From positions 1 through 42,302 of the forward strand of contig CACZAR010000021.1 in the NCBI GenBank assembly GCA_902779135.1: DNA of 42,302 nt, in the 5' to 3' direction. How positions within the stretch are numbered: position 1 is the first letter of the stretch; every line of letters begins with the position of its first letter. Made by a program: the position numbers and the translations under genes. Source of the stretch: an uncultured Coriobacteriaceae bacterium. Its GTDB lineage: Bacteria; Actinomycetota; Coriobacteriia; Coriobacteriales; Eggerthellaceae. Under the pieces are notes generated by a model, which was not told the origin of the DNA, made no database searches, and saw nothing but the letters and a program-made list of their open reading frames with translations. This document shows positions 1-42,302 of this stretch, one piece after another.

Positions 1-2
1 TG

Positions 3-1409
3 GGCGAAGCGGGCGTGTTCTCGGTTTGCGGCGTGACCTATGAGCTCGAAAACGAAATCGGGCCTGCTCCTGCGGGCGTCGAGCTCGTGTTGTTGCCGTT
101 TGATGATGTCATCGTCTACGACGGCTTCCTGCAGGCGTACGACCTTGGAGGGAATCAGCCCGACCGCGAGCTGCGTCGTATCCAGGATGAGTTTGAGCGT
201 CGATGCGCTGATGGCATTGCCACGACATCGCGTGAATTCATCGAGCGGGCACAGGCGTTTCTCGAAGCACAACGTGAACTCGAATTCGAGAGCTTGCTCG
301 CCGGACCCGTCGAAAGCGCTTCGTCTGAGGCAGGTGAGGCACTGCCAAAGGGCTTCCATCGCGGAGTGCTTGCCGGGTTGAGCGGGCTTGAACGCGATTT
401 GGCGATTGACGAATACCGCGCCAAACACCCCGAAGCGTTTGTAAGACCCGGTCAGGCAGACGTTGACGGGATGAATTTCGATGACGCACTACCGAACGAA
501 CTCGTGTCGTATGCCGACGAGATGCCTCAAGGCCTTCCGCCTGAATACCGCACGGCGCTCACCTGCATCGATGCGGCGACTATGCAGTATGGCATTGCAT
601 CGGTCGCGGATGTGTTCGCCCAGTACCGCGCCCTTTGTGCCGAGCCTCTTTCCTATGAGGCGTTTCAAACGCTGGTAGCTTCCGAGACTTGGCGTACGGG
701 TGCTGGCTTGTTCGATGTGTGGACGTATTCGGGTGTCGATTACATCACCCACTACTCGCTGAGCCCCGATTACGTAGCCCAGGAATTCATGCAGAGCAAG
801 GCTGGGTCGTCTGGCTTGTTCGTCAACCGCGAAACAGGCGAGATTGGCGGTTCGCCTCTCGGTGGCCTGTCGGGCAGTGGCGGGGGCGATCTCGTGATTG
901 AACTCGGTCGTCTCGAGCAGTACAAGCGCGACCTGGTCGAGATGCGCAAGCGCGAGCTTCCCATGAAGCCGCTCTCGCGCCGCGTGCTCGAGCAAGACAT
1001 CGTGAGCGGGTTGCTGTCGGATCCGAGTGCACTGGCGTTGCGCGATTTCCTCGACGAACGCGTGCCCGACGGCGAGGACGACTACACGTTTGCTGACCAT
1101 GTGGTCGAAGACGTCATCCGTTCGTCTCTTGAGCTGGGAAGTCTTGAAGAGGTCTTCGCGTTTGCGGTAGATTTTGGCCTCGAGCATTGCTGTGCCGACG
1201 AGAAGCGCTTAGCCCAGTTGCTGACCAATGTCTACAACGCGGTGCCCTCGTGGGAGAACAACGGTTGGTCGCCTCAGGAGCTCTACGAGCAGATGACCGG
1301 CCGCAAGATGTTCTACAACGCTGATGGCACCATCATGCGCATTGGCGCTGACGAGCCTTGCCCGTGTGGCAGCGGCAAGAAGTACCGCGATTGCTGCGGG
1401 CAGTCATAA
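3..1409 (+). CDS. SEC-C motif protein, 5' end outside the window
   Basis: The frame is open to the left edge, so the true start probably lies upstream; a GTG at 15 is the first visible candidate and would give 464 residues. The only recognisable element is the extreme C-terminus, CPCGSGKKYRDCC, a SEC-C zinc-binding motif of the kind at the end of SecA and of many uncharacterised proteins, where it coordinates zinc through Cys-x-Cys and Cys-Cys/His pairs. The rest is acidic, largely helical in character, with no signal peptide or membrane segment, so it is probably cytosolic. I do not recognise the N-terminal 440 residues and assign no function. A palindrome-rich gap follows it. Confidence 0.75.
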   Translation, partial: GEAGVFSVCGVTYELENEIGPAPAGVELVLLPFDDVIVYDGFLQAYDLGGNQPDRELRRIQDEFERRCADGIATTSREFIERAQAFLEAQRELEFESLLAGPVESASSEAGEALPKGFHRGVLAGLSGLERDLAIDEYRAKHPEAFVRPGQADVDGMNFDDALPNELVSYADEMPQGLPPEYRTALTCIDAATMQYGIASVADVFAQYRALCAEPLSYEAFQTLVASETWRTGAGLFDVWTYSGVDYITHYSLSPDYVAQEFMQSKAGSSGLFVNRETGEIGGSPLGGLSGSGGGDLVIELGRLEQYKRDLVEMRKRELPMKPLSRRVLEQDIVSGLLSDPSALALRDFLDERVPDGEDDYTFADHVVEDVIRSSLELGSLEEVFAFAVDFGLEHCCADEKRLAQLLTNVYNAVPSWENNGWSPQELYEQMTGRKMFYNADGTIMRIGADEPCPCGSGKKYRDCCGQS

Positions 1410-1431
1410 GCTGCGTCGGGGGGTTGCCAAA

Positions 1432-1528
1432 GGCGCATAAAACAACCAGGTTGAATTATGCATTGATAAAGCTGGTGTGAGTGCAAAAAGTCATGAATGC
1501 ATAATTCAACCTGGTTGTTTTATGCGCC
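1432..1528. repeat. BIME-like inverted pair of palindromic units
   Basis: Two 33-base arms (1432-1464 and 1496-1528) are perfect reverse complements separated by 31 bases. Each arm contains its own 27-base imperfect palindrome: GCATAA, two bases, CAACC, one base, GGTTG, two bases, TTATGC (1435-1461 and 1499-1525). The structure is thus two hairpin-forming units in opposite orientation, as in bacterial interspersed mosaic elements. It could also act as a strong terminator for the upstream gene, although there is no T-run. No other copy is apparent in this window. Confidence 0.8.
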
Positions 1529-1532
1529 CATC

Positions 1533-1558
1533 TGAACGCCGAACCCGTCCCCTGTTCA
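1533..1558 (-). repeat. Orphan REP copy matching the RAYT repeats at 41 kb
   Basis: Read on the minus strand this begins TGAACAGGGGACGGGTT and ends in GTTCA. It differs at one of 26 positions from the REP at 41091-41116 next to the transposase, so it is a solitary dispersed copy of the same family, about 40 kb away. It sits directly beside the BIME-like doublet. Confidence 0.85.
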
Positions 1559-1587
1559 TTTCCGCCCCCCGCTCATGTGTGCTATAC

Positions 1588-1620
1588 AATGAGACACCGT
1601 ACTTGGTACGGTGTCTCATT
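1588..1620. repeat. 33-base perfect palindrome in the 5' leader of the phosphatase gene
   Basis: Arms of 15 bases (1588-1602 and 1606-1620) are perfect reverse complements around a TTG loop. The core is GAGACACCGTAC-TTG-GTACGGTGTCTC. It ends one base before the GGGAGG ribosome binding site at 1622-1627 and follows a TATACA -10-like hexamer at 1583-1588, so in RNA it would form a hairpin abutting the ribosome binding site. It could be a dispersed palindromic repeat, an operator, or a translational control element. A palindrome of the same design is at 36444-36472. Confidence 0.75.
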
Positions 1621-1633
1621 TGGGAGGGTTGAT

Positions 1634-2095
1634 ATGGCCAAGGACCGTATTCGCATATTGTTCGTCTGCCACGGCAACATCTGCCGTTCCACAATGGCCC
1701 AATGCGTCATGCAGCATATGGTCGATTCCCGTGGGATAGGCGGTCGGTTCACCATCGACTCGGTTGCCACGACAAACGAAGAGATCGGCATGCCCATCTA
1801 CCCGCCTGCTCGCGAGAAGCTCAAGGCTGAAGGCGTGCCCATCGTACCGCACCGTGCACGTCGCATCCAGGCGGGTGAACAGGCAGGATGGGACTACATC
1901 ATCTGCATGGACGAGGAAAACATCCGCCATCTGCGTCGTATCCTCGGACCCGAGAACATGGGCAAGGTGCGCAAGCTACTGTCGTACGTCGGCGAGTCGG
2001 GCGATGTGGCCGACCCGTGGTACACCGGCAATTTCGACGCAACATACAACGATGTGGTCCGCGGCTGCGAAGCGTTGCTGGCAAGCGTGTGCTAG
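1634..2095 (+). CDS. Low-molecular-weight protein-tyrosine phosphatase
   Basis: This 153-residue cytosolic enzyme hydrolyses phosphotyrosine (arginine phosphatase activity is known for relatives). The signature P-loop CHGNICRS lies at residues 12-19, with nucleophilic Cys12 and phosphate-binding Arg18, and the general-acid motif DPWYTGNFD lies near residue 125. The length is normal for the family. The ATG at 1634 is chosen because GGGAGG precedes it at 1622-1627 and the phosphatase fold starts immediately; an in-frame start upstream would read through the leader palindrome. No tyrosine kinase or capsule gene is adjacent. Its last codons form one arm of the hairpin at 2087-2120. Confidence 0.93.
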   Translation: MAKDRIRILFVCHGNICRSTMAQCVMQHMVDSRGIGGRFTIDSVATTNEEIGMPIYPPAREKLKAEGVPIVPHRARRIQAGEQAGWDYIICMDEENIRHLRRILGPENMGKVRKLLSYVGESGDVADPWYTGNFDATYNDVVRGCEALLASVC

Positions 2096-2120
2096 AAAAG
2101 GCGGATCTTTCCTAGCACAC
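2087..2120. terminator. Hairpin between converging genes, probable bidirectional terminator
   Basis: A 14-base stem (2087-2100 with 2107-2120, one mismatch) with a GCGGAT loop overlaps the phosphatase stop codon and precedes the end of the convergent VWA gene. No clear T-run follows on either strand, so termination efficiency is uncertain. Confidence 0.5.
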
Positions 2121-2143
2121 ACAACGAACGATACGGATGGTCG

Positions 2144-2824
2144 CTAGCGCCTGCCGAAGATACCGTGTTTCTTGCCGCCACGTTTTGCGACATCTTTCTC
2201 GATCGAGGTCTTCCAACTGCCGGTTACGCTTGCCATGTCCGGTGCGCAACGCATCTCATACGTCGCGTCTGCGATGGCCTCGTAAGCCACTTGGTTTCCA
2301 ATGTCGTCTGCCAAGTAGGTGACGGAACGGTCGGCAGCAATGCCAATTTTCTCGGCTTCGCCGATAGCGTCGATGTTCGCGCCGAGGAACAGGAACTCCC
2401 AGCCATCTTCTTTCTTCTGCTCGATCATCTTCTTGACCCGGTCGTAGGAGTATTCGCGGCTCGCGTTTTCGTAGCCATCGGTGATGATGACGAAAATCGT
2501 CTTTTCGGGCCGGTATTCCTCGGGCAGATAGCCATGCACGCGCCCGATGTGCTTGATCGACCCTCCGACGGCATCGAGCAGCGCCGTGCAGCCGCGCACC
2601 CAGTAGTCCTTCGACGTCAGGTTTTTCACGTTGCCGATGGCGATACGGTCGTGCAGCACCTCGGTGAAATTGTCGAACAGCACCGTCGATACGACGGCAT
2701 CACCTTTGGTTTCGCGGTGCTTTTGCAGCGTTGCATTGAAGCCGCCGATCGTGTCGGACTCTAGTCCGCCCATGGAACCGCTGCGGTCAAGGATGAATAC
2801 GAGCTCGGTCAAATCTTTCTTCAT
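2144..2824 (-). CDS. von Willebrand factor A (VWA) domain protein
   Basis: The 226-residue protein is essentially one VWA domain. The metal-ion-dependent adhesion motif is near the N-terminus (LDRSGSMGG, the D-x-S-x-S pattern), and the later acidic position is in ITDGYEN around residue 120. There is no signal peptide or membrane segment, so it should act in the cytosol as a metal-dependent protein-binding module. The start is the ATG at 2824, preceded on the minus strand by AAAGGACCT; a longer reading to 2905 lacks a better site. It is transcribed divergently from the macro-domain gene, sharing a 176-base region with two dyads, which suggests a functional link with the TIR/macro/RyR block. 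The specific partner is unknown. Confidence 0.85.
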   Translation of the reverse strand: MKKDLTELVFILDRSGSMGGLESDTIGGFNATLQKHRETKGDAVVSTVLFDNFTEVLHDRIAIGNVKNLTSKDYWVRGCTALLDAVGGSIKHIGRVHGYLPEEYRPEKTIFVIITDGYENASREYSYDRVKKMIEQKKEDGWEFLFLGANIDAIGEAEKIGIAADRSVTYLADDIGNQVAYEAIADATYEMRCAPDMASVTGSWKTSIEKDVAKRGGKKHGIFGRR

Positions 2825-2900
2825 GATAGGTCCTTTCTCTTCGCGGGGCGGTTGCCCCCCTCTTGCGATTAGGACTCTACGCTGCATGCGCATTTGATTG

Positions 2901-2944
2901 GTCAACTGCGAGTTGACATCTCCTAACCAAGTTAGGGCTATCTT
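2901..2944 (+). promoter_or_regulatory. Promoter with long spacer holding a dyad, upstream of the macro-domain gene
   Basis: TTGACA at 2913-2918 and TATCTT at 2939-2944 are 20 bases apart, longer than the usual 17. The spacer contains a perfect dyad, CCTAAC-CAA-GTTAGG (2922-2936). A second dyad, GTCAAC-5-GTTGAC (2901-2917), overlaps the -35. A dyad inside an over-long spacer is typical of promoters controlled by MerR-family activators, though no MerR gene is present here; the helix-turn-helix of the downstream protein is another candidate binder. This is inference from spacing and symmetry. Confidence 0.5.
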
Positions 2945-3000
2945 TTCTTGGTAAGCCGTCGTAGTTCATAATGGAAATAGCTGGACGTGAGGAGCGAAGC

Positions 3001-4332
3001 ATGCCGTTTTCGATAGAGCGCAACGATCTTGCCCACATGGACGTCGATGCCGTAGTGGTGGCGGCAAATGAAGAGCTGCAAATCACGGGTGGAGTTGGGG
3101 CCGACGTGGCCAACGCAGCTGGGTTTGCCCTCGTGCAACGTGCGTGTGATGAAATCGGATTCTGCCCGACGGGCTCTGCCGTTGCGACGCCCGGGTTCGA
3201 TTTGCATGCCACGACAATCGTTCATGCTGTCGGGCCGATTTGGCAGGGTGGCGATGAGGGCGAAAGCGAGGTTTTGCGTGCAACGTATGCAAGCGCACTG
3301 CGTTGCTGCAAAGATGCGAATGCCCAATCGTTGGCGATGCCTCTCATCTCGGCGGGAACATACGGCTTCCCTTCGGAGGTCTCGTTCAGAATCGCCATGG
3401 AAGAGATCCGGACGTTTCTCGAGGAAAACGACATCGATATCCGCCTGGTGTTGTTCAACCGCTCAGCAGTAAAGGCGGCGGTTTCATCGTACGGTGAAAT
3501 TGCCGAATACATCGACGATCACTACGTCGACGAACGGGCAACCGAACGCTATGAGCGCTATCTCGAAGTGGAGGCGGCTGGCGGTGGTTTCCGTGACGGC
3601 TACATGCAGCAACGTCCTTACGAGGAGTTCGACCTTTGGGGAACTGAAACTTCTCAAAGCGAGTTCGACTACGAGCCGTTGGCCATGCCCGATTCGGCAA
3701 GCGTGCCGATGCCGACGCCTGACTCGCCAGATGCTCCTGCGGCAAGGTCGTACGGTGCACCAAGCGCGCCCGCACGAATGCCACTTGAAACGGGGACTGC
3801 TCATCGTCGTCCCGCAAAACCTTCAGGCCCTCTGTCGCGGATAGGCGAGTTCATCGATGAACTTCGCGAGCGCAAACGCGAAGAGAAATCATCCGATGAT
3901 GCGTCAGCGACAATGCAGATGGCGCCAATCGAGGCATTCGAGAAGCAAGAAACGTCCATCGGCTCGGCGTCCAGTTTGGGAGATTGGCTCGATGCGCTCG
4001 ATGCGCCCTTTTCGACTACGCTGCTCGCGCTTATCGATGCGCGCGATATGACCGACGCAGAGGTTTACAAACGCGCGAACATGAGTCGCCAGCTGTTCAG
4101 CAAGATTCGCAGCGATGCAAACTATCGTCCGACGAAGAGGACTGTGCTCGCGCTCGCCATTGCCCTGGAACTCGACCTCGACGAGACGGCTGATCTGTTG
4201 CGACGTGCCGGCTTCGCTCTATCGAACAGCAGCAAGGCCGACGTCATCGTCGAGTATTTCATCGCCCATGGCAATCACGACATCTTCGAGATAAACAAGG
4301 CGCTGTACGCGTTCGATCAGCAAACGATTTAA
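3001..4332 (+). CDS. Macro domain protein with C-terminal helix-turn-helix-like region
   Basis: Residues 1-175 form a macro domain, a binder or hydrolase of ADP-ribose and its derivatives: VVVAANEELQITGGVGADV is the ligand-binding loop, and PLISAGTYGFP is the second conserved loop. Residues about 195-320 are a variable acidic/proline linker. The last 120 residues look like an XRE/Cro-type helix-turn-helix (a stretch containing MTDAEVYKRANMSRQLFSKI followed by LALAIALELDLDETADLL). A DNA-binding macro protein could sense ADP-ribose and regulate transcription. The ATG at 3001 is chosen because GAGGAG stands six bases before it; an ATG at 2971 has no such site. The TIR gene follows 107 bases downstream on the same strand. 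The helix-turn-helix call is less certain than the macro call. Confidence 0.88.
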   Translation: MPFSIERNDLAHMDVDAVVVAANEELQITGGVGADVANAAGFALVQRACDEIGFCPTGSAVATPGFDLHATTIVHAVGPIWQGGDEGESEVLRATYASALRCCKDANAQSLAMPLISAGTYGFPSEVSFRIAMEEIRTFLEENDIDIRLVLFNRSAVKAAVSSYGEIAEYIDDHYVDERATERYERYLEVEAAGGGFRDGYMQQRPYEEFDLWGTETSQSEFDYEPLAMPDSASVPMPTPDSPDAPAARSYGAPSAPARMPLETGTAHRRPAKPSGPLSRIGEFIDELRERKREEKSSDDASATMQMAPIEAFEKQETSIGSASSLGDWLDALDAPFSTTLLALIDARDMTDAEVYKRANMSRQLFSKIRSDANYRPTKRTVLALAIALELDLDETADLLRRAGFALSNSSKADVIVEYFIAHGNHDIFEINKALYAFDQQTI

Positions 4333-4407
4333 ATCTGGTTGACCCACTATAAGGCAAAGGGCAATATCAGGTTCGTTTTCTCTGGCTCGCTACTAACCCC
4401 GACGTTT

Positions 4408-4413
4408 TATAAT
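4408..4413 (+). promoter_or_regulatory. Possible -10 box before the TIR gene
   Basis: TATAAT stands 26 bases before the TIR start codon, in the 107-base gap after the macro gene. No good -35 hexamer lies 16-18 bases upstream, so this is a tentative internal promoter. Read-through from the macro gene is equally possible. Confidence 0.35.
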
Positions 4414-4439
4414 CGCTTTAGCATGCGAAAGGGGCTGTC

Positions 4440-6467
4440 ATGGGCAAAGACGTCTTCATCAGCTACAAGTCGGAAGAGTTCGATTCTGCGAATATGGTTC
4501 GCGGTGTGCTCGAGCGAAATGGCATCACTTGCTGGATGGCGCCAGCCGACATTCCTTCGGGTTCCAATTACGCTGTCGAGGTGCCCAATGCAATCAGGGC
4601 GGCGAAAGTCGTCGTGTTCATCCTCTCCGAACAGTCGCAGAAATCAGAGTGGACCCAAAAAGAACTCGACATCGCCCTCAACGCCAAGAAACCCATCATG
4701 CCGTTTGCGCTCGAGGAATGCGACCTCATCTCGCCGTTCGATTTCTACTTGGGCAACGTGCAGCGCAACGATGTGTTCCAAGACGTATCGTCTGGTCTCG
4801 AAAAGCTCGTTCGCGACATCAAGGCGCTCACCGGCTCTGATGCGCAATCCGTCGACATCCCCGAAGATACGCTGCAAGCACTGCGAGCGGGGTTTACCAA
4901 GCAGAAAACCAAAAAGCTCCTTCCCCTCATCATCGCGTGCGCAGCTGTGGTGGTTGCGGCCATCGCAGCGTTCATGCTGTTTTCGGGCGGTGGCAACAAT
5001 GCTTCGACCAGCACGACGGTCAGTGCGAGTGCCACATCTGCCCAGCGCGTGGCTGCTGAAGTGTACGCATCGCAAATCGGCTCTTACATGGATGCGGGCA
5101 CTGTCAATTCGTACGAGAACATCTCGGCGTCCAGCAGCGATACCCTCAAGGTGAACAAAGCCTTCTCGATTCTCAGCTTCGTGCGCAACCAGGGCGATGC
5201 CGCTGCCCAAGTTGAGTCGGTGTCCATGGAAATCTCAAGCCTCGAGCCCATTGAGGACGTCATCATACAAGCTGACGCGACGGTGGCAAACGGGGACATG
5301 CTTCTCGTGTACGCCGTCAACAACGGCTGGGGTACATCGAAGGATACTGAAATCGAAGTTTTCGCGACGAGCTCAAACTCAGCCAAACGCATCGAGCTGA
5401 GCGACTTTGCAACAAACGTCGAGCTTGATGAAGCGCGCGATTTCGAGCCGGGAGACGTTGCGCGACCTGTGAAAGCAATCGTCGATATCGACAAGTTCAA
5501 GGCTGTGGCCCATCAGAAAAAATCGGAATACGATCTCGATTTGCACGTCGTCAACAAGGAGACGGGCGACGAGATCAGGTCGTTTAGCCTGCAGTGGAAC
5601 GAGCGCGAAGGCCTGCATGTCTTCTACGGCGGCGTTGGAGATGCGGGTTACAGTGTCACACTGTTTGCCGTGCTCGATGTTGACGCCAACCCGACGAGCA
5701 TCCGCTTCAGCGGCGAGCAAGCCAATCCGCGTGTTGAAGACACGTTCCGCATCGAAACGGTCGTTGCACCCACCAAATCGTGCAACGTCGTATGCAAGGA
5801 CGTTTATTCAGTGAACGGAGAGCTGCAGGAAACCCCCGAATACTCTGTGATGGTCACCGTGCCCGTCTTCTTCGATGGCGCATTCGGCAATCAATACAAT
5901 CTGACGGCGGACCTTGCGGCCGACCCCGATATGGGCGATCTGCAAATGCAGCGTGTGGCCGACAAGTATCGCTACGACCCCCAGAGCATTTTCGACAACA
6001 GGCAGAACAAAGACTCTGGTTCCAGTACTGCAAATGCAGGAGGCTCTACAAGCACCTCCACGTCTGCAGACACAGCGGCCACTGCTAAGGCTGCTTCTTC
6101 GGAAACCAAAGCAGCAAGCACCTCTGAGCCGAAGATGAGCGCCGAGGAATATGCGGAAAAGTATCCGGGAGTAAAGGCATCGACCCCTGAAGGGTTTTCG
6201 ATGAGAATGGAGCCGTTCTGGGGCGTATGGGCAACGGCGTCAAAAGACATGGATGAAGCACGCAGTTTCGTTGAATCAGCACGCTCAGAAGCTTTCGAGG
6301 CGCAAGCGTTCATCTCTTCCGACTGGGAGAACCTGAATCCCGAGACGTGGTACGTGGTCTCGCTCGGTTGCTCTGACACGGAAGAAGAAGCAAATGCAAT
6401 TTTGACACGTGCACGCAAATGGGGTTACGAAGACGCCTATGTGAAATACTCGGGCAAACGCCTTTAA
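4440..6467 (+). CDS. TIR domain - transmembrane - SPOR-like domain protein
   Basis: The 675-residue protein starts directly with a TIR domain (residues 3-130): KDVFISYKSEE is box 1, and SEWTQKELDIAL carries Glu75 at the position of the catalytic glutamate of TIR NAD hydrolases. One strong membrane segment follows (about 160-182), then a Ser/Thr-rich stretch, a beta-rich domain (about 200-520), a low-complexity Ser/Thr/Ala linker, and a C-terminal segment (about 590-672) with the repeated alpha/beta pattern of SPOR peptidoglycan-binding domains. The predicted topology puts TIR in the cytosol and SPOR outside. AAAGGGG precedes the ATG. The next gene follows after 31 bases, so the two are very likely co-transcribed. 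NADase activity is inferred from the conserved Glu, and the SPOR assignment is by pattern only. Confidence 0.87.
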   Translation: MGKDVFISYKSEEFDSANMVRGVLERNGITCWMAPADIPSGSNYAVEVPNAIRAAKVVVFILSEQSQKSEWTQKELDIALNAKKPIMPFALEECDLISPFDFYLGNVQRNDVFQDVSSGLEKLVRDIKALTGSDAQSVDIPEDTLQALRAGFTKQKTKKLLPLIIACAAVVVAAIAAFMLFSGGGNNASTSTTVSASATSAQRVAAEVYASQIGSYMDAGTVNSYENISASSSDTLKVNKAFSILSFVRNQGDAAAQVESVSMEISSLEPIEDVIIQADATVANGDMLLVYAVNNGWGTSKDTEIEVFATSSNSAKRIELSDFATNVELDEARDFEPGDVARPVKAIVDIDKFKAVAHQKKSEYDLDLHVVNKETGDEIRSFSLQWNEREGLHVFYGGVGDAGYSVTLFAVLDVDANPTSIRFSGEQANPRVEDTFRIETVVAPTKSCNVVCKDVYSVNGELQETPEYSVMVTVPVFFDGAFGNQYNLTADLAADPDMGDLQMQRVADKYRYDPQSIFDNRQNKDSGSSTANAGGSTSTSTSADTAATAKAASSETKAASTSEPKMSAEEYAEKYPGVKASTPEGFSMRMEPFWGVWATASKDMDEARSFVESARSEAFEAQAFISSDWENLNPETWYVVSLGCSDTEEEANAILTRARKWGYEDAYVKYSGKRL

Positions 6468-6498
6468 AGCCATGCTCATGACGCTCATGGAGGTTTAG

Positions 6499-8655
6499 AT
6501 GTCCCAGAGTCACCAGATCATCATCGTTACTGGCTGGCTGCTCTCGATTGTCGCGCTCGTGGTGACCATCGCCGTGGTCATGCGAATAATCAAAAAGCGC
6601 GAGAAGACCGAGTCAACGGTGCCGGTGTGGATCGTGTACGCGATAGACATCTTCGTCACGGCATTCATTCTCGTCCTCAGCCAGAACATCGTCGATCTGG
6701 GTGGTACTCCGGATGCACCCAATATACTGGATTCGCTGCTGAGCAGCCTTCAGATGTTCGTGCTCGGTCGCGGAATCGATTTGAACATCGAAATGCTCGA
6801 GTGGATGGGCCCGCTGCTTCTGGTTTACGCGGTCTACAACGCGGCTTTGTTCCTTGCGGTTCCTGCGGCGACAGCCGGCACCGTCATATCCCTGATTGGG
6901 CAGATGCTCAGCGTGCCGCGCATGCTCAGCCTTGCCCGAAAGCGTGGCGTGCATGTGTTCTCCGAGCTCAACGAGAAATCATTGACGCTCGCGAAAAGCG
7001 TCTACGAAGACGAGGGCGCCGCAGAACATCTTGTCGTGTTTGCAAATGTCAGGGACGACGATGTTGCGCTGGCATCGGATGCGAAAAGCGCAGGCATGGT
7101 GTGTCTGGCCCAGTCGGTTTCATTCATTGCGAGCAGGATAGGCAGCAGGTCGTTCAAACGCACGTATGTGTTTTCATCCGATGACGAGGTCTCCAATTTG
7201 GGGAATGGCATCACGCTTGCGCGCCAGCTGGTCGAGCAGCACGTGGTAGGCGATCCAACGCCTTACGTGTTCATGTTCTCGAGCTCGCCGGTGGCCGGCG
7301 CCGTCGTCGATGCGGTGTCGAGTGAGGTGAACGCATCGCTTGGCGAGAATGCAGATGCGTCCGATATCAAGGTGCGCTTGAAGCGCGTCGACTGGATTCG
7401 CAACACGGTCGATATGCTGCTCGATACCTATCCGCTGTTTGCGACAGGACTCGAAGAGGGTTGCATGGACGGCCTGGAATTCGAGCCGAAGCTCACGTTC
7501 GATTACGAGCCTTCGAAGCGCCACATATTGATCGTCGGCGAGAGCATGTTTGCGGTCGAGTACTTGAAGGGCGTGCTTTGGGCGGGGCAGTTCGGCGACG
7601 AAATCGAAGTGCAAATCGACGTTGTCACGCCTGGTGTCGAAACGCTGAAGAGGCGCTTCGCTTTCGAAAGCCCCGAATTCTTCGCGACGGATGGGCGGCC
7701 ATACCAAGATCGATACAACCTGCGGTTCTATTCCTTCGACCCGCAAGGCGACGACTACCTGAACTATTTACTCGAGAGCGGAAGCGAATTCGGCGAGATC
7801 GACCAGGTGCTCGTGGCAATCGATGACGACCTCGTCTGCGCCAAGGTGGCGCGCCGCACGCGTGAGATTCTCGAGCAACGCAGGCTCGGCCGTCCTGGCA
7901 TGAAGCCAGCGTTCATCGCTGCGCTCATCGAGGATTCCGAGCTCGCACAAGCGGTTCGACTCATGAAAGCGCGAAAGCGCCTGTACGCAATCGAACCGGT
8001 GGGCAACGTCGAGTCGGCTTATACCGTCGAGAACGTGTTCAATACGCCGCTTTCGCGGCAGGCGCGCAACGTGAACCGTATCTACAGCGAGCACGATATC
8101 AATGCCGCGGACAATTTCGAAGCAGCCATTCTCAAAGCCGACTTGGGTTTCATGGGATCGGAATACAGCCAACGTTCATCGCTCGCTTCGGCGTTGCATC
8201 GAAAGTACTCGCTGTTCCTCGTATGCCGCAAGACCGCATCGGCGGCAGGGGCAGCCGTCGATTGGACGACTCCGCTCGTGTCCATCAACCAGGTGGTCAA
8301 AGACGAGTACGAGGCGTATTTCAAGGAGCATGATGCAGCGTGGCTGTCTGCGGTTGAGCACGATCGCTGGAGCGCTTATGTGAGCACCGAGGGCCACGAG
8401 CATGCAGACTTGGATCAGGTGAAACAAATCTGGGCACTCGAAGAGAAGCATAATTACGAACTGGCCCACCTGCATCCCTGCTTGATCGATTTCGACGATT
8501 TGCCTTCGCTCGACAACGAGGTCGAAGCAGTAAAAGGCGCATCGCCGCAGTTCCAGAAGATCGACGACAACGTGATCCGCGCCATCGGCGTTATCGCCGC
8601 CGACAAGAACACGTTCGAAGCTGAGTGGAAGCGTTTCTTCGGCTCGAAAGGCTAA
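6499..8655 (+). CDS. Membrane protein with TrkA/RCK-like regions and C-terminal RyR-like domain
   Basis: The 718-residue protein has three hydrophobic segments at the N-terminus (about 7-28, 43-65, 103-135), with a compact layout resembling a small channel. Two Rossmann-like cytosolic regions follow (about 145-240; about 335-450, starting HILIVGESMFAVEYL), similar to TrkA-N/RCK regulatory domains. The C-terminal hundred residues contain VEHDRWSAY and, further on, HLHPCLIDFDDLP. This matches the spacing of the prokaryotic RyR domain (E-H-x-R-W ... H-P-x-L). Such TrkA-RyR proteins are proposed to gate ions or bind nucleotide ligands. GGAGG at 6489-6493 precedes the ATG. Tight linkage to the TIR gene suggests that it senses or responds to TIR products. 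Domain boundaries and function are inferred. Confidence 0.72.
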   Translation: MSQSHQIIIVTGWLLSIVALVVTIAVVMRIIKKREKTESTVPVWIVYAIDIFVTAFILVLSQNIVDLGGTPDAPNILDSLLSSLQMFVLGRGIDLNIEMLEWMGPLLLVYAVYNAALFLAVPAATAGTVISLIGQMLSVPRMLSLARKRGVHVFSELNEKSLTLAKSVYEDEGAAEHLVVFANVRDDDVALASDAKSAGMVCLAQSVSFIASRIGSRSFKRTYVFSSDDEVSNLGNGITLARQLVEQHVVGDPTPYVFMFSSSPVAGAVVDAVSSEVNASLGENADASDIKVRLKRVDWIRNTVDMLLDTYPLFATGLEEGCMDGLEFEPKLTFDYEPSKRHILIVGESMFAVEYLKGVLWAGQFGDEIEVQIDVVTPGVETLKRRFAFESPEFFATDGRPYQDRYNLRFYSFDPQGDDYLNYLLESGSEFGEIDQVLVAIDDDLVCAKVARRTREILEQRRLGRPGMKPAFIAALIEDSELAQAVRLMKARKRLYAIEPVGNVESAYTVENVFNTPLSRQARNVNRIYSEHDINAADNFEAAILKADLGFMGSEYSQRSSLASALHRKYSLFLVCRKTASAAGAAVDWTTPLVSINQVVKDEYEAYFKEHDAAWLSAVEHDRWSAYVSTEGHEHADLDQVKQIWALEEKHNYELAHLHPCLIDFDDLPSLDNEVEAVKGASPQFQKIDDNVIRAIGVIAADKNTFEAEWKRFFGSKG

Positions 8656-8657
8656 TT

Positions 8658-8692
8658 CAACGGTTAATCCGCTCGTTGTTGATTAACCGTTG
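8658..8692. terminator. Perfect 12-base stem-loop after the RyR-like gene
   Basis: Arms 8658-8669 and 8681-8692 (CAACGGTTAATC and its complement) pair perfectly around an 11-base loop, three bases after the stop codon. No T-run follows, so it may be a weak terminator, an mRNA-stabilising hairpin or an operator. Confidence 0.5.
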
Positions 8693-8778
8693 CTTGCGAT
8701 GGTTAGTGCGTTCGCGTAGTATCGATGCTGCTCAAAGGGGCGCAAAGTCCCGATAATCCATCAATTCGAAATCAACGA

Positions 8779-8831
8779 CATGAGGCTTGCCTTCGTGCGC
8801 CCTTAATTCGGGCGCGCGTCGTGGTCTCATG
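8779..8831 (+). other. Possible structured leader before the ATPase gene
   Basis: Within the 237-base gap 8656-8892, CATGAG (8779-8784) pairs with CTCATG (8826-8831). Inside that, GCGCCC (8797-8802) pairs with GGGCGC (8810-8815). A further small hairpin GGGGC-GCAAA-GTCCC lies upstream, around 8737-8751. This may be a folded 5' leader, but it matches no riboswitch class I know and could be chance in GC-rich DNA. Confidence 0.25.
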
Positions 8832-8892
8832 CGTTCCTTGACAGCCGAATAGCGAAGCAGGTTTGAAGTTCTCCAAAGAGATGGAGGTTCTT

Positions 8893-10323
8893 ATGAACAA
8901 CAAGGTGAATGATGGATGGACGCGCGGATTAGGCAACCTCAGCTTGGGCATCACGGTAGGGATGTGCGCAGATGACCTGAGTAGCGTGTTCCAGTTCAAT
9001 GAGGACCGGTTTCGGCACATGCTTGTCATCGGGCGCACCGGCAGCGGCAAATCGAATCACATCCTGCAAATGGAGCGCGAGGACATCCTCAGCGGAGCAG
9101 GCGTGGCCATCATCGCTGCGCATGAGGAAGATGCAATCTACCCGCTGACGTTTGTCCCTGAGGAGCGCATGGACGACGTGGTGCTTATCGACGCTTCGAA
9201 CAAGCACTATCTGCCGCGCATGAACCCGCTCGACGTCGATAGAAGCGACAAAGCTGCTGTAGACAAGGCAATCGATGATGTGGTCGAGCTGCTGAAAACG
9301 GGGGAGTACTATCAGTGGTCAGGCCCGCGTATGTACGATTTCGTACGCAATGGCCTGAAGCTCATCCTGCATTCGAAATTTCCCGACGACCCGAGCTTGC
9401 TGCTGCTCTCGAAGCTCTACGCCGATCCCGATTACGTCAGAAACTGTCTCATGAGCGTGGATGACGAACGCCTGAACAGACAATGGCGCATCGAAGCCTC
9501 AGCGCACCGCTCGGGCGATCACGATGATTCGATCCAATGGTTCCTCTCGAAAATCGATCGTATCGCCGAAAACGAAACGTTGAGGCATGTGTTTGGACCG
9601 GGAAAATCGACCATCGACATCCAGCAGATCGTCAACGAGGGGAAGATTCTCGTTGCAGCGATTCCCGAGGCGCGCATTGGGCGCGATGTGGCTCAACTGC
9701 TGTCGTCATGGCTGGTGGCGCGCTTGCACGATGCAATCTTGAACCGCGGTTGCTCGGCTAGCGAGACTCGTGTGGGGAGGCGGGATCGTTTCGAATCGAG
9801 CGATCTCGGCATCTTCGGCGAGACGGCCAATGACCTTGACATACTCGAGCCGTTTTTCGTCTACATCGATGAGTTTGCGAAATTTGCGAGCCCCAATTTC
9901 GAAGGTCTGTTCGCCGAGGCGCGCAAATATCGCGTGGGTTTCGTGCTATCGCTGCAAACGCTCTCTCAAGTTCGCATTCTCGATCGCGCAAGCGGGCTCG
10001 AGTCAAATCTCGCGCAAGCGATACTCGGCAACGTTGGGTCAATCATCTGCTACCAGGTGGGACTTGCTGACTCTTCGTACATTGCCGAGCAATTTGGCAT
10101 CGATGCGGAAAAGGTTAGAAGAATTGAGCGCTATCGGCCGCTTGCGCGGCTGTGTTTCGACAATCAACCGTCCCAGCCGCTAACGCTGATAGTTGGTCCC
10201 AAGCCTGAACCTGATCGTCCGAACGTGCCGAAGCGCATTGCGCGTCGCCACATCGGTCGGCGCATCTGGCTTCCGACCGAATACGAGCGTTCGTTGCGAG
10301 GAGTGGTGAAGTGTGCAGCTTGA
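8893..10323 (+). CDS. HerA/VirD4-like P-loop ATPase
   Basis: This 476-residue cytosolic ATPase belongs to the HerA/FtsK superfamily, closest in feel to type IV coupling proteins (TraG/VirD4) and helicase HerA. Walker A is GRTGSGKSN near residue 48, Walker B is FFVYIDEFAKFA near residue 328, and a sensor-like segment VLSLQTLSQV follows near residue 360. There are no N-terminal membrane segments, unlike conjugative VirD4, and no relaxase or secretion genes are nearby, so a role in DNA or protein translocation within the preceding TIR/RyR system is more likely than conjugation. GGAGG at 8883-8887 stands five bases before the ATG at 8893. Starts at 8863 (TTG) and 8881 (ATG) are possible, but the GGAGG lies inside or after them. 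Confidence 0.82.
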   Translation: MNNKVNDGWTRGLGNLSLGITVGMCADDLSSVFQFNEDRFRHMLVIGRTGSGKSNHILQMEREDILSGAGVAIIAAHEEDAIYPLTFVPEERMDDVVLIDASNKHYLPRMNPLDVDRSDKAAVDKAIDDVVELLKTGEYYQWSGPRMYDFVRNGLKLILHSKFPDDPSLLLLSKLYADPDYVRNCLMSVDDERLNRQWRIEASAHRSGDHDDSIQWFLSKIDRIAENETLRHVFGPGKSTIDIQQIVNEGKILVAAIPEARIGRDVAQLLSSWLVARLHDAILNRGCSASETRVGRRDRFESSDLGIFGETANDLDILEPFFVYIDEFAKFASPNFEGLFAEARKYRVGFVLSLQTLSQVRILDRASGLESNLAQAILGNVGSIICYQVGLADSSYIAEQFGIDAEKVRRIERYRPLARLCFDNQPSQPLTLIVGPKPEPDRPNVPKRIARRHIGRRIWLPTEYERSLRGVVKCAA

Positions 10324-10369
10324 GAATCGTGAAGAAAATAAGGATACTTACTAAAATTGATAGCCAGAC

Positions 10370-10422
10370 TTGAAATAGTAAGAAACCTTAGTATTATGGA
10401 ACCATAAAAAGTAAGGTTACTT
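10370..10422 (+). promoter_or_regulatory. Promoter and candidate operator of the MarR-type gene
   Basis: TTGAAA (10370-10375), a 16-base spacer and TATTAT (10392-10397) form a good sigma-70 promoter in an AT-rich stretch that contrasts with its surroundings. Just downstream, AAGTAA-GG-TTACTT (10409-10422) is a dyad at the expected transcription start, a typical place for MarR autorepression. Further AGTAAG and TACTTACT half-sites lie at 10345-10352 and 10376-10382. Confidence 0.6.
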
Positions 10423-10448
10423 ATCAAAATGAATGAAAGGAATAGCAA

Positions 10449-11108
10449 ATGGCTATCAACAACGAAGAGCTCATGGGCAAGTTTGTACGTACCGGCATGA
10501 TCATGCGTCATATCGACGGGGAAGAGGTCAAAGGCCACAAGCGCGGCCACGGCCACGGCCATGGTCACGGTCATGGTGCTCCGGAAGGTCATGAGGGCCA
10601 CGGTGCGCCAGAAGGGCACGAAGGTCATGGCCCGCACGGCGAAGGCAAATGCGGCCACGGCCATGGTCACGAAAAGGGCCACGGCAAGGGCAAGTGCGGC
10701 CGTCGTCGCGGCCAGGAGCGCGTGCTCACGATGGTCTCGATGAAAGAGGGCATCAACCAGAAGGATCTGGCTTTCTTGCTGGGCATCCGTCCGCAGACTC
10801 TGGGCGAGATGCTCCAGAAGCTCGAGGAGCGCGGTATGGTCGAGCGCAAGAAGTCAGAGGCAGACGGCCGTGTCATCGAGGTCACGCTGACCGACAAGGG
10901 CCGCGAGCGCGCAGCCGAGATTGCGGAGCGTCGTGCAGTGGCTGCCGCTGATATGTTCGCTGTGCTGACCGAAGAGGAGAAGGAGCAGCTGGGTGCCATC
11001 CTCGACAAGCTGGCCGGCGAGCTGGACAAGTACCGTCCGCGCCACTGCAGCCATGCTAAGCGTGGCGAGTCTGCTGAAGGCGAAGAGGCTCAGGAAGACG
11101 CCGAATAG
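10449..11108 (+). CDS. MarR family regulator with His-rich metal-binding insertion
   Basis: The 219-residue protein has a short N-terminal helix (1-22), then a Gly/His-rich segment (30-78) with 15 histidines, several in HGHGHG runs, followed by a winged helix-turn-helix (about 87-150; INQKDLAFLLGIRPQTLGEML is the recognition region and KSEADGRVIEVTLTDKG the wing). The C-terminal helix is followed by an acidic tail. In ordinary MarR proteins the first helix runs straight into the DNA-binding domain, so the insertion is unusual and suggests binding of nickel, zinc or copper. It is monocistronic, with its own promoter and operator-like dyad and a strong terminator. The target genes are not evident. 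AAAGGAATAGCAA precedes the ATG. Confidence 0.9.
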   Translation: MAINNEELMGKFVRTGMIMRHIDGEEVKGHKRGHGHGHGHGHGAPEGHEGHGAPEGHEGHGPHGEGKCGHGHGHEKGHGKGKCGRRRGQERVLTMVSMKEGINQKDLAFLLGIRPQTLGEMLQKLEERGMVERKKSEADGRVIEVTLTDKGRERAAEIAERRAVAAADMFAVLTEEEKEQLGAILDKLAGELDKYRPRHCSHAKRGESAEGEEAQEDAE

Positions 11109-11168
11109 TTTTCGAACCGGGCTAGGGTTGAAGGACCCGTCTATCAACCCTCCGAAATGCGCAAAACG

Positions 11169-11203
11169 AAAGCCGGGCTGGATGATTCCAGCCCGGCTTT
11201 TTT
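11169..11203 (+). terminator. Rho-independent terminator of the MarR-type gene
   Basis: A 14-base perfect GC-rich stem (11169-11182 with 11187-11200, core AGCCGGGCTGGA) with a four-base loop ends in TTTTTT (11198-11203). It may also stop minus-strand transcripts from ptsI, since the opposite flank is A-rich on this strand. Confidence 0.92.
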
Positions 11204-11236
11204 ACTCAAAAGAGACCGGTTCGTTTTCGGTCGTTC

Positions 11237-12943
11237 CTATCGTGCAGATTCCTGCAGCAATTGATACACCTCGGATGCGGTCTTGAGCTGCATGGCCTTG
11301 TCAGCCAGAGCGCACGCATCTTCCTTCGTCCACAGCGAAATGGTCTTGCGCGTGGCAAGAACGCTGGTGGCCGACACGGAGTACTCGCCCAGGCCGAACG
11401 CGATCCACATGGGAACGAGTGTGGGATCGGCGGCAGCCTCACCGCACATGCCCACCATGATGCCGGCTTCGTTGCCCGCTTCGATGACGCGGCGGATGCT
11501 GCGCAACACGGCAGGGTTGTACGTCGAGTAGAGGTAGCGCACCTTGTCGTTGCCGCGGTCGGCGCACATTGTGTAGCCGGTCAGGTCGTTCGTGCCGATG
11601 CTGAAGAAGTCGGCTTCCTCAGCCAGCAGGTCTGCGATGACGGCGGCAGCAGGGGTCTCGATCATCACGCCGACTTGGATGTCGGGGTTGTAAGCGATGC
11701 CCTCCTGGTCGAACTCCTGCATGTAGCGCTTGATGAGGTCCTTCACGGCGGTCAATTCGTCAACGCAGGTGACGAGCGGCACCATGATGCGGATCTCGCC
11801 GAACGCGCTCGCACGCAGCAACGCGCGCAGCTGGGCACGGTAGAGGTCCTCGCGTGCCAGGCAGTAGCGGATGGCGCGGAAGCCCATGAACGGGTTGTCT
11901 TCCTTGTCGAGGCCAAGATACGGCACGTCCTTGTCGCCGCCGATGTCGAGCGTGCGGATGATGACCGGCTTGTTCTTGCAGATGAGTGCAACCTTCTTGT
12001 AGGCCTCGAATTGCTCATCCTCGGTGGGAGCAGTCGCGGAGTCCATGAAGAGGAACTCGGTGCGGAACAGGCCGATGCCTTCGGCGTCACGTTCCATTGC
12101 CTGCGTGGCGTCATCGGGTTTGCCGATGTTGGCGAACAACTCGAGGTTCTCGCCTGACGCGGTTATCGTACGGCAGCCGATGAACTTGGCAAGTTCGGCG
12201 CGCTCAGCCGCAAACGCAGCTTGGTCGGCGCGCGCCTGCTCGAGCACGTCCTCGGCAGGATCGATCACGACGGTGCCAGCTGAGCCGTCGACAATGACGA
12301 GGTCGCCGTCGGCGAGCTTGTGGCATGCGCCGGGAACCGACAGCACGGCTGGAATCTCCATAGCGCGCGCCAGGATGGCGGAATGGCTCGTCAAGCCACC
12401 GGTCTCGGTGACGACGCCGGCCACAGCACCCGGGCGGATGCCTGCAGTCATCGATGGCGTGAGGTCGTGTGTGGCGACAATGCTCTCGAGCGGCAGAGTG
12501 CCCATGTCGACAGGGCGCTTGTTCAACAGCTCGGCGAGCACGCCGGTTTTCACGTCGCGCACGTCGGTGGCACGCTGCATGGTCAGCTCGTCACCCGTCG
12601 CCTCGAACATGGTGGCGAACATCTCGCAGATTTGGACAAGCGCGTCTTCTGCGCACATGCCGCCTTCGACGAGCTTGACCATTTCGCCTTGCATGTAGGG
12701 GTCGCTGATCATGACGATGTGACCAGTCAGGATTTCGGCTTCCTTTTCGCCAACGGTTTCACGCATGGTCTCTGCTTGTCCGTTGGTGTAGTCGATGTAG
12801 CTTGCGATGGCCGCATTGAGACGATCGGTTTCGGCAGCGGTGTCTTCGACCGTGCGGCTGACGTAATCGAGGGTCGGCTCTTCGACGATGACGACGCGCC
12901 CAATGCCGATGCCAGCGCTCGCTCCTGTACCTTTCAAATCCAT
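11237..12943 (-). CDS. ptsI: Phosphoenolpyruvate-protein phosphotransferase (enzyme I)
   Basis: Enzyme I takes phosphate from phosphoenolpyruvate and passes it to HPr, the first step of the PTS in the cytosol. The 568 residues match the family length. The N-terminal HPr-binding and phosphohistidine domains end with GGLTSHSAILARAMEIPAV, whose His is the phosphorylated residue. The PEP-binding TIM barrel contains GIGLFRTEFLFM, IIRTLDIGGDK and FFSIGTNDLTGYTMCADR, and the catalytic Cys lies in GMCGEAAADP. GGGAG stands before the ATG at 12943. It is the last gene of the fruK-fruA-ptsH-ptsI operon, 45 bases after ptsH, and appears to be the general enzyme I for this cell. Confidence 0.97.
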   Translation of the reverse strand: MDLKGTGASAGIGIGRVVIVEEPTLDYVSRTVEDTAAETDRLNAAIASYIDYTNGQAETMRETVGEKEAEILTGHIVMISDPYMQGEMVKLVEGGMCAEDALVQICEMFATMFEATGDELTMQRATDVRDVKTGVLAELLNKRPVDMGTLPLESIVATHDLTPSMTAGIRPGAVAGVVTETGGLTSHSAILARAMEIPAVLSVPGACHKLADGDLVIVDGSAGTVVIDPAEDVLEQARADQAAFAAERAELAKFIGCRTITASGENLELFANIGKPDDATQAMERDAEGIGLFRTEFLFMDSATAPTEDEQFEAYKKVALICKNKPVIIRTLDIGGDKDVPYLGLDKEDNPFMGFRAIRYCLAREDLYRAQLRALLRASAFGEIRIMVPLVTCVDELTAVKDLIKRYMQEFDQEGIAYNPDIQVGVMIETPAAAVIADLLAEEADFFSIGTNDLTGYTMCADRGNDKVRYLYSTYNPAVLRSIRRVIEAGNEAGIMVGMCGEAAADPTLVPMWIAFGLGEYSVSATSVLATRKTISLWTKEDACALADKAMQLKTASEVYQLLQESAR

Positions 12944-12988
12944 AAATGTCTCCCTTGTTCAGTGGAAGTCAGCGAGAGAGACCGTGGT

Positions 12989-13252
12989 TTAGTCGCCCAT
13001 TCCGCTTGCGATGAAATCGACGACAGCGCGGCCAGCTTCGTTCTCTTGCGGGCCTTCGGCCTGGATTTCGATTTCCTCGCCGCATTTGATGCCGGCAGCC
13101 ATGATGCCCATCAGGCTGTTGCCGGGAATCGAGTTGCCGTTGCGGATGATGGTGACGGTGGCGTCATACTTGCCGACTTCGCCCACGAGCAGGCTGGCGG
13201 GACGCATGTGGAAGCCCTGGGGATTGACGAGGGTTACTTTCTCGGAGAACAT
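12989..13252 (-). CDS. ptsH: Phosphocarrier protein HPr
   Basis: The 87-residue protein has phospho-acceptor His15 in GFHMRPAS and a serine at position 46 (GNSLMG), the site used by HPr kinase in Gram-positive bacteria; no HPr kinase gene is in the window. It relays phosphate from enzyme I to the fructose IIA domain. The start ATG at 13252 follows AAAGGATCC; longer in-frame readings would run into the upstream hairpin. It is translated between fruA and ptsI. Confidence 0.97.
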   Translation of the reverse strand: MFSEKVTLVNPQGFHMRPASLLVGEVGKYDATVTIIRNGNSIPGNSLMGIMAAGIKCGEEIEIQAEGPQENEAGRAVVDFIASGMGD

Positions 13253-13274
13253 GATGGATCCTTTCTCTTTTAAA

Positions 13275-13296
13275 GGGAGGGCGCTGTGTCCCTCCC
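13275..13296 (-). other. Intercistronic hairpin between fruA and ptsH
   Basis: GGGAGGG and CCCTCCC (13275-13281 with 13290-13296) form a seven-pair stem followed on the minus strand by TTTAAAAG, in the 90-base gap before ptsH. A second A/T-rich fold (AACCAAA... with ...TTTGGTT) lies just upstream at about 13311-13340. These may attenuate read-through from fruA, or protect a separate ptsHI message. Confidence 0.5.
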
Positions 13297-13342
13297 GTTT
13301 TCCAAACTGTCTAACCAAAGGGAATGTCCCTTTTTTGGTTGG

Positions 13343-14593
13343 TTACGCTTCAGCAGCAATCTCCTCGGCGAGCTTCTCCTCGTCGGGGGTGACCTTCTTC
13401 TTGAGGATGCGCAGCATCAAGGCGCCTACAACAGCGCCGACGACGAGCGCGACCAGATACATCGGCCAGTTGCCGACGACGGCGAAGACGAAGATGCCAC
13501 CATGGGGAGCCATCAGGGTGCAGCCAAATGCCATGGAGATGGCGCCAGCTACAGCAGAGCCGATGACGCAAGCCGGGATGACGCGCAGCGGGTCAGCTGC
13601 GGCATAGGGGATAGCACCTTCGGTGATGAACGACAGGCCCATGATGTAGTTGACCGGAGCGCTCTTGAGCTCGGTCTCGGTCCAGCGATCTTTGAAGAAC
13701 GTGCAAGCGAGCGCGATGGCCAGCGGCGGAACCATGCCGCCGATCATGACGGCGGCCATCATGTCGTAGTTGCCAAGCTCGATCGAAGCGAGGCCGAACA
13801 GGTAAGCAGCCTTGTTGATCGGGCCGCCCATGTCGATGGCCATCATGCCACCGAGCAGCAAGCCGAGCAGGATCTTCGCATTGCCAAGGCTGGTCAGGAA
13901 GTTGCCGATGCCCACGTTGATAGCGATCATGATCGGGTTGACTGCGCACATGAACACACCGATGAACGCAAGACCGACGAGCGGGAAGATGAGCATGGGC
14001 TTCATGCCGTCAAGCGCTTGCGGGATGTGTTCGCACACCTTTTCGAACCACAGCATGAAGTAGCCACCTGCGAAGCCGGCGAGCAGAGCGCCCAGGAAGC
14101 CAGCGGAAACAGCTTGGCCGGCAGGATCGGTGAACGTGCAGCCGGCAGCGGCCATGGCGCCACCGACGAAGCCGACGAGCAGGCCGGGACGGTCGGCGAT
14201 CGAGCGGCCGATGTAGCCGGCGAGGATGGCGAGCATGAAGCCGAAGCTGATGCCGCCGATGCCCTTGAACCATGCGGCGACCGGGGTGTTGGAACCAAAG
14301 TTGCCGTCCTGCGGTGCGCCCATGATGGTGTCGATCAGGAATGCGAGCGCGATGAAGATACCACCTGCGACGACGAACGGCAGCATGTGGCTGACGCCTT
14401 CCATCAGGTGCTTGTAGACCTGACGGCCGACGCTCTCGTTCTCAGCGGAATCGGCTGCTGCTTCGCCAGCACCGCCAGCGTGCTTGTAAATCGGGGCCTT
14501 GCCTTCGATGACCTTGTTGATGAGCTCTTCAATCGAAGCGCGCCATCTCGACGTTCTTGTCGGCGGCGACGATGATGCCTTCGCATGCGGCAA
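13343..14593 (-). CDS. fruA: Fructose PTS IIC membrane domain, second half of a frame-broken fruA
   Basis: From about 14528 downwards this frame encodes the complete IIC permease of the fructose family: YKHLMEGVSHMLPFVVAGGI near its start, many membrane segments, and AYLFGLASIELGNYD and SFITEGAIPYAAADP as typical conserved loops. It imports fructose while it is phosphorylated by IIB. The part from 14593 to about 14530 is the wrong frame of the IIB region (Ser/Arg-rich), and its TTG start is probably not used. In relatives IIC continues in frame from IIB. Here the reading frame changes at about 14530 and roughly 15 linker residues are missing. Expression as a separate IIC subunit is possible but no convincing start site is visible. 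Confidence 0.8.
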   Translation of the reverse strand: MPHAKASSSPPTRTSRWRASIEELINKVIEGKAPIYKHAGGAGEAAADSAENESVGRQVYKHLMEGVSHMLPFVVAGGIFIALAFLIDTIMGAPQDGNFGSNTPVAAWFKGIGGISFGFMLAILAGYIGRSIADRPGLLVGFVGGAMAAAGCTFTDPAGQAVSAGFLGALLAGFAGGYFMLWFEKVCEHIPQALDGMKPMLIFPLVGLAFIGVFMCAVNPIMIAINVGIGNFLTSLGNAKILLGLLLGGMMAIDMGGPINKAAYLFGLASIELGNYDMMAAVMIGGMVPPLAIALACTFFKDRWTETELKSAPVNYIMGLSFITEGAIPYAAADPLRVIPACVIGSAVAGAISMAFGCTLMAPHGGIFVFAVVGNWPMYLVALVVGAVVGALMLRILKKKVTPDEEKLAEEIAAEA

Positions 14594-15290
14594 TCTCTTC
14601 CTTGGTCAGGATGTTCTTGGCGCCACCGGAGCCGTTGGTCTCGACCTTGATGGAGATGCCCATCTTGCCAGCTTGTTGGTCGAGCGCCTCGGCTGCCATG
14701 TAGGTGTGCGCGATGCCGGTGGGGCAGGCGGTGACGGCGAGAATGCGGATTGCGTCGCTGTCAGCTGCTTCAGCAGCGGCGGCAGCAGGAGCGGCTGCGG
14801 CAGCGGCCTCTTCGGCAGGCTCTTCCTCAGGGAACTTCTCGCGCTCCTTGTCGTCGATGAGCTTCAGGAACTCGTCGGCGCTCTTGGCCTCGAGCAGCTG
14901 GTTGCGCCAATCGACGTCCATGAGCATGGTCATGAGGCGCGCAAGCACTTCGAGATGCACTTCGCCGTCGCTTGGTGCGGCGATCATGAAGATCAGCTTG
15001 CTGGGCTGTCCGTCGGGAGCTTCGTAGTCGACACCCTCGGGCACGGTGATAGCGGCCAGTGCAGGCTTGGCCACGGCGTCGGTCTTGGCGTGCGGAATTG
15101 CCATCCCCTCACCAATGGCAGTCGTTCCGCCAGCCTCGCGGGCCAGGATAGCCTCGCGGTAGGCTTCGACGTCGTTCAGGTTGCCGGCACCGTCGTGGAG
15201 GCTGATGAGCTTTTCGATGGCTTCGGGCTTCGAAGCAACCGATACGCCAAGCTCAATGGCTGCCGGTGCCAAAAGGTCGGTAATTCTCAT
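14529..15290 (-). CDS. fruA: Fructose PTS IIA-IIB, first half of a frame-broken fruA
   Basis: The 253 residues begin with a fructose/mannitol-type IIA domain (1-145), whose phosphorylated His lies in GMAIPHAKTDAV. An Ala/Glu-rich linker (about 150-172) follows, then IIB (about 178-253), whose phosphorylated Cys lies in VTACPTGIAHTYMAAEAL. IIB ends with KNVEMARFD followed at once by TGA; normally this continues into a short linker and IIC. GGAAAGGGGATCCC precedes the ATG at 15290. Together with the next frame it would form a single IIABC protein of about 630 residues. As written, IIA and IIB are complete enough to accept phosphate but are severed from the permease. Confidence 0.85.
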   Translation of the reverse strand: MRITDLLAPAAIELGVSVASKPEAIEKLISLHDGAGNLNDVEAYREAILAREAGGTTAIGEGMAIPHAKTDAVAKPALAAITVPEGVDYEAPDGQPSKLIFMIAAPSDGEVHLEVLARLMTMLMDVDWRNQLLEAKSADEFLKLIDDKEREKFPEEEPAEEAAAAAAPAAAAAEAADSDAIRILAVTACPTGIAHTYMAAEALDQQAGKMGISIKVETNGSGGAKNILTKEEIAACEGIIVAADKNVEMARFD

Positions 15291-15347
15291 GGGATCCCCT
15301 TTCCTGAATTACCATGTACCGCGTCGAGCGCCGCGGCTGCGCAATTT

Positions 15348-16301
15348 CTATGATTCAAGCCGCGCGAGCAGCTCGTTCACCAATTCTGTGGGGGCAAGGC
15401 CTGGCGAGAACGCCGTGGCGCTGCCGCATGCCTGTGCCAACTTGTAGGCCTGTTTGTACGCGTCTTGCTCGTCGAGGCCGGCTTCCGTACCGCGCACGTA
15501 TCCTTCGACAAATCCGGCAACGACGCTGTCGCCGGCGCCGACGCTGTTGACGAGCTCGCCCTCGATGACGGGCGCTACCTGCAAGCTGCCCGTAGCATCG
15601 AGCAGCAGGCTGCCCAGGCCACCGCGGCTGACCAGCACGTTCTGCGCTCCAAGGTCATGCAGTTGACGAGCGCCCTCGACGAGCGCTTGCTCATCGAGCG
15701 GGTCGCAGCCGGTGATTTCGGCGAGTTCTTCGTCGTTGGGTTTGACGAGGAACGGTTTGTACGGCAAGGACTGCATGAGCACTTGCTCGGTGGCGTCGAC
15801 CACGATTTTGGCGCCGCGGCCATCGAGCTTTGCCATGATGCGTGCGTAGATGTCCTTCGGGGTGCCTTTAGGTACGCCGCCCGAGAGGATGACGAAGTCG
15901 CCCGGTTGGACAGCTTCAAGTTTGTCGAAGAACTGTTGGAGCGAGTCGTCGTCGATGGGGGCTCCGCCTGCGTTGACGGCCGTCTCCATGTCGCCTTCGA
16001 TATCGACATAGGTGCCCTTTAGCTTGGCGTTCACGCGCGTGTTGCCTTGGGGCAGGTGCACGAACCCGGTCGGGATGCCGTCTTCTTGCAGGGCAGCTTC
16101 GAGCGCGGCGCCCGTCCAGCCGGCGATGAAACCCCAAGCGGTGCTCGTGCGGCCGAGGTTGCGGAGAACGTACGAAACGTTGACGCCCTTTCCGCCGAAA
16201 TAGAACTCCTGAGTGATTGCTCGGTTCACATGACCGAGCTCGAGATCGCGGACCTGCATAACGCAGTCGATGGCAGGGTTGAACGTCACGGTGTAGATCA
16301 T
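15348..16301 (-). CDS. fruK: 1-phosphofructokinase
   Basis: This 317-residue PfkB-family sugar kinase converts fructose 1-phosphate, delivered by the fructose PTS, to fructose 1,6-bisphosphate in the cytosol. TVTFNPAIDCVMQV is the N-terminal motif, FGGKGVNVSYVLRNLG is the first PfkB signature, and NSVGAGDSVVAGFVEGY near the C-terminus carries the catalytic Asp and anion hole. The ATG at 16301 is preferred because AAAGG is eight bases upstream; the GTG at 16310 would sit almost on that site. It is the first gene of the operon, 57 bases before fruA. No DeoR-type fructose repressor gene is adjacent. Confidence 0.95.
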   Translation of the reverse strand: MIYTVTFNPAIDCVMQVRDLELGHVNRAITQEFYFGGKGVNVSYVLRNLGRTSTAWGFIAGWTGAALEAALQEDGIPTGFVHLPQGNTRVNAKLKGTYVDIEGDMETAVNAGGAPIDDDSLQQFFDKLEAVQPGDFVILSGGVPKGTPKDIYARIMAKLDGRGAKIVVDATEQVLMQSLPYKPFLVKPNDEELAEITGCDPLDEQALVEGARQLHDLGAQNVLVSRGGLGSLLLDATGSLQVAPVIEGELVNSVGAGDSVVAGFVEGYVRGTEAGLDEQDAYKQAYKLAQACGSATAFSPGLAPTELVNELLARLES

Positions 16302-16337
16302 CTCGAACACCTTTCAGCAGAGCTAAGGGACCACTTC

Positions 16338-16366
16338 ATCATACGGGTAGTTCCGCAGATTGTCTA
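16338..16366 (-). promoter_or_regulatory. Probable promoter of the fructose operon
   Basis: On the minus strand TAGACA (16361-16366), a 17-base spacer and TATGAT (16338-16343) lie 37 bases before the fruK start. The divergent gap to malQ also holds GTACA-12-TGTAC (16406-16427), a possible operator. Confidence 0.5.
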
Positions 16367-16464
16367 ACGATTTTTGTCGCATTTTGCCCCGTGGTTTTAG
16401 GGGTGGTACATTGCTTTGACGGTGTACGAAAAAAACGACACGCGAGAGGGCGGTGTCTCACAAT

Positions 16465-18930
16465 ATGAGGGCTTTTCATGACTCTAGAAATATCGATTGC
16501 AGAGCGCCATTTGGTGCAGTTGCGCAAGGCACGGGGGTGACGCTGTCGCTGGATGTATTCGATTCGCCAGGCGCTTCCGTCACCTTGCGAACCTGGATTG
16601 ACGGGCAGGGCGAGGGGCTCTATCCGATGGATGCTACCACGCCGACCCATTTCGAGGTTGTTTTCACGCCGCAGGCCGCAGGTGTCGTGTGGTACCACTT
16701 CATCATCACGGCGGCCGACGGTTCGCAGAAGCGCTATGGTGCTTTGGACAGCAAGCGTGGTGGCAAAGGCCAGCTTTACGATTGGGAGCCGCCGAGCTTC
16801 CAACTTACGGTGTTCGATGCCGACCGATTGCCGTCGCTTGAAGAGGTGGAGAACAACGCGATCGACGGTTCATTCAAGGACCTGTTCATCGACCTGTTCC
16901 TCGGTGAAGTGACGGCTCCTGAATTCGTCGAGGCATTCGAAACGCTTCGCGAGAACAGCACGCCTGAGACGTTCATGGAAGCGGTTGACCTGGTCGGTTG
17001 CGACGACTGTGCGAACACGTTTGCCCAACTGGGTGGCGTCGACGTGGAAGCCGAAGAACTCGAGTCAGACGATTTCGACCTGTCCAACGTCATGGAAGGC
17101 TGGCAAATGGGTCAGGCAAAAGGCCGCCTGTGGTGCGCGAGCCTCATCCAGCTGCTCTCGGTTGGCATGCCGTCAGAAGGGGGCGATGCGCAAAGCGCCT
17201 ACGAAGACGCCATCGAGCGTTGGGCTGAGGTCGACCCTGACTGCGAGGCTATTGCCCGCAATGCCACCGACCTGCGCTTCTCGATGCCGCTGCTCGCTCA
17301 GGACGACTGCTCGCTGTTCGCAGTGAACGACGACGTGCTCGGCATTTGGCGGCATGGGGCCGATGGGCAATCCGCTTGCGTGTTGGTCAATCCGTCGCTG
17401 CAGAACGCGCACGACGTGCCGGTGCCCATGGCGGCAGAGAATGCTTCCGAGATCATTTCGGGTTACGGCGTTCCCGTCGTCGATGCCGCCGAGGTGAAGG
17501 AAGTGCCCGAGGTGTTCGCCGATGCCGACCGCTACGCACAGGTGCACCTCTATCAGTTGGGTTCGGCAATCCTGTATTTCCACGGCGCGCAACGGCTCGA
17601 GCTTCCGATGGAGCCGGGCTTGGGTGTGCTTGCGCACATCACGAGCCTCCCGACATCGAATGATGTCGACCGATTGGGCTCGATTGGTCCCGAGGCGTAC
17701 AAGTTCGTCGATTGGCTGGCCAACGCGGGTGTGCGTTATTGGCAAATTCTGCCTGTCAATCCGACTGACGACCATGGCAGCCCCTATGCAGGCATTAGTG
17801 CTTTTGCGGGCAACGTTCGCCTGCTCGGGGAGTATCCCGATCTTGATGCGTGCGATATCGACCAGGCCGAGTACACGGAATTCTGCAAACGCGAAGCCGA
17901 TTGGCTCGATCCGTATGCGTGCTTCATGGCCATCCGCGAGCGTGTCGGCGCTGGCAAAACTTGGCAGAAATGGCCGAAAAAGTACCTCCGCTACAACCGT
18001 TCTGTCGTGGAGCGCGACGCGAAGCTCAAGGCAAGTGCCGAGGCATGGCGTCGCGGGCAGTTCCTCTTCGAACAGCGCTGGAAGGAGTTGCGCGCCTATG
18101 CGAACGAGCGTGGCGTGCAGATTGTCGGTGACATGCCCATCTATGTGAGCGCCGACAGCGCGGATGTCTGGGCGAACCCGCAAATATTCCAGCTTGGATC
18201 CGATGGCCGTCCCGAAGTCGTTGCCGGCTGTCCGCCCGATGCTTTTGCTGTCGAGGGTCAGATCTGGGGAAACCCGGTCTACGACTGGGACGCCCTTGCG
18301 GCAAGCGGCTACGATTGGTGGCTGCGCCGGCTCGAGCGCGCGTTCGAGCTGTACGACATCGTGCGTCTCGATCATTTCATCGGTTTCTCGCGTTACTTCT
18401 CGATTCCCGCGGATGAGAAGGCTACGGCAGGAGAATACCGTCCCGGTCCGGGGCTCGACTTCTTCGTAGTTGCCCATCGGAAGTTCGGCCCGTTGCCCGT
18501 CATTGCCGAGGATTTGGGGTCCATCACGCCCTGTGTGCGTGCGCTCGTTGCTGCGTGCGGTTTCCCAGGTATGGACATCGTGCAATTCGTCGATGGTGGT
18601 GACCCGTTGTCAGGCTATCAGCCACGACCGGAGAAAATCGCATACACGGGCACGCACGACAACCAGACGATCGTCGGCTATTGCGAATCACGTTATCCTG
18701 ACCTTGATGCAGTGGAGGCGGCTGATGACCTGATCGAGAAGGTCGTCGTATGCGACGCGCCTGTGCGCGTATTGCCGCTGCAGGATGTGTTGGGGCTTGA
18801 CGATGAAGCACGTATGAACACGCCGGGCACAGTTGAGGGCAACTGGATTTGGCAGGCGGATGCTGCTGCAATCGAACGTGCGGCTTCTCGTATGAAAGCG
18901 CTAGTGGAACTCCGAAAGGAATCACGATAG
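16465..18930 (+). CDS. malQ: 4-alpha-glucanotransferase with N-terminal degenerate GH13 region
   Basis: The C-terminal half (from about residue 385) is a GH77 disproportionating enzyme: LGVLAHITSLPT, GSPYAGISAFAGN, VRLDHFIGFSRYF (nucleophile Asp), VIAEDLGSITP (acid/base Glu) and YTGTHDNQTIVGY. It transfers maltodextrin chains in glycogen or maltose metabolism. The first 115 residues look like an amylase N-terminal beta domain. Residues about 145-375 resemble only the end of a GH13 barrel and its C-terminal beta domain, with the usual NLxxSHDTPR replaced by DLVGCDDCANTF, so the GH13 part looks catalytically dead. Of two starts, the ATG at 16465 fits family N-termini; a GTG at 16453 lies only two bases from GAGAGGG. 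It is divergent from the fructose operon. Confidence 0.9.
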   Translation: MRAFHDSRNIDCRAPFGAVAQGTGVTLSLDVFDSPGASVTLRTWIDGQGEGLYPMDATTPTHFEVVFTPQAAGVVWYHFIITAADGSQKRYGALDSKRGGKGQLYDWEPPSFQLTVFDADRLPSLEEVENNAIDGSFKDLFIDLFLGEVTAPEFVEAFETLRENSTPETFMEAVDLVGCDDCANTFAQLGGVDVEAEELESDDFDLSNVMEGWQMGQAKGRLWCASLIQLLSVGMPSEGGDAQSAYEDAIERWAEVDPDCEAIARNATDLRFSMPLLAQDDCSLFAVNDDVLGIWRHGADGQSACVLVNPSLQNAHDVPVPMAAENASEIISGYGVPVVDAAEVKEVPEVFADADRYAQVHLYQLGSAILYFHGAQRLELPMEPGLGVLAHITSLPTSNDVDRLGSIGPEAYKFVDWLANAGVRYWQILPVNPTDDHGSPYAGISAFAGNVRLLGEYPDLDACDIDQAEYTEFCKREADWLDPYACFMAIRERVGAGKTWQKWPKKYLRYNRSVVERDAKLKASAEAWRRGQFLFEQRWKELRAYANERGVQIVGDMPIYVSADSADVWANPQIFQLGSDGRPEVVAGCPPDAFAVEGQIWGNPVYDWDALAASGYDWWLRRLERAFELYDIVRLDHFIGFSRYFSIPADEKATAGEYRPGPGLDFFVVAHRKFGPLPVIAEDLGSITPCVRALVAACGFPGMDIVQFVDGGDPLSGYQPRPEKIAYTGTHDNQTIVGYCESRYPDLDAVEAADDLIEKVVVCDAPVRVLPLQDVLGLDDEARMNTPGTVEGNWIWQADAAAIERAASRMKALVELRKESR

Positions 18931-18971
18931 GATATTCGTGAGGTTGTATCGAGACGGAACAGGAGGGGACG

Positions 18972-19571
18972 ATGAAGAAATTCTTGGTGGTAGCATGTGC
19001 GGCTTTGTTTGCGTTGGCATTGGCGGGGTGCGCCTCAAGCAGCTCGAGCAGCGCGTCAGCGAGCGCGGCATCGGGTTCCGGTAGCGCTTCGGCGAGCGCG
19101 GCGTCCAGCTCAGAGGCTTCCGCTTCGAGCAGTGCCGGATCGGTCGGTATTGCCAATCCGTGGAGCGATGCCGACAGCGCAGAAGCGGCGGCTCAGGGTG
19201 CTGGTGTCGGTTCCTTCGAATTGGCCGACAACCTCGGCATGGCCGACAAGACGCTGTTCGACCCGACATATCGCTACATGGACGATGTCGCTGAGGCCAC
19301 GCTTCAGGGCGGCGCCTTCGACGTGACTGTGCGCAAGAGCATGCACCAGAGCGGTCAAATGCTGAGCGGCGACTACAACAACTATCCTGAGTTCTGGACG
19401 ACGACCATCGATGGCATCGAGGTCTCGTGCCACGGATATGAAGCAGGCGTGGCGACCGCATTCGAATGGTGCAACGACGCGAACTACTCGGTCATCTTCC
19501 GGGGGCTCGGTGGCGAGAACATGGGAGTCGACGAGACCGAAATCGCTGCAATCATTCAGAACGTCAAGTAA
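18972..19571 (+). CDS. Small lipoprotein with Ser/Ala linker, unknown domain
   Basis: The 199-residue protein has a lipoprotein signal (MKKFLVVACAALFALALAGC, lipobox LAGC with Cys20), a Ser/Ala-rich linker to about residue 57, and a folded domain of about 140 residues that I do not recognise. That domain has two Cys (in VSCHGY and EWCND) and conserved-looking GGENMGVDETE at the end. It should be anchored to the outer face of the membrane. GGAGGGG stands close before the ATG. It lies 41 bases after malQ on the same strand but is functionally unplaced. The linker style matches the methionine-binding lipoprotein at 35470. Confidence 0.85.
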   Translation: MKKFLVVACAALFALALAGCASSSSSSASASAASGSGSASASAASSSEASASSSAGSVGIANPWSDADSAEAAAQGAGVGSFELADNLGMADKTLFDPTYRYMDDVAEATLQGGAFDVTVRKSMHQSGQMLSGDYNNYPEFWTTTIDGIEVSCHGYEAGVATAFEWCNDANYSVIFRGLGGENMGVDETEIAAIIQNVK

Positions 19572-19572
19572 A

Positions 19573-19608
19573 AAATTTGGCCAGGCTTCAAGTAACCTGG
19601 CCAAATTT
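19573..19608. terminator. Bidirectional terminator between the lipoprotein and permease-kinase genes
   Basis: A perfect 13-base stem (19573-19585 with 19596-19608, core TTTGGCCAGG) with a ten-base loop lies between converging genes. On the minus strand it is followed by a T-run (the AAAAAA at 19570-19575 on this strand), so it should stop the kinase operon well. On the plus strand the T-tract is short. Confidence 0.8.
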
Positions 19609-19626
19609 CAAATTCAGCTTCAAGGC

Positions 19627-22413
19627 CTATTTCAAAACGGCTGCAAGCTCTTCGACCAGCACGGCAACGTCGATGGGCTTGGCGATGTGCGCTTGCATTC
19701 CAGCGTCTTTCGCCGCTTGCACATCCTCCTGGAAGGCGTTGGCGGTCATCGCAAGGATGGGGGTGGATGCAAGCGCCTTGTCGTCGAGAGCTCGTATCGC
19801 TCTGGTAGCCTCGTAGCCGTTCATGACAGGCATCTGGACATCCATCAGAATTGCATCGTAGTACCCAGGCTCTGACTGGGAAACCATATCAACGGCTACT
19901 TGCCCGTTCTCCGCTTCCTCCACCATGAAGCCTTGTTGATCCAATATCATCTTCGCGATTTCCATGTTGATGGCGTTGTCCTCAACGAGCAGCAAACGCT
20001 TCTCCGAGAAGTTGATTTCCGAATCGGCATCGGATGCAAGCACGTCTTTCGCTTTGGGCACGTCGTCTTCTTGTGCGATTTTGAGTTTGAGGCCGATAAT
20101 GATTTTCGTTCCGCCGCCGGGCGACGTCAGCACTTCAATGGTGCCGCCCATCAGGTCGACGAGGCTCTTCGTGATGGCTAGTCCCAGGCCGGTACCCTCT
20201 ATGCCGCTGTCCGTCGAGGTGCGTTCGCGTTCGAAAGCCGTGAACATCTTGTCGACGAACTCCCTTGACATGCCGATGCCCGTATCTTCGACGCTCATTT
20301 CATAGGAACCATATCCCTCAATCGCGGCGCCGGTTTGCCACAACGTGATCGACACCGACCCGCCTTCGGGCGTGAACTTGTAGGCGTTGCTCACGAGGTT
20401 CAGCAGGACACGGTTCAAATTCCGCTTATCGCACCAGACGAGGTTGTCGGTCATCTGCGAGGTGTGGACCGAGAACTCAAGGTTCTTCTGCCGCATTTGC
20501 TCGGTGAACAAGTCGCCAATCTCGTCGATGATTGCACGAAGATCGGCGGGCTCGTAATGCCGCTCGACCTTGCCGCTCTCAATTCGGCTCATCTCCAGGA
20601 TGTCGTTGATGAGGGCGAGCAGCTGGCCGCTCGACATGTCTATCTTGTCCAGATACTCCTGCACGGCCTCCACAGAGCCCGCATTGCGTGCTAAGTTCGT
20701 GTATCCAATGATGGCGTTCATGGGTGTGCGGATGTCGTGTGACATATTGAACAGGAATTGGCTCTTCGCCAGGCTTCCCTCCATGGCGCGAATCCTCTCG
20801 CGTTCCGCCACCTCGTGCTTCTCTTGCATTACGCGTTGGATGTAGAGCATGATTACCAACCCGAAGAAAATGATGAGCAAGAGCACGACGCCGCCACCTA
20901 CAAGCGCTGCGCGCACATCGTCCATGTTGTCCATTCTGGCAATGAGCTTCGCCAACCACATGAACGCGGAATAAATCAACAGCGCAAACAGGACAGTTCC
21001 GGAAATGGACATGCCGCTGAATTCCGTGAGCGTGCTGCGGACAATCGTGCGCCAATAGAACACGAAGCCCAGCAGGCACCAAAGGGACAGCAAGAGGAAT
21101 GCTTCGCTTCCCATGGCATCCAGCGCAGCGAGGTGCGGAACCAGCTGGACGATCACGAAGACGACTGCAATGATGGTGCCGAGCAATCCGACGGCCATGA
21201 TCTTGCGGTTTCCTTCCGATCTTGCAATGCGGTGCGCGGCTGCGCACGTGTATCCGTAAGCGACGATGGCGCCGAAAGAGGTGAGGTCCACGAACCACAC
21301 GAGCGTGTTGCGGCCGAGCAGCGAGATCACGACGGAAAGCGCCATGACGAACAGGATGCTGATGGTCGTCTTCGAGAACATGTCCGCCAAGATCTTGTCC
21401 TCGGCCATCGTGGACAAAACGCGCACCATGGCTCGGTACGCCCCGATAATGCCCGTGAGGATAGCCGCCAGCGCTGTGACACCTATGATAACCAGGCCCG
21501 CATCTCCCAAATTGGCTTTTGCGGCATAGAACGTCGGCACCGATTCCGCACCGCTCAAATTGCCCAGATTCGCAATGTAGGCTGTCCAAGAGGAGTACCC
21601 GTCGGGCTGTGTGGTTACGCTGACGAGCGCCATGGCTATGTAGACGAATGCTGCGATGAGAATGGATGCGACGATAATCCGTCCCACCTTCGCGACAGGG
21701 AATTTGAAATGAGACGTCTCGAACGTGACGATTTCAAAACCGACGAAGGCCCATGGCGCAAGGATGATCAGGCTGAATATTGCGAAGCCATTGTTGACGC
21801 CTTGAGTGCCGAACGAGCAAACCACGTCCATTGACGGGGCATGCTGCAAGCAGATGACCGTTGTCGCGACAGCGCCCACGAGCAATATGATGGCAAGAAC
21901 GGTAAGAAGGCGCTGCAGGAAAGGCTTTGCAAAGATGAACAGCATGCCGACGGCGATCAGGGCGAGGACTGACATCCCGATTTCCTGGAGATAGACCTCG
22001 TTGCCTGCAATCATGTAATGGAGTCCGGTTTGGATGTTGCTGCCGAATATGGTGCGGATGACTACGAACAGGGCGCTGCCGTTCAAGAACACGACCGTCA
22101 GGTAGGAAAGGCTCAGGAACCATGCGCAAAGGAATGCATGGTCGCGCCCGAAGGCTTCTTTTGCATAGGAATACATACCGCCCGTTCGGGGGCTGCGCTT
22201 CATCAGATAGGAGACGCTCATTCCAACGATCAGCATGACTACCGCGCCAATCGCAATGGCGATTACGGTGCCCATTGGCCCTGCGATGGGGAGGAACGTG
22301 GTTCCGGGCATGACGAAGGCGCCCCAGCCGATCATGCATCCGAAAGCCATCGCCCATACGTCAATTGGCGAAAGGTATCTATCAAAGCCTTGCGGCATGG
22401 TTTCCTTGCTCAT
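19627..22413 (-). CDS. APC-type amino-acid permease fused to hybrid histidine kinase
   Basis: The 928-residue protein starts with a complete APC-superfamily permease (about 1-475, roughly 12 membrane segments; GCMIGWGAFVMPGT is the helix-1 substrate-binding motif). Two more hydrophobic segments and a coiled coil lead into HisKA (FNMSHDIRTPMNAIIGY, phospho-acceptor His near 567), HATPase (NRVLLNLVSNAYKFTPEGG; DTGIGMS; GTGLGLAI) and a receiver (ILMDVQMPVMNG carries the acceptor Asp). It probably couples amino-acid or amine transport or binding to signalling, as the solute-symporter kinases of the CbrA type do. Two starts are possible: ATG at 22413, or ATG at 22398 with AAGGA upstream. It is the last gene of the five-gene signalling operon, 47 bases after the previous one. 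Confidence 0.93.
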   Translation of the reverse strand: MSKETMPQGFDRYLSPIDVWAMAFGCMIGWGAFVMPGTTFLPIAGPMGTVIAIAIGAVVMLIVGMSVSYLMKRSPRTGGMYSYAKEAFGRDHAFLCAWFLSLSYLTVVFLNGSALFVVIRTIFGSNIQTGLHYMIAGNEVYLQEIGMSVLALIAVGMLFIFAKPFLQRLLTVLAIILLVGAVATTVICLQHAPSMDVVCSFGTQGVNNGFAIFSLIILAPWAFVGFEIVTFETSHFKFPVAKVGRIIVASILIAAFVYIAMALVSVTTQPDGYSSWTAYIANLGNLSGAESVPTFYAAKANLGDAGLVIIGVTALAAILTGIIGAYRAMVRVLSTMAEDKILADMFSKTTISILFVMALSVVISLLGRNTLVWFVDLTSFGAIVAYGYTCAAAHRIARSEGNRKIMAVGLLGTIIAVVFVIVQLVPHLAALDAMGSEAFLLLSLWCLLGFVFYWRTIVRSTLTEFSGMSISGTVLFALLIYSAFMWLAKLIARMDNMDDVRAALVGGGVVLLLIIFFGLVIMLYIQRVMQEKHEVAERERIRAMEGSLAKSQFLFNMSHDIRTPMNAIIGYTNLARNAGSVEAVQEYLDKIDMSSGQLLALINDILEMSRIESGKVERHYEPADLRAIIDEIGDLFTEQMRQKNLEFSVHTSQMTDNLVWCDKRNLNRVLLNLVSNAYKFTPEGGSVSITLWQTGAAIEGYGSYEMSVEDTGIGMSREFVDKMFTAFERERTSTDSGIEGTGLGLAITKSLVDLMGGTIEVLTSPGGGTKIIIGLKLKIAQEDDVPKAKDVLASDADSEINFSEKRLLLVEDNAINMEIAKMILDQQGFMVEEAENGQVAVDMVSQSEPGYYDAILMDVQMPVMNGYEATRAIRALDDKALASTPILAMTANAFQEDVQAAKDAGMQAHIAKPIDVAVLVEELAAVLK

Positions 22414-22460
22414 CGTGCTTCACTATCTCATCGGTGCGTGCGTTCCCAAAACCGTTTCAT

Positions 22461-25400
22461 CTATGGCTTAATCAGGCTCTCAAGCGTTTCGAAGAGGGCT
22501 TCTGGTTCGACCGGCTTCGACAGATGCGCATTCAGGCCTGCTTGCAAGCTTCGCTGCACGTCCTCGTCGAAAGCGTTCGCCGTCAACGCGATGATAGGAA
22601 TCTGCTTCGCGTCCTCGTGGTCAGAAGCGCGGATGACCCTTGTGGCCTCCAGGCCGTCCATCTCGGGCATGCGCATGTCCATGAGGATTGCATCGTAATA
22701 TCCGCTTGGGTGCTCGGTAAACATATCCACAGCGATGCGGCCGTTCTCTGCCAGGTCGACATTCATTTCACGCATTGCCAGCACCATAGCCATGATCTCG
22801 GCGTTCACCGGCATGTCTTCGGCCAGGAGCACGCGGCGTCCCTTGAGGTCGGCGCGGACGGGCGCCATTGCCTCGCCCTTCTTCTTGAAGGCCGTCTTGA
22901 ACTCGTCGAGCACGCTGCCCGCGAACAAAGGCTTGGCAACGAAGGTGTCCACGCCAGCATTGATTGCCTCGTCTGCCACCTCGTCCCAGTTGTAGGAGGT
23001 CAAGATGATGATGGGGGCGTCATTGCCGACGATCGATCGGATTTGCCTCGTCGTCTCGATGCCGTCCATGTCCGGCATCTTCCAGTCAACGAGCAGCAGA
23101 TTGTAGTCTGCTCTCCTGGCATGACGGACCTTCACCATCTCTATAGCCTCTGCGCCTGAGGAGGCGACCTCGCAGGTGATGCCGACCTGCTTCAAGATGA
23201 TCTGCGCATGCTCCAGCGCGATTGGATCGTCATCGATTGCGAGGACGCTGAGCATCCGGGGGTTCAGGTTCTCCTCGAAAGCATCGCTGCTCTTCCGATC
23301 CGATTCCTCCAGCGTCACTGTCACGTAGAACGTCGTGCCGACGCCCTTCGTGCTTTCCACCTCGATATGGCCGTTCATCAGTTCGACGATGCTCTTCGTG
23401 ATGGGCAGGCCCAGGCCGGTGCTTCCGTACTTGCTGGTAGTGGAGGCATCTTCCTGGCTGAACGCCTCAAAGATGTGGGGAAGATACTCTTCGCTCATGC
23501 CGATGCCGGTGTCCTTGATGGTGAGCTTCAGCGTGCACTTGCGGTCGTAGCGCCTGCCCTCCTCGATGAGGAACGTCACCGTGCCGCCTTCCGGCGTGAA
23601 TTTGACGGCGTTGCCCAAAATGTTGATCATGACCTGCTTGAGCTTCATGCTGTCACCGACGTAGTAGTCGTCGATGGTGCCGATCGTGCGGCAGTCGTAC
23701 GTAATTCCCTTGTCGGTGCACTGACCGCTGATGATGGTGTTGACCTGCTTGAGATCGTTGGCGAACGAGAACTCATCGTTCTTGATGATCATCTTCCCCG
23801 ATTCGATGCGAGACATGTCGAGGATGTCATTGATGATGCCGAGCAAGTGCTGTGCCGAGGCGCCGATCTTCAACAGGTATTCTTCGACAGCGTCGGGAAC
23901 ATCAGGCTCGTTGAGGGCAATGTTGTTCAAGCCGATGATGGCGTTCATGGGCGTGCGAATCTCGTGGCTCATGTTGGAGAGGAAAGCCGTTTTGGCCTTG
24001 CTGGCCTGCTCTGCTGCTGTGAGTGCGTCTGATAGCGCCTGCTGTTGCTCGAGTCCCGCGCGCGTTTCGGCATCAACGTCGGCGAAGCACGCCCCGACAT
24101 TGTGGACGATTCCGTCGTCTCGGTCTTCGGGGTGGCGGACTCCAGCAAAGCGCACGGCCTCGTAGGACTCCTTGCCGTTGACGTTGATCATGTAGCGATA
24201 CGAGATGACGTCATTGTCCTTGAGCCCCTCGCGTATGGAATCGGGCTGAATGAAGTTCAGGAACTCTTCGCGGTACTGCTCCAAGATGTAATGGTTGCAG
24301 TATTCGGTCACGGCTTCGAGGTAGTCGAACTCTTCGCCAACTTCAAGCCCAGGCAAGTCTTTGCGTGCCTGGTAGCATACGCCCTTATTGCGGTCGAGCT
24401 CAAGGTAGTAGACGCTTCGATAATCGGAGGACAAGGCCGTGATCATCTTGCTCTGCTGCTCTTGCTCGGTCTTTTGGGCCAACAGCTGGTCCTGCAACGC
24501 AATCTTCTCTTCCATCTCCTGGCGCTTGATGCGGTTCTCGGTTTCGGCGGTCTCCTGCTCGAGCGCGAGCCGAGCGTTCTTGCGCATCTGGGATGCGATG
24601 AAGAGGAACATCGCGGCGAGGACGATGACTGTCAGAATGGTTTGGATCAAGCTCCGTTGGATAATCCCGTCCGACACCGAGCCGATGCGCTCGCTGATAA
24701 CGTCGTCTCTAATCAGGTAGGTGAGGAACCAGTTGGTTCCCTCGATGGGAGCGTAACTCAGGGTCTCGGTCACGCCGTCGTACGTGAAGGTGGCAATGCC
24801 CCTGTTGCCTTCGGCGAAATCGCGCAAAAGCTGGTCATAAGAGTATCCAGAGTCGAATTCGGCGTGTGCTAGTGCATCCAGAAGATTGTCTTCCGCTGCA
24901 AGTCCGCCCAAAACGGTGTTGCTGAGGGCAATGCCGTCGTTCGTGTACATGTTGCAGAACGTGGCATCGGTGCTCTGCGAAGCCATCGAGACGCCTTGCA
25001 GCATGACGTCCATGTCGATTTCCATGGCGCAGGCAATGAGCTTGTTTCCATTGAGGGACAGGTTGAGGTCGCGAATAGGCACCGCAATAACGACTTTTTT
25101 ATCGGGGTCGTTCACGTTCCTGATGGTGATTCCCGGTTCGGAAAGCGCTTGATAGTCGAAGGCGAATTGGCTCGCATCGCTCAGAATGCCCTCATCGGCC
25201 GTGTACATCAGGTTGTTCTCGTCGATGAACGCAAATCGGTCCAGGTTGAAGAGCTGTTTCATATTGCGTTGGTACGAGCGCAGGTGGTCGAGATCGCTCA
25301 GGTCGTTCTCGTCGATCATCGTAACGGCGACGTTGATCACGTTGACGTTGTTCTTGAGGTTGTCTTCCACGACCTGTTCGCGGCGACCGGCAAGTTCGTC

Positions 25401-25553
25401 CAAGTACAACAAGCTGACCGAGCGGGCGGCTTGTTCCGTATCATGCCGAGCGCTTTGCCCCATCCAGACCGTGCCAAGCACCAGTATGATCAAGACAAGC
25501 GCGCCACCCACAATCGCTATCGGAGTTGTCAGGTTCCGTTTTTTGCTTTCCAT
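22461..25553 (-). CDS. Hybrid histidine kinase with extracellular sensor and two receivers
   Basis: The 1030 residues are arranged as follows: membrane segment 12-33; an extracytoplasmic domain of about 265 residues with double-Cache character; membrane segment about 305-325; coiled coil; PAS-like domain about 375-500; HisKA (LSNMSHEIRTPMNAIIGL); HATPase (MINILGNAVKFTPEGG, DTGIGMS, GSTGLGLPI); and two receivers with intact acceptor Asp (LLLVDWKMPDMDG and ILMDMRMPEMDG). The protein probably binds a small extracellular ligand. It has no HPt domain of its own, so the separate HPt protein at 28912 is a likely phosphate carrier. It lies 27 bases downstream of the BvgS-like gene and 47 upstream of the permease-kinase gene. 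Confidence 0.93.
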   Translation of the reverse strand: MESKKRNLTTPIAIVGGALVLIILVLGTVWMGQSARHDTEQAARSVSLLYLDELAGRREQVVEDNLKNNVNVINVAVTMIDENDLSDLDHLRSYQRNMKQLFNLDRFAFIDENNLMYTADEGILSDASQFAFDYQALSEPGITIRNVNDPDKKVVIAVPIRDLNLSLNGNKLIACAMEIDMDVMLQGVSMASQSTDATFCNMYTNDGIALSNTVLGGLAAEDNLLDALAHAEFDSGYSYDQLLRDFAEGNRGIATFTYDGVTETLSYAPIEGTNWFLTYLIRDDVISERIGSVSDGIIQRSLIQTILTVIVLAAMFLFIASQMRKNARLALEQETAETENRIKRQEMEEKIALQDQLLAQKTEQEQQSKMITALSSDYRSVYYLELDRNKGVCYQARKDLPGLEVGEEFDYLEAVTEYCNHYILEQYREEFLNFIQPDSIREGLKDNDVISYRYMINVNGKESYEAVRFAGVRHPEDRDDGIVHNVGACFADVDAETRAGLEQQQALSDALTAAEQASKAKTAFLSNMSHEIRTPMNAIIGLNNIALNEPDVPDAVEEYLLKIGASAQHLLGIINDILDMSRIESGKMIIKNDEFSFANDLKQVNTIISGQCTDKGITYDCRTIGTIDDYYVGDSMKLKQVMINILGNAVKFTPEGGTVTFLIEEGRRYDRKCTLKLTIKDTGIGMSEEYLPHIFEAFSQEDASTTSKYGSTGLGLPITKSIVELMNGHIEVESTKGVGTTFYVTVTLEESDRKSSDAFEENLNPRMLSVLAIDDDPIALEHAQIILKQVGITCEVASSGAEAIEMVKVRHARRADYNLLLVDWKMPDMDGIETTRQIRSIVGNDAPIIILTSYNWDEVADEAINAGVDTFVAKPLFAGSVLDEFKTAFKKKGEAMAPVRADLKGRRVLLAEDMPVNAEIMAMVLAMREMNVDLAENGRIAVDMFTEHPSGYYDAILMDMRMPEMDGLEATRVIRASDHEDAKQIPIIALTANAFDEDVQRSLQAGLNAHLSKPVEPEALFETLESLIKP

Positions 25554-25580
25554 ACGAGGCCTTTCGCCGCTTCTCGCCTT

Positions 25581-28500
25581 TTATGGGATGAGCTCGTTGA
25601 GAGTCTCAAGAATCTTGGGTATGTCGTAGGGCTTCGCAAGGTGGCCGTTCATTCCGACCGACAAAGCCAGGTTTGCATCTTCCTCAAACGCATTTGCAGT
25701 GACTGCGACGATGGGGATGTTCGCCTTTTCGGCGTCTTCGAGCGATCGAATCTGCCTCGTTGCCTCGTAGCCGTCCATGCGTGGCATTTGGATGTCCATG
25801 AGGATGATGTCGAAATGCCCTGCGGGTGCCGCCTTCATCGTTTCGATTGCCTCGACGCCGTCTGACGCTATCTCGACCTCGAAGCCGGAATCCTTCAGGA
25901 CCATTTCGGCAATCATCTGGTTCATCTCGTTGTCTTCCACGAGCAGCACTCGTTTGCCGGAGAAATCTCGCGGGGTCACGCTTTGATCGGAGTCATCGAC
26001 GGAAGACGTGAAAGGCTTTGCAAGCACGTCCCTGAGCTCGGACATGAACAAAGGCTTCGAGCAGAAGGCCGTGACGCCTGCCTCCCTCGCCTCTTGCTCG
26101 ATGTCGGCCCAATCGTATGCGGTGAGGATAATGATCGGGGTGCTGTCACCAATGAACTTTCGAATCTGGCGCACGGTTTCGATACCGTTCTGGTCAGGCA
26201 TGAGCCAGTCGATGATGTACACGTTGAACTCGTCGGCCTGGTCGACCGCCTCTTTGGCGCGAATCACAGCCTCTTTGCCGTAGTTCGTCCAAACAGGGCG
26301 CATGCCGATTTCCCGCAACATCGAGCACACGGAAAGGCAGGTGTGCGTGTCGTCGTCGGCAACCAAGGCACGCAGCCCGTCGAACTCGGGAACTCGTTCG
26401 GGTTTCGCCGACTTCCCGCTTATCTTGCAGGGGATATCGACGGTGAACTCGCTGCCCTTGCCCTCTTCGGACACCACCGTGATGGTGCCTCCCATCATGT
26501 CGACGATGTTCTTGGTGATGGCCATTCCCAGGCCCGTTCCCTGGATGCCGCTGACGGTGCTGGTTTGCTCACGCGTGAATGCCTCGAAGATCGTCTTCTG
26601 GAACTCCTCGCTCATCCCTATGCCATTGTCCTTGATTTGGAATTCGAAGTTCGCAACGCCTTCGGAGGATGAAGGTTTCTCGATGACGCGGAAGCTGATG
26701 GTCCCGCCGCTCGGCGTGAACTTGATGGCGTTGGAGAGGAGATTGAGCAGCACCTGGTTGAGGCGCAGTTTGTCGATGATGATGTCCTCGTGCACGACAT
26801 CTTGCGTGTCGATGAACAGCTCGAGTTGTTTGGAGGTGACGTTGGACTGGATGATCGTCCTCAGGTCGTGGACGACATCGGGTAAGTGCACGTCGGTTTC
26901 TTCGAGGGTCATCTTGCCGCTCTCGATGCGGCTCATGTCGAGCACATCGTTGATGAGGGACAGGAGATGTTCGCTCGAAACCGCAATCTTGCCAAGATAA
27001 TCCTTAACTTGTTCCTCGTTATCGATATGGGAAGCCGCAAGCGCAGTGAAGCCGACGATGGCGTTCATCGGCGTGCGGATGTCGTGGGACATGTTGTTCA
27101 GGAACGTGGTCTTGGCACGATTGGCGTGCTCTGCGGCAACGAGGGCGTCCGACAAGGCCTTCTCGCCCTTTGCGAGCTCTTGGTTCTTCGCCTCGAGCTC
27201 TTCGAGGGCGGCTTCCTTCTCGACCACGAGCCTATCCCTGCGCCTCGCCTCATGAATGAGGAAGATGATTACAAGTGCGGCGAGTGCGAACAGAATCGTT
27301 CCTACGGTGGCCATATTGTCCAAAATCATGTCAATCAGACTGTAGGAGCGCAAGCCTTCCGTGTACCGATACGACAAGCCTTGGGCGTAATCTGCCCCAA
27401 TGACGTTGACGCCGCGGTTCAGCAGCTTTAAAAGCCCCATGTTGCCGATTTCGACGCCGAAGCAGCGTTCGTCGTCGCGTGTCGTCTGGCGCATCGACAA
27501 TTCTTTGTAGGCCCTGTTTTTCAATATGTCGTTCGCGCGCAGGCCGTTGAGCGTGGTGCAGCTCACCTTGCCGTCGAGCACGGCGTGGAGGCAATCGTCG
27601 ATAGAGGGGTAGAACGCAATTTCCGCATCTGGGAAGTTCGTCCGGATGTAGTAGTACTGCATCCGGTTGTTTTCGTTGACCGCAAACGAGGATGTCGTGT
27701 TTTCGGTGAACTCGCCCTTGAAGACGAGCTCCGTCGAGGCCGAGACGACGGCGTTCGATTGATAGATGCCGTTCTCTTCGGAATAGTACAGCCCGCCGCC
27801 AACGGGGAACGCCACATCGATGACATCTGCACGCACGTCGGCAATCATCTCGTCGTAGCTCTTGTATCCGCTGTATGTGATGTTGAGATTGGAGATTCCC
27901 AGGTTGTTGAAAATCGCTGGCACGACATCTTTCACGAGTCCTGTGACATGCCCGCTTGCGTCCGTGTCGCTGTAGGGGAGATAGTTCTCTAGATAGCCGA
28001 CACGCAGGGTGTCGTGCGTGTTGATCCATTCCCGCTCGTCAACTGAAAACGCCCGCGAGGAAATGCTGCTCGAGTAGTATTTCGTGCGCAAGGAGCTCAC
28101 GAAGTTCGGTTCCTCGATGGACAATTGCGTTTGTGCGGAATTCAGCTCTGCAAGCAGGTCGGGGCGACTGATGGTCGTACAGAGATAGTAGTCGGATGAA
28201 CCGAAGGCAAAGAGCACCTCGGCGTGATTTCGTCCGTAAGCTCCGTCCCCTTCAGCGGCCATGACGTCCAGGTCGCCGGAATCGAACGCCGCGAAGAGTT
28301 CCTCGTAGTCATCGAATGTGATCACTTCGGCCGCTATCTGCTGGCCGTTGAGGTAGCGGTTGAGCGCATCGGCGATGGCGCTGTTGAGTACCCCGATCTT
28401 TTTGCCATTCAACGAGTCGGGATTGATGGTGGTTTCTGCATCGGTATCGTGCTTAACAAGGGTATACGTTTCGTTGCCCATTGGAGCGCTCGGATAACCG

Positions 28501-28853
28501 ATAAACGCTGCTCGGTCTTCCTTGAACGCCAAGCCCGCCAGAAGGTCTATGTCACCATCCAGAAGCTTTTGGTAGAGCGTGCTGAAATCGTCGTATACGT
28601 ATTCGTATTCCCACCCGGTGTATTCGGCAAGCTTGCGATAATACTCGTAAGCGTAGCCTGCCTTCACAGCGTCGTCTCGAGCACCTTCCTGGAAGACCTC
28701 GTTTTCGTAATAACCGACGCGCACCGTTTTCGAATCGTTCTCATCTGCCCAGGCTGCATCAGGCGATGTGGCGACGAGTGCAACTGCGCCCAAAAGAGCA
28801 AACAGGACTCCCAACATGAAAAACGTCCATGTTGCTTTTCTTCCGACGGTCAT
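25581..28853 (-). CDS. BvgS-like hybrid kinase with two solute-binding sensor domains
   Basis: The 1090-residue protein has a signal anchor (about 9-30) and two tandem family-3 solute-binding domains (about 42-265, starting VRVGYYENEVF; about 285-500, starting LRVGYLENYLPY). These are like the Venus-flytrap sensors of BvgS/EvgS that bind amino acids or related solutes. A membrane segment (about 510-530) and coiled coil precede HisKA (MSHDIRTPMNAIVGF), HATPase (LLNLLSNAIKFTPSGG, DNGIGMS, GTGLGMAI) and two receivers (YIIDWLMPDQNG; ILMDIQMPRMDG). The ATG at 28853 is chosen because GAGGAGG lies eight bases upstream at 28862-28868; an earlier in-frame ATG overlaps that site. It follows the HPt gene by 58 bases. 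Confidence 0.94.
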   Translation of the reverse strand: MTVGRKATWTFFMLGVLFALLGAVALVATSPDAAWADENDSKTVRVGYYENEVFQEGARDDAVKAGYAYEYYRKLAEYTGWEYEYVYDDFSTLYQKLLDGDIDLLAGLAFKEDRAAFIGYPSAPMGNETYTLVKHDTDAETTINPDSLNGKKIGVLNSAIADALNRYLNGQQIAAEVITFDDYEELFAAFDSGDLDVMAAEGDGAYGRNHAEVLFAFGSSDYYLCTTISRPDLLAELNSAQTQLSIEEPNFVSSLRTKYYSSSISSRAFSVDEREWINTHDTLRVGYLENYLPYSDTDASGHVTGLVKDVVPAIFNNLGISNLNITYSGYKSYDEMIADVRADVIDVAFPVGGGLYYSEENGIYQSNAVVSASTELVFKGEFTENTTSSFAVNENNRMQYYYIRTNFPDAEIAFYPSIDDCLHAVLDGKVSCTTLNGLRANDILKNRAYKELSMRQTTRDDERCFGVEIGNMGLLKLLNRGVNVIGADYAQGLSYRYTEGLRSYSLIDMILDNMATVGTILFALAALVIIFLIHEARRRDRLVVEKEAALEELEAKNQELAKGEKALSDALVAAEHANRAKTTFLNNMSHDIRTPMNAIVGFTALAASHIDNEEQVKDYLGKIAVSSEHLLSLINDVLDMSRIESGKMTLEETDVHLPDVVHDLRTIIQSNVTSKQLELFIDTQDVVHEDIIIDKLRLNQVLLNLLSNAIKFTPSGGTISFRVIEKPSSSEGVANFEFQIKDNGIGMSEEFQKTIFEAFTREQTSTVSGIQGTGLGMAITKNIVDMMGGTITVVSEEGKGSEFTVDIPCKISGKSAKPERVPEFDGLRALVADDDTHTCLSVCSMLREIGMRPVWTNYGKEAVIRAKEAVDQADEFNVYIIDWLMPDQNGIETVRQIRKFIGDSTPIIILTAYDWADIEQEAREAGVTAFCSKPLFMSELRDVLAKPFTSSVDDSDQSVTPRDFSGKRVLLVEDNEMNQMIAEMVLKDSGFEVEIASDGVEAIETMKAAPAGHFDIILMDIQMPRMDGYEATRQIRSLEDAEKANIPIVAVTANAFEEDANLALSVGMNGHLAKPYDIPKILETLNELIP

Positions 28854-28911
28854 GGTGGGACCTCCTCTCATCATTGTCGGCCTGAACGGGATGAGGCTCG
28901 CTTGCTATCGG

Positions 28912-29244
28912 CTACAGTGCGAGGAACTCGTTCCATTTGAGCATGATCGCATCAACCAAGGCGGGGTAGTCGGCGTCTTCCTTGACACGCAACAGCTCGG
29001 TGATTTCGGACATAGGCTCGAAAAGAGGGGTGATGGCCAGGTTGCCCAGAACGCCCTTCAGCGCATGGGCGGCTTCGAATGCGGCGTCGAGATCGCCGGC
29101 GTCAATGGCAGCTTTCAGGGATTCGAACCCTTTTTCTCCCTTCAAGGATTCGACCAGGCGCAGGTAGAATCCTTCGTTGTTCATGCATCGGCCGAGGCCT
29201 TCGTCAACGTTCGCGCCGAATGCGATCAGGTCGTCAAGTGTCAT
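28912..29244 (-). CDS. HPt phosphotransfer protein
   Basis: The 110 residues form a single four-helix HPt domain. AAHALKGVLGNLAI carries the phospho-accepting His near residue 62, and no other domain is present. It should shuttle phosphate between receivers of the adjacent hybrid kinases and the REC-EAL protein encoded just upstream. The ATG at 29244 follows GGGAGCTCGCT. The gene lies 61 bases after the REC-EAL gene and 58 before the BvgS-like kinase gene, consistent with one transcript. Confidence 0.92.
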   Translation of the reverse strand: MTLDDLIAFGANVDEGLGRCMNNEGFYLRLVESLKGEKGFESLKAAIDAGDLDAAFEAAHALKGVLGNLAITPLFEPMSEITELLRVKEDADYPALVDAIMLKWNEFLAL

Positions 29245-29305
29245 AGCGAGCTCCCATCTCTCGGTTGTTCCGTTGTGCGGTCGGGTCGGTACCACATAGC
29301 TAGTG

Positions 29306-31510
29306 CTAGTAAATGTCCGAACTCGTTCGTTTCGTGCGTATGTTCATGTCGGCCAGTGCCTGTTGTATCTGCATGTTGATGTTGCTGATGCCCACGACGA
29401 TATGGTGGTCATCGTTCTCGCGGGCCTTGATGGCTTTCATGGCGTGGTACACGGGGCGACCGTTTTCCACAATGCGGTATGTCATGTAGAAGGGGTGGTG
29501 CCCCGCGAGCTGCAGGAGCAGCGTGTTCTTCTGCGTGTTCAGCCCGACTCTCATCTCATCATCAGGGTAGATCGCCTCGAACAAGAGGCCCCACGCATCT
29601 TCGAAGAAGTTCGATCCGCTGTTCTCGATCTGGAGGTTCTCGGGTTTGCCTTGTGAGGTGAATTCGACGTAGTGGTCGCTTTCGATGTCGACGTAGAAGA
29701 TGGCATCGAACCCGGCTGCAAGCGCGTGGGTGACTTCGCCGAAAGCCCCTGACCTGCGAGGGGGCACGATTTCGCGCGAAGGCGTCAACTTTTCGGGAAC
29801 CGCCACGTCGATCTCGTTTCGTTCGGCGACGAATTTCTCGAATTCGCCTGCTGGAACCGGAGGGGAGAAATAGTAGCCCTGCACACGGTCGCATCCCATG
29901 TCACGCAAGGCAACCAGTTGCTCCTCGGTTTCCACGCCCTCTGCGATGACAGGGACCGAAAGGTAGTCGGCGATGTCGATGATGATCTCGATCATCTTGG
30001 TGTCGCCGCCTTCTGCGAATGCGCTTCGAATGAACTGCATGTCGAGCTTCAAAGCGTCGAGCGGCAAGGACGAGAGCATGTTGAGCGAGGAATAGCCCGT
30101 ACCGAAGTCGTCCATTTCCACCTGGAAACCGATGTTGCGCAGATTGCTGACGGTGTCGATGATCTGCTCCGAATCCTGCGTGTAGGCCGATTCGGTGATT
30201 TCGAGGAGAAGCTCGTTTGTGCTCAGGTCGTATTCCTGGAGCACGCCGAGCAGGATGCTGTCGAGATGCGGGTCGTACATGTCGATGCGCGAGACGTTGA
30301 CGGACACCGGCACCACGAAGTTGTACCGTGTCTTCCAGTCTTTGATCTGAGCAGCGGCGGCGCGCCATACGAAGATGTCGAGGCGTTGGATGAGGCCGTT
30401 CTCCTCGAAGAGGGGAATGAAAGCGCCTGGCGATACCATTCCGAGCGTCGGATGGTTCCAGCGGATGAGGGCCTCGGCGCTCACCAGCACGGGAATCTCG
30501 GACTGGATGTCGAATTTCGGTTGGAAGTACACCTGGAACTGCTGTTCCTTGATAGCGGTTGCGAAGTCGTCGATCAGGCGCTCCGAATACAGCTCTTTTT
30601 CATGCAGCAGGGAATCGTATATGCCGATTCGGGTGGCGAAGCTGCCGCGAACCGTGTCGGCTGCCATCTGGGCACGGTCGAAACGTCTTTCGATCTCAAG
30701 TGACTTGTCGACGGATTCGTATACGCCCATGCGCAGCCATGTTTGGGTGTCTTCGGCATTCTCGTCGGCGATTCCCCTCGAGGCCTTTTCAAGAATGGTT
30801 TTGTAATCTTGGCCGTGGGGGCAATACGCCATGAACGTGTCAGCTTCGCTTCGGCAGACGATGCCACCAGCTTCGCGCACAGCGGAGAGAAGCTCGTTTG
30901 CGACGCAACGCAGCACTTCGTTACCGTAATTCGTACCGAACCGCTCGTTAATGAGGCGGAAGTGGTTGATGTCGACGATAACGGCATCCATGTCCGTGGT
31001 GCTGTGATGGTGGTCGAACTGCACGGCATACTGGTAAAAGTACTCGCGGTTGAACAAGCCGGTCAGCTCGTCGCGTTCGGTTTTCGTGATGATGAGCCGG
31101 TCTTCGTGCAGCTCGATTGCGCGTTGGATGCGCGCATGGATGACGTTTGCTTGCGGATAGGGTTTGGAGATGAAGTCATTAGCCCCGAGGTGCAAGCTTT
31201 CGACTTCGGCGTTCTGGTCAGACGTCGCGACGATGACGGGGATGTTGGCCAATTCGGGGTCGGCGCGCATGGCATGGAGGGCATCCGTGCCGCTCATGAC
31301 GGGCATCTTCAAGTCCAAAATAATGAGCGAGAGAACACCTTTGCTCCTGCGCGCCACTTCCAGCGTCTCTTCGCCGTTTTCGGCGAAGAGCAGCTCGTAA
31401 TCGTTCTGCAGGATTTCGCGCAGGATCTCCCTGTTTATGAACTCGTCGTCGGCAATGAGCAGCAGTCGTTTCCCATTTTCCGAATGAAATTTCTCATGGC
31501 TCTTGAGCAT
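29306..31510 (-). CDS. Response regulator with degenerate GGDEF and intact EAL domain
   Basis: The 734 residues hold a receiver (14-130; IILDLKMPVMSG carries the acceptor Asp), a GGDEF domain (about 145-300) whose active-site motif reads EADTF and so is very probably inactive as a cyclase, an EAL domain (about 310-555), and a C-terminal PAS-like domain (about 600-730). The EAL residues appear complete: SAEALIRW, VSVNVS, LLLEITES, MDDFGTGYSS, LKLD, AEGVET and VQGYYF. The protein should hydrolyse c-di-GMP when phosphorylated, or with phosphorylation as a switch. It is the first gene of the signalling operon and the only receiver protein here with an enzymatic output. GGTGGAG precedes the ATG. 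Confidence 0.94.
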   Translation of the reverse strand: MLKSHEKFHSENGKRLLLIADDEFINREILREILQNDYELLFAENGEETLEVARRSKGVLSLIILDLKMPVMSGTDALHAMRADPELANIPVIVATSDQNAEVESLHLGANDFISKPYPQANVIHARIQRAIELHEDRLIITKTERDELTGLFNREYFYQYAVQFDHHHSTTDMDAVIVDINHFRLINERFGTNYGNEVLRCVANELLSAVREAGGIVCRSEADTFMAYCPHGQDYKTILEKASRGIADENAEDTQTWLRMGVYESVDKSLEIERRFDRAQMAADTVRGSFATRIGIYDSLLHEKELYSERLIDDFATAIKEQQFQVYFQPKFDIQSEIPVLVSAEALIRWNHPTLGMVSPGAFIPLFEENGLIQRLDIFVWRAAAAQIKDWKTRYNFVVPVSVNVSRIDMYDPHLDSILLGVLQEYDLSTNELLLEITESAYTQDSEQIIDTVSNLRNIGFQVEMDDFGTGYSSLNMLSSLPLDALKLDMQFIRSAFAEGGDTKMIEIIIDIADYLSVPVIAEGVETEEQLVALRDMGCDRVQGYYFSPPVPAGEFEKFVAERNEIDVAVPEKLTPSREIVPPRRSGAFGEVTHALAAGFDAIFYVDIESDHYVEFTSQGKPENLQIENSGSNFFEDAWGLLFEAIYPDDEMRVGLNTQKNTLLLQLAGHHPFYMTYRIVENGRPVYHAMKAIKARENDDHHIVVGISNINMQIQQALADMNIRTKRTSSDIY

Positions 31511-31526
31511 GGCCTACTCCACCTTT

Positions 31527-31616
31527 TGCAATGACTATATATGTACGTGCAATTATAAGACTTGCAACTGGCTAATCTGGCTGCAATGCCGATATGTAGT
31601 GGAAACGACTGCAATG
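31527..31616 (-). promoter_or_regulatory. Promoter region of the signalling operon with TGCAATG repeats
   Basis: A TATAAT -10 box on the minus strand (31552-31557) lies 41 bases before the first gene. TGCAATG occurs three times on the plus strand (31527-31533, 31582-31588, 31610-31616), with two partial TGCAA copies between. The repeats flank the promoter and may be binding sites. No convincing -35 hexamer is seen, which fits an activator-dependent promoter. The rest of the gap 31511-31743 holds only the hairpin at 31682-31710. Confidence 0.45.
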
Positions 31617-31681
31617 ACAATCCGTGAATTATCGAACGTCGTCCAGCACGAATAAGGGTTTTTGGGTCGGGTGAATTGAGC

Positions 31682-31710
31682 GAGCGGGCTTGCACGAAGC
31701 AAGCCCGCTC
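31682..31710 (-). terminator. Probable terminator of the ECF transporter operon
   Basis: GAGCGGGCTTGC (31682-31693) pairs perfectly with 31699-31710 around a five-base loop, 34 bases beyond the ecfT stop on the minus strand. The following minus-strand bases are only weakly T-rich. Confidence 0.65.
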
Positions 31711-31743
31711 TTGGGGTTGGGGAACGAGAGCCGCTTATGTTCT

Positions 31744-32505
31744 TTAATGCAGCAGGATAGCTGCAACCATGAGCGCAATGACAAGTACGAGGGCGATGAT
31801 GTCGTGCGCTGCGAACGGGTATTGCTTATAGCCTGATTCGCGGGTACGCAGGTTGAAGCCGCGCACTTCGGCTGCGATGGCAGCGCTGTTCGTCTTGCGC
31901 ACCGAGCTGACCAGCAAGGGCACGCAAAGCGGCACCATCAACTGGATCTTGTTCACGATGCCGCCCTGGTCGAATTCGACACCGCGCGCAGTTTGCGCCT
32001 CCATGATGCCCTTCATGTCATTCATGAACACGGGGATGAAATGTACGGTCGAAGCGAACGTGAACGCATATTTATAGGGCACGTGCAGCACTTTCACAAC
32101 AGAGTTCGACAGATCAGACATCTTTGTCACGTAAAACGTGAGGAACAGGGGGATGGCTGCGGCTTCCAGACGCAGGATGGTGGTGATGGCCGCCATGATC
32201 GAGCCGGTTCCGATATAGCCCCACGGCAAGTCGACGAGACGGTCGCCTGTTGGCGTGGTGAAGATGAGCAGGATTGCCAGGATGAGCGAGAACACGAACA
32301 CGGCCTTCATGAGGCCGAGCGTCTGGCGCATCATCCCGCAGCTGGCTGCGAGGGCAAGTGCGAACACGAACATCGCCGCCAGGAAGATGGGGTTGCTCGT
32401 GCAGAAGCACATGATGGCGAACAGGACGGCGAACAACAGCTTTGCAACTGGGTTCATGCGGTGGAGCAGTGATGTTCCAGGTACGTATTCGAGGAAACCG
32501 TTCAT
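31744..32505 (-). CDS. ecfT: ECF transporter transmembrane component (T)
   Basis: EcfT is the scaffold membrane subunit that links the two ATPases to the substrate-binding S component. The 253 residues have five or so membrane segments and the N-terminal PGTSLLHRMNPVAKLL typical of the CbiQ/EcfT family. The cytosolic coupling helices appear as AQTARGVEFDQGG and AIAAEVRGFNLR (the Ala-Arg-Gly motifs). AAGGAG precedes the ATG, which overlaps the stop of the upstream ATPase gene by four bases (ATGA). It is the last gene of the tryptophan-type ECF operon. Confidence 0.93.
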   Translation of the reverse strand: MNGFLEYVPGTSLLHRMNPVAKLLFAVLFAIMCFCTSNPIFLAAMFVFALALAASCGMMRQTLGLMKAVFVFSLILAILLIFTTPTGDRLVDLPWGYIGTGSIMAAITTILRLEAAAIPLFLTFYVTKMSDLSNSVVKVLHVPYKYAFTFASTVHFIPVFMNDMKGIMEAQTARGVEFDQGGIVNKIQLMVPLCVPLLVSSVRKTNSAAIAAEVRGFNLRTRESGYKQYPFAAHDIIALVLVIALMVAAILLH

Positions 32506-33241
32506 CGGTCAACTCCTTCAAACGGAACAGCGAGTGTGTTCGGCTCAATGGCAGCGCGCATCTCGGCGAGTGTGTTGGCGCGTGCTACTGCGGAGTCGGC
32601 CAACGTGGGGCTCATGAGCTGCAGAGCGAGCGAGATGTCGACAATTTGGGGTGGCACGAGGTCGGCGGCTTCGAGGGTGTGGCGGTTGCGCAGTATCTCG
32701 AACGTCGACCCCTGGTCGACGACCAGACCATCGCTCATGACGATAATTCGTTCGGCGAAGTCGGCGACGACCTCCATGTCATGGCAGACCATGATGACGG
32801 TCGTGCCATTCTCGTGCAGCCGGCGAATGATGCTCATGACCTTCACGCACTCGCGGAAGTCGAGACCAGTCGTGGGTTCGTGATGCTGTCGACGCGTCGG
32901 GCGGCATCGTCCATGTCCATCTTCAATGCGCGGAAGCCGAACAGCAGCTCCTCGCGCACCGTGTTGCAGCAGATCTGACTATCGGGATTTTGGAACAGGA
33001 ATCCGACGCGGCGGGCCAACTCGCTCGTTTTCAGCTGCGTTGTGGGGACGCCGTCGACGAGCACCTCGCCCTCGTCGGGTTTCAGTAACCCGTTCACCAG
33101 GCGCATGGTTGTGGACTTGCCGGCTCCGTTCGTGCCGACGAATGCCACGAACTCGCCGTCGTTCACGGTAAAATCGACACCGCGCAAGATAGGCGTGTTC
33201 GCATCGTACGAAGCGTGGACGTTGCGGAACTCGATGGTCAT
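32502..33241 (-). pseudogene. ecfA2: Second ECF ATPase, internally deleted and frame-shifted
   Basis: The upper part (33241 to about 32880) encodes a normal start, Walker A (GTNGAGKSTTMRL) and Q-loop (FLFQNPDSQICCNTVREE), then breaks after ARRVDSI and stops. In the other frame, EPTTGLDFRECVKVMSII and the H-loop (VIMVCHDME) continue to 32502. About 40 residues, including the LSGGQ signature and most of Walker B, are missing between the two, with a change of frame near 32880. As written no active ATPase can form. Both neighbours overlap it by ATGA, so the intact gene was translationally coupled. This is a real loss or an assembly error; see the findings. Confidence 0.85.
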
Positions 33242-34140
33242 GCGATCGCCCCACTTTCGGTCGAAGTTCGTTCAACGAAACCGGCGAAGGGGGCAGGGGA
33301 GCCGCCGAGGATTTCCAGAAGCGCGTTGCAGGCTTCCTCGACGTTGCGGCATACGGGGCCTGTGTACAGGCCGTCTGCTGAAAGACGGTTCATGAGCGTT
33401 GTCGAGCGAGGGCAGTTCACGCCAATCTCGAGCAGCTCGTCCGAATGGGCCAACACATTGGACGGCGTGTCGCAGAAGCGGATCGTTCCGTGGTCGACGA
33501 TGACGAGCATGTCGGCGAACTGGGACAGCAGGGCGATTTTCTGCTCGACGACCACGACGGTGGTGCCGTGCTCGCGTGCGTAGCGGGCAAGCAGCTGGAA
33601 CACTTGCAGTGAACTGGCGGGGTCGAGCTCGGCTGTGGGCTCGTCGAGCATGAGCACCTTCGGCTTCAATGCCAAGATGGACGCGATGGCCACCTTCTGC
33701 TTCTGGCCGCCCGAAAGGCTGGCTATGACGCGGTCGCGAAGGTCGGCGATGCCCATATCGGTTAACGCCTCTTCGACGCGTGCGTCAATTTCTTCGTGCG
33801 GTATGTCGAAGTTTTCCAGACCGTACAGCATCTCGTCTTCGACGATGGATGTGACGATCTGCGAGTCGATGTCTTGGCATACGCTTCCGACGATTTGCGA
33901 AACATCGGTGAGACTCGTCTCGCACGTATCGTGGCCGTCTATCGTAACCGAGCCGTAGAAGTCGCCTGGATAGCAGTGCGGGATGATGCCGTTCATGGCA
34001 TACGTGAGCGTCGACTTTCCGCTTCCTGCTGCTCCTGTGATACCAACGAATGCACCGGCCGGAATGCTCAAGTTGATGTCCTTGACCACCGGTTCGGTGC
34101 TCTCGCGGTACGTGAACGTGAAGTTCTTGATTTCGATCAT
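33238..34140 (-). CDS. ecfA1: First ECF transporter ATP-binding subunit
   Basis: This 300-residue ABC ATPase powers uptake with EcfT and the S component. Walker A is GAAGSGKSTLTY, the Q-loop is VGSVCQDIDSQIVTS, the signature is SLSGGQKQKVAIASIL and Walker B is VLMLDEPTAELD, with VVVEQKIALL in the H-loop region, where a Gln replaces the usual His (V-V-E-Q, as in many EcfA subunits whose H-switch is degenerate). It is intact. GAGGAG lies before the ATG, the stop overlaps the next ATPase by four bases, and a hairpin separates it from the S gene. Confidence 0.92.
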   Translation of the reverse strand: MIEIKNFTFTYRESTEPVVKDINLSIPAGAFVGITGAAGSGKSTLTYAMNGIIPHCYPGDFYGSVTIDGHDTCETSLTDVSQIVGSVCQDIDSQIVTSIVEDEMLYGLENFDIPHEEIDARVEEALTDMGIADLRDRVIASLSGGQKQKVAIASILALKPKVLMLDEPTAELDPASSLQVFQLLARYAREHGTTVVVVEQKIALLSQFADMLVIVDHGTIRFCDTPSNVLAHSDELLEIGVNCPRSTTLMNRLSADGLYTGPVCRNVEEACNALLEILGGSPAPFAGFVERTSTESGAIA

Positions 34141-34167
34141 GGTGAAACTCCTCTTGTAAAACCGAGT

Positions 34168-34205
34168 GCTGGAACCTTGCCACGAGTTGTCGGCAAGGTT
34201 CCAGC
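34168..34205 (-). other. Intercistronic hairpin between the S and first ATPase genes
   Basis: A perfect 14-base stem (34168-34181 with 34192-34205, core GCTGGAACCTTGCC) with a ten-base loop lies in the 93-base gap. On the minus strand TTTT follows five bases later, so partial termination is possible. This would make more S component than shared ATPase and T subunits. Confidence 0.6.
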
Positions 34206-34233
34206 GTCCCCGCAGTGCAGGTGCTTCCTTGCG

Positions 34234-34803
34234 CTACTTCTTGAGGACTTTACGCAGGAGCGGGGTGAGGATTTGCACCAGGATGGCGTTGAACGTTGCG
34301 GTGCCGAACACCATGATGGCGTATGTGACGAAGATGACGGGCAATGCCAGGCCGTTCATGAGGCCTACGATGATGGCGAACGTGTAGCCTGATACGACCG
34401 TCGAGAGGAACGTGGTCACGAACGGATTGATGTCAGCCTTGCCGCTAATCTTCAGCGGGATGTTGATGAGCAGGCCGCACGCCAGGGCGCCGAGCACCTC
34501 GGAAGGAATGTTCACAAGCGGTGTGGCGTTGAGCATCGGGATCTGGCACATGATTCCGGCGATGAGGCCGATGACGATTGCCTGCGGCAGTTTCGGTCGC
34601 GTCAGGATGATAGCCAGGCAGTACATGGCGATGACGAAATTCGGTTTCATGCCAGCGAAGGAAAGGAAGCTGGCGACGGTCAGCTTCAGCACGGCGCCGG
34701 CGGCGAGCAGCACGGCGATGAGGATAAGGTCTTGTGTGTTGAGGCCTTTCTTAGCTTCGGCGTTTTCGACGATCGTGCGCTTCATGGTGGTGGACTCGGA
34801 CAT
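34234..34803 (-). CDS. ECF transporter S component, probably tryptophan-specific (TrpP-like)
   Basis: The 189-residue membrane protein has five to six hydrophobic segments and the segment GMKPNFVIAMYCLAIIL, similar to the tryptophan transporter TrpP of Bacillus. It should bind the substrate and dock on the EcfA/EcfT module encoded immediately downstream. The tryptophan assignment comes mainly from the T-box riboswitch in front of it, whose specifier is UGG. AAGGAAG precedes the ATG at 34803. A hairpin separates it from ecfA1. Confidence 0.82.
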   Translation of the reverse strand: MSESTTMKRTIVENAEAKKGLNTQDLILIAVLLAAGAVLKLTVASFLSFAGMKPNFVIAMYCLAIILTRPKLPQAIVIGLIAGIMCQIPMLNATPLVNIPSEVLGALACGLLINIPLKISGKADINPFVTTFLSTVVSGYTFAIIVGLMNGLALPVIFVTYAIMVFGTATFNAILVQILTPLLRKVLKK

Positions 34804-34920
34804 CTTTCTTCCTTTCTGTCGTGGCCGGCTGCCCCTTGCAGCCTGGCCGGTTGGCTGTCCGATGAGGTGGGCGCCTTACCCGCCTCATCCACTCGAATCA
34901 CTCGAAGTCGTCGCGCAAAT

Positions 34921-35220
34921 CAAAAGGCCTGTCCTTTGCAACCCCTTGCGGAGTTTCAAAGGACAGGCCATTCAACCTGCGGTGCCACCTTTGCTTGGCC
35001 CCATGCGGGACCCACTCGTGAACGTGCCATCACACGCTCTGCCTCTAACGCGGGCTCACGGTCCAGATACTCAGCCTCGGCTTGCGCTTTGGCCTTTCCC
35101 CTTTCCCTCGGCGATCCATTTGCCACCTAGCGTACTACGGAACTCTCAGCAACGTCCGCTCTCTGTGAGTGCCCGGATGACTTTACTTTCGCCTCAACGG
35201 TTTCGAGCTATTCGATTGTT
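34921..35220 (-). promoter_or_regulatory. T-box riboswitch, predicted tRNA-Trp specific
   Basis: On the minus strand the leader has Stem I closed by CGGGC(AC)TCAC with GTGAGCCCG (35165-35175 with 35051-35059). TGG lies in the specifier position at 35063-35065, within ATCTGGACC. The conserved T-box AAGGTGGCACCGC is at 34979-34991. It is followed by a terminator of 13 paired bases (34926-34938 with 34957-34969) ending in TTTTG. CAAAGG upstream of the T-box can instead pair with CCTTTG to form the antiterminator. The bulge reads UGGC and so would pair with a GCCA acceptor end, that is, discriminator G73, which bacterial tRNA-Trp carries. Uncharged tRNA-Trp should turn the operon on. Confidence 0.9.
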
Positions 35221-35226
35221 GAGGGC

Positions 35227-35256
35227 ACTTTAGCGCAGCAAAGCAAAATGTGTCAA
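35227..35256 (-). promoter_or_regulatory. Promoter of the T-box / ECF operon
   Basis: TTGACA (35251-35256), an 18-base spacer and TAAAGT (35227-35232) lie on the minus strand just upstream of the T-box leader, giving a start near 35220. Confidence 0.75.
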
Positions 35257-35330
35257 GAGCTTTTTGCGACTTTTTTCACTTACGATAAACGCCTGGTGGC
35301 AGTGCATTTCTTATAGATTAGATAGAATGA

Positions 35331-35357
35331 ATTGTTATCGAAAATATCGATAACAAT
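35331..35357. promoter_or_regulatory. 27-base palindromic operator candidate upstream of metQ
   Basis: ATTGTTATCGA and its exact complement flank AAATA (35331-35341, 35347-35357). A TAGAAT -10-like hexamer lies just before it (35323-35328), so a bound repressor would block initiation of metQNI. I do not know the regulator, and no S-box or other SAM riboswitch is seen in 35257-35469. A small hairpin GGCCG-CGAAGA-CGGCC (about 35438-35453) lies before the ribosome binding site. Confidence 0.6.
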
Positions 35358-35469
35358 CGAACGAAAAAGCATATTACCGCAGGTCTTGCGCCAATTAATA
35401 GCATCCAGGTATCGTATCGCCTAACGGTTTTAAAGGGCCGCGAAGACGGCCTGAGGGGAAGGAGACCAC

Positions 35470-36348
35470 ATGTCAGCAATTAAGAAGAACAGGAAACTGG
35501 CAGCGATTGTCGTTGCCGCGCTCGGTGTCGTGTTGGCGTTCGGCCTGGCATCGTGCGGAGGGTCAGCAAGCTCCAGCGCGTCGAGCGCGAGCGGGTCGGC
35601 CAGTGCTTCAGCCAGCGCTTCGGCCGCATCCGACGACAAGGTCATCAAGGTGGCCGCAAGCCCGACTCCGCATGCGGTGATTTTGAACGACGCCGTAGCG
35701 CCGCTGGTCGAGAAGGCCGGTTACAAGCTCGAGGTAGTCGAGTTCACCGATTACGTGCTGCCCAACACTGCAACTGAAGATGGCGAAGTTGACGCCAACT
35801 ACTTCCAGCACATTCCCTACCTTGATCAGTTCAACAAGGAGAATGGTACGCATCTCGTGAACGTTGCGGGCGTGCACATCGAGCCGATGAGCGTCTACGC
35901 TGGCAAGACCGCTTCGTTCGACGAGCTCGCTGACGGCGCTACGGTTGCCGTGCCCAACGACACCACCAACGAGGCGCGCGCCCTCCTGCTGCTGCAGACC
36001 GCTGGCCTCATCGAGCTGGAAGATCCGACCAACTTGGCTGCAACTCCCAAGGACATCAAGAGCAATCCGAAGAACCTGCAGTTCAAAGAGGTTGAAGCTG
36101 CCACCGTTCCGACCATCCTGCCCGATGTCGACATCGCTGTGATCAACACGAACTATGCAATCGGCGCCAACCTGTCGAAGGACCTGGTTCTTATTACCGA
36201 AGCCGCCGAATCCCCGTATGTCAACGTGTTGGTCGTGAAAGAGGGCAACGAGAACACCGACAAGACCAAGGTCCTCATCGACGCTATCACCTCGCAGGAT
36301 GTGAAAGATTACATCGCCAAGAACTTTGATGATTGCGTCGCAGTGTAA
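35470..36348 (+). CDS. metQ: Methionine-binding lipoprotein MetQ
   Basis: This 292-residue NlpA/MetQ-family lipoprotein captures methionine outside the cell for the MetNI transporter. The signal ends in the lipobox LASC (Cys near residue 29), followed by a Ser/Ala linker (30-55). The binding domain contains VAASPTPHAVIL, DGEVDANYFQHIPYLDQF, VPNDTTNEARALLLLQTAGLI and AVINTNYAIGANL, all characteristic of the family. AAGGAG precedes the ATG. A palindromic operator candidate precedes the gene, and it is followed by a hairpin and a dispersed palindrome before metN. Confidence 0.95.
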   Translation: MSAIKKNRKLAAIVVAALGVVLAFGLASCGGSASSSASSASGSASASASASAASDDKVIKVAASPTPHAVILNDAVAPLVEKAGYKLEVVEFTDYVLPNTATEDGEVDANYFQHIPYLDQFNKENGTHLVNVAGVHIEPMSVYAGKTASFDELADGATVAVPNDTTNEARALLLLQTAGLIELEDPTNLAATPKDIKSNPKNLQFKEVEAATVPTILPDVDIAVINTNYAIGANLSKDLVLITEAAESPYVNVLVVKEGNENTDKTKVLIDAITSQDVKDYIAKNFDDCVAV

Positions 36349-36403
36349 ATCCCTGAGTAAATCCCTTACAATAGGGAGCCGCTAACAAAACGGGACAACG
36401 AAT

Positions 36404-36427
36404 GCGGGGCCGATTCGTCGGCCCCGC
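36404..36427 (+). terminator. GC-rich hairpin after metQ
   Basis: GCGGGGCCGA (36404-36413) pairs perfectly with TCGGCCCCGC (36418-36427) around TTCG, a stable tetraloop. No T-run follows, so it is more likely an attenuator or mRNA 3' stabiliser that makes metQ more abundant than metNI. Confidence 0.55.
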
Positions 36428-36443
36428 GTGTTGCGGTCTACGG

Positions 36444-36472
36444 ATGCGACAGGCACTTGGTGCCTGTCGCAT
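36444..36472. repeat. 29-base perfect palindrome with TTG loop
   Basis: Arms of 13 bases (36444-36456 and 36460-36472, ATGCGACAGGCAC and its complement) flank TTG. The design (AC-TTG-GT core with perfect arms) is the same as at 1588-1620, though the outer arm sequences differ. It lies between the metQ hairpin and the metN ribosome binding site. Confidence 0.75.
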
Positions 36473-36499
36473 TGCGCGAAAGGCGAACGGAAGAGTTTC

Positions 36500-37282
36500 A
36501 TGATAGAACTGATAGACGTGGGAAAGGTTTACCACGCCAGCGCCGGCGACCACCGTGCGCTCGAGGGTGTGAATCTGCGCATCGAAGATGGCGACATCTT
36601 CGGTATCATCGGCGAATCGGGTGCGGGCAAGTCAACGCTCGTGCGTTTGCTCAACTTGCTCGAACGTCCGACCGAGGGTCGTATCATCATCGACGGGTCC
36701 GACATCACCGACTACCAAGGCCGCGAGTTGCGCGAGTTGCGCGCCAATATCGGAATGATCTTCCAGAACTTCGCCTTGTTCCAACAGCGCACGGTGCTGC
36801 AAAATGTCACGTTCCCTCTCGAGGTGCGTGGCGGGAAGAAGGAGGCCAACGCCAAACGAGCACATGAGCTCCTGCGCCTCGTGAGCCTCGACGACAAAGC
36901 ATCGCGTTATCCCAGCGAGTTGTCGGGCGGCCAGCAGCAGCGCGTTGCCATTGCGCGCGCACTTGCCAACGAGCCTCATTACATGCTCTGCGATGAGGCT
37001 ACGAGCGCGCTCGATTCGCGTACGACCGTACAGGTGCTCGACCTGCTAGCTCACATCAACGCCGAGCTGGGCGTGACCATGGTCGTCATCACGCACTCGC
37101 TCGACGTTGCGAAGCGTGTCTGCAACCGCATTGCCGTCATCGATGAGGGTCATATCGTGGAAGAGGGCAAGACGGCCGACGTGTTCGCCAACCCCCAGAG
37201 CGACGTAACGCGCGAATTGCTTGATTGGGGCTACAAACGTACCGATACGCCCGATGGAAAAGAGGAGGTCGTCCGTGATTGA
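36500..37282 (+). CDS. metN: Methionine ABC transporter ATP-binding protein
   Basis: The 260 residues include Walker A GESGAGKSTLVR, Q-loop MIFQNFALF, signature ELSGGQQQRVAIARAL, Walker B MLCDEATSALD and H-loop VVITHSLDV. It energises methionine import with MetI. Most MetN proteins are about 340 residues with a C-terminal NIL/ACT-like domain that gives inhibition by internal methionine; this one ends shortly after the ABC domain and lacks it. The ATG at 36500 follows GGAAGAG. An earlier in-frame start at 36428 would translate through the palindrome and is rejected. The stop overlaps metI by eight bases. Confidence 0.94.
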   Translation: MIELIDVGKVYHASAGDHRALEGVNLRIEDGDIFGIIGESGAGKSTLVRLLNLLERPTEGRIIIDGSDITDYQGRELRELRANIGMIFQNFALFQQRTVLQNVTFPLEVRGGKKEANAKRAHELLRLVSLDDKASRYPSELSGGQQQRVAIARALANEPHYMLCDEATSALDSRTTVQVLDLLAHINAELGVTMVVITHSLDVAKRVCNRIAVIDEGHIVEEGKTADVFANPQSDVTRELLDWGYKRTDTPDGKEEVVRD

Positions 37283-37937
37283 GTTCTTTGACAAGTACGG
37301 CGCCCTGCTCGCGCAGGGAACCATCGATACGCTGGTCATGTCCATTGCTTCGTGCGTCTTCGCATACGTCATCGGTCTTCCACTTGGAATTTGGTTTGCC
37401 GTCACCACCCCGAACGGCCTGCGTCCCAACAAGGCCGTAAACACGGTGCTCGGCTGGATCATCAACATCGGCCGTTCAATCCCGTTCATCATTCTGCTTG
37501 TGGCCATCATCCCGTTCACGCGACTGGTTGTCGGCACGTCGCTCGGCGTGCCGGGCGCAGTGGTGCCGTTGACTGTTGCGGCCGCTCCTTTCGTGGCGCG
37601 CATCGTCGAGCAGAGCTTGGCCGAGGTCGACAAAGACCTCATCGAAGCAGCTCATAGCTTCGGTGCGAGCAATATGCAGATCATCATGAAGGTGATGTTG
37701 AAAGAATCGCTTCCCTCGCTTGTGCGCGGCGTGGCGATTACGTTCGTGAACCTGTTCGGATACTCTGCCATGGCGGGTACGGTAGGCGCTGGCGGCTTGG
37801 GTGACATCGCCATCCGCTACGGCTACCAGCGCTTCCAGGGCGACGTCATGCTTGCGGCCGTCATCCTCTGCGTCGTGCTCGTGCAAGTGTTCCAGACCTT
37901 CGGCGATTGGCTTGCCCGGACCATCGATAAACGTTAG
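37275..37937 (+). CDS. metI: Methionine ABC transporter permease
   Basis: The 220-residue permease has about five to six membrane segments and the EAA coupling loop EAAHSFGASNMQIIMKVMLKE. SAMAGTVGAGGLGDIAIRYGYQRF is the typical MetI C-terminal signature. The GTG at 37275 is chosen because AGAGGAGG lies six bases upstream, inside the end of metN; the two genes overlap by eight bases and are translationally coupled. Its length matches the family. Confidence 0.95.
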   Translation: MIEFFDKYGALLAQGTIDTLVMSIASCVFAYVIGLPLGIWFAVTTPNGLRPNKAVNTVLGWIINIGRSIPFIILLVAIIPFTRLVVGTSLGVPGAVVPLTVAAAPFVARIVEQSLAEVDKDLIEAAHSFGASNMQIIMKVMLKESLPSLVRGVAITFVNLFGYSAMAGTVGAGGLGDIAIRYGYQRFQGDVMLAAVILCVVLVQVFQTFGDWLARTIDKR

Positions 37938-37951
37938 GTAGAGGAGCGCTC

Positions 37952-39229
37952 ATGTCCGATGCGCCGTTGAGGGAAATCTTCACGCGCGATTTCCTGATGC
38001 TTGCGACCATCAACCTGTCCATGTTCTTCGGCTTCCAGATGCTCAACATCGGACTGCCAGTGTACATGGCTCAATTGGGGGCCGCTGGCCAGATTATCGG
38101 GCTTGCCACGACGCTCATGACCATCATGGCCACCATCATGCGCGTGTTCGCGGGCGCATTGCTCGACCGGTTCGGACGATGGGGGATGCTCATCGGCGGC
38201 ACGGTTGTCATGGTGTGCGCCATCACGTCGTTTGCCATTTTCCCCGTTGTGGGAATCATATTGGGGCTCCGCATGTTGCACGGCGTCGGATGGGGCGTGG
38301 GTTCCACGGCTTCCTCGACGATTGCGGCAGACATCATTCCCAAGAAACGATTCGCCGAGGGTATGGGCTATTTCGCCATGACGACGGCCATCTCGAGCGC
38401 TGTCGCACCCGCTGCTTCTGTTGCGCTTCTTCAGGGCGCCGGCGCAGAAGGAATGATCTACGTTGCTGCTGGCATAACCGCGCTTTCGCTCGTGCTTTCC
38501 GTTGTGGAGGCGCTGATTACCAAACGAACTGCTGCCAAGCGCTCTCGTGCAGATGAGGCGCCAGTTGGAGAGCAGCGCGATGGTCGCGGAGCCTCCGAGA
38601 AGGCTGGCGCCCCCGCCCAAAAAGACGAATCGCGCATTCCGAAGTATTCGGGGATCGAGGCGCTGTTCGAACGACGTGCTGTTGTGCCGGGTGTTCTGAT
38701 GTTCCTCGTAAACGTCGGCTTCGGCTGCATCACCACATTCATCGCGCTTCACGCTGGCGAGCAGGGAGGAAACGGCGTTTCGGCGTATTTCCTCGTGTAC
38801 GCCGTCGTTACTCTGGTCAGCCGTCCCTATATCGGAAAGCTTATCGACCGATACGGGTATCGGGTACCCGCGATTCTTTCCACGCTCTGCACGGCTGGCA
38901 CGCTCGCACTCATCGGCGTGTCGAGCAACACGTTGATGTTCGCTTGTTCAGGTGTGCTCGGCGGGCTCGGCATCGGTACCGCAATGGGCACCTACCAGTC
39001 GATGGCTGTCGCGAACGTAGAGCCGCAACGACGCGGTGTGGCCACTTCGACGTACATGACGGCATTCGACCTGGGAATCGCCCTTGGCTCGCTCGTTGGC
39101 GGTGTGCTTGCTGACATGTTCGGGTATACAATCATGTACTTCACGGTTGCAATCTTCCCGATTGCGGCAAGTGTTATCTCGGCGGTTGTCATTAAAAGCG
39201 AAACGAAAGAGCGAGAGGGCCAATCATGA
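37952..39229 (+). CDS. Major facilitator superfamily transporter
   Basis: The 425-residue protein has 12 predicted membrane segments with a central cytosolic loop (about 195-230), rich in Arg, Glu and Ala. GALLDRFGRWGMLIGG between helices 2 and 3 is the MFS motif A, and KLIDRYGYRVPA is the matching loop in the second half. The substrate is unknown; it resembles drug or small-molecule exporters. GAGGAG precedes the ATG, 14 bases after metI, so it may be co-transcribed with metQNI and could export a related compound. Its stop overlaps the carbonic anhydrase start by four bases. Confidence 0.9.
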   Translation: MSDAPLREIFTRDFLMLATINLSMFFGFQMLNIGLPVYMAQLGAAGQIIGLATTLMTIMATIMRVFAGALLDRFGRWGMLIGGTVVMVCAITSFAIFPVVGIILGLRMLHGVGWGVGSTASSTIAADIIPKKRFAEGMGYFAMTTAISSAVAPAASVALLQGAGAEGMIYVAAGITALSLVLSVVEALITKRTAAKRSRADEAPVGEQRDGRGASEKAGAPAQKDESRIPKYSGIEALFERRAVVPGVLMFLVNVGFGCITTFIALHAGEQGGNGVSAYFLVYAVVTLVSRPYIGKLIDRYGYRVPAILSTLCTAGTLALIGVSSNTLMFACSGVLGGLGIGTAMGTYQSMAVANVEPQRRGVATSTYMTAFDLGIALGSLVGGVLADMFGYTIMYFTVAIFPIAASVISAVVIKSETKEREGQS

Positions 39230-39731
39230 CGATGAATGCGCAAGATGCTATTGAACGTTTGAAGGCGGGCAATGCGTTGTTCGTAAAGGAGTCAACGGGT
39301 GCTGGCGACATTTCCCAGGCGCGAGTGAAGCGGCTTTCCGAAGAGGGGCAAGCGCCGTATGCGTGCGTTGTGACCTGCGCCGACTCGCGCGCATGGAGCT
39401 CGCGAGCTGCGTGTACGCTGCCGAGCACCTCGGCGTGAAACTCATCGTGGTGCTTGGTCACACGCAATGTGGCGCCGTTGCGTCCGCGTTGGAGGTTTTG
39501 GAAGCAGGCGCCGAGCTTGAGGGTGCAATGGCTCCCTTGTTGTCTTGCGTGTGCGCGAACGTCGGCATGGAGCGCGACCCTCAGGCTGCAAGTGTTGCGA
39601 ACTTGCGTGCAGGTGTTGCGGCTATCGAAGGCGATGACGACATCGCGCACCTTATTCAGACGGCCGGTTTGCGCGTCGTTCCGGCGCTCTATCACACCGA
39701 GGACGGCACTGTAGAGTTCATGGAACTGTAG
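39226..39731 (+). pseudogene. Beta-carbonic anhydrase, internally deleted and frame-shifted
   Basis: The first frame (39226 to about 39390) gives AIERLKAGNALFVKES and VVTCADSR, the first zinc ligand Cys and the Asp-Arg dyad. The second frame (from about 39392 to 39731) resumes at MELASCVYAAEHLGVKLIVVLGHTQCGAV, with the other zinc ligands His and Cys. Relatives have about 27 residues between these blocks, including the R-x-A-G-N segment. They are absent here and the frame changes, so no active enzyme can be made as written. The enzyme would interconvert CO2 and bicarbonate. The ATGA overlap with the MFS gene indicates an originally coupled pair. Confidence 0.85.
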
Positions 39732-39814
39732 CCCGTTTATGACCTTTGGCTGTTTCTTGTCATAGCGCCGCTTGGAAACTACGAAGCCCTTACCAGGTTA
39801 ATTGCAAATCGAGA

Positions 39815-40483
39815 TCAATGGTATTCGGTCCTGTCGGCGCCATCGTGCACGATGGCCTCGTCATCCGAAATGCCCATGATGCCGCATATCGACATGACTG
39901 GACGCACCGTGTACTCTCCCGTGATGGACATCCCGATTTGCGAGACGTCGAGGCGTTCGAGCAACGTCTTCTGCAGCTGCATCTCGAGACCCTCTTCACC
40001 GGGTATCCAACCCCTGCCAGCGAACCGTCCGTTATCATGCGCTGCATCGGCGATTGCGCACTTGATCCAGCGGTGAGCCGCTATGGCGTAGCCTCCACCC
40101 CAAGCGTTGTAGAACATGCCGCCTATCAAATCGTCCTCATCGGCTGCTGCAGCTGACACCTCTTCGTATCCGTGAGCGCAAACGGCATAGAACACCACTT
40201 CGTCTGCACGATGGAGCAAGTCTGCAAGCACCTGGCTTTTCAAAACTGCACCACCTTCAAGGTGGATTTCGTCTCCGCTTCTGCTCTCGATGGGAAAACT
40301 GGCATACATACCTTTGCACTCAAACGTTTCGAGGCATTTCGCATACGTATCCTCGTAGTCTTCCGGAAAGCGCTCCGTGGCATCGTCTTTGCTCATGTGA
40401 AGCGTTGCCAGCGCGAGTTCTTCAACGTCGTTCAGCTGACCGTTGGGGATGGTGTATACGCATGGAGACAATGTTCTAGTCAT
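39815..40483 (-). CDS. Cobalamin-dependent methionine synthase activation-domain protein
   Basis: The 222-residue cytosolic protein resembles the stand-alone AdoMet-binding activation domain of MetH. LLHRADEVVFYAVCAHG is the early helix and strand. The later stretch RGWIPGEEGLEMQLQKTL, then IGMSITGEYTVRPVMSICGIMG, mirrors the R-x-SPGY...Q...IGV-LTES-M-P-KS-SG pattern of the family. Such proteins support reductive reactivation of the corrinoid cofactor. The first half (1-80) is less conserved. The ATG at 40483 follows AAGGGGAAACC; a longer reading to 40645 has no such site. A GATAAT -10-like box lies at 40524-40529 on the minus strand. Proximity to metQNI fits methionine metabolism. Confidence 0.8.
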   Translation of the reverse strand: MTRTLSPCVYTIPNGQLNDVEELALATLHMSKDDATERFPEDYEDTYAKCLETFECKGMYASFPIESRSGDEIHLEGGAVLKSQVLADLLHRADEVVFYAVCAHGYEEVSAAAADEDDLIGGMFYNAWGGGYAIAAHRWIKCAIADAAHDNGRFAGRGWIPGEEGLEMQLQKTLLERLDVSQIGMSITGEYTVRPVMSICGIMGISDDEAIVHDGADRTEYH

Positions 40484-40709
40484 GGTTTCCCCTTGTGATG
40501 AAGGATTTCTGTTTGCTCGTTGCATTATCTCATGGAGGCGCATTTTAAGATTTAGCGACTCTGACGAACTTCGCTTCAAGGCTGAATCATCGGGCGTCTT
40601 TGCATTGTGTGCCAGCATGCATGAAGCAAAGCCGTTCGAAACCATGATCGGTTATCTGATTCTCGTTTTATATTCGATAACTAGAAGCGCAATAAATTGG
40701 ATTATTGGT

Positions 40710-40715
40710 TATAAT
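40710..40715 (+). promoter_or_regulatory. -10 box before the small ORF
   Basis: TATAAT lies 58 bases before the small ORF start in an AT-rich stretch (40660-40720). No good -35 is seen. The rest of the gap 40484-40772 shows only a short GCCC-AGATGC-GGGC fold followed by ATTTTAT (40721-40742). Confidence 0.45.
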
Positions 40716-40772
40716 TAATGAGCCCAGATGCGGGCATTTTATCAGGCTTGTTCGGAATGGAGGGATACTGGT

Positions 40773-40925
40773 ATGGCAATTATGACGATCCTATCGCACG
40801 AGTACAACGAAGAGACCGGTGTTGATGTTTTCGTTGTGAATCCCGGCAACATGACCTGCGAAGTAAAGGTGACTGACGACGGCGTCGAGATGCTCACCGC
40901 AGGCACCCCTTCTCGTTTATCATGA
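40773..40925 (+). CDS. Small hypothetical protein, 50 residues
   Basis: The ATG is preceded by GGAGGG ten bases upstream and a TATAAT box further up, which supports expression. The product is acidic with alternating hydrophobic residues (EVKVTDDGVEML), suggesting a small beta fold. I do not recognise it. It ends 84 bases before the aldo/keto reductase remnant. Confidence 0.5.
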   Translation: MAIMTILSHEYNEETGVDVFVVNPGNMTCEVKVTDDGVEMLTAGTPSRLS

Positions 40926-41009
40926 CCTCAAAAGAACTGCCGTCGCGCCATGGGGGCAGACGTACTTGCCTTTAGCAAGAGAGCGCGTGGAACACGAAAA
41001 GGGGAGCAC

Positions 41010-41063
41010 ATGGAGTATCGGTTGGACAAAAAATCCGGCAACGAGCTATCGGTGCTGGCGTGA
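41010..41063 (+). pseudogene. Aldo/keto reductase, first 17 codons only
   Basis: GGGGAG lies before an ATG that encodes MEYRLDKKSGNELSVLA. This is the conserved N-terminus of ferredoxin-type aldo/keto reductases, which normally continue with L-G-F-G-C-M-R-F. Here the frame is cut by a TGA that is the first triplet of the REP sequence at 41061. The remainder of the gene is absent from the window, so the element interrupted or replaced it. Confidence 0.7.
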
Positions 41064-41116
41064 ACAGGGGACGGGTTAGGTGTTCATTTCTGAACAGGGG
41101 ACGGGTTCGGTGTTCA
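41061..41116 (+). repeat. Two tandem REP copies left of the transposase gene
   Basis: Each 26-base copy starts TGAACAGGGGACGGGTT and ends TGTTCA. The copies lie at 41061-41086 and 41091-41116 and differ at one position. TGAACA/TGTTCA termini are complementary and would pair around a G-rich interior. Confidence 0.9.
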
Positions 41117-41229
41117 CTTGTTTCGTTCTGTTCTATAAGGGATGAGTTTGTTGCCTACTCGTTGCTCGTTACTGAGCCTGTTTGAGTAGTACAATGCAAA
41201 CCCCTATTAGCTCGATTGAAGGGGGTTCC

Positions 41230-41997
41230 ATGCCAAGAACAGCTCGCAAACAAAGTGGATCATCCGTTTATCACATAGTCAATCGAGGTGCTGGTAAACA
41301 GATAATTTTCGAGGACGACGCAGATCGTGCTTTCTTCATGAAGAAGCTGGAAGCTTTGCTTGATGAAGAGGGTGGGACACTGCTCGCATGGTGTCTCATG
41401 GGCAACCATTTCCACCTTCTTGCAACAATTCCCTTCGAACGGCTCAACGAACTCATGCACAGGCTTCAAACGAGCTATGCCGGTTACTTCAACAGGGTTT
41501 ACGGGCATGTTGGAGCGGTGTTCGAGGGCCGTTTCAAGAGCGAACCGGTCGAAACGGACGAATACCTGATGACCGTCGTTCGCTACATTCACGAGAATCC
41601 GCGAAAAGGTGGTGTCTATAACGGGCTCGATTACCCATGGAGTAGCTATCGAGAGTATTGCGGAAAAAAGGGCTATGCGGACACTTCTTTTGTTCTCGAC
41701 GTATTTGGCGGACTAAGCCAGTTCAAGACGTTTCATGACGCCCAGCATCAAGACGAGCGATGTCTCGAAGCGCGCGAAGTGCCGCTCCGTGGTCTAAGCG
41801 ACGAGGATGCGCGATGCATTGCTGATAAGTTGTTGGAAGACGTTGCGGTCGGCTCATTGAAAGGAGCCGACCGGCAAACGCGCGATAAAGCTCTTGCCAT
41901 GCTCAAAGCGAGAGGGTTGAGCGTTAGGCAAATACAGCGTATGACGGGGATTTCACTTGGTGTGATTTCGAAAGCAGGGAAGGAAATGAACACTTAA
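41230..41997 (+). CDS. REP-associated tyrosine transposase (RAYT, Y1/HUH family)
   Basis: The 255-residue enzyme has the HUH motif in CLMGNHFHLLATI and the downstream catalytic-tyrosine region around TSYAGYFNRVYGHVGAVFEGRFKSEPV. VRYIHENPRKGG and YPWSSYREYCG follow, as in the Y1_Tnp/RAYT family. It nicks single-stranded REP DNA and is thought to disperse REP sequences. The C-terminal 60 residues (RGLSVRQIQRMTGISLGVISKAGK) form a helix-turn-helix-like extension. GAAGGGGG stands before the ATG at 41230; an ATG at 41182 lacks a site. The last codons overlap the right-hand REP. Confidence 0.93.
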   Translation: MPRTARKQSGSSVYHIVNRGAGKQIIFEDDADRAFFMKKLEALLDEEGGTLLAWCLMGNHFHLLATIPFERLNELMHRLQTSYAGYFNRVYGHVGAVFEGRFKSEPVETDEYLMTVVRYIHENPRKGGVYNGLDYPWSSYREYCGKKGYADTSFVLDVFGGLSQFKTFHDAQHQDERCLEAREVPLRGLSDEDARCIADKLLEDVAVGSLKGADRQTRDKALAMLKARGLSVRQIQRMTGISLGVISKAGKEMNT

Positions 41998-42012
41998 CCC
42001 GTCCCCTGTTCA
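41987..42012 (-). repeat. Inverted REP copy right of the transposase gene
   Basis: On the minus strand it begins TGAACAGGGGACGGGTT and ends GTGTTCA, matching the left copies in opposite orientation. It contains the transposase stop codon. Confidence 0.9.
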
Positions 42013-42014
42013 TG

Positions 42015-42302
42015 TTAGATTCCCAGCATCTCGCTGTATACGGCAAGTGCGCCGTCAGTCTCGTGGGCGAGAACGCGCTTGGCCAAGACCTTGCCAAGCT
42101 GCACGCCTTCCTGGTCGAAGCTGTTGAGGTTCCAGAGGAAGCCCTGGAACATAATCTTGTTCTCGAAATGCGCGAGGAGCGCTCCCATGGATTCCGGCGT
42201 GAGCCTATCGCCGATGATGATGCTCGACGGCCGTCCGCCATCGAACTTCTTGTTCAGGTCATCGTCGTCCTTGCCGCAGGCGAAGGCGACGATTTGCGCA
42301 GC
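42015..42302 (-). CDS. pgi: Glucose-6-phosphate isomerase, C-terminal part
   Basis: The frame is open from the right window edge to a TAA at 42015, giving 95 residues. They contain FLWNLNSFDQEGVQLGK, the second conserved signature of glucose-6-phosphate isomerase, whose Lys is a catalytic residue. The upstream GGRPSSIIIGDRLTPESMGALLAHFENKI agrees with the family. The enzyme interconverts glucose 6-phosphate and fructose 6-phosphate. The start is outside the window. The transposase REP abuts its 3' end without breaking it. Confidence 0.93.
   Translation of the reverse strand, partial: AAQIVAFACGKDDDDLNKKFDGGRPSSIIIGDRLTPESMGALLAHFENKIMFQGFLWNLNSFDQEGVQLGKVLAKRVLAHETDGALAVYSEMLGI

Follow-up and report, generated by a model that had tools for sequence, protein, structure and literature searches.

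In a coriobacterium from the rumen, a gene product is predicted to place a TIR domain, with a Glu at the catalytic position, inside the cell and, beyond one transmembrane (TM) helix, an outer end modeled as a SPOR fold. The adjacent gene is predicted to encode a TM-Rossmann-RyR protein (table 1). The two products may constitute a membrane-spanning TIR receptor working with an RyR-domain membrane protein, that is, a two-protein membrane relay resembling Thoeris, a reading to which a probability of about one half is given. The term "window" refers below to the whole analyzed stretch of DNA (42,302 nucleotides).

The Gene and Its Domain Layout

The 675-codon frame at 4440–6467 of the plus strand is intact and has a Shine-Dalgarno-like sequence (AAAGGGG). 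It shares 95% identity with its orthologue (L017) in G010, a rumen genome of the same genus (CACZIP010000007, uncultured Coriobacteriaceae RUG12647); of the codon differences between the two, 137 are synonymous and 36 nonsynonymous. Because of this identity and the predominance of synonymous differences, the frame is a real gene. Within residues 1–130, one out of 35 codon differences is nonsynonymous. The sequence TATAATC.CTTTAG is kept at the orthologue, even though the DNA further upstream is there occupied by a transposase gene. A full-length orthologue was found in one of the 14 other genomes of the genus.

Table 1. Features of the TIR-SPOR Gene and Its Partner (Positions in the Window)
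Feature	Residues	Position	Strand	Basis
Probable −10 element (TATAAT) immediately 5′ of the TIR gene		4408–4413	+	Read in sequence
TIR-TM-ectodomain-SPOR protein, 675 aa		4440–6467	+	Sequence, Pfam, hydropathy, orthologue
TIR domain, W71xxxE75	5–123	4452–4808	+	Pfam TIR_2, E 1.2e-21
Single TM helix, N-in by the positive-inside rule	163–181	4926–4982	+	Kyte-Doolittle, flanks
Predicted extracellular region	205–537	5052–6050	+	No Pfam match; AF2 strand-rich, pLDDT 37
Ser/Thr/Ala-rich linker	538–584	6051–6191	+	Sequence, composition
SPOR domain	593–671	6216–6452	+	Pfam, profile-PDB matches, AlphaFold model
Partner gene, 718 aa, with three predicted TM segments, a Rossmann-like region, and a putative RyR domain at the C-terminus		6499–8655	+	
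RyR (R12-type) domain of the partner, H621xxW624 and H659	607–693	8317–8577	+	PDB matches; alignment with 30 other RyR domains

The N-terminal TIR domain, proposed in an earlier note made from the sequence, is confirmed by a full-domain match to PF13676 (77.9 bits against a cut-off of 28). Glu75 occupies the position of the catalytic Glu in a WxxxE-type context; it is invariant in seven TIRs and aligns with its counterpart in PdTIR, Cat1, and TIR-STING. Weak matches to the ThsB_TIR (E 1.8e-4) and ThsB profiles were also obtained.

The same note had placed a single membrane helix at about residues 160–182, and a strongly hydrophobic segment is indeed found there, with a mean Kyte-Doolittle value of 2.96 over its 19 residues; a shuffled control attains 1.75 in 8% of trials. 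The N-terminal flank is Lys-rich (KQKTKK) and the C-terminal one reads GGGNNASTSTT, so an N-in, C-out orientation is predicted, with the TIR domain inside the cell and the remainder of the protein outside. The ectodomain of approximately 310 residues gave no match in the Pfam search. The "large beta-rich region" claimed for it is weakly supported by a strand-rich AF2 model of residues 201–537, as the pLDDT of this model, predicted from two input sequences only, is as low as 37.

The SPOR Domain

The C-terminal segment, which the earlier note called SPOR-like, lies close to the Pfam threshold: PF05036 matches residues 594–668 with 20.5 bits in the protein search (cut-off 21) and with 24.4 bits in the whole-genome search. 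Residues 581–675 were modeled by AlphaFold (pLDDT 72) as an RNP-like β-α-β-β-α-β fold, with strands at 593–601, 622–626, 637–645, and 667–671 and helices at 604–616 and 648–660. The top Foldseek match of the model was CwlC (1x60, E 8.9e-4). In VIA-align comparisons, CwlC aligned over 79 residues (Z 10.3, 2.8 Å) and the RlpA SPOR domain with denuded glycan over 76 (Z 8.6, 2.5 Å), and the SPOR structures of DedD, DamX, and FtsN were among the further structural matches. A profile of eight members of the clade retrieved CwlC (2.1e-7), DamX, and FtsN from the PDB; de novo TIM barrels also matched this profile but were discarded, their score coming from a short repeated motif only. By the model, the C-terminus belongs to the SPOR fold.

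The clade is characterized by the motif PFWGVW...DWxNLNxExWYVV...DAYVKYSG. In RlpA, Q270 (SPOR profile position 8) contacts the glycan, and Gln is preferred, without being universal, at this position across SPOR domains (PMC6895207). In the Pfam match, where residue 594 corresponds to profile position 5, the canonical Gln is replaced by Trp597; the position holds Trp in seven and Phe in one of the eight aligned clade members. Residues 620–646, in the β2–β3 region, contain neither Arg nor Lys. The Lys of β4 (YVKYSG) is kept in six of the eight members. Because of the Trp at the canonical Gln position, the binding of denuded glycan is regarded as putative, and the Trp together with the absence of a basic β2–β3 patch from the sequence suggests that the ligand may differ.

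Distribution of the SPOR Cassette

The last 85 residues are common to six Coriobacteriales proteins with other N-termini, five of which score 27–42 bits against PF05036 (cut-off 21) and one (L022) 17 bits. Proteins of several kinds in the family carry a SPOR domain of this clade behind a TM helix: zinc-ribbon proteins, a Ser/Thr kinase, and TIR proteins of two unrelated layouts, that of the window gene and its G010 orthologue and that of L025. The kinase (L096, G324:C91; Pkinase 5e-21, SPOR 1e-8) is a Ser/Thr kinase-TM-SPOR protein. PASTA repeats are the usual outer module of such receptor kinases, and the SPOR domain is located in their place.

The genus has a second, differently laid-out TIR-TM-SPOR protein. 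This protein (L025; region 204–4042 of G011:C105) has 991 aa, a TIR match of 1e-18, and a SPOR domain (3.5e-10) directly after the TM helix. Its gene overlaps by 4 bp a gene for an ADP-ribosylglycohydrolase (PF03747, 1.6e-60); no RyR gene was seen beside it on the 8-kb contig. Both TIR-TM-SPOR genes therefore adjoin a gene for a protein of an ADPR-handling type, the RyR gene in one case and the ADP-ribosylglycohydrolase in the other.

Among 297 genomes of the order, SPOR was found above the cut-off in 14 and TIR in 61, and in that sample the window gene alone had both in one frame. Outside the genus, no frame with both domains was found among 297 genomes from the order and 198 from the phylum. 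The analysis is based on metagenome-assembled genomes (MAGs), in which the examples of TIR-TM-SPOR proteins are few. The search of viral contigs gave no relatives, and the plasmid search gave one TIR match and nothing else. None of the papers searched had both "TIR domain" and "SPOR domain", and the combination appears to be unreported. The window's own genome also contains a TIR-TM-DUF5050 gene (L026, G000:C13, 31455–29873, minus strand), whose outer part is likely a beta-propeller.

The Partner Gene

The partner gene begins 31 bp past the TIR gene in the same direction, and the spacing is identical in G010. The glycine motif of its Rossmann-like region is VGESMF, with GLGKSG and GLGRTG in the relatives L039 and L065, respectively. 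PF02026 remains below its cut-off in the partner protein, which has no Pfam match, so the RyR assignment is made from profile and PDB matches: bacterial and animal RyR chains are matched with an E value of 0.0054 by the sequence alone and of 3.8e-7 with the family profile. In relative L039, the PF02026 score is 26.8 bits against a cut-off of 27.4. The HxxW motif is near invariant in 31 aligned RyR domains (Trp in 31, His in 29).

Phage RyR-domain proteins bind or cleave the TIR products 2′cADPR and 3′cADPR through His75, Trp78, His100, and Asp117 (PMC13232231, a 2026 preprint), a work which ties RyR domains to Thoeris signals. H621, W624, and H659 of the partner match the His, Trp, and second His of this phage protein, RyDEP, whereas the equivalent of D117 has no secure position because of insertions in the window's clade. 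The window's genome has two further RyR-domain matches: G000:C58:8–205 lies where a contig ends, and G000:C182:1846–2067, below the cut-off, lies in a 694-codon frame.

TIR-RyR Pairing across Genomes

The pairing of TIR and RyR genes recurs far above chance. In detail, in the 297 genomes of the Coriobacteriales a TIR gene lies less than 8 kb from 22 of the 36 RyR genes, against 0.39 expected and a maximum of 6 in 200,000 simulations; these counts include related genomes and are thus not fully independent. Outside the order, a hand count from the tables gives five out of 11 RyR matches with a TIR no more than 8 kb away. The pairs are mostly co-directional and close or overlapping, with some divergent or convergent ones. 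A TM helix follows the TIR domain in 23 of 27 RyR-linked TIRs versus nine of 25 unlinked ones (Fisher P = 5e-4, relatedness uncorrected), and most of the RyR-linked TIR-TM proteins have C-terminal regions other than SPOR, several of them beta-propeller-like.

The RyR partners are of kinase-like-RyR, AAA-RyR, and TM-Rossmann-RyR types. In L073, L076, and L079, weak protein-kinase-like matches (Pkinase, Kdo, PD-T4-6) are placed N-terminal to the RyR domain. At L049 (G283:C94, 5692–12940), a TM-Rossmann-RyR gene is situated between two TIR-TM genes, one divergent and the other overlapping by 23 bp. A comparative-genomics paper of 2015 reportedly touches on prokaryotic RyR domains, and an earlier mention of the TIR-RyR linkage is possible.

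Gene Neighborhood

Transposase and conjugation-type genes are among the neighbors. The product of the upstream gene at 2971–4332 joins a macro domain to an HTH domain of the Cro/C1 type; the gene was rejected as a member of the unit, since its syntenic position in G010 is occupied by the transposase gene and its relatives are common elsewhere in the order. In G010 the family has no tie to this TIR locus. Membership of the TraG/HerA-like gene at 8863–10323, present in six of 61 relatives and with no tie to RyR, is unsupported. Further downstream, three hybrid histidine kinases are encoded in tandem at 19627–28874; an amino-acid permease is fused to one of them and a solute-binding domain to another, and a REC-GGDEF-EAL protein is encoded beside them (29306–31510).

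Proposed Mechanism and Alternative Explanations

Given the SPOR fold modeled for the C-terminus and the membrane-helix properties of the hydrophobic segment, the natural reading is that the cytosolic TIR domain receives an input from the wall side. With the TIR domain predicted inside, the SPOR domain outside, and an RyR-type gene next to it, the state of the cell wall may drive an NAD-derived alarm signal. The domains, their order, the topology read from the sequence, and the gene pairing are given by sequence or model; the scheme that we infer from them comprises glycan binding, catalysis, the identity of the ligand, the output, and an anti-phage role. The SPOR domain would hold the protein on peptidoglycan freed of its stem peptides by amidases, as at division sites, under phage lysis or entry enzymes, or after wall damage. 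Gain or loss of this binding would be passed across the membrane as a change in how the TIR domains cluster, and clustered TIRs would cleave NAD+ into an ADP-ribose-type signal, for example, a cyclic isomer of ADPR. This signal would be bound by the partner's RyR domain, and the membrane and Rossmann parts of the partner would respond with ion flux or damage to the membrane; alternatively, the RyR domain would clear the signal. The biological role would most likely be an envelope-triggered defence against phage or stress, of Thoeris-like build but with an external sensor.

The earlier note had proposed that wall state sensed outside controls an NAD-cleaving TIR effector. This proposal is partly supported. 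The architecture on which it was based is upheld by the SPOR fold and the TM helix, and the wall-facing input is strengthened by the second TIR-TM-SPOR protein and the kinase-TM-SPOR protein; the binding of denuded glycan is putative, with Trp597 in place of Gln and no Arg or Lys in β2–β3. Where that proposal has a stand-alone effector, the genomic evidence favors a signal producer paired with an RyR-domain membrane protein.

The SPOR domain may merely localise the protein. As SPOR domains are often septal targeting modules (PMC6895207, PMC7822825), it could be a tag that parks the TIR-RyR module at the septum, with activation from the inside or through the ectodomain, which is large enough to be a sensor. 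The replacement of SPOR by other C-terminal regions in most RyR-linked TIR-TM proteins agrees with this. On the contrary, the presence of the cassette on a receptor-type kinase, which supports a receptor role, and on the L025 TIR protein, where no large domain separates it from the TM helix, fits an input function, and a role in localisation alone is considered rather unlikely. Improbable, and more so than the tag, is a TIR domain that kills by depleting NAD and is restrained by the wall, with the RyR protein separate or accessory, for instance, an immunity factor removing the ADPR product. Such an arrangement would be compatible with the Glu at the catalytic position, with the phage RyR protein that hydrolyses cADPR (PMC13232231), and with the coupling of L025 to an enzyme of an ADPR-removing type. 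However, a membrane-bound RyR protein with a large Rossmann-like region exceeds the needs of a clearing enzyme, and the kinase-like or AAA domains of other RyR partners are typical of readers or effectors.

Certain TIRs of bacteria and animals act as scaffolds and most SPOR proteins are cell-division proteins, which would suit a housekeeping protein of envelope stress or division signaling whose TIR is a scaffold and performs no NAD chemistry. The patchy distribution of the gene within its genus, the mobile-type neighbors, the conserved Glu, and the near absence of nonsynonymous differences in residues 1–130 make this very improbable.

Comparison with Known Systems

Like Thoeris (ThsB TIR plus ThsA), the locus combines a TIR protein with an adjacent protein bearing an ADPR-ligand-type domain. 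Here, however, the TIR protein is predicted to be transmembrane with a SPOR ectodomain, and the partner is of TM/Rossmann-like/RyR type instead of the SIR2-SLOG or TM-macro type of ThsA. No PADLOC system model fits the pair, and the partner has no ThsA match in Pfam or PADLOC. Judged by gene content, the pair is not Thoeris, as the conserved unit includes neither ThsA nor a macro or SLOG partner.

FtsN, DamX, DedD, RlpA, and CwlC similarly have a SPOR fold that follows a single TM helix and a long linker of low complexity, but differ in the cytosolic domain, which is here a TIR, and in the canonical Gln. PknB/Stk-type PASTA receptor kinases share the order of cytosolic signaling domain, one TM helix, and outer module of a wall-binding type, with TIR here standing for the kinase and SPOR for PASTA. 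Like the RyR R12 domains (PF02026) of phage RyDEP, the partner has the HxxW motif and the second His belonging to the ADPR-ligand pocket; in contrast, it is a host membrane protein encoded beside a TIR gene and has inserts around the pocket, whereas RyDEP is a phage counter-defence. Toll-like receptors are also single-pass, combining an inner TIR with an outer recognition module, a functional analogy only: here the TIR is N-terminal (the reverse order), the ectodomain has no LRR, and the closest TIRs are of NAD-cleaving types.

The recurrent TIR-RyR pairing offers a direct test of whether RyR domains of host bacteria receive TIR-made cyclic ADP-ribose, a question left open in PMC13232231. It is conceivable, if doubtful, that a coriobacterial counterpart of a cell-surface Toll receptor is at hand, in which exchangeable ectodomains (SPOR, propellers, and others) control the TIR domain and an ADP-ribose-type product gates the RyR membrane protein, for envelope surveillance against phage. 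The cADPR-RyR axis is one proposed for animal calcium signaling; if this reading is true, it would serve phage surveillance at the envelope. Most known TIR defences of bacteria detect intracellular cues, and a TIR protein with an outer input of a peptidoglycan-binding type would add the state of the envelope as a trigger.

Follow-up and report, generated by a model that had tools for sequence, protein, structure and literature searches.

The leader ahead of an ECF transporter operon in an uncultured Coriobacteriaceae bacterium (Eggerthellaceae) is almost certainly a tryptophan T-box regulating that operon, and we consider the account as a whole, in which a tRNA-Trp-responsive T-box controls an ECF importer most likely dedicated to tryptophan, to be a probable one. 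The feature examined lies at positions 34234-35256 on the minus strand of a 42,302-nt window (the whole stretch of DNA analysed), and the ECF operon extends to 31744; the source genome is a 2.17 Mb draft of 83% completeness in 202 contigs. The order on that strand is promoter-like site (35256-35227), T-box leader (from 35203 to about 34922), ECF genes (34803-31744).

The leader is predicted to act as a class I transcription-antitermination T-box that senses the charging of tRNA-Trp. When charged tRNA-Trp is absent, UGG in Stem I would be recognized by the anticodon CCA, and the UGGC bulge by the free GCCA end; binding of the uncharged tRNA-Trp would allow the antiterminator to form, and the four genes of a dedicated ECF importer (S, A1, A2 and T) would be transcribed. 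With charged tRNA-Trp, the terminator would form instead. The importer would most likely carry tryptophan by means of a TrpP-family S component, in bacteria mostly lacking tryptophan synthase. Sequence analysis showed the switch elements and their conservation, a matching tRNA-Trp, the operon and the predicted S-component fold, all described below; the mode of action, that of other T-boxes, and the cargo are inferred.

The T-box leader and its specificity

The search with the Rfam T-box model (RF00230), suggested as a check in an earlier note on this DNA, gave a match at 34956-35206 of the minus strand covering the complete model (1-219); it scored 70.3 bits, with E 4e-15 when a slice of 751 bases was searched. 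When the whole 2.17 Mb draft genome was searched, it was the sole match at E <= 0.001 (E 2.7e-15). The score is under the Rfam gathering score of 93, which is a database threshold and not a structural feature, and for this reason the default Rfam scan of the 42,302-nt window reported no RNA family above cut-off. At 71.5 bits, a related genome's MetRS T-box likewise falls under the gathering score. Among 14 control genomes, the model found matches in five, above cut-off in two, and a scan of related loci (L047-L083) at the gathering score returned one unrelated TPP riboswitch only.

Conservation of the structure was examined in alignment A2, composed of this leader and 15 named relatives. Over 46 pairs, 99.2% of cells can pair, and changes on both sides were found in 15 pairs (47 cells). 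The means of 500 shuffles, a statistic that ignores the relatedness of the sequences, were 92.3% paired, 6.7 both-side-changed pairs and 12.1 cells, and none of the shuffles reached any of the observed values. In the helix above the specifier loop, four of the six pairs show both-side changes. The ten pairs of the antiterminator are kept in all 16 sequences with none varying, so that this element offers no evidence from covariation; the terminator, with 97.6% of cells paired, shows little covariation. The antiterminator (34992-34958) and the terminator (34969-34926) overlap in bases and are mutually exclusive. The features are listed in Table 1.

Table 1. Features of the T-box leader and the ECF operon in the window
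Feature	Position	Strand	Basis
Promoter-like TTGACA-18-TAAAGT	35227..35256	-	Consensus scan, 10/12; 1 found against 0.4 expected from shuffles
T-box Stem I with specifier loop	35106..35200	-	Rfam alignment; 21 pairs, both-side changes in 6 (16 sequences)
Specifier UGG, Trp codon	35116..35118	-	Rfam alignment; aligned in relatives
T-box bulge UGGC, complementary to the tRNA-Trp end GCCA	34984..34987	-	Sequence; tRNA-Trp G73
Antiterminator AAAGG-UGGCACC-GCAGG / CCUGU-CCUUU	34958..34992	-	10 pairs, 16/16 sequences, invariant
Intrinsic terminator hairpin with U run, overlapping antiterminator	34922..34969	-	13 pairs, 97.6% of cells paired (16 sequences); part of minimum-energy fold
ECF S component, 189 aa, TrpP-like	34234..34803	-	Predicted fold; orthologues match PF17099 TrpP
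ECF ATPase A1	33238..34140	-	PF00005 100.9 bits; ECF_ATPase_1 E 1.8e-67, below equivalog cut-off
ECF ATPase A2, frame disrupted at about 32881 by loss of 115 bp	32502..33241	-	Comparison with relatives
ECF T component	31744..32505	-	PF02361 CbiQ 94.3 bits

On the other side of the promoter, genes of a MetQ/MetN/MetI-type ABC transporter (35470-37937) are aligned divergently from the ECF operon. An inverted repeat of 12 pairs with a 5-base loop (35330-35358), possibly an operator, lies between the MetQ-type gene of this group and the T-box promoter.

The UGG specifier proposed in the earlier note was placed at 35118-35116 both by the Rfam alignment and by counting bases from the lower helix of Stem I (GGCGA/UCGCC), and the covariance alignment puts no other codon in the specifier loop. 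The UGGC bulge was also found as described (34987-34984). The reading depended on a G discriminator in tRNA-Trp, and the single tRNA-Trp seen in the source genome (locus L025; anticodon CCA) ends in CCT-G-CCA, that is, G73 followed by an encoded CCA. The accompanying argument, that UGGC points to G73 and hence to tRNA-Trp, holds only in part. UGGC does fit the G73 of tRNA-Trp, but in the source genome, where discriminator bases were read in the 30 of 44 tRNA matches that were given loci, G73 is also carried by Arg, Asn, Asp and Gln tRNAs, while A73 is carried by those for Met, Ile, Lys, Phe and Tyr. In addition, six of 25 ECF leaders carry UGGU as the bulge, as do the trpB, trpE, TrpB-like and iorA leaders that were read. 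UGGU was considered as a sign of another amino acid and rejected, as the trpB and trpE leaders carry it too and tRNA-Trp has G73 in all 20 genomes with an ARAGORN find, UGGU genomes included (25 genomes were searched and 21 gave a match; none was obtained in G004, G013, G014 and G023, and only partial genes in G025). According to the TBDB description, 46% of Trp T-boxes carry U with a G73 tRNA (PMC7778990). UGGC thus fits tryptophan well while the bulge alone is not decisive, and the argument is weakened without weakening the conclusion.

A purine is usual after the specifier of T-boxes, and in 73 Eggerthellaceae leaders the base following UGG is A in 31, U in 25 and G in 17. The sequence AUGG is invariant in the specifier loop of alignments A2 and A3. 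Moving the specifier back by one base gives AUG, which would make the leader a methionine T-box and the transporter methionine-related; a purine, G, then invariably follows the specifier, and MetQ-type genes adjoin the operon. We rejected this reading as very improbable: the A73 of tRNA-Met would mispair with UGGC, kept in all 73 leaders, and Trp-Trp-Trp leader peptides (see below) are found at four loci without a T-box. The true MetRS T-box of a relative (G005) has a different loop (GAAC-AUG-G) and a different base, and a Trp-like leader in the same genome (L199) reads GUGG, indicating that AUG is not needed.

Probable tryptophan control of the S gene in related genomes

In a survey of 119 Eggerthellaceae genomes, the S protein was detected in 79, and the 78 loci besides the present one were fetched (L254-L331). 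A T-box core was found within 900 bases upstream of S at 73 of these 78 loci, each with UGGC in the bulge and UGG in the loop. Four of the five loci without a T-box have, instead, a short reading frame containing a run of three Trp codons, followed by a terminator; the encoded peptides include AWWWNKPE, AWWWHKSR, AWWWSKPE or SWWWRNAE (G083, G041, G111, G072; loci L267, L268, L269, L302). When the same scan was applied to 2346 other stretches of the loci, 14 (0.6%) had such frames, as did four of 1560 shuffles. Segments of three of the leaders fold as terminators, and alternative antiterminators form in two truncated segments, CGGAUCA/UGAUCCG (G083) and CGGAUUA/UAAUCCG (G041). Since G083, G041 and G111 belong to one genus, the four leaders represent about two independent cases. 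At the fifth locus (L306, G076), neither a T-box nor a Trp leader was found in the 406 bases upstream of S, unlike its genus mates. No such frame was detected among the 27 clostridial and treponemal loci that lacked a T-box by pattern; at one of them (L056), the Rfam model does recognize a T-box.

Leaders of the same type, with the same UGG loop and the same AAACC...GAGGG base as the ECF leaders, precede trpB (643 bits), trpE and TrpX in related genomes, the identities of the trpE and TrpX genes both being under the cut-off of their models. Together with the Trp-Trp-Trp leaders at the same gene, these leaders give strong support to the earlier note's assignment of a tryptophan T-box to the ECF operon. 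Judged by its sequence, the S locus is probably under tryptophan control in the relatives also, sometimes through a quite different RNA switch. One S gene with a T-box at 73 loci and a putative Trp-Trp-Trp attenuator at four would make a clean case of the replacement of one RNA switch by another.

The ECF transporter and its cargo

The S protein is predicted to be an ECF S component with the six-helix S fold. An AlphaFold model from 42 sequences (pLDDT 83) gave ECF S components as the best PDB matches, PanT (Z 16.4) followed by FolT, ThiT, RibU and others, and the best 18 rows of the VIA structure list were all ECF proteins; Foldseek E-values were weak (best 0.047), with a probability of 1.00 for the top three. 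The TrpP profile (PF17099) did not detect the S protein of this locus itself. Of 26 genomes, 17 gave a match above its cut-off, including one from Eggerthellaceae (34 bits), and the match coincided with the ECF S gene wherever positions were compared; four S orthologues scanned singly gave 34 to 63 bits; the plasmid collection contained no TrpP match. The TrpP-like GMKP motif noted earlier is present, but 14 of the 42 S proteins aligned have T in place of its K, and the invariant part is PNFVIAMYC. All 42 also have E102 and a basic residue (K or R) at position 40, which might fit the needs of a carrier of a zwitterion.

We lean towards tryptophan as the cargo. B. subtilis TrpP is a tryptophan importer as judged from resistance to 5-fluorotryptophan (PMC13170310), and the literature counts it among the ECF S proteins (PMC11487621). 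No trpB match was found in 65 of the 79 genomes with S; trpB is present in 14/79 genomes with S against 16/40 without it (Fisher p 0.013, a value that ignores relatedness and genome completeness). A T-box, however, tells what is sensed and not what is carried, and so the confident substrate prediction of the earlier note was too strong: tryptophan is likely from the TrpP orthologues, but the iorAB-paaK partners described below and the failure of TrpP to detect the protein's own sequence speak for caution. The points against the favoured account are these two, the linkage being needless for a plain tryptophan importer, together with the sub-cut-off T-box score, the non-purine after UGG in 25 of 73 leaders, and a broken A2 gene with no intact copy found.

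The state of the A2 ATPase gene raises the possibility that the operon is decaying here, with an intact switch and a nonfunctional transporter unless another ECF module lends its ATPases. We regard this as unlikely, and it is compatible with the other readings. At about 32881, 115 bases present in five compared relatives are absent, shifting the frame and removing the signature motif and the Walker B region, and no intact copy of A2 was found elsewhere in the draft genome. Of the dedicated (group I) operon, A1 and T are present and A2 is broken in the assembly. The deletion is known from the draft assembly alone, however, the remaining genes are open, and A2 is in one frame in 75 of 76 relatives with a match, the remaining one being cut by a contig end.

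In some relatives, the ECF genes are accompanied by iorAB and paaK. Within the fetched flanks, iorA was found in 20 of 52 named relatives, among which the 15 Eggerthellaceae gave none. In downstream DNA of seven clostridial genomes, all with a T-box before S, iorA and then paaK follow the ECF genes in 7/7 (iorB was read in six; in G011 the pieces are on different contigs). The ECF genes are flanked by paaK and iorAB in two Treponema loci (L053, L054), and one Eggerthellaceae genome (G031, L330) has the order iorB, T-box leader, S, A1, A2, T, paaK. In two clostridial genomes (G004 and G005; L167, L168), iorA has its own Trp-type T-box and the ECF operon is located elsewhere, the identity of the gene being checked for G004. 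The ligase has AMP-binding domains (PF00501/PF14535) of the AMP-forming type and is nearest to PaaK, under the cut-off of that model. An AMP-forming ligase favours activation of the substrate; the same argument was made for Bacteroides, where such a ligase beside IOR was taken to indicate synthesis rather than breakdown (PMC13285125, 2026). In a Geobacter genome paper, iorAB-paaK appears in the tryptophan category, together with a conserved 5' element (PMC2700814).

These arrangements raise another reading, in which the same Trp-sensing switch would control uptake of an arylacetate precursor, for instance indole-3-acetate (or indolepyruvate). A PaaK-type ligase would form indoleacetyl-CoA, IorAB would convert it to indolepyruvate by reductive carboxylation, and an aminotransferase would yield tryptophan. 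In the source genome, iorA, iorB and paaK are indeed together on another contig (C2), but no T-box was detected there; the T-box was detected on the ECF operon only. Moreover, the S family matches TrpP and has an invariant acidic residue. As iorA is found in 108 and paaK in 106 of the 119 Eggerthellaceae genomes, with or without S, their co-occurrence with S is uninformative, and one genome with S (G055, 98% complete) gave no paaK match at E <= 1e-100. An arylacetate is thus an unlikely though serious candidate for the cargo. The more specific proposal that ECF, PaaK and IorAB form a tryptophan-starvation module in Bacillota, Spirochaetota and Actinomycetota, which would import the indole-3-acetate of neighbours and build tryptophan from it by reductive carboxylation, is slightly more doubtful still. 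Tryptophan is reportedly formed from indole-3-acetate in the rumen, an old observation for which such a module, if true, would supply the genetic basis, together with a sink for a gut signalling molecule.

With tryptophan as the preferred cargo, the operon offers a testable route of tryptophan acquisition for Eggerthellaceae, most S-carrying genomes examined being without a trpB match. The link to IorAB and PaaK allows the salvage of indole-3-acetate to tryptophan in anaerobes to be tested genetically, and bears on indole signalling in the gut.

Comparison with known systems

Among the papers listed by searches of the open-licence PMC literature, none described a T-box-regulated ECF tryptophan importer. 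The leader shares with class I Trp T-boxes (RF00230; before trpB, trpE and trpX) the Stem I with its specifier loop, the UGG codon, a UGGN bulge, the alternative of antiterminator and terminator, and the cognate tRNA-Trp. Unlike those Trp T-boxes, it controls a complete ECF operon and scores under the Rfam cut-off, and its bulge is UGGC, whereas the trpB, trpE and iorA leaders examined have UGGU. The T-box-regulated TrpX ABC transporter, reported for example from Streptococcus suis (PMC9382623), is a tryptophan uptake system under a Trp T-box, as the ECF importer would probably be, but it uses a separate substrate-binding protein in place of the membrane S component of ECF transporters. In the Geobacter locus, too, the iorAB-paaK enzymes are assigned to tryptophan and a conserved 5' element is present; as far as the relevant parts of that paper go, the element is not called a T-box and ECF genes are not mentioned (PMC2700814).

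Ribosome-mediated attenuators of the trpL type consist of a run of Trp codons, a terminator and an alternative antiterminator. The four Eggerthellaceae leaders are predicted to share these elements, located before an ECF transporter and not before a trp operon. B. subtilis TrpP (YhaG, PF17099) shares with the present system the predicted S-component fold, the profile match of the orthologues and the control by tryptophan. In contrast to B. subtilis TrpP, the S component described here has its own A1, A2 and T genes, is controlled by a T-box or a leader peptide and not by TRAP, and has at this locus a protein below detection by the profile.
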